Positions 1-64,000 of a stretch of 64,000 nucleotides of DNA are shown in pieces. The notes under the pieces are model-generated. The model was not told the origin of the DNA and ran no database searches. It saw nothing but the letters and a program-made list of their open reading frames with translations. Both the position numbers and the translations under genes were made by a program. The DNA lies in contig WHVD01000034.1 of the NCBI GenBank assembly GCA_015178975.1, positions 434,001 through 498,000 on the forward strand. Reading direction: 5' to 3'. Positions within the stretch are counted from its first letter, which is position 1, and every line of letters starts with the position of its first letter. Source of the DNA: Hysterangium stoloniferum. Its lineage: Eukaryota > Basidiomycota > Agaricomycetes > Hysterangiales > Hysterangiaceae.

Positions 1-100
1 AACACGATCTAGCGAGGGTGCAGCCTATAAGCTGAAGCCAAGTCCTACCGGATATCCCACGGGTTTCTCCGGAAACCCGGCCTGTGTGTGTATCCTAACA
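1..100 (+). repeat. B-family LTR, 3' end
   Basis: This is the terminal 100 bases of a B-family LTR, ending in TCCTAACA. It holds the shared motif ATAAGCTGAAGCCAAGTCCT and is followed by CATCA, the complement of the TGATG duplication flanking the partner LTR at 35350-36169. The rest lies outside the window. Confidence 0.85.
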
Positions 101-282
101 CATCACAAGGGTGCAGCACATCAGCTGAAGCCAAGTCCATCTGTACTCTGGTAATATTCTGATACTCCCATTACTAATCCCCAGAAACCCCCAAGCTAAT
201 ACCTGGGAACTCCATGGACATATCACCAGGAAGTATCTGGAATATCCACTGGAAATTCTGCCCTGAGATCTGGAACTTAACA
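101..282 (+). repeat. C-like LTR fragment
   Basis: The fragment ends in ACTTAACA and carries the AGCTGAAGCCAAGTCC motif that is shared by the C and B LTR families. Its other copy is 35168-35349 on the opposite strand. It sits between a B-family LTR and a gag fragment, and appears to be a shortened relative of the C-family solo LTRs at 11264-11985 and 38731-39473. Confidence 0.6.
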
Positions 283-520
283 ATAGAATCCATATAGAAA
301 ACGATAGAGCTTGATTCTCCTCTGGATGTACTGTACTAGGGTCTCTCGGTCATGGGTAGGTTAACAGAATCTCATCTCTTCCCATTCTAAAGATAATGAT
401 TCCCGCCAGCAAGTCCCTGATAAACCTTCAATAATGCTCCAGAGGAAAGACCTGTGGGATTGACTGAATTCAGTGTGATGCTCATGGTCTAGCATGCTCC
501 ACCAAACCTTGACATTCCCC
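283..520 (-). pseudogene. A-type gag fragment (inverted copy)
   Basis: On the minus strand this reads as the capsid part of an A-family gag (residues resembling WWSMLDHEHHTEF and YIQRRIKLYRF). It is the duplicate of 34930-35167. It ends abruptly at 520, where an unrelated B-family LTR fragment begins. Confidence 0.7.
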
Positions 521-893
521 AACATTCACTCCACGGTCTATTTAAACTGGCAGATGTTGTACATACAATCCAGTCAGAAAATCGGCTTAGATTCCCCCCA
601 GTAATCTAACACATTTTCCACTCTAAACTCCTACTTGAACTACACCACTCACACTAGTTGCAGCCCACGGGCTCCAGCGCATCTACCTCTCTCACCAATC
701 TCGACTCATGACCCATGACCTGCAACCTACGACCCCTCGACCCACGACCCCCACCCAGACTCCCCAGGATTCCCGTCCAGACATCTGAAATTGGACAACA
801 CAATCTAGTGAGGGCGCAGCCTGTAAGCTGAAGCCAAGTCCTACCAGATATTCCGCGGGTTTCTCTGGAGACCCGCCCTGTATGTATCCTAAC
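521..893 (+). repeat. B-family LTR, 5'-truncated
   Basis: This matches the 3' half of the B-family LTR from the CCACGGTCTATTTAAACTGG region (a probable TATA/transcription-start area) through to TCCTAAC. The 5' half is missing at the duplication junction at 520. The last base of the LTR and its right flank were displaced by the solo LTR at 894-1733. Confidence 0.8.
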
Positions 894-1733
894 TGTTAGG
901 ATACACACACAGGCCGGGTTTCTGGAGAAACCTGCGGGATATCCGGTAGGACTTGGCTTCAGCTTACATAGGCTGCACCCTCACTAGATCATGTTGTCCA
1001 ATTTCAAACAGGCAGACAGGGATCCCGGGGAGTCCGGGTGGGGTTCGTGGGTCGTAGGTCATAAGTCGGGGGTCATGGGTCATAAGTCGGAGGTCGTGGG
1101 TCGTGAGTCGAGATAGTTGAGAGATAGATGCGCCGGAGCCCATGGGCTCCGACTAGTGTGAGCGATGTGAATCAAGTAAGGTTTTAGACTGGAAAATGTT
1201 ATTAGATTACTGGGGGGAATCTAAGCTAATTTTCTGACTGGATTGTATGTACAACATCTGCCAGTTTATGTAGACCATGGAGTGAATGACATACCAAATC
1301 CAGTAATAACGAAACGAAACTAACAAAACATAAAATGGGAATAGTAAACACCAAATTGGTGTTAGGAATGGAATGGAATGGAGCGGAGTCCAAATCGTGA
1401 CAAAGCATAACCCATAATGGGAAACAGAGCGGGAGTGGAGTCCTAAATCGTGACAGGTCATTTGACTAAAATGGGAACAGGGCTCGATTAGAGCAGTGAC
1501 GGGATTCTGAGCGGGGTCCGGTGACTGATGCATGGGACGAAGATGGACATAGACAGAGACGGAGTCCGGGGGAAGTCCAGTGACTGATATGTGTCGTAAT
1601 GAGGTCGAACGTAACTAGTCTTGATGTAACAGAGTCTGGGCGGGAAATCCTATAAACAGACAATTGGTGCTTGTAGCGTGTGGGGGCGTACGGTTTAGTG
1701 CCCGGAGTCTGGCGGGATTGTTCGGTCGTAACA
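894..1733 (-). mobile_element. Solo LTR, B family, TSD CTAAC
   Basis: This is a complete B-family LTR in minus orientation: on the plus strand it starts TGTTAGGATAC and ends GGTCGTAACA. It is flanked by the 5-bp direct repeat CTAAC at 889-893 and 1734-1738. The target was the very 3' end of an older B-family LTR of opposite orientation, giving a tail-to-tail LTR palindrome around 880-910. Confidence 0.9.
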
Positions 1734-1739
1734 CTAACA

Positions 1740-1821
1740 GCCAGAAGGAATAGACTCACTTAGAAAATATGAGGATCATTCAGTAAAATTTTGTATATTC
1801 AATAAAGTGTGACCATCCTCC
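1740..1821 (+). repeat. 82-bp repeat, copy 1
   Basis: The sequence from GCCAGAAGGAATAG to CCATCCTCC recurs in reverse complement at 17135-17216 with a few mismatches. If the 25-kb inversion described in the findings is undone, the two copies become direct repeats bracketing the AT-rich blocks that carry the DDE transposase-chromodomain gene. What they are (element ends or target remains) is not resolved. Confidence 0.7.
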
Positions 1822-2232
1822 TACATTAATTTTTAAACATATTTGGAACAAAATATAAAATGTATGCCACATTCTCTTTATATTATCAACTTAAGTCTTT
1901 GAAAATTATTTAAAAAAATTTCAGCTTCTTCTCTATTTTCATAATTTTTTCTTTTTTTACCTTTAGCTTTTCTTTTACTTATGTCAGGTGATTTTCCAAT
2001 ATTTATTATACAAAGATAAACTTTTTTGGCAAATGATTTCATAATTTCTGTAATTTTAGAATTATGGAGATTGTATTCACAAAATACTTATAGTTAGTTA
2101 TTGAATACAGGCACTTTCATTTTACCTCATGCAATATTTTTATTATATTATATCAAAATATTCCACTTTTTTTCTGAAATTGTATTAACAATTATATAAC
2201 TTTTAAAATTTGCAGCCAAATGCTAATGACAG
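1822..2232. other. AT-rich spacer, no gene seen
   Basis: This is strongly AT-rich sequence with short homopolymers. I see no open frame, RNA gene or terminal repeat that I can support. Confidence 0.6.
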
Positions 2233-2698
2233 TTAGAAATAACAAACACAGAAATAACAAAGTAGTCTCTTCCACCAACTAAAAGGCCTTATAACTTCTT
2301 CAACTCTTTCAACTCTCTCTTCAACTGGGTATTCATCTAACCTTTTTCTGAAGGATATAAACACCTCAAAAGTGAGTTTATCTACAATTGCCATATTTGG
2401 ATGGGTAAATACACCATTGTACATCTGGATCCCATTATCATATGATCTTAAAGGGATCTCTTCCAGCCCTATAAACTTGTAATGCCCCATTTGTTCAGAT
2501 AAGAATATATGGGGGATTTAATTCCAAATCATCATAATTGATCTGGTATATAATTTTATTTGGACCATCAATAGTCATTTGATAACATTTTGGAACATAG
2601 GGATTTTGCTTCCAAGTTCTGGTAATAGTTACCATTTTGTTGGGGACATAAGAGTTATAAGCAGGAGGAATAAGGAGTGAGGTCGAAGAAGTAGACAT
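2233..2698 (-). pseudogene. Unrecognised broken ORF in AT-rich element
   Basis: Two abutting open frames on the minus strand (2495-2698, then 2233-2490 in another frame) read as one protein of about 150 residues interrupted by a stop and frameshift. It begins MSTSSTSLLIPP. I do not recognise the family. It lies downstream of, and on the same strand as, the transposase-chromodomain fragment. Base composition matches that AT-rich unit rather than the GC-richer retroelements, so it is probably an accessory ORF of the same transposon. Confidence 0.4.
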
Positions 2699-3023
2699 CT
2701 TGATCTGTAATGATTGTAGAATGATATGTGCTTATATCCTACTTAAGATATTTAAAGTTGGAATAATTCATTTTTCATTCTTAATATAACCATATATAAT
2801 ATATAATATAGTAGAATAACAATAAATTTAATGTATTTTAAAACAAAATAATAATATATCAAATAGATATTGTAGAAGTATTTAGAGTAACTAAAAAAGA
2901 AGCACAAACATTAAGAAGTTTTGGAATAATAGTAGATGATGAAAACATAGAATAGTATAATCTATATCTAAGTATTTTTTAAAACAATGAACATGTAAAG
3001 ATGTACCATGAATAGTTGTAAAA

Positions 3024-4193
3024 TTAGTCCTGCTCCATATTCCAATAATCATCAATGCATCCTCGAGTATTGAAACTCTCTTCTGGTTCCCAAGCTTTAC
3101 GGAAGTATCCTTTCCATTTTACTAAATATTGCCTCTTACCATCAACATCTCTATGATCTACTATGCTTTCAACTTCATACACTTTGCCATGGGACAATTT
3201 TCTCTTTTTTGAGAATAGATTGTGATTTCCAGTATTAGTCTCAATCCCTTGTAAAAGTTGCTCTTGATCTCTTAATACAGAATCACGTAGTGCTATCTAT
3301 TCTGTCAATGTTATTATACATGTCAATTCTTCTGTATTATCATCTTTTTTGTAGTCAAAACTATCTTCCATCCACATAGAATGATGTGGCTCAGGTTTCA
3401 GATCACCCATTTTAACAAATTGCTGTATGTTTAATAGTAAACATGCTAGTTTAAATTGTAGAGTAAAAACTTCAGGGCAAGCAGTTCTAATTACAGTTTT
3501 ATTATTAAACCTTTCAAATTTATGTCCTATGAGACCAAATAGATGTTCAATCTGAGATCTGAAACTTCCAAATTTTGTATTATAATTCTTTTCTTCAGGA
3601 GTTAAATCAACACCTCTAGGTTTTCGAATGGGACATGAAAAGTTGTGTTCCTTTAGGTCTGTCATTTCAACAATCTTATTAATATATGGTTTATATGCTC
3701 CATCAAGTCCCATACAGTCATCTTTATGCATAACTCTTTCTATATGTAATTTGGTAAACATTGGTCCATCTGGATTTTGAGCACATGGCTCTGATTTAGA
3801 TACAAATAAGACCATACCATTTACATCCATAGCTACCTGTGTTTGGCATCCAGATTTCTTTAACTTGTAAGAATGTTGTGCTGCTCTATCCTCACCAGTA
3901 TGGCTTAACCTTGTATGTATCACGTCCATCAAGGAATAAGGTAATAGCCTTGAAAGGTTGTGGATTTTTAAGTCCTGCTGATAATATTCTAATTTTTATA
4001 TTTGAAAACATAGTCAAAAGCATTAATGATATATTTTTCATGAGTTCTTTATTAACTTTCTGATTATTTCTATAAAAGCTAGAATGAAGCTTCTCAAAAC
4101 TAGAGGTAGGAATATACTTATTCATGTCACTTAGTGTGTTTCCTGTTAATAAATGAAAGAGGATGAGGAGTCCTTTATCAAGCTTTCTATGTA
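3024..4193 (-). pseudogene. DDE transposase fused to a chromodomain, C-terminal part
   Basis: The minus strand reads a DDE_Tnp_4 (PIF/Harbinger-like) transposase. Putative first acidic residue is in LFLDG (near 3915), the second in GLDGAYKPY (near 3690), and the third in RSQIEHLFG followed by HKFERF (near 3550). A one-base frameshift lies around 3900-3932. After one TAG codon at about 3297 the same frame stays open to 3024 and encodes a chromodomain: YEVESIVDHR, then YLVKWKGY, then AWEPEESF. The 5' end stops at 4193. Its N-terminal 83 codons are found at 29341-29589 on the plus strand and join in frame if the 25-kb inversion is undone. With a frameshift and a stop, this copy is dead. Confidence 0.75.
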
Positions 4194-5209
4194 TTGTACA
4201 ACACAGTGGAGACGAACCGGCTGGGGACTGTCCTACGCACTCTGAGCAAGGACTTGTGTAGTGCAGGGCTAATCGAAAAGGGAATTTTGGGTGAACTTGC
4301 TGCCTGCACACTTCTCCTCATTGCCCGTGACTTTGCTGCTCCACTGAAGAACAATTTTCTGAATCTTTTGGAACCCGTTCGCCTTCTGAAATTTCTCCTT
4401 ATGCTCTTTGGCAACAACGAATGGGCCAGTTCCAATGATGCAAAATTCGAAATAGCCTTTGGTAATGTGCATGTAAATTTTACGCATTGGATGGTGACAA
4501 AGGACCCCATACCTGAGGTACCGGATTCGTGAGTAAAAAATAGCAAATGCCTTTTCTCACAGACACCTGCTGTATTCTGATTTAAATACTCTAAGACAGT
4601 TGCTTGCAAATTTATGGGCTCAGGGTGGAGCACTGCAATGCTGCTTCAATCAAGAAGGTATTGATTTGCTAATCCCCATATATTTTGGTTCCATCAAGGC
4701 GGATGTGGTGTTTGATCCCGCTTGCCTTTCTGTGACTCTTTACCAAGTCAAATTCAAAGTTGCAGGGGACAAGAAGGCAGAATCTGTGATACGTCCGATC
4801 GATATCCCCCGTGATCTTCATCAGCCTCTACCCTATTTCGCGATACTTATGGAACTTGGTAACGAGTCCAACTACCAAGAGACTGGTTCAAAAGCAAAAT
4901 CAACAGCCTGCAACCCCATTGGTGATGGTGAATTTAAAGAACTATTGAGTCAATTTACTGCAGCTGTGGGAGCTCTTTATTCAGGCCAAGACCAAGCAAG
5001 GAGGAAAAAACAGAAAAAAAACAAGAAAAAACAGTCCAAAAAGATGGAGCAGTTGAAAGAGGATGTCACAGAGAGCAAGCTGGCTATGGATTCATACAAC
5101 TGATACTCAATATCTGTCTGCGGTGCCTCCCCAGACGTGTACCAAATCTTACACACAGCTAATATTTGCAAAGAGTTTGCAACTTTGCTCAACACAACCA
5201 TGCCATCAC
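4192..5209 (+). pseudogene. Agaricomycete multicopy gene, C-terminal half (nuclease-like)
   Basis: Exon 4194-4528 and exon 4596-5209 are separated by a 67-nt intron (GT at 4529, AG at 4595, branch-like CTGAT). The protein contains GILGELAACTLLLIARDF, then FGNVHVNFTHW, then GGALQCCFNQEGIDLLIP. A DPACLSVTLYQVKFK segment resembles the core of PD-(D/E)XK nucleases (inference). A Lys-rich tail and a CGA-to-TGA stop at 5101-5103 follow, after which the frame continues as YSISVCGASPDVYQILHTA. Element A interrupts it at 5209; the tail resumes at 16804. The N-terminal half is at 29588-30769 on the other strand and joins in frame at residues ..GSIDIL/LYNTVE... I recall this as an expanded agaricomycete hypothetical-protein family, from memory only. 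Confidence 0.65.
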
Positions 5210-5839
5210 TGTGAGAGGTATGGCGAAATACACTCAGGAAATATAGTCGGATGAGCTCTTACTATATTTCCTTTATTATTTCTATTTTCTCTCTTTTATT
5301 ATATCTATAATTAGTTCGATGACCTATGTATGCGGTACATCGACTCTTGTGGGCGCACACACGCCAGACTTATGTATTCTAGCGCCCGTAGTTTAGAACT
5401 CAGACACTTTTTACACCGCAACCACGACTTACCCAGACACCCATTAGTGTCCTGTAAGTTGTGATTGGTGTATCGTCTCGACCGTCACAGACGGGCTTTA
5501 GCTATCTACTCTATCAGAGTTTCAAACTGTACCAGTCAAAACTCAATCCTCATCGCTACTCGCATGGACCACATCCACGCTATTCTATTATTCGACTCTC
5601 TAGTACTCTACTTTACTCTCGAGCAGTCGTTCAGAATCGCACTAGACAGTCGATTCTACTTATTCATTTTAGCTCTCTACCTTATTCTAGATAGCTACTT
5701 CCTTCTACCGTATTGAACTGAGTAGTCAATATGTGTTCGTTCTGTATTAGACTTCGACAGTCAATACATCTTGGTGTCGTACCTAAACGGTCGATATTCT
5801 TCGTATATAGAACGGTTAGAACTTCCACCACTCTTCACA
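5210..5839 (+). repeat. Element A 5' LTR
   Basis: The LTR starts TGTGAGAGGTATGG and ends CCACTCTTCACA, 630 bp, the same length as the 3' LTR. A degenerate A-type LTR end plus primer-binding site is also visible at 30857-30880, confirming the boundary. Confidence 0.95.
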
Positions 5840-5840
5840 G

Positions 5841-5854
5841 TGGTGATCCGGGCC
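5841..5854 (+). promoter_or_regulatory. Putative primer-binding site of element A
   Basis: TGGTGATCCGGGCC starts one base after the 5' LTR, and TGG matches the complement of a tRNA CCA end. The same position in the relic at 30867 reads TGGTGATCTGGGC. The priming tRNA was not identified. Confidence 0.55.
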
Positions 5855-5915
5855 GGACTGCTCTTTCCCTACGAAGAAAAACATTTATTTCAACTATCAA
5901 ATTCTAAGCACGTAA

Positions 5916-8900
5916 ATGACCACTGGCAAGAACCAAATGCCGAGATCCTCTGTGACCCCGAGTAGTTCAAAACCTCGTCAAAGACCTGCAAGTCTGGAAC
6001 CACCCCGTAACGTCACCATGAGGAAATTTTCGTTGACTTTTCAAAAACCAGCTCCTTCCGGAAGTCCCGTCGAAGCAGTAGCTGGACCGTCAACGGATGC
6101 CCCTCCAAGTCCACGAGAAGAACATCCGTCAACTGAGCAGTTGAATGTCCCCGGAGCTAAGGTTGAAATTACCCGTGCTTCTGAACCCGTTCTCTCGTTC
6201 CCGCCTAAACAGGTCATCCTTAAGCAATTCTTTAGGGGTCATATGATTTACGCCCAGCCCATCACCTTACAATGGGATGCATACTACGCCGATCGAATTT
6301 CTGCGGATCAGGTTACTCCCTTTGTGGAGGAGTACAATACGGACTACCCCCTCTTACCGGTGACTGTAGCAGTCTGGTTAGGTCGTTATCAGGCTATTTT
6401 ATCGGTGCAAGATCTATTCACACGACCTGGAACCCTTGAGGATCTAACTCGCTCGATCCCCGAATGGTCGAGCGAAGTTACTTCTGTTATGGAAGGAGGG
6501 AGGACGGTTCTTAAACAAGAAGTGTTCTCTTCATTCCTCGAAGCGGTCCGCACACACGATGACGTGTTACAAATCCTTCATGTCCTACTTGGTGGGGATC
6601 ACATCGTCCCTAAAGTCGACTACCAGTATATATACATTTGGATGCTGGAGGAGTCTCTTAATGGGATTACTTGGAATTCTTCGTTTGCATATTTCACTTT
6701 AAGGGGTCGGTTAAGGCAAAATCAGAGAAGACTCGATAAGATGGTTTTGGAAGTGCTTTACCCTTATGGTGATTCCATCCAGGTACCCGATTTGCCCATC
6801 TCCACAACAAGTTCGTTTGTTCGTACCCTGAATGGATCTCCCGACACTCGTTTCCTTCATTCGCTCAATCGTCCCATTATTTTGCAAGACTTCCCATCTG
6901 ACATGAGGATGCAGGTGGCGGAACATCTTCAGGAAAAAGGAATGGAAATATGCATCCCCCTCTATCAGCCTCAACCTCGTCGACCTTTCAATACGGTCGA
7001 AATCGAGAGAGGGATCGTGACGGAACCTAGCCCTACCCCCCAACAGGAAATTCACTGCTCTCGCATCGCGTTCGAACGAATCCCTGGCAATACGAACGTG
7101 GGTGATGAACCAACTACGACTAGAAATCAATCAGTCACCAACAGGGGTCGACCGTCTCTCTCCACTGCATTCACTGAGGGTATAGCTGGTCAGGTTGCTG
7201 GTCAAGGATCGCTGAATCCAGTCGATCCTCGCCATTCCCTGCCGATCTCCTCCAACCCTTTTCTGCCATCAGGAGGACCTCCTAGTAATTCATCTGGGAG
7301 TTCTAGTACCTCAAGCTATGGAGGGAATTTGGGACGTGGGGGGCGTCACGGTAGAGTACCTAACTCTCCCTTTCAAACTCTGATGCAGCCTCCAGCCAGC
7401 GCGCCTATCGATGACTTACCTAAGGATAAAAGGATCGCTCTTAAAACCAACGACATCAAGATCAAATGGTCAGACCTTCCCGAATACGATGGGACTCAAT
7501 CCAAGACGTTGGATTACATCATGGACATTATGAGCCTCTAGGAGATCTCTGACTCCATGAGTACATTGTTGGGAGTCGCTCTGCCAAGATGACTCACCGG
7601 CGGTGCTAAGATCTGGTGGAGCACCCTAGACCGTGAACATCGCACTGAATTTAGTCGATCTCATGGATCATTTCTTTGGGGCATCGTAGAAGGATTACTA
7701 GGAACTCGTTGGCGCGAATCCTTGGCTCTAGAATGGGAAGCCATGAAGTTTCGACAGGCCGGTCACAATCATGAGACACCCGTTCATTACATTCAGCGAA
7801 GGGTCAAGCTCTATTGATTCTTGTATGGGTTCCACCAAAACCGGAAGGACGAAACATGCAGACTTATCCTGACACTACCCACGGAATGGCTTTATCTTCT
7901 ACAGGGACAACCTATCGATGACATCATAAGCCTACAGACTTACGTGAACAATTTACAAGAGGCTCTGATTAACGCTTGGGTTCAAACACATCGAGAATGT
8001 TATCGGTTTTAGAAACCCAGAGTCATGATCGCCGAGCAAGACGAGTTGGATCCCTGGCATGAGGAGGAGCACTCTGGAAAAATCGACTCCACTAATCGAG
8101 GCCACGTCCTCCTCAGCAAACTCGAGGATAAAACCGTCCCTAGGAGATCGAACGCTAAGCAGGGTAAGAAACACGGCAAGTTCTTTTTCGAATGAAGTGA
8201 CAAGAAAAGCATTGCCAAGCCTCCAAAGGAGTGTTGGATTTGTGGGAGCTTAGAGCATTTCAAGATCGACTGCCCCCATGTGGGCAGGATGTCACACTAT
8301 GTCTCTATTAACAAGTGCTCTGCGCAGAACCCAATGGAGGAGGCGGAGGATCAAAGGGCTTATGAAATGGTTTATGGATTAAGTGTACAGAGACAAGTAC
8401 ATAACATTGATGAGGAATTGATTTTCATTTCTGTCTACCTTCCTCAGCCAGAGGACAACATCGTTTCAGACGTGAAAGCATCCTCGAATGAGAATGAGAC
8501 ATCGCAAGTTTATGTTTCTATATCAGACCATGATTTTCTCGAGAAAGGAGACTGGCTAGATGCTCATCGTCAGAACCATGAAGGTCTGACTGAGACGAGA
8601 GTTTTATCGCGACCTGAACCTCCCACCATTGAGGAAATCATCGACGAGGACGCATTTGCGAACTGATCTAAGGAAATAAGTCAGACCTACATCATAGAAG
8701 ACCCCTCTGAGTCAGAGGGATCAGAGGAGGAGAGCTTCCCCTTCGACCCAGGGCAATTACCCGACTTAATTCCTTGCGATGAGTCAGACTCTGAAGCGGA
8801 CGACTCTATTTTGAATGCTCCCAAAGTACCTAATGGTAGACGTATCAGGAGGGACATCAAACTGGCTGCAAGAAAAGAGAGCAAAAGACCTAGAATTCAA

Positions 8901-11900
8901 TACCCCCAATCCAGTCGACTTATGAAAGAGGATTTGACTATTATCTATGGCAGAAGGGACCCTCCGGGTGGATATTCCAGTATTGGGATTTCAGCATTAC
9001 ATGTCTACGGATGCGTAGGGAATTCAGAAGCCTCAAATCCTATTAAAATCAGGCTGGACACCGGAGCTGACCTCTCCTTAATCTTGGAGGATTTCTATAA
9101 GGAACTAGAGGACCGCCCTAAACTCAAGCAAGGACTCAAGCTGTGCCTCGTACAACTTACCGGTAATGCCAAAGTATTAGGATACATCAACGTCCCCATT
9201 TATCTTGAGGATGACACCGGTATACTCCTCAAATTTACCGCGGAGATGTACGTTGTCCAAGGTATGACCGTCCCGATCCTTCTTGGAGAAGACTTTCACA
9301 TGAACTATGAGATCGGGACACTGCGAGACCAACCGCTGGGTTCCAGATTGATTTTGCCTGGGAGAGCAGGATCTATTCCAGCCAGTTCTTCCAAGGAGCC
9401 ACAGCCTTTAACCTTTTCAATTAGCAAGATCCCCTTTGAGGAATTAGCCAATGACTCGTCTGAATTGACTTCCAAACCAGACAAAGGAGTGTGTACTGAA
9501 AGAGTCACACGGGCCTCGCAAGATTGTACTATAGAACCGGAATCAGCTCGATTAGTACCAATCTTTGTAGGAGATCTTATTGGTGACCAATGGATAGTCG
9601 AGGGAGTTGTCTTACAGAACGACGATGTGAGTATACTAGCTGCTCCCACCACCGCCATCTCTAGGGAACGTGCCACGATACCTCTCGCTAATCCCTCTCT
9701 GACGCCAAGAATCATCAGACAAGGGGAAACCGTTGGATTAATTCACGACGTGAACAAATGGGCCCAGACTCCTAGATCTTCGACTGAGAGGGCATCAATG
9801 CAGTTGACGGCAACCAAGATCGCCCATCTCGTCGAAGGTCTATCAAGAATAGAAGAGGAACGTGTCCTTAATCCTCAATCTTCCGGGCTGCCCCTGGAAC
9901 GGGAACTCGCAGACGATTTCGACCCGGCAGGCCCCAAAACGTCAGAAGTTGCCACCACGGAAACGTTTCACGTGGAAGATCTGCATAAGCTAGTTAATTT
10001 AGGTCCTGACATCCCTACCGACGTCTCCTCCCGCTTGGAGTCAGTATTAACTAAGAACGTCCTAGCTTTTGGAGTAGACAGGCATTTAGGACAAGTAGAT
10101 GTCAAGGTCAATGTCCCCTTAAAAGATGGCGCACAACCTATTTCAATGTCAATGTTTCCAACCTCCCCGGCTAATAGGAAAGTCATTGATGAACAAATGG
10201 ACACTTGGTTCCAACAGGGAGTGATTGAACCGTCCAAGAGTCCTTGGGGGGCACCAGCCTTTGTCATCTATCGCAGTGGGAAACCATGAGTAGTGATTGA
10301 CTATAGAAAGTTGAACAGCCTAACGGTTCCCGATGAATTTCCGCTGCCGCGTCAATCGGAAATCATGCAAGCGCTCTCGGGATCCAACATCTTATCTTCC
10401 TTCGATGCACTAGCTGGTTTTACCCAACTTGAAATGTTAGAGGAAGATAAGCCGAAGACAGCCTTCAGATCCCATCGAGGACTGTGGCAATTCCGGAGAA
10501 TGCCCTTTGGACTTCGTAATGGACCTTCTATATTCCAAAGGGTTATGCAAACCGTACTTGCACCCTACTTATGGATATTCTGCCTAGTTTATATTGACGA
10601 CATCGTGATCTTTTCTAAGACATGGGACGATCATCTAGAGCATTTGGACCAGGTCCTACAAGCCATCATTGCAGCGGGAATCACTCTCTCACCCAAAAAG
10701 TGCTACGTGGGGTATAATTCGATTCTACTACTAGGACATAAGGTGTCTAGACTCGGCTTTTCGACCCATCAAGAAAAGGTTGCCGCTATATTGGAATTAG
10801 CCACACCTTCTAAGATAGCAGACCTTCAACGTTTTCTCAGAATGGTTCTGTACTTCTCTGCTTACATACCATTCTACTCCTGGACGGTTGCTCCACTTTT
10901 CAACCTCTTAAAGAAAGGCGTTCGTTGGCATTGGGATTCAGAACACGCCCGAGCTTTTGAAGACATCAAAGTTGCGTTGAGTTCAGCTCCAGTACTTGGA
11001 CACCCTGCGAGTGGTATGCCTTATAGGTTATACACAGACGCTTCGGACTTCGCGCTGGGATGTTGCCTCCAGCAAATACAAAAAATGACGCTTAAGGACC
11101 TAAAGGATACGAAAATTTATGCCCAAGCAAGGACAGCTTTCGATCAATCACGAGACGTCCCCATTTTTGTTACTCATTATAAAACCAAGGATCCGGAATT
11201 CACCTGGACGGATTCCTGGGCCGCAGATTTTGATGACACCAGTGTCACAGTTGAACACGTTATTGTTAAGAACTGAAAACTGACTATTGTCGGTGGCCGA
11301 CAGGGACCGATCAGAAGGACTTGGCTTCAGCTTATGTGCTGCACCCTCGCAAATATCCGTAGGATGTCCTTAAATTTCGGGCGGGCAAAGACTAATCCTA
11401 GTGAGTACCTTTCGGCGTGATACCGATTGGAATCGAAGGACAAGTCGAGCGTCGGGCCAAGGGGTCGGGGCCGGGAGTGGGCGAGCGCACACGAAGGCGG
11501 ATGGGGGGATTCTTAGTATGAGACTGATACAGGCGTATGAGGGTATTCTGAGTCGATATTCTGATTGCCTAGTAACTACAACTACAGCGGGTTCATATAC
11601 AAGTAACAGGCATCTGGAAATTACTAATGGGGAGAAGGGCGGAACACGGTATTAACAATAAGCTTGACTAGGAACGGGAAGTTTATGATTAGTTCGGAGG
11701 CCGATGATAACCGAGAGTGGGATTACGATAAAAGGAAATAGTTCAAGGACTACAAATATAGCTAGACATATGCGAAACATAAGATTGGACGGATCAACAT
11801 AATAAAGGGGACATATCAAAGTTTGACCAGACAATACGAGTTATTTTGACGTGGGCGTAAATGGAGTTTGATCTTCGCGAAAACATTCGTCAGCTTCGGG

Positions 11901-14049
11901 GCCAATGGTTTCCGAGAGGGTGACTTGAAACGTTGACAAGTGGCGATAACCTCGGGACCGATAGGGTTGCGACACGGTCGTAATAGTTATCGCCTATTGG
12001 AGCCGTACGCTCAAGAAAGCGGAATGTAACTACTCAGCCACAGAGCGAGAAGCATTAGCTGCTAAAGAAGGATTGGTCCATTTCCAGCCCTTTATCGAGG
12101 GAGAACATATCCTTTTGATCACTGACCATGCGGCATTACAATGGGCCAGATCTTACGAGAATACTAATCGTAGACTGGCCGCATGGGGGGCAGTATACGC
12201 TGCATACCCCGGTCTGGAAATCCTACATAGAGCAGGATGGATACACAGCAACGTTGACCCATTATCTAGACTTCCTCGAGTACCTGACTGTGCTAGCCCC
12301 GCGAGAGATGATCTCTTACCAATCGTAGCGGATTCTTATAACTGGAACGACAACGAGACGTTATGGGAGAACAAACCAGTGGAAAAGGCCGTCTTTCTCA
12401 CTCATCACGAGTTAGTTGAACCTGTCAGAACAGTCGAAGAGGTCCCCCAAATGAAATGAAACTTGCACAACCTTCCCAGAAACGATGAGACTGATGAGGC
12501 GGATTTTACTCTCTCGAATCCACAATTGCTTATAGAGATCGATGAGAATTACGCTAAGGAACTTCACGATGGATACCAGAAAGATCCCACCTTCAGGAAT
12601 TATTACGCCGCCGATCCCACTTCTCCAAACATGGTAGCCACTCCTTCGCATTATTTTATCGGCAAGAATAAGCTATTGTTCTTTCGAGATTCGGACTGGA
12701 AAAGTCGAATCTGCATTCCTAGCAGCATGACGACAACCATACTCAAGCTGATACATGATAATCCTTTCGAAGGAGCTCATGCAGGCGGCCACAGGCTTTT
12801 TAATCTGATGAAAGACCATTTCTTCTGGCCGAGGATGTTGCATGACTGCGTGGCGTATGCTCGCAGCTGCGACATATGCCAGAAAACTAAAATTGATCAT
12901 TCCGCTTGACAAGGAGCTCTTCGACCTGCGGATGTACCCCTAAGGCCGTTTGAGGTTGTCTCAATGGACCTGATTACCGGATTGCCTCCTTCTACAGAGG
13001 GTGGTTATTCCGCCATCTTCATCGCCGTGGATAAACTCACATGTTTCTTAATTTGTGAACCCACTACTTCAGATCTATCCGCAGAAGGATTCACGCGAAT
13101 CTTTGTGAATAAAGTAGCCGCTCCTTTCGGCCTGCCTTCAAGGATAATCTGTGATCGAGACAAGAGATGGACCTGTAGGTTCTGGAGAGAAGTCTGCAAA
13201 GTATATGGAAGTGCCCTTGCAGTATCCTCATCCCACCATCCTCAGACCGACGGTCAAATGGAGAATGCTAATGCAATTGTGGAGCAAATGCTTAGAGCGT
13301 ACTGCGCCTCTTCAAAGGAGGAATGGTCTAAATGGACTCAAGTAGTGGCTCATACCTACAATTCGACGGTTCAAAGCTCAACAAGCTATGTGCCGGCCTT
13401 TTTGCTGATGGGCTACTTACCAAGAGGAATGTCTAGCTGTCTAGGAGGGGACGACCCTGTGGTCCCCAGAGAATTATCGGATAGCCCTGTAGCCGACCAA
13501 TGGATCTTAGAATTGGAAAATCACCGACAAGCGGCGCGGGATTCGATTGCGCGAGCACAAGAAACCCAAGCTCGCAGTTACAACAAGAGATGGAGATTAG
13601 TGGAAGATATCTCAGAGGGGGATTATGTTCTGATTAATCCCCATTCTCTTGAGCTCGTCGAAACCAAGGGACCTGGAAGAAAACTTATACAAAGACGGAT
13701 AGGGCCGTTTGAGGTCTTGGAAAAGATCAATCCTCAAGTCTTCCGACTCCACATTCCCTCGGAATATCAATTACATCCAGTGATTAATTGAGACCATCTT
13801 AAAAAGTACCACCTCTCCCCTAAGGAATTCGGATCCAGGGAGCTACTCAAGAACCCTCAAGAACTCAATCGTAACGACAAGGAGTATGAAGTAGAAGCTA
13901 TAGTAGGGCACAAAAAGCATCGAAATCGACTCCTTTTCCAGGTTTGATGGAAAGGATATGGACCGGAGGAGGACACTTGGTTAAACAGCAATGACCTTCG
14001 TAACGCTCCCGCTCTTCTTAGAGCTTACAAGACTATTTATCGAATTTAA
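5916..14049 (+). pseudogene. Element A gag-pol polyprotein (11 in-frame stops)
   Basis: One continuous frame runs from ATG 5916 to TAA 14050, allowing for the 727-nt solo-LTR insertion. Domains in order: gag capsid; CCHC zinc knuckle CWICGSLEHFKIDC (8232-8273); aspartic protease DTGA (9057); reverse transcriptase with YIDDIVIF (10590); RNase H, split by the solo LTR and resuming at about 11991 (TDHAALQWA); integrase HHCC with CDICQ (about 12780-12890); DDE core (SMDLITG, ICDRD, QTDGQMEN); chromodomain YEVEAIVG...WKGYGPEEDTW (13887-14010). Stops are at 7539, 7590, 7815, 8010, 8193, 8664, 10287, 12457, 12907, 13789 and 13945. Nine are TGA, several in positions where CGA (Arg) is expected. Non-functional copy. 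Confidence 0.92.
11264..11985 (-). mobile_element. Solo LTR, C family, TSD GTTAT
   Basis: On the plus strand it starts TGTTAAGAACTG and ends CACGGTCGTAATA (one C-to-T change from TAACA). It is flanked by GTTAT at 11259-11263 and 11986-11990. It sits in the RNase H domain of element A in reverse orientation. The same family occurs intact at 38731-39473. Confidence 0.9.
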
Positions 14050-14164
14050 TGATCATTTCACATCCTTACGACGACAACACTGTTTATCTACTTCTAGCTC
14101 TACCCCCCCCACTTTCTTCCCCCTCGGCCTTTCACTTCAATAACTGAGCGGAGCTTGAAATTAA

Positions 14165-14172
14165 TATAAAAT
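14165..14172 (+). promoter_or_regulatory. TATA-like box upstream of element A downstream ORF
   Basis: TATAAAAT lies about 75 bp before the ATG at 14246, after a pyrimidine-rich stretch and outside the LTR. This suggests, without proving, that the downstream ORF has its own promoter. Confidence 0.35.
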
Positions 14173-14245
14173 ACGTAAATTCGCTAAAGAAAATTTCATT
14201 CCCCCTATCTCTTCCCTCCACGTCAACCTCTCTAATCAGTACACT

Positions 14246-16148
14246 ATGTCGCAGGAGCAACAACCCAAACCCAAGTTCCCCAACTTCAAAAGAATACCAC
14301 GACCTCAACCTATTAATACCTCTACCATGCCGTCTCGTACTGAACAAGTCGAGCACTCCACGAGTAATTCTGGAACGCCTTTGCCAATACCCTCCGCTGC
14401 GCAGGGCGACATCATGGGAACGTCCACCAACTCGCGGAACGGAACCGCCTTTACTCCATACGCTCCTCTTCCCAGACCCCGATTTCCCAATTTTAAAAGA
14501 ATACCTCGACCTCAAACTACAGTTCCTTCTGCCCCATCACCTCGAACAGAAACTGTCGAGCGCGTGGAGGAGACCTCATCGTCCACAAATCCTACGCGGA
14601 CGGACTCCGTTTCAAAAGCTGCACCATGGTCCTCTAATACTTGGGGGGCTCCCTCGGGAACATGGAGTGAAACCCCACCACCTTCTCGTAGTATTTTCCC
14701 TTCTACCGAAGAGGAGATCAAAAGGAAATGGCAGTCTGAGGCTTTTTCCGCGCAGGTTCAGGAGGAATTGAAAACGCTTAAACGGAAGAGGAGAGAGGAG
14801 TACTTGGAAGGACAGCGGAGGATGGGGGCTAGGGATAATGTCCCTTCAAGGCAGACACGGCAGGAATGGAGGAAAATGGAAGGGCACGATAATCCTTCAA
14901 TCATTGCTCCCCCTTTGGGTCATAAATGGACGGATTTCACTGAAACGGATTGCAGCGACGGGGGCACGCCATGTGTTCGGAGTGTAGGACAAAAAAGTAG
15001 GAAAGGAAAAGATGGGGTCACCTTCTACGATTGGGACAAAGTACGAAGGATCAAATTACAAAGCATTACATTGCGACGTGGAGATGGAGTTGCATTACCT
15101 CCCAGAACCCTTTCACAACGTGGACCTCAGGAACGGACCTACCGGATGGGGCCCAGTGATCTTTCATCTGACTCGGAGGATGACCAATCTCACTACCCCA
15201 CCTACGACAGCAAGTACCTCAGTGCTGACTGCCATGAAGGTTTCCTACTCCCTGACAACATTCACTTCTTCACGAGTGATCCTAACCAACGACGAAAGCT
15301 ACCAACTTCCATCAGAGTTTGGAGAGGGTATCGTCCAGCAGACTCTGCAACCCCATCCACTTCCTCTCATCTCCCTCCACCTCTGCCGGTCTCTTCCGTA
15401 CCCACATTACAGCGCTTTACACCCTTTTTGGAGCTACCGGGAAGTCTTGTACCATCCTCCAAGCTGTCTTCTCTTCCCCCTATACCACTACCCCTCCCCT
15501 TCGCAGGACATTCTCTTATATCACCGTCCTCATCCATACCCAAGCCTCCTCCAGCACCGCAGCCAATCTCACCCCTCCGCACATCACCTGACCCTCTCAT
15601 CGCCTCCCACTCTACTCCGACGCCTTTGGTCCCTGCGGTGTCTAACATTCCCCTCACTTCCTTGACAACGCGGAGTCCACCGCCCACCTCTCCCTACTCC
15701 CCTTGCATTTCTCTGGGAAGCCCCATTCAGCATCCTAACGATACATTAATGGATATTGATCACCCTATCCCGGACGTTCTCGCAACGCCTATGGAGGAAG
15801 TCCTCGAGAGGAATCCCCTCTGGGGGAGACATGAGCTCCACACCGCTCATCACTCCTACCCCGCCATCACTACACCCTCGACCCCCTCTCATTGCCCGTA
15901 TAACTGACACTTCCGCTGATCGCGTTCACGCCATAATTCGAATGCGCCAGAAGGCCTACGGTCATTGGGTCTCGTCGATCCAAAAACTAGATGGGTTGAC
16001 ATCCGCCAATGACGCTTCGAGGCGGGAGGACATCACTCTTTCCTTTCATGCCAAGCGTCTCGCCTGGGGTAATGCTATCCTACACCTTGGGGGTTCATCG
16101 CAGGATGCATGGGGAGGAGTTCCAAGTGTCCTTCGACATCTTCTTTGA
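14246..16148 (+). pseudogene. Element A accessory ORF downstream of integrase, unrecognised
   Basis: A 553-codon open frame (14246-15907) starts about 200 bp after the integrase/chromodomain stop. The N-terminus has two copies of FPNFKRIPRPQ about 60 residues apart. A charged, probably helical segment follows (EEEIKRKW to EEYLEGQRR), then a Pro/Ser-rich stretch. Near 15840-15880 the sense appears to shift to another frame that stays open to 16148, just before the polypurine tract, with RVHAIIRMRQKAYGHWVSSI. The original product was therefore probably about 630 residues. It has no signal peptide or transmembrane span, so it does not look like an envelope. I do not recognise it. Confidence 0.55.
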
Positions 16149-16161
16149 CATAGCTCTTCGA

Positions 16162-16173
16162 CCGGGGGGGCAC
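16162..16173 (+). promoter_or_regulatory. Element A polypurine tract
   Basis: A CCGGGGGGGCAC run lies directly upstream of the 3' LTR and is the only purine-rich tract there. It is the expected plus-strand primer of an LTR retrotransposon. Confidence 0.55.
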
Positions 16174-16803
16174 TGTGAGAGGTATGGCGAAATACACTCA
16201 GGAAATATAGTCGGATGAACTCTTACTATATTTCCTTTATTATTTCTAATTTCTCTCTTTTATTATATCTATAATTAGTTCGACGACCTATGTATGCGGT
16301 ACATCGACTCTTGTGGGCACACACACGCCAGACTTATGTATTCTAGCACCCGTAGTTTAGAACTCAGACACTTTTTACACCGCAACCACGACTTACCCAG
16401 ACACCCATTAGTGTCCTGTAAGTTGTGATTGGTGTATCGTCTCGACCGTCACAGACGGGCTTTAGCTATCTACTCTATCAGAGTTTCAAACTGTACCAGT
16501 CAAAACTCAATCCTCATCGCTACTCGCATGGACCACATCCACGCTATTCTATTATTCGACTCTCTAGTACTCTACTTTACTCTCGAGCAGTCGTTCAGAA
16601 TCGCACTAGACAGTCGATTCTACTTATTCGTTTTAGCTCTCTACCTTATTCTAGATAGCTACTTCCTTCTACCGTATTGAACTGAGTAGTCAATACGCAT
16701 TCGTTCTGTATTAGACTTCGACAGTCAATACATCTTGGTGTCGTACCTAAACGGTCGATATTCTTCGTATATAGAACAGTTAGAACTTCCACCACTCTTC
16801 ACA
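16174..16803 (+). repeat. Element A 3' LTR
   Basis: 630 bp, colinear with the 5' LTR. The differences I see are mostly CpG against TpG or CpA (for example GGGCGCACAC against GGGCACACAC). Confidence 0.95.
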
Positions 16804-16974
16804 ATCACCCAGCAATCAAGATGATATCATACAACACATGCGACCTCTTGAGCAACTTAGATCTGCATCCAACCATACCTCTTAGATGTCAGAGTATGTT
16901 GTGGGCAGTCAGGAAATGGAAATTCCAACTGCTAGCGCCTCTAGCCATAATAGCCAGCCTAGCGAGATTGTCTA
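16804..16974 (+). pseudogene. C-terminal tail of the gene interrupted by element A
   Basis: After removing element A and one ATCAC, the frame of 4596-5209 continues as SNQDDIIQHMRPLEQLRS to a TAG at 16883-16885. It is then open again to a TAA near 16974 (MSEYVVGSQEMEIP), so the TAG may itself be a mutation. This places the retrotransposon insertion within the last 30-60 codons of that gene. Confidence 0.6.
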
Positions 16975-17134
16975 ACAATGCTAAATTAACTAGCTCATGC
17001 CATTGAGTTGGGCTATTCCAGTCCTTGAATTGATGGCGGACTTTAGCTCAGTTTGTCACAAATAACAATAGATAAGATGGGGAAGCTGATTCCAAGTTGT
17101 AAAGCTTATTAGACAGGCTACTTTATATATCATT

Positions 17135-17216
17135 GGAGGATGGTCACACTTTATTGAATATACAAAATTTTACTGAATAATCCTCATATTTTTTAAGTGA
17201 GTCTATTCCTTCTGGC
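17135..17216 (-). repeat. 82-bp repeat, copy 2
   Basis: Reverse complement of 1740-1821. It lies between the tail of the interrupted host gene and the short AT-rich stretch 17217-17384 that precedes element B. Confidence 0.7.
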
Positions 17217-17389
17217 CATGACAACTTATTCTATGAGTTTATATTTAATTACCTGAAATTTCATCTTTAAAATATGCATGCCTTTTTAAAATACACACAA
17301 ATGACATAGTTACACAAGATTATTTGGGTTAACCTAGATTATTTGGGTTATGACTTAATCTTTGGGTTATGATGTATTCTCTTGTATAT

Positions 17390-18194
17390 TGTTACGACCG
17401 GACAAATCCCGCCAGACTCCGGGCACTAACTCGTATGCCCCCACGCGCTACAAGCACCAATCGTCTGTTTATAGGATTTCCCGCCCGGACTCCGTTACGT
17501 TCGACCTCATTAAGACACATATCAGTCACCGGACTTCCCCCGGACCCCGTCTCTGTCTATGTCCGTCTTCGTCCCACGCATCAGTCACCGGAACCCGCTT
17601 AGAATCCCGTCACCACTCTAATCGAGCCCCATTCCCGTTTTAGTCAAATGACCTGTCACGATTTAGGACTCCACTCCCGCTCCGTTTCCCGTTATGGGTT
17701 ATGCTTTGTCACGATTCGGACTCCGCTCCGTTCCGTCCCGTTCCTAACACCAATTTGGTGTTTACTATTCCCGTTTTATGTTTTGCTCGTTTCGTCTCAT
17801 TATTACTGGATTCGGTATGTCATGCATTCCACGGTCTATATAAACTGGCAGATGTTGTACATACAATCCAGTCAGAAAATTAGCTTAGATTCCCCCCAGT
17901 AATCTAATACATTTTCCTCTCTAAAAACCTACTCTTATCAGACCGCTCGCACTAGTCGGAGCGCACGGGCTCCGGCGCATCTATCTCTCTCGACTATCTC
18001 GATTCACGACTCTCGACTCACGACCTACGACTCACGACCCACGAACCCCCGCCCGGACTCCCCGGGATTCCCATCCGCCTGTCTGAAATTGGACAACACG
18101 ATCTAGCGAGGGCGCAGCCTATAAGCTGAAGCCAAGTCCTACCAGATATCCCACAGGTTTCTCCGGAAACCCGGCCTGAGTGTGTATCCTAACA
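17390..18194 (+). repeat. Element B 5' LTR
   Basis: 805 bp, TGTTACGACCGG to GTATCCTAACA. The R/U5 part includes the ACGGTCTATATAAACTGG promoter-like stretch, the ATAAGCTGAAGCCAAGTCCT motif at 18121-18140, and a GGTTTC...GAAACC hairpin close to the end. No canonical tRNA primer-binding site follows: the next bases are GTATTTTCTGAC. Confidence 0.95.
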
Positions 18195-18230
18195 GTATTT
18201 TCTGACTAATACTCGCAGATTGTTTTCATT

Positions 18231-19520
18231 ATGCCACCAAGAAGAAGTACACGCACACAGTCATCAATGCCTGGATTGTCGACTCTTCATTCCCCGTTAA
18301 CTCTGTATACCAGTCAGACGCTTGCGAACCAGTCGGAACCCATGGAAGAAGCCCGCATCAAAGAAATCCCGGAAGACCTGGACGAATCCGAGCACGAGGA
18401 CGATTCCGTGGCCCCCGACAAGGGCAAAGGTGTCGAAATCCCTCCTGAAAATCCTCCGCCTTTTCAACGACCGAACACGAGGGATCCTACTTCTGAGTTT
18501 TTAGCAGGTACTATAGATAAATTCATGACGCACCTGCTAGAAGAACGAAAAAGAAAGGAACAAGAACCTCCACGGTCAAAAGTCAATGCTCCGGAACCCT
18601 TCACGGGTTCCAACCCAAACAAACTCTCTACTTTCCTCATGCAATGTCGCTTCAATTTCCGCGATCGTGCCGCTGCATTCTCCACGGACTCCCGAAAAGT
18701 CAACTACGCACTTTCATATTTGTCGGGATCCGCGTTGAAATGGTTCGAACCGGCTTTTAGCGGGATTACCGAGGAAGAGCCGCTCTGGCTTGAAAATTGG
18801 GAAGCTTTTGTTGAGGAGCTTGAAACCAACTTCGGCCCGTATGACCCGACAGGAGAAGCCGAGAATAGTCTCACAAATCTTCGTATGAAGGACACGCAGC
18901 GCATCACGGACTACATCGTCCAATTCAATAATCTTGCAGCTCGTTGTCAGTGGGGCGATCCCGCTCTCCGCCACCAATTCTACGCCGGTCTGCCGTCCCG
19001 CCTTAAAGACGAAGTCTCGAAAGGAGAAGATGGCAAGCCAAAAACCCTGTCCCGTATGCGCCTCAAAGCTCAAAACGTGGACGCACGTTATTGGGAACGT
19101 CGCGCGGAAGTTGCCCGCGAGACATCCGCGGACAAAATAAACAAGTCCAAGGACAAAAACAATAACACCAATTCGTCAACCAGCAACCAGAACTCCACGC
19201 AATCCGACAAGAAGAACGATAAAAAGTCTTCAAACAACAACAACAATAAGGACAATAAGGACAACAACAAGGGTCAACAGTCCGGCAAGCAAGCCGGAAA
19301 ACCCGACCTCTCAGGCAAACTCGGACCTGATGGCAAATTGACTCCACAAGAAAGACAACGTCGTATGGACAACAACCTCTGTCTCTTGTGCGGGAAACCC
19401 GGTCATCGAGTCCCGGAATGTCCGCTGGCAAAAGCAAACTCTTCAAAGGGTCGATCAGCCAAGGCCTCCACGGATACCCCGTCGAAGGACAAACTGGCTG
19501 CCGATTCGAAAAAAGAGTAA
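18231..19520 (+). CDS. gag: Element B Gag
   Basis: Intact 429-residue frame. The N-terminal half is acidic (about residues 45-75). The capsid region follows, with SGSALKWFEP and the retrotransposon-gag signature LTNLRMKDTQRITDYIVQFN. An Asn/Lys/Asp-rich low-complexity linker leads to one CCHC zinc knuckle, CLLCGKPGHRVPEC, near residue 385. The product would form the virus-like particle and bind element RNA. The ATG at 18231 is 36 bp after the LTR and is the first in frame. The stop at 19518-19520 is preceded by an A6 run and followed by a GC-rich hairpin, which suggests Gag is the main product and Gag-Pol is made by frameshifting. Confidence 0.93.
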   Translation: MPPRRSTRTQSSMPGLSTLHSPLTLYTSQTLANQSEPMEEARIKEIPEDLDESEHEDDSVAPDKGKGVEIPPENPPPFQRPNTRDPTSEFLAGTIDKFMTHLLEERKRKEQEPPRSKVNAPEPFTGSNPNKLSTFLMQCRFNFRDRAAAFSTDSRKVNYALSYLSGSALKWFEPAFSGITEEEPLWLENWEAFVEELETNFGPYDPTGEAENSLTNLRMKDTQRITDYIVQFNNLAARCQWGDPALRHQFYAGLPSRLKDEVSKGEDGKPKTLSRMRLKAQNVDARYWERRAEVARETSADKINKSKDKNNNTNSSTSNQNSTQSDKKNDKKSSNNNNNKDNKDNNKGQQSGKQAGKPDLSGKLGPDGKLTPQERQRRMDNNLCLLCGKPGHRVPECPLAKANSSKGRSAKASTDTPSKDKLAADSKKE

Positions 19521-19555
19521 GCAACCCCGCGGGCTCCGCGCGGGTTAGGGGTTGC
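19508..19555 (+). promoter_or_regulatory. Putative -1 ribosomal frameshift signal (gag to pol)
   Basis: G AAA AAA in the gag frame at 19508-19514 is followed by a 6-nt spacer ending in the gag stop TAA. A hairpin with an 8-bp perfect outer stem comes next (GCAACCCC 19521-19528 with GGGGTTGC 19548-19555) and a further GC-rich inner stem. Moving back one base continues into the pol frame (KRVSNPAGS...). The spacing matches known -1 frameshift sites, although the first base is G rather than A. Confidence 0.65.
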
Positions 19556-22500
19556 GTTGCCTCTCCGCGCATTCAAGAGTTCACTCGCCTCAATGCATCC
19601 GCTTTTTCACATTCTGATTCATTTTTCGTTAAACTTATGTCTAATATGATCCCGAAATTCGTTTTTTCAGCTCTCATAGATTCTGGCTCGACTCATTGTT
19701 TTTTAGATACAAAATTCACGCAAAAAAATTCTTTGTCAACTTATTCGATAAATCCCGTCGGTCTCCGCCTCTTCGATGGCACAAGTAATTCGGTTGTTAC
19801 CCAAGCTTGTGATTTACCCATCAGTTTCCCTTGTGGAACATCCCAATTGGTCACTTTCTATGTGACCCAGTTAGACTCAAGTTGCTCAGTGGTTCTAGGA
19901 CATAACTGGCTTACCCGCTACAATCCATTGATTGACTGGATAGCTAACAGTATAACATTCCGGACTCCCGCGGCGACCGAGGAAACTGCGCCTGTCTCAG
20001 CCTCCATGGCACCCATGGCCTTCCCGGCACCTGCAGTCTCGAGGACTCCTGTGATCCCTACGGAACCTACAGCTTCCCCGGAACCCACGGCACCTCTGTC
20101 CATTTCTCTGATTAATGCTGCAGCTTTTATTAGGGCTTCAAAAATGGATGGGTCCCAGGCGTTCACTATCAACTTAAAAATTGATGAAGCAACTGGACGT
20201 TTCTCAACCCCAGTATCCGAATCTGAGCAAGCTGCTGACCTAGAAGGCGTCCCGGAGAAATACCATGACTTCGCGGATGTTTTTAGCAAGCGAAAAGCTG
20301 ACCGGCTTCCGCCTCACAGAGAATACGACTTAAAAATCGATCTTGAAGATGGCGCCCAGCCACCCCTAGGACATATTTACCCGCTTTCATCCACGGAACT
20401 ATCCGCAATCCGTGATTTCCTGGATGAACATTTGTCCATAGGTTTTATTCGACCCTCAAAGTCTCCTTTTGGAGCACCTGTTTTATTTTTCAGAAAAAAG
20501 GATGGATCCCTTTGACTATGTGTTGATTTTAGAGGACTCAATGCTGTCACCAAAAAGGACAAATATCCACTCCCACTTATATCTGACCTGCTTGATGCTC
20601 CGCGGAATGCCCAGATTTACACCAAAATAGATCTCAAGCACGCCTATCATTTGGTCCGGATTGCCGCGGGCGACGAATGGAAAACCACTTTTAGAACCCA
20701 CTATGGGGCCTTCGAGTGGTTGGTCATCCCTTTTGGACTCACTAATGCCCCGTCTGTTTTTCAGCGTTTTATCAACGACATTTTCTCCGACATGCTCGAT
20801 GTATGCGTCATTGTTTACTTGGACGACATTCTTATCTACTCCGAGAATCCCGCGGAACACGACAAACAAGTCCGTGAGGTTCTCCGGAGGCTCAGACAAC
20901 ATGGTTTATTCGCAAATGGTAAAAAATGTACTTTTGACACGGACTCCGTGGAATACCTAGGTTTCATGATGGGACCCGATGGACTCGGCATGGACGAAAC
21001 TAAAGTACAAGTCATCAAAGATTGGCCCGAACCCCGAAAAGTTAAAGATATACAATCCTTCCTCGGCTTTGCCAATTTTTATAGACGTTTTATCCGTGGA
21101 TATTCCGACATCACGGTACCCCTTACCCGTCTTACGCGTAAGGGTACTCCGTGGAACTTTAACGATAAGTGTCAAAAAGCTTTCAATCTTTTAAAAAATT
21201 CTTTTTCCACAGCTCCTATTCTGTCGCATTGGAAACCGGACTTCCCGCTCATTGTTGAAACGGACGCCTCCGACTATGCACTTGGAGCCATTCTCTCTAT
21301 CCAGGACTCCGACGGAGAAGTTCACCCCGTGGCTTTTCTGTCCCGGACTTTTACCGGAGCAGAGCTCAACTACGACGTTCATGATAAAGAACTTCTGGCA
21401 ATCTTTTCAGCTTTCAAAGCGTGGCGACACTATTTGGAAGGTTCAGGAGCTCCTATTGACGTTGTAACAGATCACAAAAACCTGGAATACTTTTCTACCA
21501 CAAAACTCTTGACCCGCCGGCAGGCCCGCTGGTCTGAATATCTCTCCGCCTTCAACATGATTATCCGTTTTCGACCCGGCCGTCTCGGCGGCAAACCCGA
21601 CGCTTTAACTAGACGATGGGACGTCTATCCTAAAGAGGGGAGCAACGACTATGCAACGGTAAATCCGCACAACCTGAAACCTATTTTCACGAATCAACAA
21701 CTTACCGCATCGGTCTGCGCAACTTTCCTCGTCAATCCCATTGTCCGTGGAATTATCATTATGGATATCGAGAAGTTACATCAAGATATTCTATCGGCAA
21801 TTCCCCTAGACCCCATTACTAAAGCTCATCTAGACAATCCCGTGGACCCCGATCAACCTCGGTGGTCTCTTGATCAACATGGTTTCATTAGACTTGACGA
21901 TCGTATCTATGTACCGGACTCCGACGGCCTCCGCCTCAGGATCCTTCAATACAAACATGATCATCCACTCTCAGGACATTTCGGGTACAACAAAACTCTA
22001 TCATTAATAAGAAGAGAATATACTTGGCCCGGACTCCATGGATTCGTTAAGCACTATTGTAAATCTTGCACTACTTGTCCCCGCTCGAAATCTCAGCGAC
22101 ACAAGCCATACGGCCTTTTGAAACAACTCCCGGTACCGGAACACCCGTGGAATTCTATATCTATGGATTTCATTGAACACCTACCGGATTCCGAAGGCTT
22201 TTCTGCTATTCTAGTCGTTGTTGACAGATTCTCAAAACAAGGTATATTCATCCCTACTTATGATACAATTACGTCCGTGCAGTTAGCGGAACTTTTCATT
22301 ATCCACGTATTTTCCAAGCACGGAGTTCCGTCCCACGTGACTTCCGATCGAGGATCAGAGTTCGTGTCTCACTTCTTTAGATCCCTCAGAAAATCCTTGG
22401 ACATGACATTACATTTCACGTCCGGACATCACCCGGAAGGTGACGGACAAACCGAACGCGTCAACCAGACATTGGAACAATACCTCCGCGTATATTGCAA

Positions 22501-23245
22501 CTATCAACAGGACAATTGGAAAACCTTGTTACCACTTGCAGAGTTTGCTTACAACAATGCACCCTCGGCCACTACTGGCGTTTCCCCGTTCTTTGCAAAT
22601 AAAGGATATAATCCAAATATTACAGTACATCCAGAACGAAATCTCGCCTCTGTTCGTGCTCAAGAGTTCACCACGGACCTCCACGAGCTCCACGAGGAAC
22701 TCCGGACTGCAATATTGTCCGCCCAAGAGCAATACCAACATTCAGCGGACAAACACCGGATCCCGCCACCAAACTTCAAGATTGGCGACCATGTTTATGT
22801 CAAAGCTCAATTCTTCCGGACTACCCGTCCATCAAAGAAGCTTGCTGAAAAATATTTAGGTCCTTTTGAAATTATCGCACAAGTAGGTTCAGTTTCTTGG
22901 ACTCTACGGCTTCCGGATAGCATGCACGCGGTACACCCGGTATTTCATGTCTCTATGCTAGAACCTTGTACTGCTAACACTATCCCGGATCGCGTGCAAT
23001 CTCCACCTCCTCCTGTCGTCATTGACGGAGAACCCGAGTTTGAAATCTCTCAGATTTTAGATTCAAAAATTGACAAGCGTCGACGCACTTGTAAACTGCT
23101 TTACTTGGTCAAGTGGGCGGGTTACGAGGGCACCGATGAAGAAACCTCATGGATTTTGGCCACGGAACTCGGTAATGCCACGGAAATTGTTACTGACTTT
23201 CATACAGCTTACCCACTCAAACCTGGACCATTATCGTCTCTCTGA
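19515..23245 (+). pseudogene. pol: Element B Pol (PR-RT-RH-IN-chromodomain), one stop
   Basis: The pol frame lies -1 to gag. Domains: aspartic protease ALIDSGSTHCFLD (about 19670); reverse transcriptase with VYLDDILIYSE (YLDD at 20816); RNase H with ETDASDYALGA and TDHKNLEYF; integrase zinc-binding HPLSGHFGYNKT...CKSCTTC (about 21960-22080) and DDE core (SMDFIEHLP, VTSDRGSEF, HPEGDGQTERVN); GPF module LAEKYLGPFE; chromodomain LYLVKWAGYEGTDEETSW (about 23100-23160), which targets heterochromatin in chromoviruses. The frame is broken only at 20513-20515, where CTT TGA CTA TGT replaces an expected Arg codon (CGA to TGA). Apart from that single transition the element looks complete. Confidence 0.93.
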
Positions 23246-23678
23246 CCGCACTCCGCGGACCCCGTGTTACGTTTGGACTCATTTTCATTATTCCCTGTCG
23301 CCCTATGTCTCTCTTTGCTTTTACAGGTTCTGACATGTCTGGTCAAGTCTTCAAGCGGACTCTCCATGGACTTTGGCTTTGACTTTTATTTTTCTTTCAC
23401 GCTTTACTTTATGTTCAATTACTTTCTATTTCTATGTTACTTTTTCAGTCTACATTTATGGGACTGTTCTTTTTCCCTGCTTCCTCAGCTATCTCCTCTG
23501 GGAGCTCCGCGACCTCCGCGGCAACCCCGTCCTCATCCGATCCGGCATCCTCGGAACTCCCGACTTGCGGCTCCTTATATACATAGCCGCCATACTCCGC
23601 CAGGAACTTCCAAAACTCCTCGCGTAGTCCAGACAGCTCCTTGGCCACCACAATTTGGACCTTGTTGCTCTTCCGGAG

Positions 23679-24966
23679 TGTAATGTATTCAGGGGATTCT
23701 CTTAGATAGCTCAATATATGCTATAGTGTCACAGATCTTCAACAATAAAACAAGCAAAGGTCCAGTAATTTAAATACTGATAGATTAATGAGCTGCGCTA
23801 TGAAGCTTAAACAACTCAAATCAATGCTTATTTTGATTATTGAAAGGTTCAATAGAACTGTGTATGACTCTTTTAGCAAATACAAGAACTATTCCTTGAG
23901 AATAGGGGCTGGAAGCTGAATATATGCGCAGTAACTTGGCAGAGACTTGATATAAGAGCTTCGGATTCTTGTATGCTTATTTGTAACTATTAATAGTTAT
24001 TTAACAAGGTGTTAAATAATTTATTAATAGAGAAAATAAATTGTATTGGATTATCTGAGTGCTTGTACTTGATTAATTCAATAAACTTAGGGCTGGGCCT
24101 TGAGTAATCTAGTATTGGCAGGGATTTCAGTAAGGATACTTAGATACTTATTAGGTTTATTATCTAATTAATAAGCCTAAAGGGTAGCTGTAAGACTGGG
24201 GAACTTAGATGACTAAGTCCAAGAGTTGCTGACAAAGATTCAAGATGCTGCAAGTGTAGGTGCTTGCAGTTAGTGTATCAGACTAAGGCTATTATTGTCC
24301 TTAGGATGATGAGGTAAGCTTCTGTGCTGTACTGTAAAATGTGTGTGTGATAGATTTTATTGGAAACTTGGCCCTCCTTATATACATTTTGACAACTCAA
24401 TGATTAGCTAACTATTTAGTTTATGAGGTCATTAGTGAGATCATAATGACCTCATATTCTACTCATTATTTACCCTTTGTTTAACATGTGATTCCCTTCT
24501 CTGAGACAAGGGTTCTAACCTCTTGCTTGAACATGAAGGTTCAAGGCCGCGGTCCCGGGACGGAAGCAAACGATGAGTCGGCGGAACCTAATAATGACTC
24601 GGGTAGTCACGTTCGTGACTTGTGTGACTCGGGTAGTCACATTCGTGACCTTTGTGACATCCCGACACTGGAGGCTTATGTAATAAGTCACATGACTCCA
24701 AAAATGCGCAAACTAGGCTGCACAAGGTGCCGAAAGGTAATAACTAAGTAAATAAAATATAAATAATTAGTTAAAAATTATAATAAATTAACTAAGATAT
24801 AATAGCATAATATGAGTTCATATATGCTATTATTTATGCGAAGTTAAAAGGAATAAGGCCTATTTTTCACAATAAACATAATAAAAATACAATAGAAATT
24901 CGAGAAAATATTAAATAATTCAAAGAAAATTAAGAGAATATTATGAGATAATGTTGATACATCACA
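23679..24966. mobile_element. Solo LTR, family D (1288 bp), TSD CGGAG
   Basis: The insert starts TGTAATGTATTC and ends ATACATCACA (TG...CA, imperfect terminal inverted repeat TGTRATGTAT). CGGAG is duplicated at 23674-23678 and 24967-24971. Removing it plus one duplication restores the reading frame of the antisense gene. It is AT-rich and carries no gene. It is unrelated to the A, B and C families and its orientation is undetermined. Confidence 0.85.
24596..24655 (+). repeat. 30-bp tandem duplication within solo LTR D
   Basis: Two copies of a 30-bp unit beginning GACTCGGGTAGTCAC. Each contains the small palindrome GTCAC-N4-GTGAC. Possible protein-binding sites in the LTR (inference). Confidence 0.6.
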
Positions 24967-25770
24967 CGGAGCAACTCGTTTTGGGCCTCGATGCCCTTGG
25001 CGATCCGTCCAAGGACCTCGTCCAACCCGGACAACCCATCCGTCCCGCTTATGTCTCGCGCCCCGGATCCCGTGGCCTGCTCGTGCACAAGCGAGCACCT
25101 CGCCTTGAGGTGCGCGCATTGATAACATCCCGGCCCCCGGCCGGCCTTTCGGTTGCATTCCGTGTTCCAGTCGTTGCAACCGGAACACCGCGGCTCGTTC
25201 CGCGTCGGAAGACGGACTGGCGCTGCTTTCCTTGCCTTCTGTTGATATGGTCAGTTTCCGCGGGTATTCCTTGGACATGAGGCCTACCTTTTGGGGGCTC
25301 TCTGGCTCCCCCTCGGACTCCGACTCCACCTCTGTCGCTTTGCGCTGAAAATCACAAGTCAGTAAAAAACCGACAAGTTGAATATTGGGACTTACCTTTC
25401 CCGCAACAATGGCGGCCCTCTCCGCGGCCAACCGGGCTTTCTCCGCAGCCACCCAGGCATTCTCCGCGGCCACTCGCGCAGCCTCCTCCACCTCACGTTC
25501 CCTCTCCTTTGCGGCCTCTTCCTCCACGGCCAATGCTTCCTGGTACTCTCTGTCCAGGGCCTCCTCAGCCTCCCTCGCCTCTCTCTCTGCTGCTTCACGA
25601 AGCTGGCGCTGCTCTTCTCGCCGCGCCAACAATTGGGCCGCCGTCCACGGCGCCCGATACGGAGTGCCCGTGGAGGGCCCTGCTGTCGGCATTGGCTTGC
25701 GTGGTGTTGGTTTTGGTCCCATAGTGATGAAGATGGGGGTAATAAAGAAGAAGAAATTTCTATTTTTTCA

Positions 25771-25784
25771 ATTTTTTATATAGG
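25771..25784 (-). promoter_or_regulatory. TATA region of the antisense gene
   Basis: On the minus strand CCTATATAAAAAAT lies about 50 bp upstream of the antisense ATG. The same block precedes the other two copies (GCCTATATAACAATTTG near 37797 and GCCTATATAAAAATTG near 42121) even though their coding parts are decayed. Confidence 0.6.
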
Positions 25785-25918
25785 CTCGTCGCGTTTGAAC
25801 CTTACCTTCCAGATCACATGACTCTTTGACACATACATGTAACCGACATGACTTTTGACACATGCGCGTAGCCGACAAGAACCTTATTTAGGTCTAGAGC
25901 CTCTTTGGGACTTCGGCA

Positions 25919-25932
25919 TAAAGGGAGGATAC
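25919..25932 (+). promoter_or_regulatory. Element B polypurine tract
   Basis: ATAAAGGGAGGATAC abuts the 3' LTR. The complement is kept beside the LTRs at 37649 and 42011 (GTACCCTCCCTTTA). Confidence 0.7.
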
Positions 25933-26737
25933 TGTTACGACCGGACAAATCCCGCCGGACTCCGGGCACTAACTCGTACGCCCCCACGCGCTACAAGCAC
26001 CAATCGTCTGTTTATAGGATTTCCCGCCCGGACTCCGTTACGTTCGACCTCATTAAGACACATATCAGTCACCGGACTTCCCCCGGACCCCGTCTCTGTC
26101 TATGTCCGTCTTCGTCCCACGCATCAGTCACCGGAACCCGCTTAGAATCCCGTCACCGCTCTAATCGAGCCCCGTTCCCATTTTAGTCAAATGACCTGTC
26201 ACGATTTAGGACTCCGCTCCCGCTCCGTTTCCCGTTATGGGTTATGCTTTGTCACGATTCGGACTCCGCTCCGTTCCGTCCCGTTCATAACACCAATTTG
26301 GTGTTTACTATTCCCGTTTTATGTTTTGCTCGTTTCGTCTCATTATTACTGGATTCGGTATGTCATGCATTCCACGGTCTATATAAACTGGCAGATGTTG
26401 TACATACAATCCAGTCAGAAAATTAGCTTAGATTCCCCCCAGTAATCTAATACATTTTCCTCTCTAAAAACCTACTCTTATCAGACCGCTCGCACTAGTT
26501 GGAGCCCACGGGCTCCGGCGCATCTATCTCTCTCGACTATCTCGATTCACGACTCTCGACTCACAACCTACGACTCACGACCCACGAACCCCCGCCCGGA
26601 CTCCCCAGGATTCCCGTCCGCCTGTCTGAAATTGGACAACACAATCTAGCGAGGGCGCAGCCTATAAGCTGAAGCCAAGTCCTACCGGATATCCCGCGGG
26701 TTTCTCCGGAAACCCGGCCTGAGTGTGTATCCTAACA
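25933..26737 (+). repeat. Element B 3' LTR
   Basis: 805 bp, the same length as the 5' LTR. Differences are almost all C/T or G/A at CpG. Confidence 0.95.
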
Positions 26738-27133
26738 TATATAAGCAAACTTTCAAATATATTTCATATAATTTAAATTTAGTTGGTTTAGAGAGTTAAC
26801 CAGAACTATCTGGGGTACCAATCCCCATTGTGCAATTTATTCCAAAAGAATAATCTACAGATGATTGTTTGACTAAATTCTGTCAGATATAGGATAAATA
26901 TTAATATTTTTGCATTCTTCAGAGTGATACCTAATCAACTGAATTTGATTAAATATTAATTTTACAACAAACAATATAAATATATATACTTTAGTGGATA
27001 AATAATTTTTAAAGTTTTGGGTTATCCTCCTAGATGATGACAAAAGGATACAAATTAAAAAAATGAATTTTTTGAAAACCAGATACCCTATGATAGTAAT
27101 CACCACACAATGCAAGCACACACTGTTTTTAAA

Positions 27134-28028
27134 ATGATGGAATCATTCTTCAATAACTTTACAGAAGAACAAGCTAAAATGGAGGAAAGAGTGACAAAAA
27201 ATTTTAATATACTTTCTACAAGAGAGAGTAAACTAATGAAAGAAATAGATTCCTTAAAACAATAGTTAAGTGATCAAAAAAAAACACAATAGAAACTATG
27301 GTGACTGAGAATTTATCATAAAGAAGCAAAAGGGCTGTATTATTCTAGATCTAGATAATGTAGGTATAATTGACTTAGAAGGATATAGACTTAATATTAA
27401 TGGTAATCCTAGAGCTTTATCTACTATTCATAGGTATAAGGATGACTTTGTTGATGTAGAGGAAATTTATTGTGGATATAACTTTATTACAGATAAAGAA
27501 AAGAAACAAAATAATGAAAATAATACATCTTCAGATACTAAGGTAGAAGATATTATAGATGATGACATAAAGCCAAAATCAAGTGCCAATTGGAGTTCCA
27601 ATTGGATTTCAAAGAATAAAGGAAAGAAACAAATAAATACTATAGAAAATTATGATACTAAGATAGATAAAGATAATGATACAGATGAAGATAATAATAC
27701 AGATGAAGATAATAATACAGATGAAGATAATAATACAGATGAAGATATTACTATAGATGAAGATGGTGATGTTATTATAAATGAAGATGGTGATGAGATT
27801 ATTATTACAACTGAGGGTCATATTATTATGACAGATAAAAATAATTACACTATAATTATCGATAAAAATAATCGCACTATTAAAGATGAGGATGGCTATA
27901 TTATGGATGTATATGATGATCTAGAACGTTCAATATTAAAATATAGAAAGAGAGCTGAAAAAGCAAGAGAAAAGAGAGGTACAGGTGATGGATCTGGATT
28001 GTTGTATAACACACTTCTCTTGACATAA
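27134..28028 (+). pseudogene. Unrecognised AT-rich ORF: coiled-coil start, acidic repeat middle
   Basis: An ATG at 27134 opens MMESFFNNFTEEQAKMEERV, a probable coiled coil, broken by TAG codons near 27266. A second long frame, 27309-28028 (240 codons), continues with GCIILDLDNVGIIDLEGY, a very acidic NNTDED repeat, and a basic end (RKRAEKAREKRG). The two parts are probably one gene split by a frameshift in an A-run. Codon use is extremely AT-rich, as in the transposase block at 28976-29589. If the 25-kb inversion is undone it lies upstream of the transposase-chromodomain gene on the same strand, so it may be the first ORF of that transposon. Family not recognised. Confidence 0.45.
27672..27743 (+). 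repeat. 18-bp tandem repeat (4 units) in acidic ORF
   Basis: Four copies of GATAATAATACAGATGAA (first copy with one change) encode the repeated acidic hexapeptide DNNTDE. Confidence 0.9.
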
Positions 28029-28157
28029 GACAGAGAATCAAGCATCAGTGCTTACAGCACTTTCTCCAATATCACTCTCAATCACATATAACTAAGAAGG
28101 AAAGAAAGCATAGTGTAAAATACTACAAGTCCGTGAGAAGAGCCTTAGTAGTATTTT

Positions 28158-28975
28158 TGTTACGACCGGACAATCCCGCCGGACTCCGGGCACTAACCTG
28201 TACGCCCCCACGCCCTACACACACCAAATGTCTGTTTATAGGATTTTCCGCCTGGACTCCGTACGTCAAGACTCATTACATTCGACCTCATTATGACACA
28301 TATCAGTTATCGGACTTCCCCCGGACTCCATCTCTGCCTATGTCCATCTTCATCCCACGCATCAGTCACTGGACCCCACTCAGAATCCCGTCACCACTCT
28401 AATTGAGCCCCGTTCCTGTTTTAGTCAAAATGACCTGTCACAATTTGGACTCCGCTCCCGCTCCGTTTCCCATTATGGGTTATGCTTTGTCACGATTCGG
28501 ACTCCACTCCATTCCGTCCTGTTCCTAACACCAAACTTGGTGTTTATTATTCCCGTTTTATGTTTTGCTCATTTCATTTCATTATTACTGGATTTGGTAT
28601 GACATTTACTCCACGGTCTATTTAAACTGGCAGATGTTGTACATACAATCCAGTCAGAAAATTAGCTTAGATTCCCCCCAGTAATCTAATCCATTTTCCG
28701 CTCTAAAACCTTGCTTGATTCACACCGCTCACACTAGTCGGAGCCCATGGGCTCTGGTGCATCTATCTCTCTCAACTATCTCGACTCACGACCCATGACC
28801 TCCGACCTATGACCTACGACCCACGAACCCCACCCAGACTCCCTGGGATTCCCATCCACCTGTTCGAAATTGGACAACACGATCTAGCAAGGGCGCAGCC
28901 TATAAGCTGAAGTCAAGTCCTACCGGATATCCCACGGGTTTTTCCGGAGACCCACCCTGTGTGTGTATCCTAACA
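28158..28975 (+). mobile_element. Solo LTR, B family, TSD ATTTT
   Basis: Complete 818-bp B-family LTR, TGTTACGACCGG to GTATCCTAACA, flanked by ATTTT at 28153-28157 and 28976-28980. It is inserted in the AT-rich transposon block upstream of the transposase N-terminal fragment. Confidence 0.95.
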
Positions 28976-29340
28976 ATTTTGCAATATGCTTTCCCAACCG
29001 AGATTAGAAATGCATGACAGACTATGTATAGACCTATACATATAGATGATTATCAAATTACATTCAATTTATGATACATTGATATTGGCCTAAAAGGAGA
29101 CATAAATCTTACAAATTCCTGATGAAGATATACATAAACCTTCTTTTGTCATTTATCCAATATAGGGGTATTGATGATCTTATTTGGAGAAATCTATCAT
29201 TTACATAGTTATATTAAGAGTGGATATGAATGAATATATAACCTCTGATAGATACTTAAGGGAAGGGATATTGTAAGAAGACATACTTTCAGACACATAA
29301 AAATGAAATATTCAATTGTTTAATCTAATTTTATTACATC

Positions 29341-29589
29341 ATGTCTACAGCATCTTTTGAAAAAGCCCTCTATTTAGAATTTCAGAATTTAATGAAAGAA
29401 TATTGGACTTTTCTTAATGAAGACTGGCCAATTATAGAGACTGAAAAGCATCATAGAACTGAGTTGAAACCTGTGAAAGAACTCAAAGAGATAAAGAGAT
29501 TTATTTTTGACCGTCTTGGACCAATTCCTGTATTTTTCTTTCTTATTGTTATATTCCCTACTCAAAATTATCCTGGTCCATATACAGTA
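29341..29589 (+). pseudogene. N-terminal 83 codons of the DDE transposase-chromodomain gene
   Basis: ATG 29341 begins MSTASFEKALYLEF in AT-rich DNA with an upstream AT-rich promoter-like stretch. The frame runs to GTA at 29587-29589, where host-gene sequence in the opposite orientation begins. Joined at TA to the minus strand at 4191, the frame continues without a break as ..PGPYTV/HRKLDKGLLILF.., the helix-turn-helix-like part of the transposase at 3892-4191. Assignment rests on this in-frame junction and the matching base composition. Confidence 0.6.
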
Positions 29590-30769
29590 TATCAATGCTG
29601 CCTAGTGCAAGAATTGGTTCTGATGGTGAATGAGTGTAGAATGTTTCGCCATTGGCTGAGAAGCTGGTAAGAAGTCTCATATGATGCACAACACTGCAAT
29701 CTGCGAGTTCAGCAGCTTCAGAATTGGCCAGCACTGGATCAAGACAGAGATGCTGTGAGAGCACAGCAAAGACATGGTGCTGGTCCATTGGCAAGAAATG
29801 CTGCCCATTTGTAAGTTTCAATGCAGCTAAGCTGATCATCTTGCCACTTTGGTGTTCAGGTAGCTGGGCATTCCACCTGATTCACATGTGAGCAACTGCC
29901 TCTGAAGGACAAGAGCTACCTACAAGGGCCATCTGTATTGAGAAAGATGTTCGATGATTCGGAAACTGCCCATGCAGGAGATTGTCGGTGCTCAACCCTT
30001 AGCAATCATTTTCTGATCGAACCCGACAGCAACATAGGGCAGCAGGAGCCGAGCCATTTCCTTTTAAGTCTCAAAGAAAGCACTGTATTCTTAAATAAAT
30101 CAGGTGACTACAATTAATAAAGGAAACTGACGTTCAGTCAGACATGGAGCAAAATAGGAAACGCTCAATTTTGTGCCCATGAAGACATACCACATTTGTG
30201 TTAATGATCCTTGGCCTTGCAAGAGTTGTAAGCAGACCTAGAAACACAACTTCAATTCGTGGGCCTCATCAAAGTATGTTACACTTAGAGCATGGGGAGG
30301 CTGAATTGTGGAAAGAAATGCCATAAGATTTTCAGTAGCCTTCTTGGCAATGGGTGCATAAAATATGGTACTGTAGTCACTAGGGTCAAGATCGCTTGGT
30401 TCCGGATTACCCATCTGTGATCTTATAGGACTCTTCTTTGGGACTCCATGCTTCCCTTTTAACTGCTAAAATACTAAGAGCACGACACCAGAGAAGAAAA
30501 AAACGACTTGCATAATTTGCTTGTTTCACAACTTCCACAAAAAATCGGTCCCAGCTGTCACACACTCCCTGTGGTTCCATGAGCTCATGCCAGTCCTCAA
30601 GGAGCTGTGGTCTGTCAAACTGGTATTGACTCTTGGCTGTCTGCAGCCAGTTGAGCATAATTGTATGTGCAGCAGCAAGAAAGTAGGCAATGGTGTCATG
30701 CACAGTCAAACTAAGGTCATTATCCTTGGAGATACCAGCAAAGTATTTGACAACCTCTACATATATCAT
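29588..30769 (-). pseudogene. Agaricomycete multicopy gene, N-terminal half (P-loop NTPase-like)
   Basis: Minus-strand segments, with several stops and frameshifts between them, read DSWDRFFVEVVKQANYASRF, then TYFDEAHEL (a DEAH Walker-B-like motif), then MWYVFMGTKLSVSYFAP, then LLLPYVAVGFDQKMIAKG, then HHVFAVLSQHLCLDPVLANSEA, and ALGSIDIL. At 29588 the host sequence ends. The C-terminal half starts at 4192 on the plus strand and joins in frame. The phosphate-binding loop itself was not found, so the 5' end is missing or too decayed. Likely mutations include AAG GGT TGA (CGA) and CCC TTG TAG (TGG). The NTPase assignment is inference from the DEAH context. Confidence 0.55.
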
Positions 30770-30856
30770 TTACTTACTGCTATCTTAATAAGTTGATCTC
30801 ACTATTGCACTGTTACAAGTCAATATTGCTTGCACATTGAGTGGTTAATTACTCGA

Positions 30857-31723
30857 CTCTTCACAGTGGTGATCTGGGCTAGACCCTCATTTCCCAAGAG
30901 CAATACATATCAACTGATAACAGTGTTATGACCCTGGGTAGTGGGGGAGCTTCCCAAATTCCTACACCCATGGGCACAATTAGGACCAGAAAGGAACAGC
31001 CCACATTGGATTACCCAGTAACCTCACTGTGCGAAAATCCTCTCTAATGATGCAAGAAATGGATGCTGGTTGAGAATCCCTACATTGGATTCAATTAGAG
31101 TGACTGAACACAGACCTTACTTTAAACCACTGGGTGCTCTTGGAATTTACATCTCAGATGAAAGCTCCACTCTGTCATTTCCACTGCAACAAGTTATGTT
31201 ACATAAGAATCAAATTCACTACACTGAACCCACAAACAACAAATGGAGCTCATTCTATTCCAAAGAGATTGATGGCAATAAAGTTGTCACCATCACTGAG
31301 GATTACCTGGCTAAATTCCCCAGCATGCCAACTGAGGTGTCTATCTGGCTCACCTGATTTACTGGTATAGTAGCCACAGATTCATTCTTTTTCCCAATTT
31401 GGGATGCTCAATCAACTCTCCAAATGACTCCCCAAATGGTCTGAGGAGAACATAACCTCTGAAGTCAGGAGTTTTAAATGCATTAAGGAGGAACTATTTG
31501 AACAAATGATTAATCTAGTGGCTTGCATGATGATACTCTGCAAATCCTATATGTGATTTGGAACAAGAGTGGATCAGTACCTAAGGTTGACTACCACTAC
31601 CTATATACTTGGACACTGGAAAGAGCCTTATATGAATCTTCCCCGAATCTTTCATTCACCTACCAGTCTACACCACAGGCTCATCTGTTGTCATGACAAG
31701 CGAGATAAACTATTCATGGAGAT
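30857..31723 (+). pseudogene. Relic A-type retrotransposon: LTR end, primer site, gag part 1
   Basis: CTCTTCACA at 30857-30865 plus TGGTGATCTGGG matches the 5' LTR end and primer site of element A. The gag similarity follows: LSFPLQQVMLHKNQ, then WSSFYSKEIDGNKVV, then FPSMPTEVSIWL, then VPKVDYHYLYTW parallel element A gag in order, with many stops. It is much more diverged than element A, so it is an older family member. It is interrupted by a solo LTR at 31724-34106 (TSD GAGAT). Confidence 0.7.
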
Positions 31724-32205
31724 TGTTACAACCAGAAAACCTGCCAGACTCCAGGCACTAACTTATATGCACCCGCACCCTACACACACCAATTATCAGT
31801 TTACCGGAAAACCCACCAGACTCCATACGTCAGGCCTGTCCACGCTTGACCTTCGTTACTTCATGTATCAGTAATACCCACTGGACTCCACTCCTGTCTA
31901 TCTCCGACCCTGTCCCATGCACCAGTCACTGGACCCCACTCAGAAAACCCGACAGCCCTCTAACTGAGCCCCATTCCCATTATGGTTTTATAACCTGTCA
32001 CGATTCAGACTCTGCTCCAGCCCCATTCCCATTATGGTTTTATGACCTGTCACGATTTGGACTCCACTATGTTCCATTCCATTCCTAACACCAAGTTTGG
32101 TGTTTATTTATCTCGTTTCATGTTTGCTAGTTTAGTTTTCATTATTACTGGATTTGGTATGTTATTCATTCCACAGTCTATATAGTCTGGCAGATGTTGT
32201 ACATA

Positions 32206-32415
32206 CAGTGGCTTCCAAAACTGTCCCAATGTTTTGGTAATTCTCAATAAATGCTTTATAACCTACCAAATAAATTTTTTAAAATAGTGAAATTATTCTC
32301 ACATATACCTTAGCATACTAGCTTTGATATACCCGAATATTACATAATATAGATGGATATTAGTGTCACAGTTGAATATTTAAAAATGACCAACCATTGG
32401 GACAGTTTTGCAACC
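32206..32415 (+). repeat. Mariner left terminal inverted repeat
   Basis: 210 bp, pairing with 33573-33782 with a few mismatches. The inner end reads ATTGGGACAGTTTTGCAACC. Confidence 0.9.
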
Positions 32416-32553
32416 CTCTCTTTTCACACATTTCATTATATCATATTATATTCTAGAGGGCCAGGAAAATTACAGGAAAATTCACATGACATCTATTTGA
32501 TGTTCTAATTAATATGTGACATGAAATGTCACATTTTAACTATCATTCTTATC

Positions 32554-33521
32554 ATGAAAGCTATTTCCCCTCTCAAAAGAGAACAAGCCATCTCCAATAG
32601 GAATGTAGCCTCTACAACAGGTCTTAGCAAATCTACTCTCAGTTGAATTGCTCAGGAGATAGAGATAGAAAAAGAAAATTTGAAAGGAGGATGTTCATCC
32701 AAGCTTTCTCCTACTGACCAAAGGAGGATCATATATCAAATCACCTCTGGCAAACTAGCTAATGCTATCCCGGCCACACACTACATTAATTCCATCAATA
32801 AATATCAGGTCTCACCCAAAATAGTCAGAAGGACCTTGAAACAGCATGGTTTCAAAGCTGTAGTCAATGCAAAAAGACCTTTGCTCAAGGCTCAACATAG
32901 AAAGGCCAGATTAAGCTTTGCGCTCAAGTACCAAAACTGGACTGTGGATGATCAGAAAAGGGTCTTGTGGTCTGATGAGACCAATATCAATAATATTGGG
33001 TCATATGGACATCAATATGTGTTGAAGAAAGCTGGAGAACCACTTTCTGATAGGACAACCCAACTTACAGTCAAGTATGGAGGTGGAGATATCATGGTGT
33101 AGGGCTGTATGGGTTGGAATGGAGTGGGAATGCTTGCAGAGATTGAAGGAAGAAAGGATTCTGCACAATATGTGGAGATCCTGGCTCAGCATTTGTCCCA
33201 GAGCATTGAAGATTTGGATATTCCAGCAGATGAGGCCATTTTCCAGCAGGATAATAACCTAAACACATATCCAAGATGGCACAAAAATGGTTTTTTGAAA
33301 ATCATATTCAGGTGTTAGACTGGACAGCACAGTCTCCTGACCTGAATCCCATAGAACATCTTTGATTCCACCTGAAGAAACAGCTCCAGAAATATCCTTC
33401 ACCATTAAAGGGAGTTGGGTTATAGGAGAGGGTGGAAGTGGAATGGGCAAAGGTTAAGCCTCAGAAGTGTCATAAACTGATTGAAAATATGCCCAGAAGA
33501 CTTGATGCTGTAATAGCCTAA
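32554..33521 (+). pseudogene. Tc1/mariner transposase, broken
   Basis: From ATG 32554 (MKAISPLKREQAISNR, a helix-turn-helix) through a TGA at about 32642 to the DDE domain: LWSDETNIN (first Asp), FQQDN near 33245 (second Asp), and QSPDLNPIEHL near 33350 (Glu), the Tc1/mariner DD34E layout. A TAG at 33100 replaces the Trp of the usual VWGC, a one-base frameshift lies near 33270, and HL-TGA replaces HLW. Cut-and-paste transposase; dead in this copy. Confidence 0.9.
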
Positions 33522-33572
33522 GGGAAGCCATACAAAGTACTAGAATAACAAGATATCTGATTCAAAAAGGGT

Positions 33573-33782
33573 GGTTGCAAAACTGTCCCAATTATTGGTC
33601 ATTTTTTAAATATTCACTGTGATACTAATATCCATCTATATTATGTAATATTTGGGTATATCAAAGCTAGTATGATAAGGTATATGCGGGAATAATTTCA
33701 CAATTTTAGAAAATTTATCTGGTGGGTTATAAAGCATTTATTGAGAATTACCAAAACATTGGGACAGTTTTGGAAGCCACTG
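33573..33782 (-). repeat. Mariner right terminal inverted repeat
   Basis: 210 bp, reverse complement of 32206-32415. Mismatches are mainly transitions. Confidence 0.9.
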
Positions 33783-34106
33783 TACAATCCAGTCAGAAAA
33801 TCAACTTAGATTCCCCCCAGTAATCTCAAGTACACTTTCCACTCTAATCTCCTCTTTGAAACACACTGCTTGACCTCGTCAGAGCCTGTGGGCTCTGACC
33901 CTTCTATCACTTGACCTCCAACTCGTCACTGCCCGACCTCTCGACCTCCAACTACTCCCAGACTCCTCGGGATTCCTGTCTGCCCATCTGAAATTGGATG
34001 ACACAATCTTGTGAGGGTTCAGCCTATAAGCTGAAGCCAAGTCCTACTGGCTTTCCCATGGGTTTCTCCAGAAACCTCCAATAAGTTCCATGCATGACTC
34101 TTAACA

Positions 34107-35167
34107 GAGATTCTTCATGCATATGACAACTGTACTGAAGTTCCCTCATCTCCAGCTCTTACAGTACTTCTGAATCCTTCATTCAAGATCTTCAAGGATC
34201 TTCCAGCACTAGTTTTCTCCATTCACTCAATTGAGAAGATATCCTGGAGAGTTTTCCCCAAGATCTGAAGGATGAGATACTAGAACAGTTTTGAGAAAGG
34301 TTGATCCCTCCTGCAAGCAACCCTCCTTGTCTTCCTATCTCTTGTGCACCAGAGGCAGACAGAGAACAAGGGACTAACAAGTGAAGAACCCCCTGTCATT
34401 GAGTTGTGTTCAGATCCAAAGTGGTATCCCCCTTTACTGTTGTCAGCCCACTCAATACTCCCATAAGGACCATGAGCAATTGGAACTGCTCATCATTTGC
34501 TACTACCTTGTTGAAGAGATTATGGGACAAGTGCCAGGGAGAGGTTCACTATGTATATCTGAGTCATGCCCAGTGACCCTTGCCAATTCAATCAAACCTG
34601 TTTCTCTCTCCAGGTGGTCCACCTGATGGATCATCTGACAGCTCCAGTGATACAGATTCTAGAGGCAATTGGGGAAGGGAAGGATGAAGTCATGGGAATC
34701 CAGGAGCCTCTGGAGCTATGGGAGGAAATTTCAGGATCTACACCTCTGACATGAATGTTAAACCACTTACTTTGAACACAAACGATCTCAAGCTCAAGTG
34801 GTCAGACCTCCCCAAATATGATGGTTCACAATCAAAGGCCTTGGATTATATAATGGATATCATGAGTCTGTCTGAGATCTCTGAATCTATGACTACACTA
34901 TTAGGAATGGCCCTCCCCTGAAGACTTAAGGGGAATGTCAAGGTTTGGTGGAGCATGCTAGACCATGAGCATCACACTGAATTCAGTCAATCCCACAGGT
35001 CTTTCCTCTGGAGCATTATTGAAGGTTTATCAGGGACTTGCTGGCGGGAATCATTATCTTTAGAATGGGAAGAGATGAGATTCTGTTAACCTACCCATGA
35101 CCGAGAGACCCTAGTACAGTACATCCAGAGGAGAATCAAGCTCTATCGTTTTCTATATGGATTCTAT
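34107..35167 (+). pseudogene. Relic A-type gag, part 2
   Basis: Continuation of 30857-31723 after the solo LTR. Legible parts include LKLKWSDLPKYDGSQSKALDY (34790-34850), MDIMSLSEISESMTTLLGMALP, and EGLSGTCWRESLSLEWEEM, colinear with element A gag around 7450-7800. Here LP-TGA-RLKG and FC-TAA-PTH are stops, while the codon equal to the element A TGA at 7815 is still CGT. It ends at 35167, where a C-like LTR fragment starts. The last 238 bp are duplicated in inverted form at 283-520. Confidence 0.75.
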
Positions 35168-35449
35168 TGTTAAGTTCCAGATCTCAGGGCAGAATTTCCA
35201 GTGGATATTCCAGATACTTCCTGGTGATATGTCCATGGAGTTCCCAGGTATTAGCTTGGGGGTTTCTGGGGATTAGTAATGGGAGTATCAGAATATTACC
35301 AGAGTACAGATGGACTTGGCTTCAGCTGATGTGCTGCACCCTTGTGATGTGTTAGGATACACACACAGGCCGGGTTTCTGGAGAAACCCGCGGGATATCC
35401 GGTAGGACTTGGCTTCAGCTTATAGGCTGCACCCTCGCTAGATCGTGTT
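34930..35449. repeat. Inverted duplication, right copy (partner 1-520)
   Basis: Colinear reverse complement of 1-520 without indels. It spans the end of the A-type gag relic, a C-like LTR fragment and the start of a B-family solo LTR. Confidence 0.9.
35168..35349 (-). repeat. C-like LTR fragment
   Basis: Starts TGTTAAGTTCCAG and includes GGACTTGGCTTCAGCT, the complement of the shared LTR motif. It is cut off at 35349 by the B-family solo LTR. Confidence 0.6.
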
Positions 35450-36169
35450 GTCCAATTTCAAACGGACGGATGGGGATCCCGGGGAATCCGGGCGGGGTTC
35501 GTGGGTCGTAAGTCGTAAGTCGGGGGTCGTGGGTCGTGAGTCGAGTTGGTTGAGAGAGATAGATGCGCCGGAACCCGTGGGCTCCGACTAGTGCGAGCGA
35601 TGTGAATCGAGTAAGGTTTTAGAGTGGAAAATATTATTAGATTACTGGGGGGAATCTAAGCTAATTTTCTGACTGGATTGTATGTACAACATCTGCCAGT
35701 TTATATAGACCGTGGAATGCATGACATACCAAATCCAGTAATAACGAAACGAAAACTAACAAAACATGAAATGGGAATAGTAAACACCAAATTGGTGTTA
35801 GGAACGGAACGGAACGGAGCGGAGTCCGAATCGTGACAAAGCATAACCCATAACGGGAAATGGAGCGGGAGTGGAGTCCTAAATCATGACAGGTCATTTG
35901 ACTAAAATGGGAACGGGGCTCGATTAGAGCGGTGACGGGATTCTAAGCGGGGACCGGTGACTGATGCGTGGGACGAAGACGGACATAGACAGAGACGGAG
36001 TCCGGGGGAAGTCCGGTGACTGATATGTGTCGTAATGAGGTCAAACGTAACGAGTCTTGACATAACGGAGTCCGGGCGGGAAATCCTATAAACAGACGAT
36101 TGGTGCTTGTAGCGCGTGGGGGCGTACGGGTTAGTGCCCGGAGTCCGGCAGGATTGTCCGGTCGTAACA
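35350..36169 (-). mobile_element. Solo LTR, B family, TSD TGATG
   Basis: 820 bp. On the plus strand it runs from TGTTAGGATACACAC to GGTCGTAACA, flanked by TGATG at 35345-35349 and 36170-36174. The sequence is close to the LTRs of element B. Confidence 0.93.
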
Positions 36170-36810
36170 TGATGTATTAGCCTTATTTTAATACTATCTT
36201 CTGAAAAAGGAGTCCAGTGCTCTATCAAAATGTGAAAATACTCAATTCACTGCAAGGTAAAATAATTTAAGTATTTGATATTAATCAGTGGCAGCCTGAA
36301 TAGACTTAGAACCCCTGAAGTCAAGAGTTTACTTGAATATATGCACCCAACTTCGCAAAGAAGGTTTTGAGAGCCACTTTTGCAAGCTGTTCTTTTTCTG
36401 TGAAAACAACTACTAAAATATGAATAGCAATTCACTGATTCTGAAACTAGATTCGACTTTGATTCTAGCTAGTTTATATATATTTTATACTATTTATCAA
36501 ACAGTAAAAATATTTATAAACAGGTCAAAAGATTAGATATAGAATAAAACACTATTTGGCTAATATATGCTTTATTTACACTAACCTACAGGGTCTGCTG
36601 TGATAATAACTTATCAGGATCTTAATGTAGTCTTAAGGATCTTGCAAGAATATTCTCAGTATTTATTTATGCCAAAAACCAGGTAGAAATTAGAATATAT
36701 GTATTCCTAATCTCAATATAACCTAAAATATTTATTACTTTAATTGATAACCAACAACTCAACTAGAGGTGGATAAGTAATAAAGGATAGCCAGCTACTC
36801 AACTAAGAGG
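36170..36810. other. AT-rich spacer, nothing recognised
   Basis: About 640 bp between two B-family LTRs. It has short open frames only, no similarity to the retroelements and no RNA gene that I can see. Confidence 0.5.
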
Positions 36811-37648
36811 TGTTAGGGTACGTACACAGTGGGTCTCTGGAGAAACCCACGGAATATCCAGTAGGACTTGGCTTCAGCTTATAGGCTGCACCCTCACTAG
36901 ATCGTGTCATCCAATTTCAGACAGGCGGACGGGAATCCCGGGGAGTACGGGTGGGGGTTGTGGGTCGAGGGGTCATGGGTCAGAGGTCGTGGGTCGGAGG
37001 TCGTGGGTCAAGAGGTCGTGAGTCGAGATAGGTAAGAGAGATAGATCTGCCGGAGCCCATGGGCTCCAACTAGTGTGAGCAGTGTAATTCAAGTAGGAGT
37101 TTAGAGTGGAAAATGTATTATATTACTGGGGGGAATCTAAGCTGATTTTCTGACTGGATTGTATGTACAACATCTGCCAGTTTAAATAGACCATGGAGTG
37201 AATGACATACCAAATCCAGTAATGATGAAATGAAACTAGCAAAACATAAAACGGGAATAGTAAACACCAAATTTGGTGTTAGGAATGGGATGGAACGGAG
37301 CAGAGTCTGAATCATGACAAATCATAAACCATAATGGGAAATGGAGCGGGAGTGGAGTCCGAATCGTGACAGGTCATTTGACTAAAATGGGAACAGGGCT
37401 CTGTTAGAGGGATGATGGGTTTTCTGAGCGGGGTCTGGTGACTGAGGCATGGGATGAGGTCGGACATAGACAGGGATGGAGTCCAGTGGGTTTTCCGGTG
37501 ACTGAAACACAATGTAACGAAGTTGAATGTAGACAAGTCAGACGTACAGAGTCTGGTGGGAATTCCGGTAAACTGATAATGGGTGCATATAGGGTGCAGG
37601 TGTGTATAAGTTAGTGCCCAGAGTCTGGCAGGATTTCCAGTCATAACA
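36811..37648 (-). repeat. B-family LTR (3' LTR of truncated element)
   Basis: On the plus strand it runs from TGTTAGGGTACG to CCAGTCATAACA and is followed by GTACCCTCCCTTTA, the complement of the polypurine tract. No matching 5-bp duplication was found, as expected for a truncated element. Confidence 0.88.
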
Positions 37649-37857
37649 GTACCCTCCCTTTATGCTGAAGTCCCAAAGAGGCTCTAGACCTCAATAAGGT
37701 TCTTGTCGGCTACGTGCATGTGTCAAAAGTCATGTCAGTTACACGCATGTGTCAGAGAGTCATGTGATCTGGAAGGTAAGGTTCAGATGCGACAAGCCTA
37801 TATAACAATTTGAAAAAATGAAATTTCTTCTTCTTTATTACCCCCATCTTTGCCATT

Positions 37858-39583
37858 TGGGTCCAAAGCCTACGCCAAGAAGACCCATGCCAACCGCCAG
37901 CCCTCCATGGGCACTCCATATTGGGTGCCTCTCAGCATGGCGCAAATCTTGGCGCAATGAGAGGAAAAGTGCTGACTTTGTGAAGAAGCAGAGAAGGAGG
38001 CCAGGGAGGCCAAGGAGGCCAGGGAAGCCAAGGAGGCCCTGAACAGGGAGTACCAGGTGGCATTGGCCATGGAGGAAGAGGCTGCGAGGCAGAAGAAAAA
38101 AGAGGCTGCATGGGTGGCCGCGGAGAAAGCACGGGTGGCTGCAGACAGGGCCGCGGTTGTTGTGGGAAAAGTAAGTCCCAAATTTTTCAATTTGTCGTTT
38201 TTCTTTTGACTGACTTGTCATTTTCAGCACAAGGCAAAAGAGGTCGAGTCTGAGTCTGAGGGGGAGCTGGAGAGCCCCCAAAAGGTAAGCCTTGGGTCCA
38301 TGGGATATCCGTGGAACTAACCATATCAACAGAAGGCAAGGAAGGTGGCACCAGTCCACCTGCCAACACAGAACGACCCGCAGTGTTCCGGTTGTAATGA
38401 CTGGAACACGGAATGCAACCGAAAGTCTGGGTGGGGTCCAGGCTGCTACCAATGCATGCACTTCAAGGCGAGGTGCTCACTCATTCATGAGCAGGCCACG
38501 GGTCTGGGACATGAGACATTAGCAGGTCAGATGGGTTTTCTGGGCTGGATGAAGTCCTGGGACGGATCGCCAAGGGTATCGAGGCCCAAAATGAGTTGCT
38601 CCGGAAGAGCAACAAGGTCCAGATTGTGGTGGTGAAGGAACTTTGTGGACTCTGTGAGGAGTTTTGGAGGTTCCTGGCAGAGTATAGTGGCTATGTATAT
38701 GAAGAGCCACAAGTCAGGAGTTCCGAGGATTGTTACGACCGTGTCGCAACCCTATCGGTCCCCGAGATTATCGCCACCTATCGACAATTCAAGTTACTGT
38801 TCAAGTCACCACATCGGAAACCATCAGCCTCCTGAAGCTGACATATGCTTTTGTGGTGATCAAACTCTGTTTACGCCCACGTCAAAATATACTCGTACTA
38901 TCTGGTTAAACTTTGATACATCCCTTTTTATTATGATGATCCATTTTATCCTATGTTTCACATATGTCTATATATACTTATAACCCTCGAACTATTTCCT
39001 TTTACCATAATTCCACTCTCGGTTATCTCACGGCCTCCAACTAACCATAAACTTCCCGTTCCTAGTCAAGCTTATTGTTAATACTGTTTTCCGCCCTTCT
39101 CCTAGTTAGTATTTTCTAGATGCCTGATACTTGTATATGAACCCGCTGTAGTTGTAGTTACTAGGCAATCAGAATATCGACTCAGAACACCCTCTTATGT
39201 CTATAGTAATCTCATACTAAGAATTCCACTATCCGCCTTCGCGTGCGCTCACCCACTTTCAGTCCCCGACCCCTTGGCCCAACACTCGACTTATCCCTCA
39301 ATTCCAATCGGTAGTTTTCACCAAGAGGTGTTCATTGGGACTAGTCTTCACCCACCTGAAATGTAAGGATACCCGATGGATAACTGCGAGGGCACAGCAC
39401 ATAAGCTGAAGCCAAGTCCTTCCGATCGGTCCCTGTCGGCCAACCGACTTTAGTCAGTTTTCAGTTCTTAACAAGGATGCTGGGTCGGATGAGGATGGGG
39501 TTCCCACAGAGGTCGCGGAGCTCCCTGAGGAGATGGCTGAGGAGGTGGGGAAAAAGCACAGTCCCATAAATGTAGATGAATAG
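37858..39583 (+). pseudogene. Antisense Zn2Cys6-like gene, copy 2
   Basis: Same structure as 23445-25722: exon 1 about 37858-38170 (the ATG is now TTG: TTGGGTCCAAAG), intron 38171-38227 (GTAAGT...CAG), exon 2 38228-38285, intron 38286-38332 (GTAAGC...CAACAG), exon 3 from 38333. Exon 3 reads KARKVAPVHLPTQ then CSGCNDWNTECNRKSGWGPG and CYQCMHFKARCS, keeping all six cysteines. A frameshift near 38515 and a C-family solo LTR (38731-39473, TSD AGGAT) break it. The tail (AGSDEDG...SPINVDE) ends at TAG 39581. Exon 1 is also frameshifted. Confidence 0.8.
38731..39473 (+). mobile_element. Solo LTR, C family, TSD AGGAT
   Basis: 743 bp, TGTTACGACCGTG to CAGTTCTTAACA, flanked by AGGAT at 38726-38730 and 39474-39478. 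It carries ATAAGCTGAAGCCAAGTCCT at 39401-39420, the motif shared with B-family LTRs. It is inserted in the last exon of antisense-gene copy 2. Confidence 0.95.
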
Positions 39584-39771
39584 AAAATATAAAAGTTTAA
39601 TAATTTTTTGAACATAAAAGTAAAGCGTGAAAATCATAAGAATCAAAGTCAGCAGAAAATCTGCTTAAGGACTTGAAAACATGTCAGAACCTGTAAAAGC
39701 AAAGAGAGACATAGGGTGACAGGGAATAATGAAAATGAGTCCAAACGTAACACGGGGTCCACAGAGTGCAG

Positions 39772-40537
39772 TCAGAGAGACGATAGTGGTCCAGGTTTGA
39801 GTGGGTAAGCTGTATGAAAGTCAGTAACGATTTCTGTGGCATTACTGACTTCCATGGCCAAAATCCATGAAGTTTCTTCATCGGTGCCCTCATAACCCAC
39901 CCACTTGACCAAGTAAAGCAGTTTACAAGTGCGTCGACCCTTGTCGATTTTCAAATCTAAAATTTGCGAGATTTCAAACTCAGGTTCTCCATCAATAATG
40001 ACCAGAGGAGGTGGAGATTGCACCCGATCCGGGATAGTGTTAGCAGTACAAGGTTCTAGCATAGAAACATGAAATACCAGGTGTACTGCACACATGCTAT
40101 CCGGAAGCCGTAGGGTCCAAGAAACTGAACCTACTTGTGCAATAATTTCAAACGGACCTAAATATTTTTCAGCAAGCTTTTTTGATGGATGGGTAGTCCG
40201 GAAGAATTGAGCTTTGACAAAAACATGATCGCCAATCTTGAATTTGGGTGGCGGGATCCGGTGTTTGTCCACTGAATGTTGATATTGCTCTTGGGCGGAC
40301 TTTATTGCAGTCCAGAGTTCCTCATGGAGCTTGTGGAGGTCCGCAGTGAACTCTTGAGCGTGAGCAGAGGTGAGATTTCATTCTGGATGTACTGTAATAT
40401 TTGGATTATATCCTTTATTTGCAAAGAATGGGGAAACGCCAGTAGTGGCTGAGGGTGCATTGTTGTTAGCAAACTCTGCAAGTGGTAACGAAGATTTCCA
40501 ATTGTCCTGTTGATAATTGCAATATACATGGAGATAT
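39772..40537 (-). pseudogene. pol: B-type pol remnant: integrase C-terminus and chromodomain
   Basis: Minus strand: YCNYQQDNW..., then AHAQEFTADLH, then KFKIGDHVFVKAQFF, then LAEKYLGPFEIIAQ, then LYLVKWVGYEGTDEETSW (chromodomain), ending PLKPGPLSSL as in element B. It is colinear with 22490-23245 and contains a TGA in HPE-TGA-NL (CGA in element B). Confidence 0.88.
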
Positions 40538-41176
40538 TGTTAGACATAAGTCGAGATAGGTAAGAGAGATAGATGTGCCAGAGCCCGTGGGCTCCAACTA
40601 GCATGAGCGGTGTAATTCAAGTAGGAGTTTAGAGCAGAAAATGTATTAGATTACTGGGGGGAATCTAAGCTGATTTTCTGACTGGATTGTATGTACAACA
40701 TCTGCCAGTTTAAATAGACCATGGAGTGAATGACATACCAAATCCAGTAATGATGAAACGAAACTAGCAAAACATAAAATGGGAATAGTAAACACCAAAT
40801 TTGGTGTTAGGAATGGGACAGAATGGAGCGGAGTCCAAATCATGACAAATCATAAACCATAATGGGAAATGGAGCAGGAGCAGAGTCTGAATCATGACAG
40901 GTCATTTGACTAAAATGGGAACAGGGCTCTGTTAGAGGGATGATGGGTTTTCTGAGTGGGGTCTGGTGACTGATGTGTGGGATGAGGTCAGACATAGACA
41001 GGGATGGAGTCTGGTGGATTTTCCGGTGACTGAAACACAACATAACAAAGTTGAATGTGGACAAGTCTGATGGACAGAGTCTGGTGGGAATTCTGGTAAA
41101 CTGATAATGGGTGTGTATAGGGTGCAGGTGCGTATAAGTTAGTGCCCGGAGTCTGGCGGGATTTCCAGTTGTAACA
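40538..41176 (-). repeat. B-family LTR with internal deletion
   Basis: It starts TGTTAG and then jumps to the interior of the LTR (GTCGAGATAGGTAAGAG), losing about 200 bp, and ends CCAGTTGTAACA. No matching TSD was found. It abuts the pol remnant directly. Confidence 0.75.
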
Positions 41177-41254
41177 TCTAGACTCTTAACACTAATAGCT
41201 GATACCTCACAAAAACTCTCATCTTCTTCAATACTTCCCAAATCCCTCTAAAGG

Positions 41255-41337
41255 CCTGCTCAAGGCACTACCTGGTCTTCTGGAGACCCGCTCAAGGCAC
41301 TCCCTGGTTTTCTGGAGACCTGCTCAAGGCACTCCCT
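41255..41337 (+). repeat. 32-bp minisatellite, about 2.6 units
   Basis: Units begin CCTGCTCAAGGCACTMCCTG and end TTCTGGAGA, at 41255, 41287 and a partial at 41319. The surrounding 41177-41890 has no gene that I can support. Confidence 0.85.
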
Positions 41338-41969
41338 CAACAATTCTGCCCCCAAGCTCATGGAGGACTTTCTCTGCAAGTCTAGAGGCATTGCAGGCCT
41401 TCTTCTGCAAGTTTAGAGGCTGTGCAAGCCTTCTTCTGCCTCAGCGACAAGAGGACTTTGGTCTGTGCTCCGAGTGAGTCGCTTTTGCTGTGTGATGGAC
41501 AATGGCAGGAATCAGACATCAGAGTGTGAGTCTTCAACTCCAGCGGCATCTGAGAGGTCAAGAAGTCGAGTTGGCAGTGGGGAATGAGAGCCAGTGACGA
41601 TGACAACTATGAAGTGAATATGTTACTGACCCACTTGAAAGGACAGGATCTGTTTGTGTTGAAATAAGATCTTAAAGCTCATGAATCTCAAGAAATAATG
41701 AATATAATTTCCATTTGACCCTCTGTGTCTCATAGGAGGCAAACAGATAGGATAAGTACAAGAAATCTATACTAGTTATATACACCTTGAGAACAATAGA
41801 CGTATGGCAACAAAGGGTTTAGCCAAACTCAAAAGAACAATAGGGTGGCAAATTGCCGGTGTGGCACCTTATGCATGCTTGCACAGCCCTATATTCTAAC
41901 AAGGGGTTCCAGAATGTCTGGGCAGAGTCCAGTGTGTCATTTGTATGATACAGAGAGCCAGGTGCACAT

Positions 41970-42010
41970 AGAATGGGGTCCAGGGTCTGGTGGGTTTTCT
42001 GGTTGTAACA
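41970..42010 (-). repeat. B-family LTR end fragment
   Basis: GGTCTGGTGGGTTTTCTGGTTGTAACA followed by GTACCCTCCCTTTA corresponds to the LTR start and polypurine tract of a further minus-strand B-type element. Similarity fades to the left. Confidence 0.6.
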
Positions 42011-42166
42011 GTACCCTCCCTTTAAGGCTGAAGTCCCATGGAGGCCCTGTTAAGGTTTGTTGGTTACATGTGTGTGTCAAAATATCAGGTGATCTGGATG
42101 GTAAGGTTCAAATGTGAAGAGCCTATATAAAAATTGAAAATAATTTCATACCCTCATATTGACACA

Positions 42167-42562
42167 ATGGGACCAAAACCAACACCACACAAGCCAAACT
42201 GCCGGGCTCCATGTATCGGGCTCTGCTCATGGCTGCTCAAATTTTATAGCAGCATGAAGAGCAGCATCACCAATGTGAGGAGGCTGAGAAAAAGGCCCAG
42301 GAAGAGGAGGAGGAGCTGGAAAGGGAATACCAGGCAGCGGTGGCCATGGAGAAAGAGGAAGAGGGAAGGGGAAGAGGCAGCAAAAAAGGCAGAGGCGGAT
42401 AAAGAGGTGGCTCAAGTTGCCATGGAATGTGCCAAGGCATCCACAGTGGGCTTGAACACGGCCCGATCATCCTGTGGTCATGCAAAGCAGCGGTGGCGAC
42501 ACGATAAACTATCTTGCTTGCCCAAGGTCACAAATGATCAGCAGGGAATGATGATGACTTAA
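42167..42562 (+). pseudogene. Antisense Zn2Cys6-like gene, copy 3 (5' part)
   Basis: The TATA block GCCTATATAAAAATTG (42119-42134) precedes ATG 42167, MGPKPTPHKPN, the same start as the copy in element B. The Glu/Arg/Ala-rich coiled-coil part follows but is frameshifted. The Cys cluster is not present, as the homology ends before about 42600. Confidence 0.7.
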
Positions 42563-42863
42563 AAGTGACTGGGTAACTAGTGGATCATGTGTGACAGTTG
42601 CTCCTTTCCTGTATACACTTTTCATAATAAAGCAAGAATAAGACTCAGACTCAGATAAGTAAGTTTCGTAACCTGATCGGCAGGGGACGTCGAGAGGTCA
42701 TGATTGAATATAGATGTGGTTGATATAAAAATACGATGTACATCCAAGTGAATGGCACGACATAACCATGAACAAAAAGGAGACATGTAATGATATGGAA
42801 CAAAATTGACGCATAGCAATTGATTGATATTTGCAGAGGACCGTCGACCATGGCAGGTAATAT

Positions 42864-45088
42864 TTAAATAAGCCGCGATTTGCGGAGATGTTCTCTTACG
42901 ATCATGTCTCGTACTAGACACACAACACAAGCAAACGTGGTGGTTAGATATAAACAAATACATTGGGAGTAATCTCACCACTTGTCAATATCCCCTTCGT
43001 GGTTTCTCGGTCCTAGGATGCAAACGAAGTGAGCATAACGACGAATGAAAAGGTCCACGGAAGACTCAATTGCGAGCACTTACAGTAACAGATGTAGCAT
43101 ACCCATAAAACCGTCGCGGATTCGGTGAATATTCGCGCTGTATCGCTTGGAATTTCGATTTGAAATCTATTGAAATAACAGGTTAGTTAAAACGGATTGG
43201 AAAAATAAGCAGTTTATAACAATGCTAGAACTAAAATCAAATCTCGACAATGACTCACAAGCACTAGCCGTCTCCACATCATTAGACCTCTCCCCAAACG
43301 ATCGTACATATTTCGATAATCGCACGCCTGCCTCAAGTTTATGCGCGAGGATATCACATTTGTTGAGAAAGAGGATTAAATCGACCTGTGTGGTTGCAAG
43401 ACGGAGGGGGGGGCTTAATTAGTAAAGGGTAACACAGGGAGGAACAGAAATATGGGAACGATAATAGAAGCGGAGACGAAACAAATGTAGTAGATCTATT
43501 GTTCTCTTGATATTAGAATCATCCATACGCACATTAGCAAGCAGCTTATTAGAGCATATCGATTTCCATATTAAGACGCTGTCCTCGAGGCGATTCACAG
43601 AGTGGTCTTCCTGTTGTGGCGGGAATTGTCAGATTAAAGAGAGGAATGGGTGCAGATAGAAGGCAAATAGATTACACATACCGCTAATGCCTGATCAAAC
43701 GCACTAATCGGTGCCAGGAATATAATCGCATCTACATCGTCGAAGAACGGGACCCATGTCGCTGTTTTGTTCCGCAAAACGTCACTTTATTAAATTAATC
43801 GGCAGGTAGCATTCGAGACTTACGCCGCTATACGAGAAATAAAAACAAACATCAATTTAGGGGGAAAAGAAGAGAGGGACGACGGAAATGAAGGCCAGCT
43901 TACCTGACTCCGACTTCCACCCACGTCGTATATCCGCCATTCCGAGCCAACCTCCCGCCCTGCTTCCATGTCAAATCGGTACTCGGTCACTCCGACTGTT
44001 TTTAGCCGTGCACGCAGGACGTCATCTAAGCAATCAGAAGTTAGATGGAACTACAATATATCAGACATCGCAGATACCATCAGACGGCATATACCCCGTG
44101 GCCGTAATACGCTCCAGGTCATCTAAGAAGCTGCCATAAAACGGGCTTCAGCACCATCCCAGCGCACAAACACACTCGCAAGAAAAGCGACTCACAACCC
44201 CGGGCCCTCCTCCACCCTCACCTTCCGCCGCTTCAAAACCTCCCGCACAGTCGCATCCTCCCACAGGGCCATCATCTCCTCTCTACAGCTCCAAATAACG
44301 CCCGTCGGCTCGTCCCACTCCGCCTCCTCCTCCGCAGTCGGCGACGCGCTCGTCCCGAGCGTCCCCCACGCGCGCAGCTTCGCCATCGCCGCGCTGCGCA
44401 CCGCCACCTCCTGCTTGCCGCGCTTCTTCTTCCCGCCGAACGCGACGCGCGCGCCGACGGCGGCCTCCTCGTCCCCCAGCTTCGCGATGAGCACCTCCTC
44501 GACGCCGCGCAGCGGCTCCAGGCGCGCCTTGATGATCTCGAAGTCGTCGCTGAAGAACAGCGGGTCGTCGGACACGTCGTCCGGCGTCGCGTGGAGCGTC
44601 TGGAGCGACTCGGACTGCGCCTCCGAGAGCGCGTCGAGGACGGTGAGCATGGAGCGCACGACGTTGAGCTGCACGATGGCGCGCCAGAGCAGCTTCTCCG
44701 CGCGGAAGGCGTGCGGGGTGTATTGGAGTTGGAATTGGCGGAGCGTCGTCGATTTGCCTGTGAACAAGGGGGCTCGGTACGGGACGGGGAAGGGGGAGAA
44801 GGGGAGATCGGGTGCCTACCGCTTTCGCTCTGACCAAGCAGGAGGAGCCGCACCACTCGCTTCCTCCTCTCCGCCGCTCGTTCGGCCTAGGCATGTGTTA
44901 CTTTTTGGACGCGGGAATAGTGCAGAGCTTCACACCTTCAGACTCTCATCGATAGCATTGCTCACGCGCAATGCCTCTTGTTCCCTAGCCTCCCGCTCCG
45001 CACGCTGTTCTGGCGTTTCATTTGCTGGCGGTTGTAGCGCAACAGTGATCGGATCCGGGGAGGCTGGTCGGAGCTTGGAAGGCATCAT
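42864..45088 (-). CDS. Heterotrimeric G protein alpha subunit, atypical
   Basis: Twelve-exon model (minus): 45088-44936, 44886-44820, 44757-44196, 44130-44078, 44025-43904, 43827-43824, 43761-43682, 43610-43533, 43385-43259, 43166-43084, 43012-42979, 42913-42864. It gives 1413 nt, 470 residues, with every junction GT/AG and in frame. Motifs: P-loop GQSESGKST (69-77), switch I RARLKT (Arg285, Thr288), switch II DVGGS (312-316), FFDDVDAIIFLAPIS, LNKCD (380-384), and a TSVT-D segment in place of TCAT. The catalytic glutamine of DVGGQ is serine, and the usual N-terminal MGC lipidation motif is absent (MMPSKLRP). A basic insert (KKKRGK) lies in the helical domain. It resembles the expanded atypical G-alpha genes of Agaricomycetes. 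Role: receptor-coupled signalling at membranes; partner unknown. Confidence 0.9.
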
Positions 45089-48000
45089 GAATGGCGTATA
45101 TAGGATTGTCGAAAATCCACTTCCTGGGGGTAGTGATATAGTTACTTCCGTATCTTCGTGTCGTAGGAAAGTCCTAAACCGGGATATTCAATATCGTAAA
45201 ATTGCCCTTTGCTATTTAACTCCAATCTCCCTATTATCCTGTATATAGATGGCCTGTATCCGTAGCTGGTTGGCCTATTAAACTTGCTACAGAAGGTTAG
45301 ACTCGGAGTGGTGGGTGGGTGTGGCGGCGTGACAAGTACAAGCCGCTACGTGATATTTTGCCAGTATTGATATAAACAAATTTTTGTTTCTTTGTCTTGG
45401 TATTACAATGGAGGGTACCCTGTACACCGTCAGCAACCTTTGCATGACACTAGTGGAGTCAGACGACCCGCACTCACGACTTAAGGTGCCTATATCTCTC
45501 AAGTCCCTTACTTCGCGTTTGAACGTTTCTAAAATCTCGCATAAAAATGCATGGCTTTATATTATATCGTCACTATACATACGGGTGGACTCCCGCTATC
45601 CAAACGCCTGAAAAGATGGCGCAGATTGAAACATTAGTGCGCAGTTCCGGCATTAGTGGTCGGTTTACGCACTTTTAAGAGCTCACTGCTATGAAATGCA
45701 AGGGGAATCAGTTGGCACCTAGCACAGACACGACACAGCTCACTGAAGTGAAGAACGGAAGAGAAACGAGCGGTATCGGCAGCCAGAGTCGCCTTCTTGA
45801 TGGTCAGTTAGATTAGGCGCCCAAATATAACGGCGCTTCACACAAACGTAAGCAATGATTGTCATTATTACTCCATGACCCCGGAGAGTCAAGTGGAAAT
45901 AAATAAGCAAGACTCAAGAAAAAGCCATTGGTCGTGTTACTTGAGCCATGGGAAAGAAAAAACATTTTATTTTACTTATTACTTCGATTATCGATTTTGT
46001 TTAATTCCTGTAAATATTATTGCCTGTATGCTGTTATGGTTAAGGATATATCGGTTGCTGCGTGCTTGTTCAATTCGTGGTTCCGTCTCTGTTGCCCAAC
46101 CGTCCCGTTGCTCGGCCGCATTCCTCTAGATCTGCCCGGCGGAAGGCACGCCCAAAAAAATTTGTGCCCTGGCGGAAGATTGAGGCACGACTTCATGCGC
46201 CTTATCCAAAAAACTCGAACCACCTTGGCAACGACAGCGAAGACGAAGAACCGCTATTCTTCTCCACGGAACAGTAACCACTCTGTAAGCGAAACATATG
46301 GCGCACACGAGTCGTGTACATCCTCCAGAGATCGTTACCAACATCCTGCAAAGGCATCATTGTGGTTGTAGACCCTGCACGCAACATATCTAAATAATAG
46401 TGATAATGAAAATGAAGATCCAGAGACACATGTACAGGCACACTTGTACTGAGCGAAGTTCCATTCCTCACTCAGACTTTCTCGATATAACTCTCACGCA
46501 TGGGTGCCTGAGCTAGGTCACATCTGGGATTAATTAACGTAGGCACATTTCGCTGTCCCTTTAGATTCACCATCGTTTTCTCAACTGCAAGTCTCAGGAG
46601 GGTGATCGAAGGGGGCAGCCTGTTAAGCGGCGTCCATCGCTTATGAACAATCATCTTATCTCACAATTTTTTGCGTTGAAAAAAAAAGGCTAAACTTGAA
46701 GTTGCAGTGCTAGAGGTTGATATTGGGTTGTGAACTGCGCATGCGCATCAGGCACCATCACACAAGCAAGATCATACCTATATGAGCAATAAATAGTTAC
46801 TGATGAGTGAACTGGGGTCAAAGAGACAATTGATGATTACCTCTCCGGCCTGACTCGGTTGGCGTTACTTTGAGTATACAATGTGGACAATGGCTTCATT
46901 ACTGGATGTATAAGTAATTATGATAGTTATGCACAGCAAGGGGGTGTGGCGCCTCGTTCCTCACCTCACAGCCGAGCAAGGGTTCCAAGACTTGTGTGTG
47001 AAACGATTCCGGCACCACTATATGAGCAGCAACACCTACCCCACTGCCAAATGCTAGGCCCTACAACCCACAATTTCGCCTATTTCATTGCAGCCCAAGT
47101 ACCGGCCCCGACTTGGCAACCCTGGTCCCTGTTGCGTCGAATAATATCAGCATAGTGATAATCATATCCGACCCACGTGGACGGAGTAATACGTGGTTTG
47201 TCGATCGAAAATACACCACATTGCGTGGCATCTGCTTAGACAATATTTTGCTGTGATGATCAATCTTCCTTACAAAAAACCGCTGCGCGGCCAGAAATTT
47301 CGAATGACGAGACCGATCGTAAACTACAACACCCCGGCACCAGTCACGGCTTCTATTCATATCGGCATCCTTCATACTCCTGCAGGGTAATATACCGCCA
47401 CTTGACTTAAATATCTGTTATCTAGGTGGATCGACCCGAATACCTGTTGATCTTGGGTAGATCAAACATGAGATAGGAGCAGCCTAAATAAAGAAATGCT
47501 TAGATCAACTGAGATTTAATATGCCCAAATTGATCTGTGACATTGTGACCCGTCTTCGTGGCACTCGACCTTCCCGGGGTCTACATTGATGGGCAATTCT
47601 CCATTGATATTCTCCATTGATAACAGCACGTGAAAGATCATCCTTTTCTCCTATTAGTAATTAAGAAGGAAAGCGTAATTATATAAGCCTAATTAAGTAC
47701 GCTGAGTCCCCGTGAGGTACCATCAGCCGAACTTCAATTTGGGTGGCTACACCTGGAGTAAATACACGACAACAATGGCGTCAGCCTTTACCCCTTTTGG
47801 ATAATTATGCCCAAGTGGATATTTACATTCTGGGCACCATAATCCACACGGCCCCCATGTATCAAGTATGTTCCACTCCCCATGTCATTCCTCAATAGAA
47901 ATCATATATTATGGTGGAAAATCAAAGGCTTTTCCTTTTGAAATAGACGACACCTACATGATGAGCAAGTTCATGTCCCTCCATTTGCGAATTCTAGGCC

Positions 48001-49341
48001 TGGCAATAATGTCCCCTGAGCTGGAACGATTTACACTGCACATTTTCAGCTTGTGTCAAGGGTGAACGTCAGTTACCAGATATCTTGAGGTATGTGGAGT
48101 CCTTAGGAGGAGCTGGCGGTGGCATTGTGATGGCAACTGCCAGTGTCATGTCTCACGTTCAGTTTGAAACCCCTTAATTCTCTACCAAATGTATCACATC
48201 CATGCGTCGATGTCGGTTATGCACATCTCGCAGGTCTGAAGAGGTCAAATGGACCGCGACTAGTACTTACGACAGCAGATGGGGCAAGACTTCGGATGTG
48301 AAGATATGGCCCCGGTTTCCAGTCTGGGTGCAGAGAAAGTGACAAGTTGTTAGTACCACGCCACGTCGGCTGTGCCTATATCTTGTTTGGCCGGTTAATG
48401 TTCACTAATGGCAGATATGTTGTTCCGGGCTTCAAAAATACGCTTATCTTATCACTATTAATGAACATAGGACACTGCTTTTCACCCTCAATAATGCATG
48501 AGTGGCCCCTTGCCGTCCTATGCAGTCCCAGACCCCGCATACCTTCAACCGACAATGTCCAATTTCAGCCCTGGTTTTGTAAGATGGCGGGTTAATTAAC
48601 GGCTCCGTAACTGTTGGATTACCGCCATATTGCAGCCGTTACTATCGTCCCTTGGCTAATTTGGTGAAGAAGCACATGCATCGATAAATCATTCGTTGGT
48701 GATCCAACCCAGCGTTGTTGGTCAGATCAAATCTATTGATCCCGTCTAGTCTGACGGTTGGGCCTGACCTAGATCCGTCATACGTAGGGTACAAAATCTA
48801 GGGAATCATCAAGGGTGAAGTCGAGAAACACCGATGGGGCTGTCGGCATATGCGACATCTCATTGTAAATAAATCAATAAAAATTTGAGGCCAATATTAT
48901 AATTACTTACAACGTCGGATATTTGCCTCAACAATAAAAATTCCGCATATCCCCAGCTTCTTGTGATGGCAACAACAATAACCAGCCCCAATAATTGGCT
49001 TTGAAGGTGGAGGTGTCACAGAACGTGGATTCAGATTTGGATGCTTTGTGGGGCAGACGATACTGAGAGAAGTATGTACAATTCATCTCTCCCATGAAAC
49101 TCTTCACTACGGTAAAATGTTTGGTAAGATGGACTCACACACCTTCAAAAACAACAACTTGAGCTATATTATCTGTTGCAGGCGACTCCTGAGTCATTAA
49201 ATAGATAGGGAAGTAGCACACAGTCATTGATCAAAATAACATCATTTATTATAATATATAACATTAAACGAATCTTTTGGCGCCTGCATTTGACCCCTCG
49301 GTCAATTTCCTAAGCGCCTACATACCCTGCATACACCAATC
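45089..49341. other. Intergenic, no gene supported
   Basis: About 4.2 kb between the G-alpha start and the ABC transporter stop. It has only short overlapping open frames and no conserved motif, tRNA or transposon end that I can recognise. A 46062-46277 frame with an acidic end (NDSEDEEPLFF) is the only mildly coding-like piece. Confidence 0.5.
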
Positions 49342-52300
49342 CTATCTTATCATTTTGGGGTCGCACGACGGAGTCGACTTGCAATTAAACGAAAGGGATT
49401 CCACGTTCTCACACGAAACATATACATGCCGAAGTATATCATGGACATCTATCGAAAATGTTACGACCGTCACTTCACCAAGAAACATAGCACAAGCACA
49501 CACATTAAATAGGATGTAAGCGAACAAAAAGCCGACATCGCGCCATCGCAGGCGGAAATAGATATTAAGGGTCGACCTTCGAGGTTGATAGATCAATTAA
49601 TTCTGGGGCGCAAAGGTTACTTTACTTACAGATACTTATCTGCAGAATCAACGGGACAGAAGCGGCAGCTGGACATAGAGGCACCATCCACCAAATAGCC
49701 ACCGTTCGCTTGAATGAATTTGAACATAAAATCGCCACAGGACCGTCCACTCGGCGGAGTCAACGTGACGAATTCGGGATCTGAGCATTGCAGAGCTATG
49801 CCTCCAAAGCCGTTGCCCGCCAATGCCTCGATGAGGTCTAGAGTAAGTTTTTTTGAGATCGTTCAGAACTTGCTGGAGATATGCATTTTCAAAAAAACCC
49901 ACAGGTGAATGGTGATAGGTGATATAGCCAATGCCAAAAATTGATAAGCTGATGATACGGTTGAAGGACACCTAGAACAGCTTATGTGAGCGACTGGAGA
50001 CGAAGACTAAATAGTGAGACATGCCGCTGAAGACTAGACTGATACTGAACAAAGCCCCAAAAATCAGACCACCAATCTCAGCGGTAGGGGACACAGAGGC
50101 CACTGCTTGGCTGAGCGTCGTATAATAGAGGGGATAGATAACACCATAGACAAAATACTACATTAAATCCGCTCAGAATACATTCGAGAGGACATGTCAG
50201 ATATACCTGGAAACCTGCTCGATCGGGCTCACTCGGCCATCCGATAGTCCAGTACCAACAGAAAAAGAATATGGTGGATCCAATAATATTGAATGGGATT
50301 TCAACGAGCTGTACACGATATGAGAACCAGCACAATACTCAATAGAAAATCTGACCATGCTGGCTGTCACCAAGGGTATCCAATGATACATCTTAGACTG
50401 GCGTTCCCTGTCCTCATAAAGTTGCCTAAAGGTGTCATCTATCAATGTCTACTAGGGAGATTGGGCTAGATCGAAACATCCACCTGAGGCGTATGAAAGG
50501 GACTTGCAACATGTTCGAATGGAACGACCCAACCACGACGCCCATGAAGCACGCAAATATACTGTTCTGCACGCCTTGGTAATTATGCTTGGTGTTGAAG
50601 AACGTAAAGCCGATGAACAGCCCTATAAAACAAGTTAACCCGTGAATTATATGCGTCAGTGAATCACGATACTCGCCAGCAAATATATTGACGGCAAGTT
50701 TGCTTGCGAGATACATGGCGTCTCTGAAGTAGTTTTGATATGCGCGCCGAAGCAACTCGGTCAACTGAAACCCGACTGGTGCGGGAAATACGGGCGGTTT
50801 TTTCTGCGTTTTCGCAGCCGGGGCTGAGCCTTCCGATCTCTTGATAATATCGTCAAGCTGCTGACGCATCTCTCTACAGCGTGGTGATTTACGCCACGCT
50901 GCGTGCCAATCGATGCTGCTGCGTGCCGTCGCGCCGGCGCCGATCACATCTAGTATATCTAGAAGCAGCCAAAGTTTTAGTTGCGCATCATGAGACCCGA
51001 AATACTGAGACGCATGCATTCAGCAGGATTCTCCCAGTCTTCGCACTTTCGCGCTCCGTTGCTCTCGAAATAATGGAGCAATTGGTTGGAGTTTGGCCCG
51101 AGCTCTCCAAAATAACAAGTCTGGCCTCCTTTTCGTAACAGCAAAAGGCGGTCGAAGAAATGAAACAGTTCGGAGGAGGGCTGATGAATGGTGCAGAGAA
51201 TCGCCTGTCCATGATCAGTTAGTGATCGAAGCAGTTTCATAATAGCCCAAGCGTTCTGGGAAGATAATCCAGAGGTTGGCTCGTCCAAGAATAGCAGAAG
51301 TTGCGGCTATACAACTAGATCAATGGATTGTCGTCAAAGATATATATGTCAGCACACTTTTGCCGCCAATTCAACACCAATGGTGAGGCGCTTTAGGAAT
51401 AATTTAAAAAGATAACCTACTTAACAAGAAGGCAGGGGATTACATACCTTTCGTTGCTCAACATTAAGTCCTTCCCTGGGCACTCCAACAATTGCCTCGG
51501 CATATGACTCCATCTCACACATTCTAATCACCTCCTCGACACTACAAATGAAACTTTCAATGGATTGTATTTTCAACCAGGAAAAAGAACGTACTATGTG
51601 TATTTCTCCGCCCTTGAAACCGTTGCTGGTTGTCTTAAAACGGCGCTGAATCTCAAGGCTTCTCGGACACTTGTAGTTTCGAGATGTATATCCAGTTGTT
51701 GGCAATATCCCGTCTGTGCTGCAAAATCCGCCGGAAGTGGGCCACCGTTTATGAATCGATCTCCCGTCAGCACACCCGTTGTCTGCCGTTCAGCCAGAGC
51801 ATTGAGCAATGTCGTTTTTCCAGCCCCACTTTCTCCGAGAAGTGCAGTCTAATTTATGAAAATTAGAGATGAAGTCCTAAATGTCGTATGCCACCCACTA
51901 ATTTCCCAGGAACGACGTAGCCAGAAACATCATCGAGAAGTCGCCGATAATTTCCTCTCGATAATTGAATCTCATATGTTAGATGATGCCAAGAAAATAC
52001 ACTTTTTGAGGAACAAAGCACAGTTTTGGGATCATGCCTAGTATCGGCGGCGGCTTGCCGGCCAATAGTATTGTCCATAATGGTCCGGTCGTGCTCTTCT
52101 TCGTCTTTACTTTCGGTCTTTGGAAGGCTCGTGCCGCGCTTGAATATCAGCTGCGTTCCCCCCCCTGACGATGTATTTCCGCCGCGCTCCGTCTGGTATA
52201 GAAACCATAGCAAAAACGCAAACCAGAATAAGAGAAGAATGCCCCTGTAACCGGAGTAGTCAGATGGGCCAACGTCCAGAAGGGCACAATAATGGCCTAC

Positions 52301-54794
52301 AAGTTACGCCACACGTGGGAGTATTTATAGCCAAAGTTGGCGTAGATGAACTGGTCTCCATTCACCGTATCCGAGCCGCTAACCGACCCCAGAGTTGAAC
52401 ACACTTGATTTGCGATGTTGACATTTTCGTATCCTGGTCCTGAAGGAATCAAGGATGAACATTTGCCATCAAGCCCGTGAAATTCATTAGCAATCAAGGA
52501 CTCGAAGGCATACGTGATTGGATTGAGGTAGGTGATCCTGTTTGATATAAATAACGACGACAGAGTATACACTGATTAGCCCCGTACCATTTCAAGGCGC
52601 CAATCATAGTAGGCCGTGGAATAGTGTAGCCCGTGTAGATAACAAGAACCAGGGTGCCAAGTCCTGATATAGCTTGCGCTTCCGATGCTTTTGCAAAGCT
52701 TGCAGCCATGCCTCGATAAAATGCCTTCATGGTCAAACTTGACAGGAATGTGAATAATACGTAGATAAAGAAATTAGATGGGTGGCGTTGAAGACGGGTC
52801 ATAAAGTATATGATAATATCGAAAACCAGCAGAATAGTCAGAGATATAGGCTGCAAAATACAATGTTACCTATTGAAACCGGGAAACAGCTGGAAAGATA
52901 AATACTCACCATGTCTACAATTGTCAGTGCCAAGGCATCTACAAATGGATGATAGAGGGCAGCCCGTTGATGTCGGGCCACAATTGGCCGCTGCACATAC
53001 AGAGCCGGAATTTCAGACATACTCGTCAAAGCACTGAAGAGGATGGAGAAAAAGAGAACTCCGCCCCTAGAAAAGTATGCACTGGTGGCTACAGGCAATT
53101 GAAAAAAAATAGATCCCATGATAAGGGCTTGCCATATAAAATTGAATGCAAGGATAGCTACGAAACGTAATAAATTAGTGCGAAGTAGCTGCCGATCGTA
53201 GGACTTTATTACATACCTCGGGGTGTCATGTCTCCCCGTATGATTTGAACACGCCGCTTTATGAGGAGACCCAGCTGAAGGTACAAGCTTATAGTATGTG
53301 GTGATTTCTTTCGCTGGCGTTTCGCATGTTCAGCATGAGCTGAAGTCCGGTATGTCGCGATTTGTTCGTCGCGCCGGATATTGTAAAGTTGCTGTTGGAC
53401 ATCAGCTGCATTCGCCTTTCCAAGATCACACTTTTTAAAAAATGCCGCAAATTCACCAGGCGTCCTGGGGACATGCGCCTCGTAGCCTTGGCGTACAACT
53501 CGCGAAGTGGGATCGGTAACGCTAACAAGGAAGTCGGCAGTTGTTTGCCTGTAAGCCGGTTCGTATCCCATGTTCATAAAATAATCTCGGGCGCGTTCGG
53601 CTGGCCCGAAGTATGACATACGCCCTGCGTCGAGGACGGCGACTTTGTCGAAGAGTCGGTATATACTCTCTGAGGCCTGGTAGATCGTTACAATGGTAGT
53701 GACTTTAGCGATATCCGTCGCAATGCGAAGTGCGGTGGTGAATTCAAGTGCGGTCGAGGCATCCAAACCGCGAGTCGAGCTAACGCGAGACATGAGATGC
53801 CCGATGTTAAAATGGACAGCCACTTACTTGTCCCAACAGGCCACCCGAACTCGAGTACTCATCATTTCGGCGATGCTGACTCGCTTTTTCTCACCACCGC
53901 TGACGCCGCGGATATGCTCATCGCCCACCTTCGTGTTAAAGGTATGCGTCAAGCCAAATACGATTCCGAGGATGTCGACAATGTTGTGGATATATTGCTG
54001 CCTTGACTGCCCTTCAATACGCATGCGAGGAGCTCGAGCTGCCGTAGACACCCCCTGTAGGTGCTAATTGTAAGAAATAAAAAATGTAGAGGCCCCACTT
54101 ACCAGGGTCTGCCGGACGGTCAGAGTAGGGAAATGGATATCCTCTTCAGGAGAGTAACCAGTATCCCCACGGTAATGCTCCTCCATGACTTCAGGGCTAA
54201 TTCCGTCGTAGGAAATCTCGCCTTCTACGGCATGAAATCCCCCCCGCTCGTTGGCAAGTGTTTTCAAAAATGTGCTGCATCCCGATCCAGGTTGTCCTAG
54301 AACGAGGAGCATTTCTCCGGGTCTAATAGTCCCCTCAAACCCCTCGAGAATATTTTTGACAGGCGGATGTAGAATGCTTCGGACATGAGAGATAAAATGC
54401 AGTGGATTTAGAGCCGAAAATATGGTGTTCTGGTATTTAAGTGCTGCACCAAGTCCTATAGCTCGAAGGTCCTTGTAAGGGTCAGCACTACTCATGGCTG
54501 TTAAACACGCAGTACCTTGAAAGTAACACCAATCTCGCGGAGTGTGATCCCCTCTTCTGCAGCTTTGTCCCACCGAGCTTTGAGATATTTATCGAACCGA
54601 AAATCATCTTCGATAGTATTTGTACCCAGTGTTGATTGGGCTCCGACGTTCCCCACTACACCGTTCTCGGGGGCGTTCTCTTGTGATGGGGAAACAACAG
54701 ACCCTTTCTTTGCAAAGTGGTCTAAAGGCACCTCTAGCCGCGGCGATGCTGATGAGTTCTGTCGGGACGCAGAAGGTATTTTTGTCATGGACAT
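49342..54794 (-). CDS. PDR-type (ABCG) full-size ABC transporter
   Basis: Multi-exon gene read on the minus strand. Exon 1 is 54794-54516 ([13 protein letters not shown] to GVTFK). A 44-nt intron with a CTGAC branch joins it to [12 protein letters not shown]1: Walker [10 protein letters not shown] with the Cys typical of PDR proteins (near 54285), signature [10 protein letters not shown] (near 53895), Walker [13 protein letters not shown] split by an intron. The first membrane domain follows at about 53200-52300. NBD2: Walker [15 protein letters not shown] (near 51825), degenerate signature LNVEQRK, Walker [11 protein letters not shown] (near 51275), H-loop [11 protein letters not shown]. The second membrane domain runs to about 49500, ending [14 protein letters not shown]. 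Exports drugs or hydrophobic metabolites at the plasma membrane (family knowledge). I found no disruption; inner exon borders are only approximate. Confidence 0.88.
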
Positions 54795-55392
54795 GGGAAG
54801 AATTAAATGTATCAGAGAACATTTGATATTTGGCCCATTAAATAATGTCTATGACCAAGGAAGAAAGGTAACACATTTGACGTCACTAAAACCGTCCGTG
54901 TCTGTAAGGTAGTAAGCAGCAAAGTATCAAATCAAGCACCTTTCATCAACGGATATCTGAGACATAGAAGCCCATCGGAATGGTATTATTTAAATGTATC
55001 AACCCAACTGCAGGGGGGTTTGTAAGGAGACTTCAGTTTAAGACACCCAAGTTTGTCATGTGGCCCACTGTGTGCTCACCAACCAACGGCTTGTGTTTGA
55101 CTCGTTATATACGCAAGATGTCTAGGATTTCTCACTTCTCAAGCACTCGAAAGAACATCTCGATTAGAGATGTCGAAATAATTAACTTGAATTACGGCAT
55201 AAGCCATATTATTGTAATATTTCATAACTCAGCAGACATTAATATTTCCATTTCAGGAAAACTGCAATAGCCTCAGCTATTAATTGTGGTTCAGTGAAAG
55301 GAATATTTTTAAAAGAATATTTTTGTTAAAACACGTCTCAATTGCAATTGTACGGAGTCGCCCATGAGGGGAATGGGGCAAAAAAACAATTA
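54795..55392. other. Promoter/intergenic of ABC transporter
   Basis: No gene seen. Upstream region of the ABC transporter and 3' flank of the tRNA. Confidence 0.5.
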
Positions 55393-55486
55393 GCCCCACG
55401 CGGGGGTCGAACCCGCAACCTTAAGATGCTTACCCGGTCAGATGGACTGTAAGAGTCTTACGCTCTACCGATTGAGCTAGCAAGGC
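55393..55486 (-). tRNA. tRNA-Lys(CTT) with 22-nt intron
   Basis: Minus strand: acceptor GCCTTGC / GTGGGGC, D-arm GCTC-AATCGGTA-GAGC, anticodon stem TAAGA/TCTTA with loop C-T-CTT-A-A, T-arm GCGGG-TTCGACC-CCCGC. Exon 1 is 55486-55450, the intron 55449-55428 starts after position 37 as in eukaryotic nuclear tRNAs, and exon 2 is 55427-55393 (72 nt mature, CCA not encoded). B-box GGTTCGACC is present. Confidence 0.92.
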
Positions 55487-56139
55487 GCTGCAAACTAGTC
55501 GGTTGGTATTGAATATCAAGACTAAAATTATGCATAGACGCCCACAACCCACAACCACCCTGGCTTTGATTAGCAAACTACTGCACAGCAATAATTTTCG
55601 TCTCTCTAGGCATATCATCCGCAGCAAATGTCTATCCTTTAAAGGCACTCCCAGAGTATGTTTACACACACAATTCTACTCGACCTGTCGCAGCAGATCT
55701 TTGTGAGCTAGGTGCCGTGCTCAGCGCGTCACACAAAACATATGAGCCGATTGATTTCTTTGAGATTTCGAACTCGACGAAGGAGCAGAGGCTTTCAAAG
55801 CTCGTTCAGAAGGGAAGGCTTAATCACCCCGGCCAAACCAGCTGAAGGGACCATCATATATGATTTTACACTTGAGCACCACTTGCATATATACCGTGGA
55901 TAATGTCCAGCGCCATATACGTATTCTTCAGCTAATGCAGAATTTGCACGTCAGGAGTCTACCAAACAGCATTTTAACGAAATTAACTGGTAATCTTATA
56001 TGCCTCGCTTGTATTTAGGTTAGTGGTCGCCCGAGGTAATGTATATATCATCACTACGAGGACAAGTCTAGGTCTGAATGTCTGCAAACACGGATATGAT
56101 GATGATACTTTTGACTGATCTCCAGTGGTAAGGTGCAAT
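55487..56139. other. Intergenic, nothing recognised
   Basis: Between the tRNA and the end of the aspartate kinase gene. I see no coding or RNA feature. Confidence 0.5.
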
Positions 56140-58365
56140 CTAAAACAACCACGGCCCCACTACAGGTATTTTCGACATTCAACACAAGTAGGATGCTAGA
56201 AAAAATATTAAATACGTACCTCTCCCTTGCGCACCCTCGGGCTTAATCTGTAAACAACTCTGATGAATCAAGTTCAACGCTTTTGCTGCATCTCGGGATT
56301 CAATGACACAAGAAATATTGATTTCCGAGGCGCCTTGGCTGATCATCTCGATGTTGATATTCCCATCCGCCAGCGTCGAGAACATGCGGCCTGCAATACC
56401 GACCATATTCCGCATCTGATGACCCACTAACGAGAGGATTGCCATGTCAGGATGGACCGACACCTGTGGTTTCGAGTTAATCTTTTTTTAAGGAAAAAGG
56501 GGAAAAATGGTTGGTCACATACAGTGCCGCTCTTTTCTAACTCCTTCACCAGACGAGCAAGAATCTTCTTATTTAACCCACCATCCTCGATAGCCATACT
56601 CACATGCACCTCGCTGGTACTGATCAAATCGACGACCACGCCAAATTTATCCAATGACCCAAAGATGCCGGCTAAGAAACCATGGCTCACGCTCTTCCGG
56701 TTGGAATTTACGTTGATGACAAGGATGTGTTCTTTAATAGTCACGGCGGTAGGCAGCCGTTTTCGACGGTGTCGCTCCTCGGTCTCTGACGCTAGATCGG
56801 CCAGTACCGACAATGGCGTCCCTTCACGTAGTAACGTTTCCAGATCAGGAGAGGGAGGCTCATCGGTAATGTCGCTTTCAGGCTGGATAACTGTTCCTCG
56901 CCCCACGGGATTTTGAACATTTTTAATGCGGATTGGGATTTTGCAACGAATAACCTGACACGGGGGCCCATTTATTCGCACCAACCACATTAAACCACAG
57001 AATGAACATACCTGTTCCATGGTGAAGGGATGGACGACTTCGCTTCCATAATATGTGAGTTCCGCTGCTTCGTCGGGGGAGATGAAGGGAATGAGGCGAG
57101 CGGTGGGCACTTTCCGAGGATCAGCAGTGAAGACGCCGTCTACTTCTTTCCATATTTGTAGTTCACACGCAGAGAGGCCGACGGTAAGAAGGGCAGCTAG
57201 AAGATCGGTATATCCTCTCCCGATCTGACGTAAAAGTGATCCTGGAACGGGGCCAAAAAATCCTAAAACGAATAAGTAAAGACCAATTATGATATACTGT
57301 ATGAATGTGGCCACCTGTTACGACGGGGACTCTATTCCCACATTGTCGGATGCGCTCTCCTAGAAGGACCGATAGACGATCATAAAACGTCTGGTCCAAT
57401 GATTCGACGTCTCGACTTTTGGATGTCTGATTATCATCATCCATCCCTTCGGGAACGATACTTTCTAACGAAACATATTCTGCATCAATCCCCTACAATG
57501 AATTAAGAACGGGGGGAATCGTAAGAAAGACAAAAAGTCGCATACGCGATCTCTTAAGATGGTGGATACGAGCTTGCATGCCAAACGTTCACCAACTCCA
57601 ACGATGGAATCTTTTGATCGAGGGGAAATTTCATCAATCACCTGCGTTGCGTGGAGGAAAGCTCGCAGTGCCTCGCAGTCATGTTCAATTTCGTTAATTA
57701 ATTCTTTCAGCAGCGCCGGGTCATTGACGGCTTGTTTTGCGGCTGTAATATGTTCGGATTTGAGTAAATCTACGGTCCCGTTGAAAGGTTGACTGCAGGA
57801 ACTGCTATACAAAGGGGTGGAGGGAGGGGGAGAGGTGGCGCGAGGGGAGGAACCGCTTCGAGCTCTCGATCCAGGTGTAACAGGCGAAGAAGGGAAATTG
57901 GGTGCATCTTGTGCTTGGGGACGGCCCCAGAAATAACCCGAGGGGGGCGTGCTCGTTCCTGGTGATTGCGGTGCAGTTGGGCTAATACAATTTCTACGCA
58001 GCGCCTCCGAAGCAGCTCTCAGGAGAATATTTGTGGTACCAAGAGCTTTGGTTGATCCTGATCTTGCGGAACAAACGATTGCGACACGGTGTTGATCTAG
58101 ATAAGATCTTTAAATCGGTCAGAACAAGTGTGCACTGTCGTGGATCGGGAAATGAAACAAATAAAAACACATACGGTATAATCTCCTCAGCGATTTTGAC
58201 GGCAAATTTACCAACACTGGTTCCGCCATATTTTTGGACTAGCCATTTGGCTGATGGATCCATGGTATTTTGGTGTAAGTTCGGGGGAGTAGATGGTGGG
58301 GAGAGGGAACTCCTCGAAGAGCTTTCTGAGGGACTGGCAAATGAGGGAGTGGAGGCCTCTGACAT
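56140..58365 (-). CDS. HOM3: Aspartate kinase (aspartokinase)
   Basis: Catalyses ATP-dependent phosphorylation of L-aspartate, the first step to threonine, methionine and isoleucine, in the cytosol. Seven exons (minus): 58365-58175, 58107-57546, 57492-57315, 57262 to about 57012, 56954-56523, 56463-56220, 56159-56140, about 625 residues. Motifs: KYGGTSVGK (45-53), VAIVCSARSGSTKAL, FFGPVPGSLLRQIGRGYTD, WKEVDGVFTADPR, and ELTYYGSEVVHPFTM. Two C-terminal ACT regions follow (HILVINVNS..., MAILSLVGHQMRNMVGIAGR), which mediate threonine feedback. It is longer than yeast Hom3 (527) because of a Ser/Pro-rich insert of about 60 residues after ILLRAASEAL. The ATG at 58365 is chosen because upstream in-frame sequence looks non-coding; MDPSAKW (residue 35) is an alternative start. 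Confidence 0.93.
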
Positions 58366-58473
58366 ATCTCCCAAAAAGAACGTTTTCAAGTAAAATAAAA
58401 TAAAGTTATCACTGCTACGTGGAAGAGTCAGTTGTGAAAACTGCTGATACAATTCGAGCGGTAAGATCACATT

Positions 58474-58481
58474 ATGACTCA
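58474..58481. promoter_or_regulatory. Gcn4/CPC1-type site ATGACTCA
   Basis: ATGACTCA, the general amino-acid-control consensus, lies about 110 bp upstream of the aspartate kinase ATG. HOM3 of yeast is a known Gcn4 target. Here it is inferred from sequence and position only. Confidence 0.6.
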
Positions 58482-59016
58482 AAGTCACGCGGTCACACTT
58501 GTCCATCCTTGTCGGTAACTACTTAATTACTCCGTATAGGAAATCAGCAGCTGTTTGGGATGCAAGTATTCACTCGGATACTACAGCGTGGTACGCGGAA
58601 CTCGGGGCTGGTAAAAAATGGGGTAGTTACAACTTATTAACAGCTTCCATTGGTCATAAATTGGCACACAACACACCCGAACCTCGCAGAAGCAGTTTAA
58701 AATTATAATTTTAAGCACGAGGAAATCATTTCTTAGTACCGTAAATTGTAAGTTGCGTCTTTTTACGTTGCATTCCATCGTTCTGGATACAAAAGGGCCA
58801 GATGACTCCGTCAATCATCACTCAACATCATCACTCAACAGGGTTGCATATTTCACGAAAGTGTATAAATGTTACTTTTACCGCATATCTGAATATTAAT
58901 CATTCAAATTCAAAACTTTCTGATCGTGGGAAATTGCTGCACGGCGATTACGTAAGCCGATTAAGGTTGCCCCGTGTCGACACTAAGCTGAAGGACAATC
59001 TTTATTCAACTGGTGC

Positions 59017-61694
59017 ATGGACACCTTTAGAGACGTACCAGAGTTCTTTGAGGTGGAACTTGGCGAGTCTATTCTAGCTCGCACTGAAATCCTCGGTGAG
59101 TTTTTCTTAGTAAGTAGAGGCCTTCTTACCTCACATTCCTACAGCTACATTTCGTGAACTCGGGCCACCCGATCTTTGCCACACTGTAAAAAGCCAAGGA
59201 AAAGGACAAAGAGATGTATGTCCCGTGGTTGTTATATCTCATGATGATGCTAACCTTTGCGCCTTGCCAGCTTGGTACATATCACTACGTGTCAGGCGTT
59301 GATGCCTCATCATCTGCTTCTCTTGCGGCTTACTTGAATTCCTTGACATATGCCGTCGAAGACAATGCAGCATGGTTCTCGAAAAGCACCGCTTTTAAAG
59401 TCCGGAATGGTTGTTTCTGGTGTGTTTCGTTCAGGGCTACGTTTAGGGAGACGGGCTCATCATCTCCAGTTGTTTCAATGCGTTTTCTCGTGTAGACGTT
59501 CGTGTGGACGTCAAGATTCCTGGTGGTGTTAATGCGTATGTTATTGATCTACGTGGAGAGCGGTAGGTTGAATCATTCAGCGGGCAGTCTCCATTCTGAT
59601 ATCCGGGTAGCCACGAGGCAACTCCTGAAATATGGCAAGAAACATACTTGTCAGCTTTGCTTCGCTCCATTCTTTACGCCGACGATCCCAGCTATCGTCT
59701 GATGGGTTTCCGTAAACTTGACCCTATCACGACACCTGAGGCCGAACTTCGGTTTTTGCAGGCTGCTGGTGCTCTATTTTCTAAAGGTAGCAAATCCTTT
59801 ATTTAAAATATGGATACTATGCCAGCTCACTTTTATAGGTTGGCAGCTTGGCTCAGATCCTGAAATACAGGTCGCCAGCATGGTTTCTAATCATCTCACT
59901 GCCGGTATCCTCAAATATTTTGGGGATAGTTTCCGATTTGACCAAGCAGCGAACCTGTTTGAAAAAATCAATGCTCAAGAGCCAGAGGTGGCCTCTCTCC
60001 TTGCACAGAGCTATATTGGGATGAGTATGTCCACGCATTTCCTTATTTGATCATTTGCTTAATCTGGCTTTAGATGAAGAAGTGAAAGCAGTTCAAATAA
60101 TGGCATCCGCCCTTCGTGATCACCCACAATCATATACCCTGCTCCATGTACAATGCGATTTCCTCCGTGGCAAAGGCAAATTTGAATGGGCACTCAAACT
60201 CGCAAGACAAGCTGTCAATTGTGCCCCAAGCGAGTTCGTCACATGGGCTAAACTCACTGAAGTGTACATTGAGCTGGGCATGTACGAGTCGGCGCTGCTT
60301 ACTTTGAATTCGTGTCCGATGTTCACGTACAACGAGAGGGATCTTCATCGGATGCCAACGCCACAAAGGACCCATCTGCCCGTCAAACAGTACATCGTTG
60401 ACTCGCAAGTGCTCGGAGAAGATCGGGAAGAAGATAATGAGGTGGGTGACTTCATCCATTAATACAGGCACCATGGCTTGAATCGTCTTTCATAGGCCGA
60501 TCCAGCTTTGAAGCGATTACCGGCGCCTAACTTGCGCGGCACGTTCGCCCGTGCATACTCGCTTCTCACCCGATTGGTATCGCAGATAGGATGGGACGAA
60601 CTCCTTACTACACGATCAACCGTCTTCGTGATGGAAGAGGAATACCGGATGCAAAAAGCGCAGGCTGATATCAGCAATGTTGTCAACGGCAGTGCCGACA
60701 TTGTCAATGGCGCAGACGATAATGCGTCCACCCGAGCAATTTCCTCTCCAGCACCGAATGGTTCGAATCAAACAAGCTCCTCTGACATACCCACCATTCG
60801 TATATCCACAGAAAGTGGCCGTGATAAAAAGGCCAAAAAAACCGAAGAGATGTCTGCGCAAGCAGATAATGTCAAGGCAGCAGAAGCGCCAGGAACCCCC
60901 GAAGAGACTGTAGGCAAGCCTGTACAAGCCGCAGTGCACGAAGATGGCGAGGAGACGGCATCTGGTGAGACTGCAAATGTGAATAATGCAGAGGCGTTTT
61001 CTTTCAGCAATAAACGTCTATGTGAGCGGTGGCTTGATAACCTTTTCATGGTGCTATATGAGGTGCGTCCTCGTACATGCATCAAGAACCTGACAATATG
61101 ACACCTCACCACGTGACCTGTGTAGGACCTACGGATATGGACCATCTTTCGGGCAGAGGTTGCACACTTTAAAACCCAGCACGTGGCATACCGAAAGACT
61201 GGGGCTGAATGGGAGATCCTCGGCGATCTCGGCTTGCGCTTGCATCATAAGGAGGAGGCGAAGGAGGCGTATCAGCGGTGCCTTGAGGCGAAGTTCAGTG
61301 TCAAGGCGTGGTATAAGCTTCTCGATATGTATGCGGACGAGGGGGATCTTCTGCGTTCTTTACAGGCAGCTGTTAGGCTAACTGCGTATCAACATCGGTG
61401 AGAACAGTTTACTGTCAACCTTTGCCGAGTTTGACTTGTGCATCGATACGTAGATATTATATGGAGATGTCGGTGAGTTACACTGCTTTTAATCCCTCAG
61501 CTGGGACTTACTGTCCTACTCTGCAGTATCCGACGACTGTTGCTCACCATCTCTACAAACTTGGTCAAGTGCATGGTCATGGGAAGCTATCTTACACACT
61601 TATGAGCATGGGCTTGCCTGAACCATTGCTAAAAATTATGGAGGGATATCTTCGTTACGGGCGTGCCTTCAAAGTAGAAGGTTATGATTTCTGA
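59017..61694 (+). CDS. ChAPs-family exomer component (Chs5-Arf1-binding protein)
   Basis: Multi-exon gene. Exon 1 is 59017-59095 (MDTFRDVPEFFEVELGES), exon 2 is 59145-59215 (FRELGPPDLCHT), and exon 3 begins at 59271 (YVSGVDASSSASLAAYL). Later exons give CFNAFSRVDVRVDVKIPGG, then FRKLDPITTPEAELRFLQAAG, TPR-like helices (EPEVASLLAQSYIGM, EFVTWAKLTEVYIELGMYE), then AYSLLTRLVSQIGWDELL, and the end KIMEGYLRYGRAFKVEGYDF (stop 61694). This is the ChAPs domain layout of yeast Bch1/Bud7/Chs6, which with Chs5 forms the exomer coat carrying chitin synthase and other cargo from the trans-Golgi. A hydrophilic, probably disordered insert (about 60660-61000) is specific to this copy or lineage. It shares a divergent promoter region with aspartate kinase. 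Confidence 0.87.
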
Positions 61695-62314
61695 TTACTT
61701 TTCCCGATGCGGCGTAGTGCTAGTATCGTATCTTATCTCATTTTATAACAAAATTAGCTTGTATATGCCTGTGGTTGCTGTGCGCTCGGAGTGACGTTCT
61801 CGGAACAAAGGCACGTTCACATCTACATAAGGTAGGGTAAGCTGGTAAATAAATTGCCTTTGGAATAATATCACCATTCACTAGTTACCGTTGATAAGAG
61901 ATATGTATCCTGTTGTCACCCTGCCTAAACTTGGCATGAAGCGGAGTCCCATGTACAGTGATACTTAGAGTTGCTGTTGCATATGCACCTGGATACTTTA
62001 ATAATACATATCAATGTGCCTATTAACACCTCCACCGACCAGCTCAAAAAAAAAAAAAAACAAAGATTGGCTTAAGTTTGACGCGATCATGATGTCTTTA
62101 ACTCTAAATTGGTTGTTGAATGGGATTGACCACTCGGTTGTTGCGGACGTGCCTTTGAAGGTGAAACGTGTGATTTTCGAGAAAAATAACTGTATCACAT
62201 ATATAAAGGTGGCTGAACATTGTTACGACATAAATAACATATTTGACAAAGTAAAACATATCAGGCTTTTAATTAGGGAGCGGCGGAGTCGGAAAAACTA
62301 ATGGCCACCCACAT

Positions 62315-63694
62315 ATGGAAAGGAACTGTTCAGCGTCCATCATGTCCTCTTCCCCAGTTCTGCGTCGTCTTTCGACAAGTACTTCAGCATCTACTGATCC
62401 CCGAGAAGATTTGATAAATGCGTATGAAGCTGAAGAAGAACGAATAATTAACGTTCTGTCTCGGAAACTTGAACAGGTTAGGAGTTTTCTCTCTGTGCAA
62501 AATCACGCTATTCATGAAGAAAAATATCATAGCTGCGTGAGGAGAAAATTACTCTGGAGAATGCACTAGAAGCAGAATCGGAATCCCATGTCAATCGTTT
62601 AAGCCGTGAACTGTCGCTGTTGAGGTCTAGACAACGTGTCTCAGACGACCTTGAGGCTGCCGCGCCCCAACCACCTCCAAGCGTGCTGCCATCCATTGAC
62701 CCCCGCTTCCCAACCCCTGAAGCAATGCTAGATGCTATAAGAAAAGAAAACGAGTCGCTAAGGAATAGGTTAGTGGATACGGAACGGGATTATGTGCGAA
62801 TCTCGAGATTGAACGAAGTGTACCGCGAGGAGCTTATTGAACATCGTCGACGGGTGAGTAAATCTATCTATTTATTTCACTTCCCGCTGAGATCACTATA
62901 AGCTCGGATTATCGGTGGATAGTCTTGTGGGACTAGGGTCTGCGGTAGATCCCTACTCGCAACCTCTCCATCGCAGGTCCGCGTCGAATTCCCCAAACAC
63001 GTCCATCTCTTATGTCCCTCGCTCCGTTGTTTCTGGCCTCCCGATCCCTCGTCCGTCTTCTCACCTGAATCGTCCCAACTCATCGCAAGCCGGCCCAGAT
63101 GATCCTTCTGTCACGACTCCTTTATCTAACTCGCCGTCCTCGTCTCCTTCCCCCTACCCCTTTTCCCCGTTGACCAACGTTAATCCCGCATCATATATTT
63201 CTAACGCGACTCACGTTACCACCCCGTCATCGGCCTCTCTCCACTCCACACCTCCTGCGCCTTTCCCTGCCCAAACTTCAATGTCTTTATCTTATCCTTC
63301 GGTCCCTCCCCCTTCCTTATCGTCGTCTCTAGGTAGTCCCATTCCGTCCATCTCTCATTCGCCCACGGAGGCACGTGGCTCTCGGAATTCACGGCCTTGC
63401 GCACGTGTGGCGGAAGTTGGAAACCTACGAGACATCAGTCGGAGTCGGAGCCGTCGAGGTAGTAATGCACATTCGCAGCCCGGCAGTCCTCTGAGTGGAA
63501 CGTCAATTTTACCGCACTCGCCTCCTCCGCCAACGGGCTTAATACTCCAAAATGGGAATGGGAATGGTCAACAACAACAACAGCAGCAGCAGCAGCAGCC
63601 GTCGAGATCGAATTCGCGTCATCGTATTGCCGAGACGGGTATTCTGAGTCGTAGAAATGGCAATTTGGTCACTCCGGAGGAGTCTGAAAATTAA
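62315..63694 (+). CDS. Coiled-coil, Ser/Pro-rich protein, function unknown
   Basis: Exons 62315-62476, 62533-62853 and 62903-63694, with introns GTTAGG...TAG and GTGAGT...AAG, both phase 0, give 424 residues. The N-terminal third is predicted coiled coil (EEERIINVLSRKLEQLREEK, then SHVNRLSRELSLLRSR, and ENESLRNRLVDTERDYVR). The rest is Ser/Pro/Asn-rich and disordered, with an SRSRSRRGS stretch, a run of ten glutamines (63569-63598) and a terminal RHRIAETGILSRR. A second in-frame ATG at 62342 could be the start. It looks like a conserved fungal hypothetical; I cannot name it. No signal peptide or membrane span. Confidence 0.8.
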
Positions 63695-64000
63695 CTGGGG
63701 CTTGTTGTCGCTTGTTTCTCTGTTTCTCGTTATTTTTGTACTGCTGGGGTACCAGTTTCCTACAGTGCTACGGGATTAATGCGACCCTTTAGTTATGTAA
63801 TTTACCGTTCGGTGAATATTAGTCTGCATAACGGAGCTTCTGTGGTGCGAATATTCTCACGGTGTAAGACTGGTATCTGCTGCAGGTGCAGACAGACACT
63901 AGAATGAGTGATGGGGAATAAAACCACTACTGTATTATAAGCCACATGTACAGAATATATACAAGTGGAGAACAATGGGAATGAGAACAATAGGAGTGAG
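63695..64000. other. 3' flank of the last gene
   Basis: No further gene can be supported in the last 300 bp. Confidence 0.5.

Follow-up and report, generated by a model that had tools for sequence, protein, structure and literature searches.

A spliced antisense gene and dense CGG-pair sites in a chromovirus of Hysterangium stoloniferum suggest an element-encoded Zn2Cys6-like regulator

A young chromovirus of Hysterangium stoloniferum carries, on the strand opposite to gag and pol and between pol and the 3' LTR, a three-exon gene whose product is conserved across the family and holds six cysteines in the spacing of fungal binuclear zinc clusters, and the DNA of the element is strongly enriched in paired CGG triplets. 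Judged from comparison of the copies, these features suggest that the element makes its own regulator, perhaps one that activates its family or keeps it unsilenced, and the gene product is probably an element-specific nuclear DNA-binding regulator which recognises its own family. Antisense accessory genes are already known from plants and from Boty, whereas the CGG-pair enrichment is new here.

The window, i.e., the whole 64,000-nt stretch of DNA that was analysed, contains a copy of the element (Table 1) bounded by a 5-bp duplication, TATAT (17385-17389 and 26738-26742), with 16 differences between its two LTRs over 805 positions. A chromodomain follows the integrase (PF00385, 28.3 bits against a cut-off of 25.1), which assigns the element to Chromovirus (Ty3/Gypsy), while the zinc knuckle of gag (zf-CCHC_2) scored 19 bits, under the Pfam cut-off of 27. 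The pol gene of this copy is broken by an in-frame stop. Among ten copies with aligned LTRs, two (L018 and L028) have LTR pairs identical over 821 positions. The solo LTR nested in exon 3 of the window copy was missing at the same place in all 20 copies compared first (L011-L030).

Table 1. Features of the chromovirus copy in the window and of its antisense gene.
Feature	Position	Strand	Description
5' LTR	17390..18194	+	805 nt, TGTTACGACC...TATCCTAACA; TATATAAA at 17837
gag	18231..19520	+	Start codon by inspection; Pfam Retrotrans_gag 53.4 bits and Ty3_capsid 34.2 bits, both above cut-off
pol	19331..23245	+	Protease, RT, RNase H, integrase, chromodomain
Exon 3, second part	23445..23678	-	Remaining helical stretch (predicted), acidic C-terminal tail, stop
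Nested solo LTR, other family	23679..24966		TG...CA ends; CGGAG 5-bp target duplication; splits exon 3
Exon 3, first part	24967..25238	-	Six-Cys cluster and beginning of C-terminal helical stretch (predicted)
Intron 2	25239..25287	-	49 nt, GTAGGC...CAG; splicing it out brings the Cys cluster into frame
Exon 2	25288..25344	-	57 nt; acidic; final codon opens basic run K|KARK (NLS-like)
Intron 1	25345..25395	-	51 nt, GTAAGT...CAG
Exon 1	25396..25722	-	327 nt; basic/Pro-rich N-terminus, then long charged stretch
Putative antisense promoter TATATAA	25777..25783	-	About 55 nt ahead of the ATG
3' LTR	25933..26737	+	TATA at 26380-26387
Five CGG-N3-CCG inverted repeats	25956..26268		At 25956, 26029, 26084, 26132 and 26260; between antisense TATA and LTR TATA

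A sequence-only reading of the window had proposed that a chromovirus contains a spliced antisense gene, and the gene model, checked against uninterrupted copies, agrees with it in coordinates, exon count, the 49-nt second intron and the 294 codons, the predicted splicing being borne out by comparison of copies. The 294-residue product was taken from copy L017, which the solo LTR never entered, and the window copy was not edited. Residues 27-106 of the L017 protein contain neither Pro nor Gly, and this charged stretch of exon 1 is probably helical, while the acidic C-terminal tail carries a net charge of -10 across 40 residues. As had also been proposed, a second copy in the window (38228-38480) shares the layout and the Cys cluster, though it is decayed, its start codon being read as lost and another insert being present. 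A third window fragment (42058-42358), 70% identical, spans the promoter and part of exon 1.

Conservation was followed in 60 other copies, which comprise 20 of the 40 matches in one listing and 40 of the 150 in another and are biased to an intact exon 3; loci L001-L010 were excluded from these counts, L001 being the window copy and several of them duplicating later loci. The GT donor, the CAG acceptor and a CTRAY site are kept in both introns of all 60 copies, the spliced frame is open over 294-298 residues in 45, and in 58 a TATATAA precedes the ATG by at most 80 nt. Intron 1 varies from 48 to 64 nt despite these constant splice signals, and the introns are more diverged (mean distances 0.098 and 0.109) than the three exons (0.065, 0.030 and 0.066). 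The 3' end of pol was matched at 60/60 loci and the LTR at 59/60; conversely, exon 3 is listed within 3.5 kb of at least 88 of the best 100 pol 3' ends. At up to three mismatches, neither exon junction was matched in a search of the genome for processed (spliced) retrocopies, whereas the unspliced exon 2-intron 2 boundary gave 212 matches at the same threshold, a positive control for the second junction and not for the exon 1 junction. A 341-codon unspliced frame in L072, considered as a variant, belongs to an ordinary copy whose intron has been expanded by poly-T and which carries a deletion of 25 nt. Apparent indels in exon 3 (29 of length 1) were attributed to an artefact of alignment around the stop codon, and the frames were instead read on to the stop.

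Neutral substitution in the reading frame had been named beforehand as evidence against the gene; the substitutions are non-neutral, with pN/pS far under neutral simulations. Among 44 distinct genes, compared in all pairs, pN/pS was 0.254, and in seven pairs it was 0.167-0.251 compared with simulation means of 0.72-0.92, values at or below the observed one arising in 0/200 simulations in six pairs and in 1/200 in the seventh. Over nine two-LTR copies, pN/pS of the antisense gene (0.26) is close to that of gag (0.28), with 0.15 for the integrase-chromodomain part of pol. Going by these substitution patterns, the antisense protein is under purifying selection. The sense-strand frame with coinciding third positions also has a low pN/pS (0.19-0.37), which exceeds the antisense value in 7/7 pairs, and the sense frames facing exon 1 are almost stop-free. 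In the remaining two antisense frames pN/pS reached 1.07-3.92 in the seven pairs, and a product retaining intron 2 is thus unsupported.

Zn2Cys6 proteins are characterized by the spacing C-x2-C-x6-C-x5..12-C-x2-C-x6..8-C and by a first half-cluster whose loop is basic and serves recognition. The L017 protein contains exactly C-x2-C-x6-C-x9-C-x2-C-x6-C and no further cysteine, and the general spacing is met by 3 of the 23,751 placements of six cysteines over a 31-residue span. The six cysteines, whose loss in intact copies had likewise been named as evidence against the gene, are kept in 359/360 cells of the 60 copies, and H171, L172, K173 and R175 of the second half-cluster are invariant (45/45). 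The first loop, NDRNTE, lacks the usual basic residues, and it is the second loop, AHLKAR, with its K and R, which fits a recognition loop instead. Pfam Zn_clus (PF00172) scored 10.2 bits against a gathering cut-off of 21, and its matches were sub-threshold in 26 of 28 members (27 of the 34 distinct exon-3 products plus P0001), the best E value being 0.12. Alignment with hhalign against six known clusters placed six cysteines on six cysteines with a probability of 2.6% and an E value of 0.017, and a PDB profile search up to E 10 returned seven sequences, zinc clusters being absent from them. The description of the cluster as Zn2Cys6-like therefore holds for the exact spacing and the conserved cysteines, while formal Zn2Cys6 membership is unproven on these profiles. 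Protein database searches gave one match, in Hysterangium, with residues 105-290, two matches, both in Hysterangium, with a second query in which helix words dominate (8000 candidates scored), and no match with a short insert-truncated query; a scan of viral contigs confirmed no relative.

According to the available text of PMC5559640, Zn2Cys6 proteins typically act as coiled-coil homodimers on CGG pairs in inverted, direct or everted orientation. In one complete copy of the element, CGG-N3-CCG and CGG-N5-CCG rank first and second among 53,248 spaced triplet pairs, with 23 occurrences each against 2.5-2.8 expected, compared with ranks of 52,270 and 27,550 in host DNA and 2,485 and 20,137 in another element; the everted CCGCGG is enriched as well (15 against 2.5 expected). 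The 7,280 nt of L018 hold 23 N3, 23 N5 and 15 everted sites, compared with 4, 6 and 3 in the 45,219 nt of the window outside the family, and the window copy (17390..26737, both LTRs and the insert included) holds 27, 19 and 14. For the CGGAC half-site the density per kb is 6.3 in the element, compared with 0.75 in host DNA and 0.89 in another element. All of these figures were obtained from copies of a single family, and the controls were a single host stretch and a single other element. A motif test of the LTR was first ambiguous, pol being enriched too, and comparison with the host then showed that the whole element is enriched. The candidate CGG-pair DNA is CGGACTCCG, CGG-N5-CCG and CCGCGG; a single simple dimer would not require two spacers together with an everted form.

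Within U3 of ten two-LTR copies, four or five N3 sites are present in nine and two in one, and N5 sites number zero in 10/10. Sites also lie inside gag and pol, in several codon phases and with varied inner bases. In pol, 10-15 CGG pairs were seen compared with 1.4-2.0 in synonymous-codon shuffles, with no excess at N2, N4 or N6, and in gag N5 alone is above the codon shuffles. Of the 16 CGx-N3-yCG contexts, clear enrichment is seen solely for CGG..CCG (23 against 2.8), the runner-up being counted 6 times against 3.6; at N5, CGG..CCG is enriched likewise and CGT..CCG is up too (8 against 2.4). This context test ruled out CpG spacing as the source of the CGG signal. Over the integrase-chromodomain part of pol in seven related copies, 189 of 210 paired triplets are kept compared with 366 of 427 unpaired ones; a difference so small does not show present-day selection on the sites. 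The enrichment suggests, independently of the gene itself, that the antisense product could control the element, as had been proposed.

We give about even credence to a fuller model, in which a Gal4-like self-regulator is encoded as a spliced antisense gene, its DNA-reading half in second position, and the element, coding sequence included, is filled with its CGG-pair sites for self-recognition by activation or anti-silencing. For the self-recognising regulator judged probable above, the gene's own TATA promoter would drive it against gag-pol and the transcript would be spliced, while introns on the antisense strand are not removed from genomic RNA and would, because of this, survive transposition. 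The predicted protein, with a long N-terminal helix, a basic NLS-like stretch, the Zn2Cys6-like cluster, a second helix and an acidic tail, would coordinate zinc and, as a dimer, bind paired CGG triplets. With the antisense promoter on one side and the LTR promoter on the other, the U3 sites are placed as in the control region that GAL1 and GAL10 share, and a single bound cluster could therefore determine, in trans, the transcription of both the antisense gene and gag-pol. Moreover, sites across the element body may label the family for protection from silencing, a role that VANC has in VANDAL elements.

Enrichment by itself is silent on which protein binds, and Zn2Cys6 factors are numerous in fungi, so a recruited host factor might occupy the CGG pairs while the antisense protein acts otherwise, e.g., in assembly, RNA export or nuclear transport. 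However, a recruited activator would not need sites throughout gag and pol besides U3, and the element's own protein has a fitting Cys spacing and an invariant K/R loop; we consider this explanation unlikely. We regard as equally unlikely a protein that represses the element or controls its copy number, dampening its own family by binding the LTRs in a self-limiting manner. Its anatomy and sites would equal those of the self-regulator, the sign of regulation being predicted only, but the acidic tail is more like an activation domain, and the very recent insertions L018 and L028 show a family not long shut down; activation or anti-silencing thus appears likelier than repression.

The encoded chromodomain and the clustering of several same-family LTR fragments near one another in the window would also be compatible with a role in integration, in which the protein and the integrase chromodomain tether or target integration to chromatin or DNA with CGG pairs, older copies of the family included. 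Yet the flanks of ten two-LTR copies (15,067 nt) contain only two CGG-N3-CCG and one CGG-N5-CCG, and this role appears improbable. It is very improbable that the inverted triplets act as RNA hairpins which package genomic RNA, unconnected with the antisense protein. Inverted CGG..CCG with loops of 3 or 5 nt could make short stems, and at N3 the second flanking pair is complementary in 9/23 cases (about 6 by chance); but complementarity of the adjacent flanking pair is confined to 5/23 (N3) and 4/23 (N5) and that of the second pair at N5 to 5/23, a loop length of 4 is much less enriched (8 against 2.9), and the everted form, enriched too, is loopless. That the gene is a passenger or was captured from the host, or that the reading frame of an antisense RNA is incidental, is likewise very improbable. 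Such readings would agree with the finding of no relative outside H. stoloniferum in the protein searches and the viral-contig scan, but are already contradicted by a pN/pS far under neutral and by the family-wide frame and splice sites, and capture of a host gene, raised by the sequence-only reading, is not supported, pol adjoining the gene in all 60 copies read among the matches listed.

According to the available text of a plant review, the roles of antisense genes between pol and the 3' LTR have not been determined (PMC7264820). The Hysterangium case gives a candidate target, its own DNA being saturated with a site class that fits the Cys pattern of the protein, and the question of role thereby becomes a direct binding and reporter test. 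If the self-regulator model is true, this would be a natural retroelement that passes introns intact through an RNA intermediate by way of an opposite-strand gene, that embeds regulatory sites in protein-coding sequence, and that brings a self-recognition system, by activation or anti-silencing, to a fungal retroelement.

HBZ of HTLV-1 is a bZIP protein. Likened by description, it is a nuclear regulatory protein encoded antisense in an LTR retroelement and is mentioned in PMC11963269, but it belongs to an animal virus. The likeness to Gal4-type Zn2Cys6 proteins, so far as these are covered by the available text of PMC5559640, lies in the six-Cys spacing, the basic stretch, the downstream helical stretch and the CGG-pair site class, whereas the antisense protein is sub-threshold in Pfam, has its basic loop second rather than first, and is encoded by a retroelement. 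Plant antisense additional ORFs (aORF-3R), such as Grande gene23, RIRE2 and Retand TRP28 (PMC7264820, PMC11963269), share with the Hysterangium gene an antisense ORF between pol and the 3' LTR which is present in most copies and conserved like gag and pol. They differ in belonging to plant elements, Retand being a non-chromovirus, and in the consulted portions of both papers an enriched target motif is not described; the terms 'zinc finger' and 'intron' never occur in the text of PMC7264820, nor 'zinc' and 'intron' in that of PMC11963269.

Boty-like elements of Botrytis cinerea and Sclerotinia, fungal Gypsy elements with gag, RT, IN and a chromodomain, carry the additional antisense gene brtn (Zhao et al. 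2011), which the plant review groups, in the part available, with antisense genes between pol and the 3' LTR (PMC7264820). Compared by description only, brtn differs in that introns, a Cys cluster and self-directed sites are not mentioned in the portions available. Antisense genes in fungal Gypsy elements are thus not new. Finally, VANC proteins, the anti-silencing proteins of Arabidopsis VANDAL DNA transposons (PMC5735166, PMC10398659), are element-encoded sequence-specific binders with a short motif dense in their own family and rare elsewhere, as outlined in the available text of PMC5735166, and a comparable contrast in density is seen here between L018 and the window outside the family. 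Unlike the Hysterangium retroelement, VANDAL is a DNA transposon, and the VANC21 motifs described in that text are mainly non-coding and often in tandem repeats, whereas the Hysterangium element has inverted CGG pairs which fill its coding sequence too, within gag and pol, and its anti-silencing role is putative.

The spliced antisense gene that the sequence-only reading had placed between pol and the 3' LTR is a real protein gene, which is under selection and has conserved introns. In L017, a genomic copy of the family that never carried the solo LTR insert, the gene runs from an ATG through 327 nt, an intron of 49 nt, an exon of 57 nt, a second intron of 49 nt and a final 498 nt to a stop, and encodes 294 residues. 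Sixty copies were fetched (20 of the 40 matches of one listing and 40 of the 150 of another), and in all of them both introns keep the GT start, the CAG end and a CTRAY no more than 35 nt from the acceptor; just 11 of the 44 interior dinucleotides per intron are identical in all 60, and intron 1 ranges from 48 to 64 nt. Exon 2 measures 57 nt in 59 copies and exon 1 measures 327 nt in 55, the other five lengths breaking the frame. The spliced frame is open over 294-298 residues in 45 of the 60 copies, which is an upper estimate of the intact share because the copies were chosen by similarity. A TATATAA precedes the ATG by at most 80 nt in 58 copies. As for the neighbours of the gene, the pol end was matched at all 60 loci and an LTR at 59. 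For at least 88 of the top 100 pol 3' ends, an exon 3 lies within 3.5 kb among the matches listed. This is a lower bound, since the window copy is one of the remaining 12 and four more of these (on C35, C116, C223, and C453) have the exon 2-intron 2 boundary no farther than about 1.5 kb away. In one copy, L072 (G000:C222:54650-55750), a long poly-T in intron 1 and a 25-nt deletion in exon 3 jointly leave an unspliced frame of 341 codons.

The window spans G000:C268:434001-498000, in a genome of 111 Mb and 554 contigs that belongs to Hysterangium stoloniferum, which is described as an ectomycorrhizal member of the Agaricomycetes. A database search with the antisense product returned two proteins, P0001 and P0002, both annotated to this species, and in the third-party annotation of P0002 the junction of exons 1 and 2 falls at the identical point. 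Deposited as hypothetical proteins, both look like fragments of the element's antisense gene.

The pN/pS ratio taken over all pairs of the 44 distinct intact genes is 0.254 (exon 1, 0.299; exon 2, 0.145; exon 3, 0.239; Cys cluster, 0.195). Seven pairs with L017 give 0.167-0.251, against means of 0.72-0.92 in mutation-matched neutral simulations of the same pairs, and the observed values were reached in 0 of 200 simulations for six pairs and in 1 of 200 for the remaining pair. In the two alternative antisense frames the ratio is 1.07-3.92. It is 0.19-0.37 in the sense frame with shared third positions, which is expected as a mirror of the antisense constraint yet stays a caveat, and a weightier one because few stops interrupt the sense frames that lie opposite exon 1. 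Across nine copies that have both LTRs, constraint on the antisense gene (0.26) resembles that on gag (0.28), and the integrase-chromodomain part of pol is more strongly constrained (0.15). In the copies L066 and L071 (G000:C124, about 366-370 kb), antisense dS from L017 is 0.55 and that of the adjoining pol only 0.14; it seems that subfamilies have swapped the antisense module or that it evolves faster.

Residues 27-106 of the L017 product contain neither Pro nor Gly but much Ala, Glu, and Arg, a composition that would suit a long helix. KKARK and then the cluster CSGCNDRNTECNRKAGRGPGCYQCAHLKARC follow this stretch, a second helix probably comes after the cluster, and the protein ends in an acidic tail with a net charge of -10 across 40 residues. 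Cysteine fills 359 of the 360 cells formed by the six positions in the 60 copies, and H171, L172, K173, and R175 of the second loop are invariant in 45 intact proteins. The Pfam Zn_clus score of the product was below threshold, hhalign against six known clusters was not significant, although the six Cys all align, and zinc clusters were absent from a PDB profile search up to E 10. Judged from its sequence, the product thus shows the Zn2Cys6 pattern but does not qualify formally as a member of the family by these comparisons.

The LTRs of the window element are bordered by TATAT, and Pfam matches to gag, protease, RT, RNase H, integrase, and chromodomain were found between them. This copy is damaged and unlikely to be autonomous, because pol contains a stop and a nested solo LTR splits the antisense gene. 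The family is young: in two of the ten other copies aligned (L018 and L028), the LTR pairs show no difference in 821 positions and the 5-bp duplications match, and the remaining eight pairs differ at 1 to 21 positions.

Features in the window, with positions within its 64,000 nt
Feature	Position	Remarks
DDE_Tnp_4 transposase	3300-3995	fragment
Second Gypsy-type element	5207-16470	300-nt terminal blocks 98% alike; integrase, Tf2-like SH3 domain
Sense frame of second element	14165-15907	580 codons, between integrase and 3' repeat; no Pfam match at E 0.01; possibly another accessory gene
5' LTR	17390-18194	16 mismatches with 3' LTR in 805 positions
In-frame stop in pol	20513-20515	separates two long pol frames
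3' LTR	25933-26737	
Frame with repeats	27309-28028	Asp/Asn-rich; no Pfam match at E 0.01
Older same-family copy	36805-41164	opposite strand; antisense start codon read as lost
Nested insert in older copy	about 38731-39473	
Same-family fragment	42058-42358	covers the antisense promoter and a part of exon 1, nothing more

According to PMC5559640, Zn2Cys6 factors typically target paired CGG triplets; Zn2Cys6-like action would predict such targets, and the element was therefore scanned for them. The element is filled with one class of site. The first motif test was positive in the LTR and in pol too. The density of CGG-N3-CCG (N3) per kb is 6-7 for the LTRs, 2.7 for pol, and 0.8 for gag, and 20 kb of host flank contain none. 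Among 832 inverted triplet pairs, this motif ranks 2nd in the LTR, 1st in pol, 148th in gag, and 802nd in the host; LTR rank 1 is GGA-N-TCC, the core of CGG-N3-CCG itself. An equally extreme inverted pair of any kind appeared in 3 of 300 LTR shuffles. Among 53,248 ordered triplet pairs (spacers 0-12) in the 5' LTR and internal region of L018 (7,280 nt), N3 ranks first (23 against 2.5 expected) and CGG-N5-CCG (N5) second (23 against 2.8). The corresponding ranks are 52,270 and 27,550 in the host and 2,485 and 20,137 in another window element, the controls being this one element and one host stretch and the site counts coming from closely related copies of a single family. L018 has 23 N3, 23 N5, and 15 everted CCGCGG sites, and 1000 block-wise dinucleotide shuffles reach at most 12, 11, and 9. 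As a baseline from within the element, inverted pairs with spacers of 30-202 average 4.1 with a maximum of 9, which N7 (11) and N14 (12) likewise exceed among spacers below 30. Across 16 CpG contexts, N3 enrichment is clear for CGG..CCG alone, and for N5, CGT..CCG is raised also (8 against 2.4). The preferred half-sites are CGGA and CGGG (22.1 and 13.6 per kb against 6.35 and 5.9 in the host), not CGGC or CGGT. The 45,219 nt of the window outside the family hold 4 N3, 6 N5, and 3 everted sites.

Pol of the window copy exceeds synonymous-codon shuffles for N3 (10 against 1.42) and N5 (12 against 1.84), with 0 of 1000 shuffles each, as does that of L018 (11 against 1.91 and 15 against 2.02, above the maximum of 400), and N2, N4, and N6 match expectation. 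Gag has an N5 excess (5 against 0.90, 0/1000) and no N3 excess over codon shuffles (1 against 0.20, reached in 182/1000). Counting against the site reading, pairing improves triplet retention only slightly in the integrase-chromodomain part of pol, where 189 of 210 paired and 366 of 427 unpaired triplets are kept across seven related copies.

N3 and N5 are two site classes with distinct locations. In the U3 of the window 3' LTR, the stretch that separates the antisense TATA from the LTR TATA has five N3 sites and lacks N5; of ten other copies, nine have 4 or 5 N3 sites in U3, the tenth has 2, and N5 is absent from the U3 of all ten. In the L018 internal region, N5 enrichment equals that of N3, yet N5 is missing from U3.

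Fungal Boty elements, reported on by Zhao et al. in 2011, are known to carry an antisense additional ORF between pol and the 3' LTR. Such ORFs are also known in plants (PMC7264820, PMC11963269). A limited search of open-licence PMC papers turned up neither a zinc-cluster nor a spliced antisense gene described for such elements, and no self-directed CGG sites.

We infer that the antisense protein most likely binds the CGG-pair sites as a dimer and regulates its own family. As the predicted sign of regulation, activation or protection from silencing is favoured over repression, given the acidic tail and the recent amplification. At GAL1-GAL10, shared sites serve two promoters; similarly, the U3 sites of the element lie between two promoters and could serve both the antisense and the LTR promoter. 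VANC21 is directed to VANDAL21 by motif density (PMC5735166), and the distribution of sites through the body of the element is similar to this guiding motif density.
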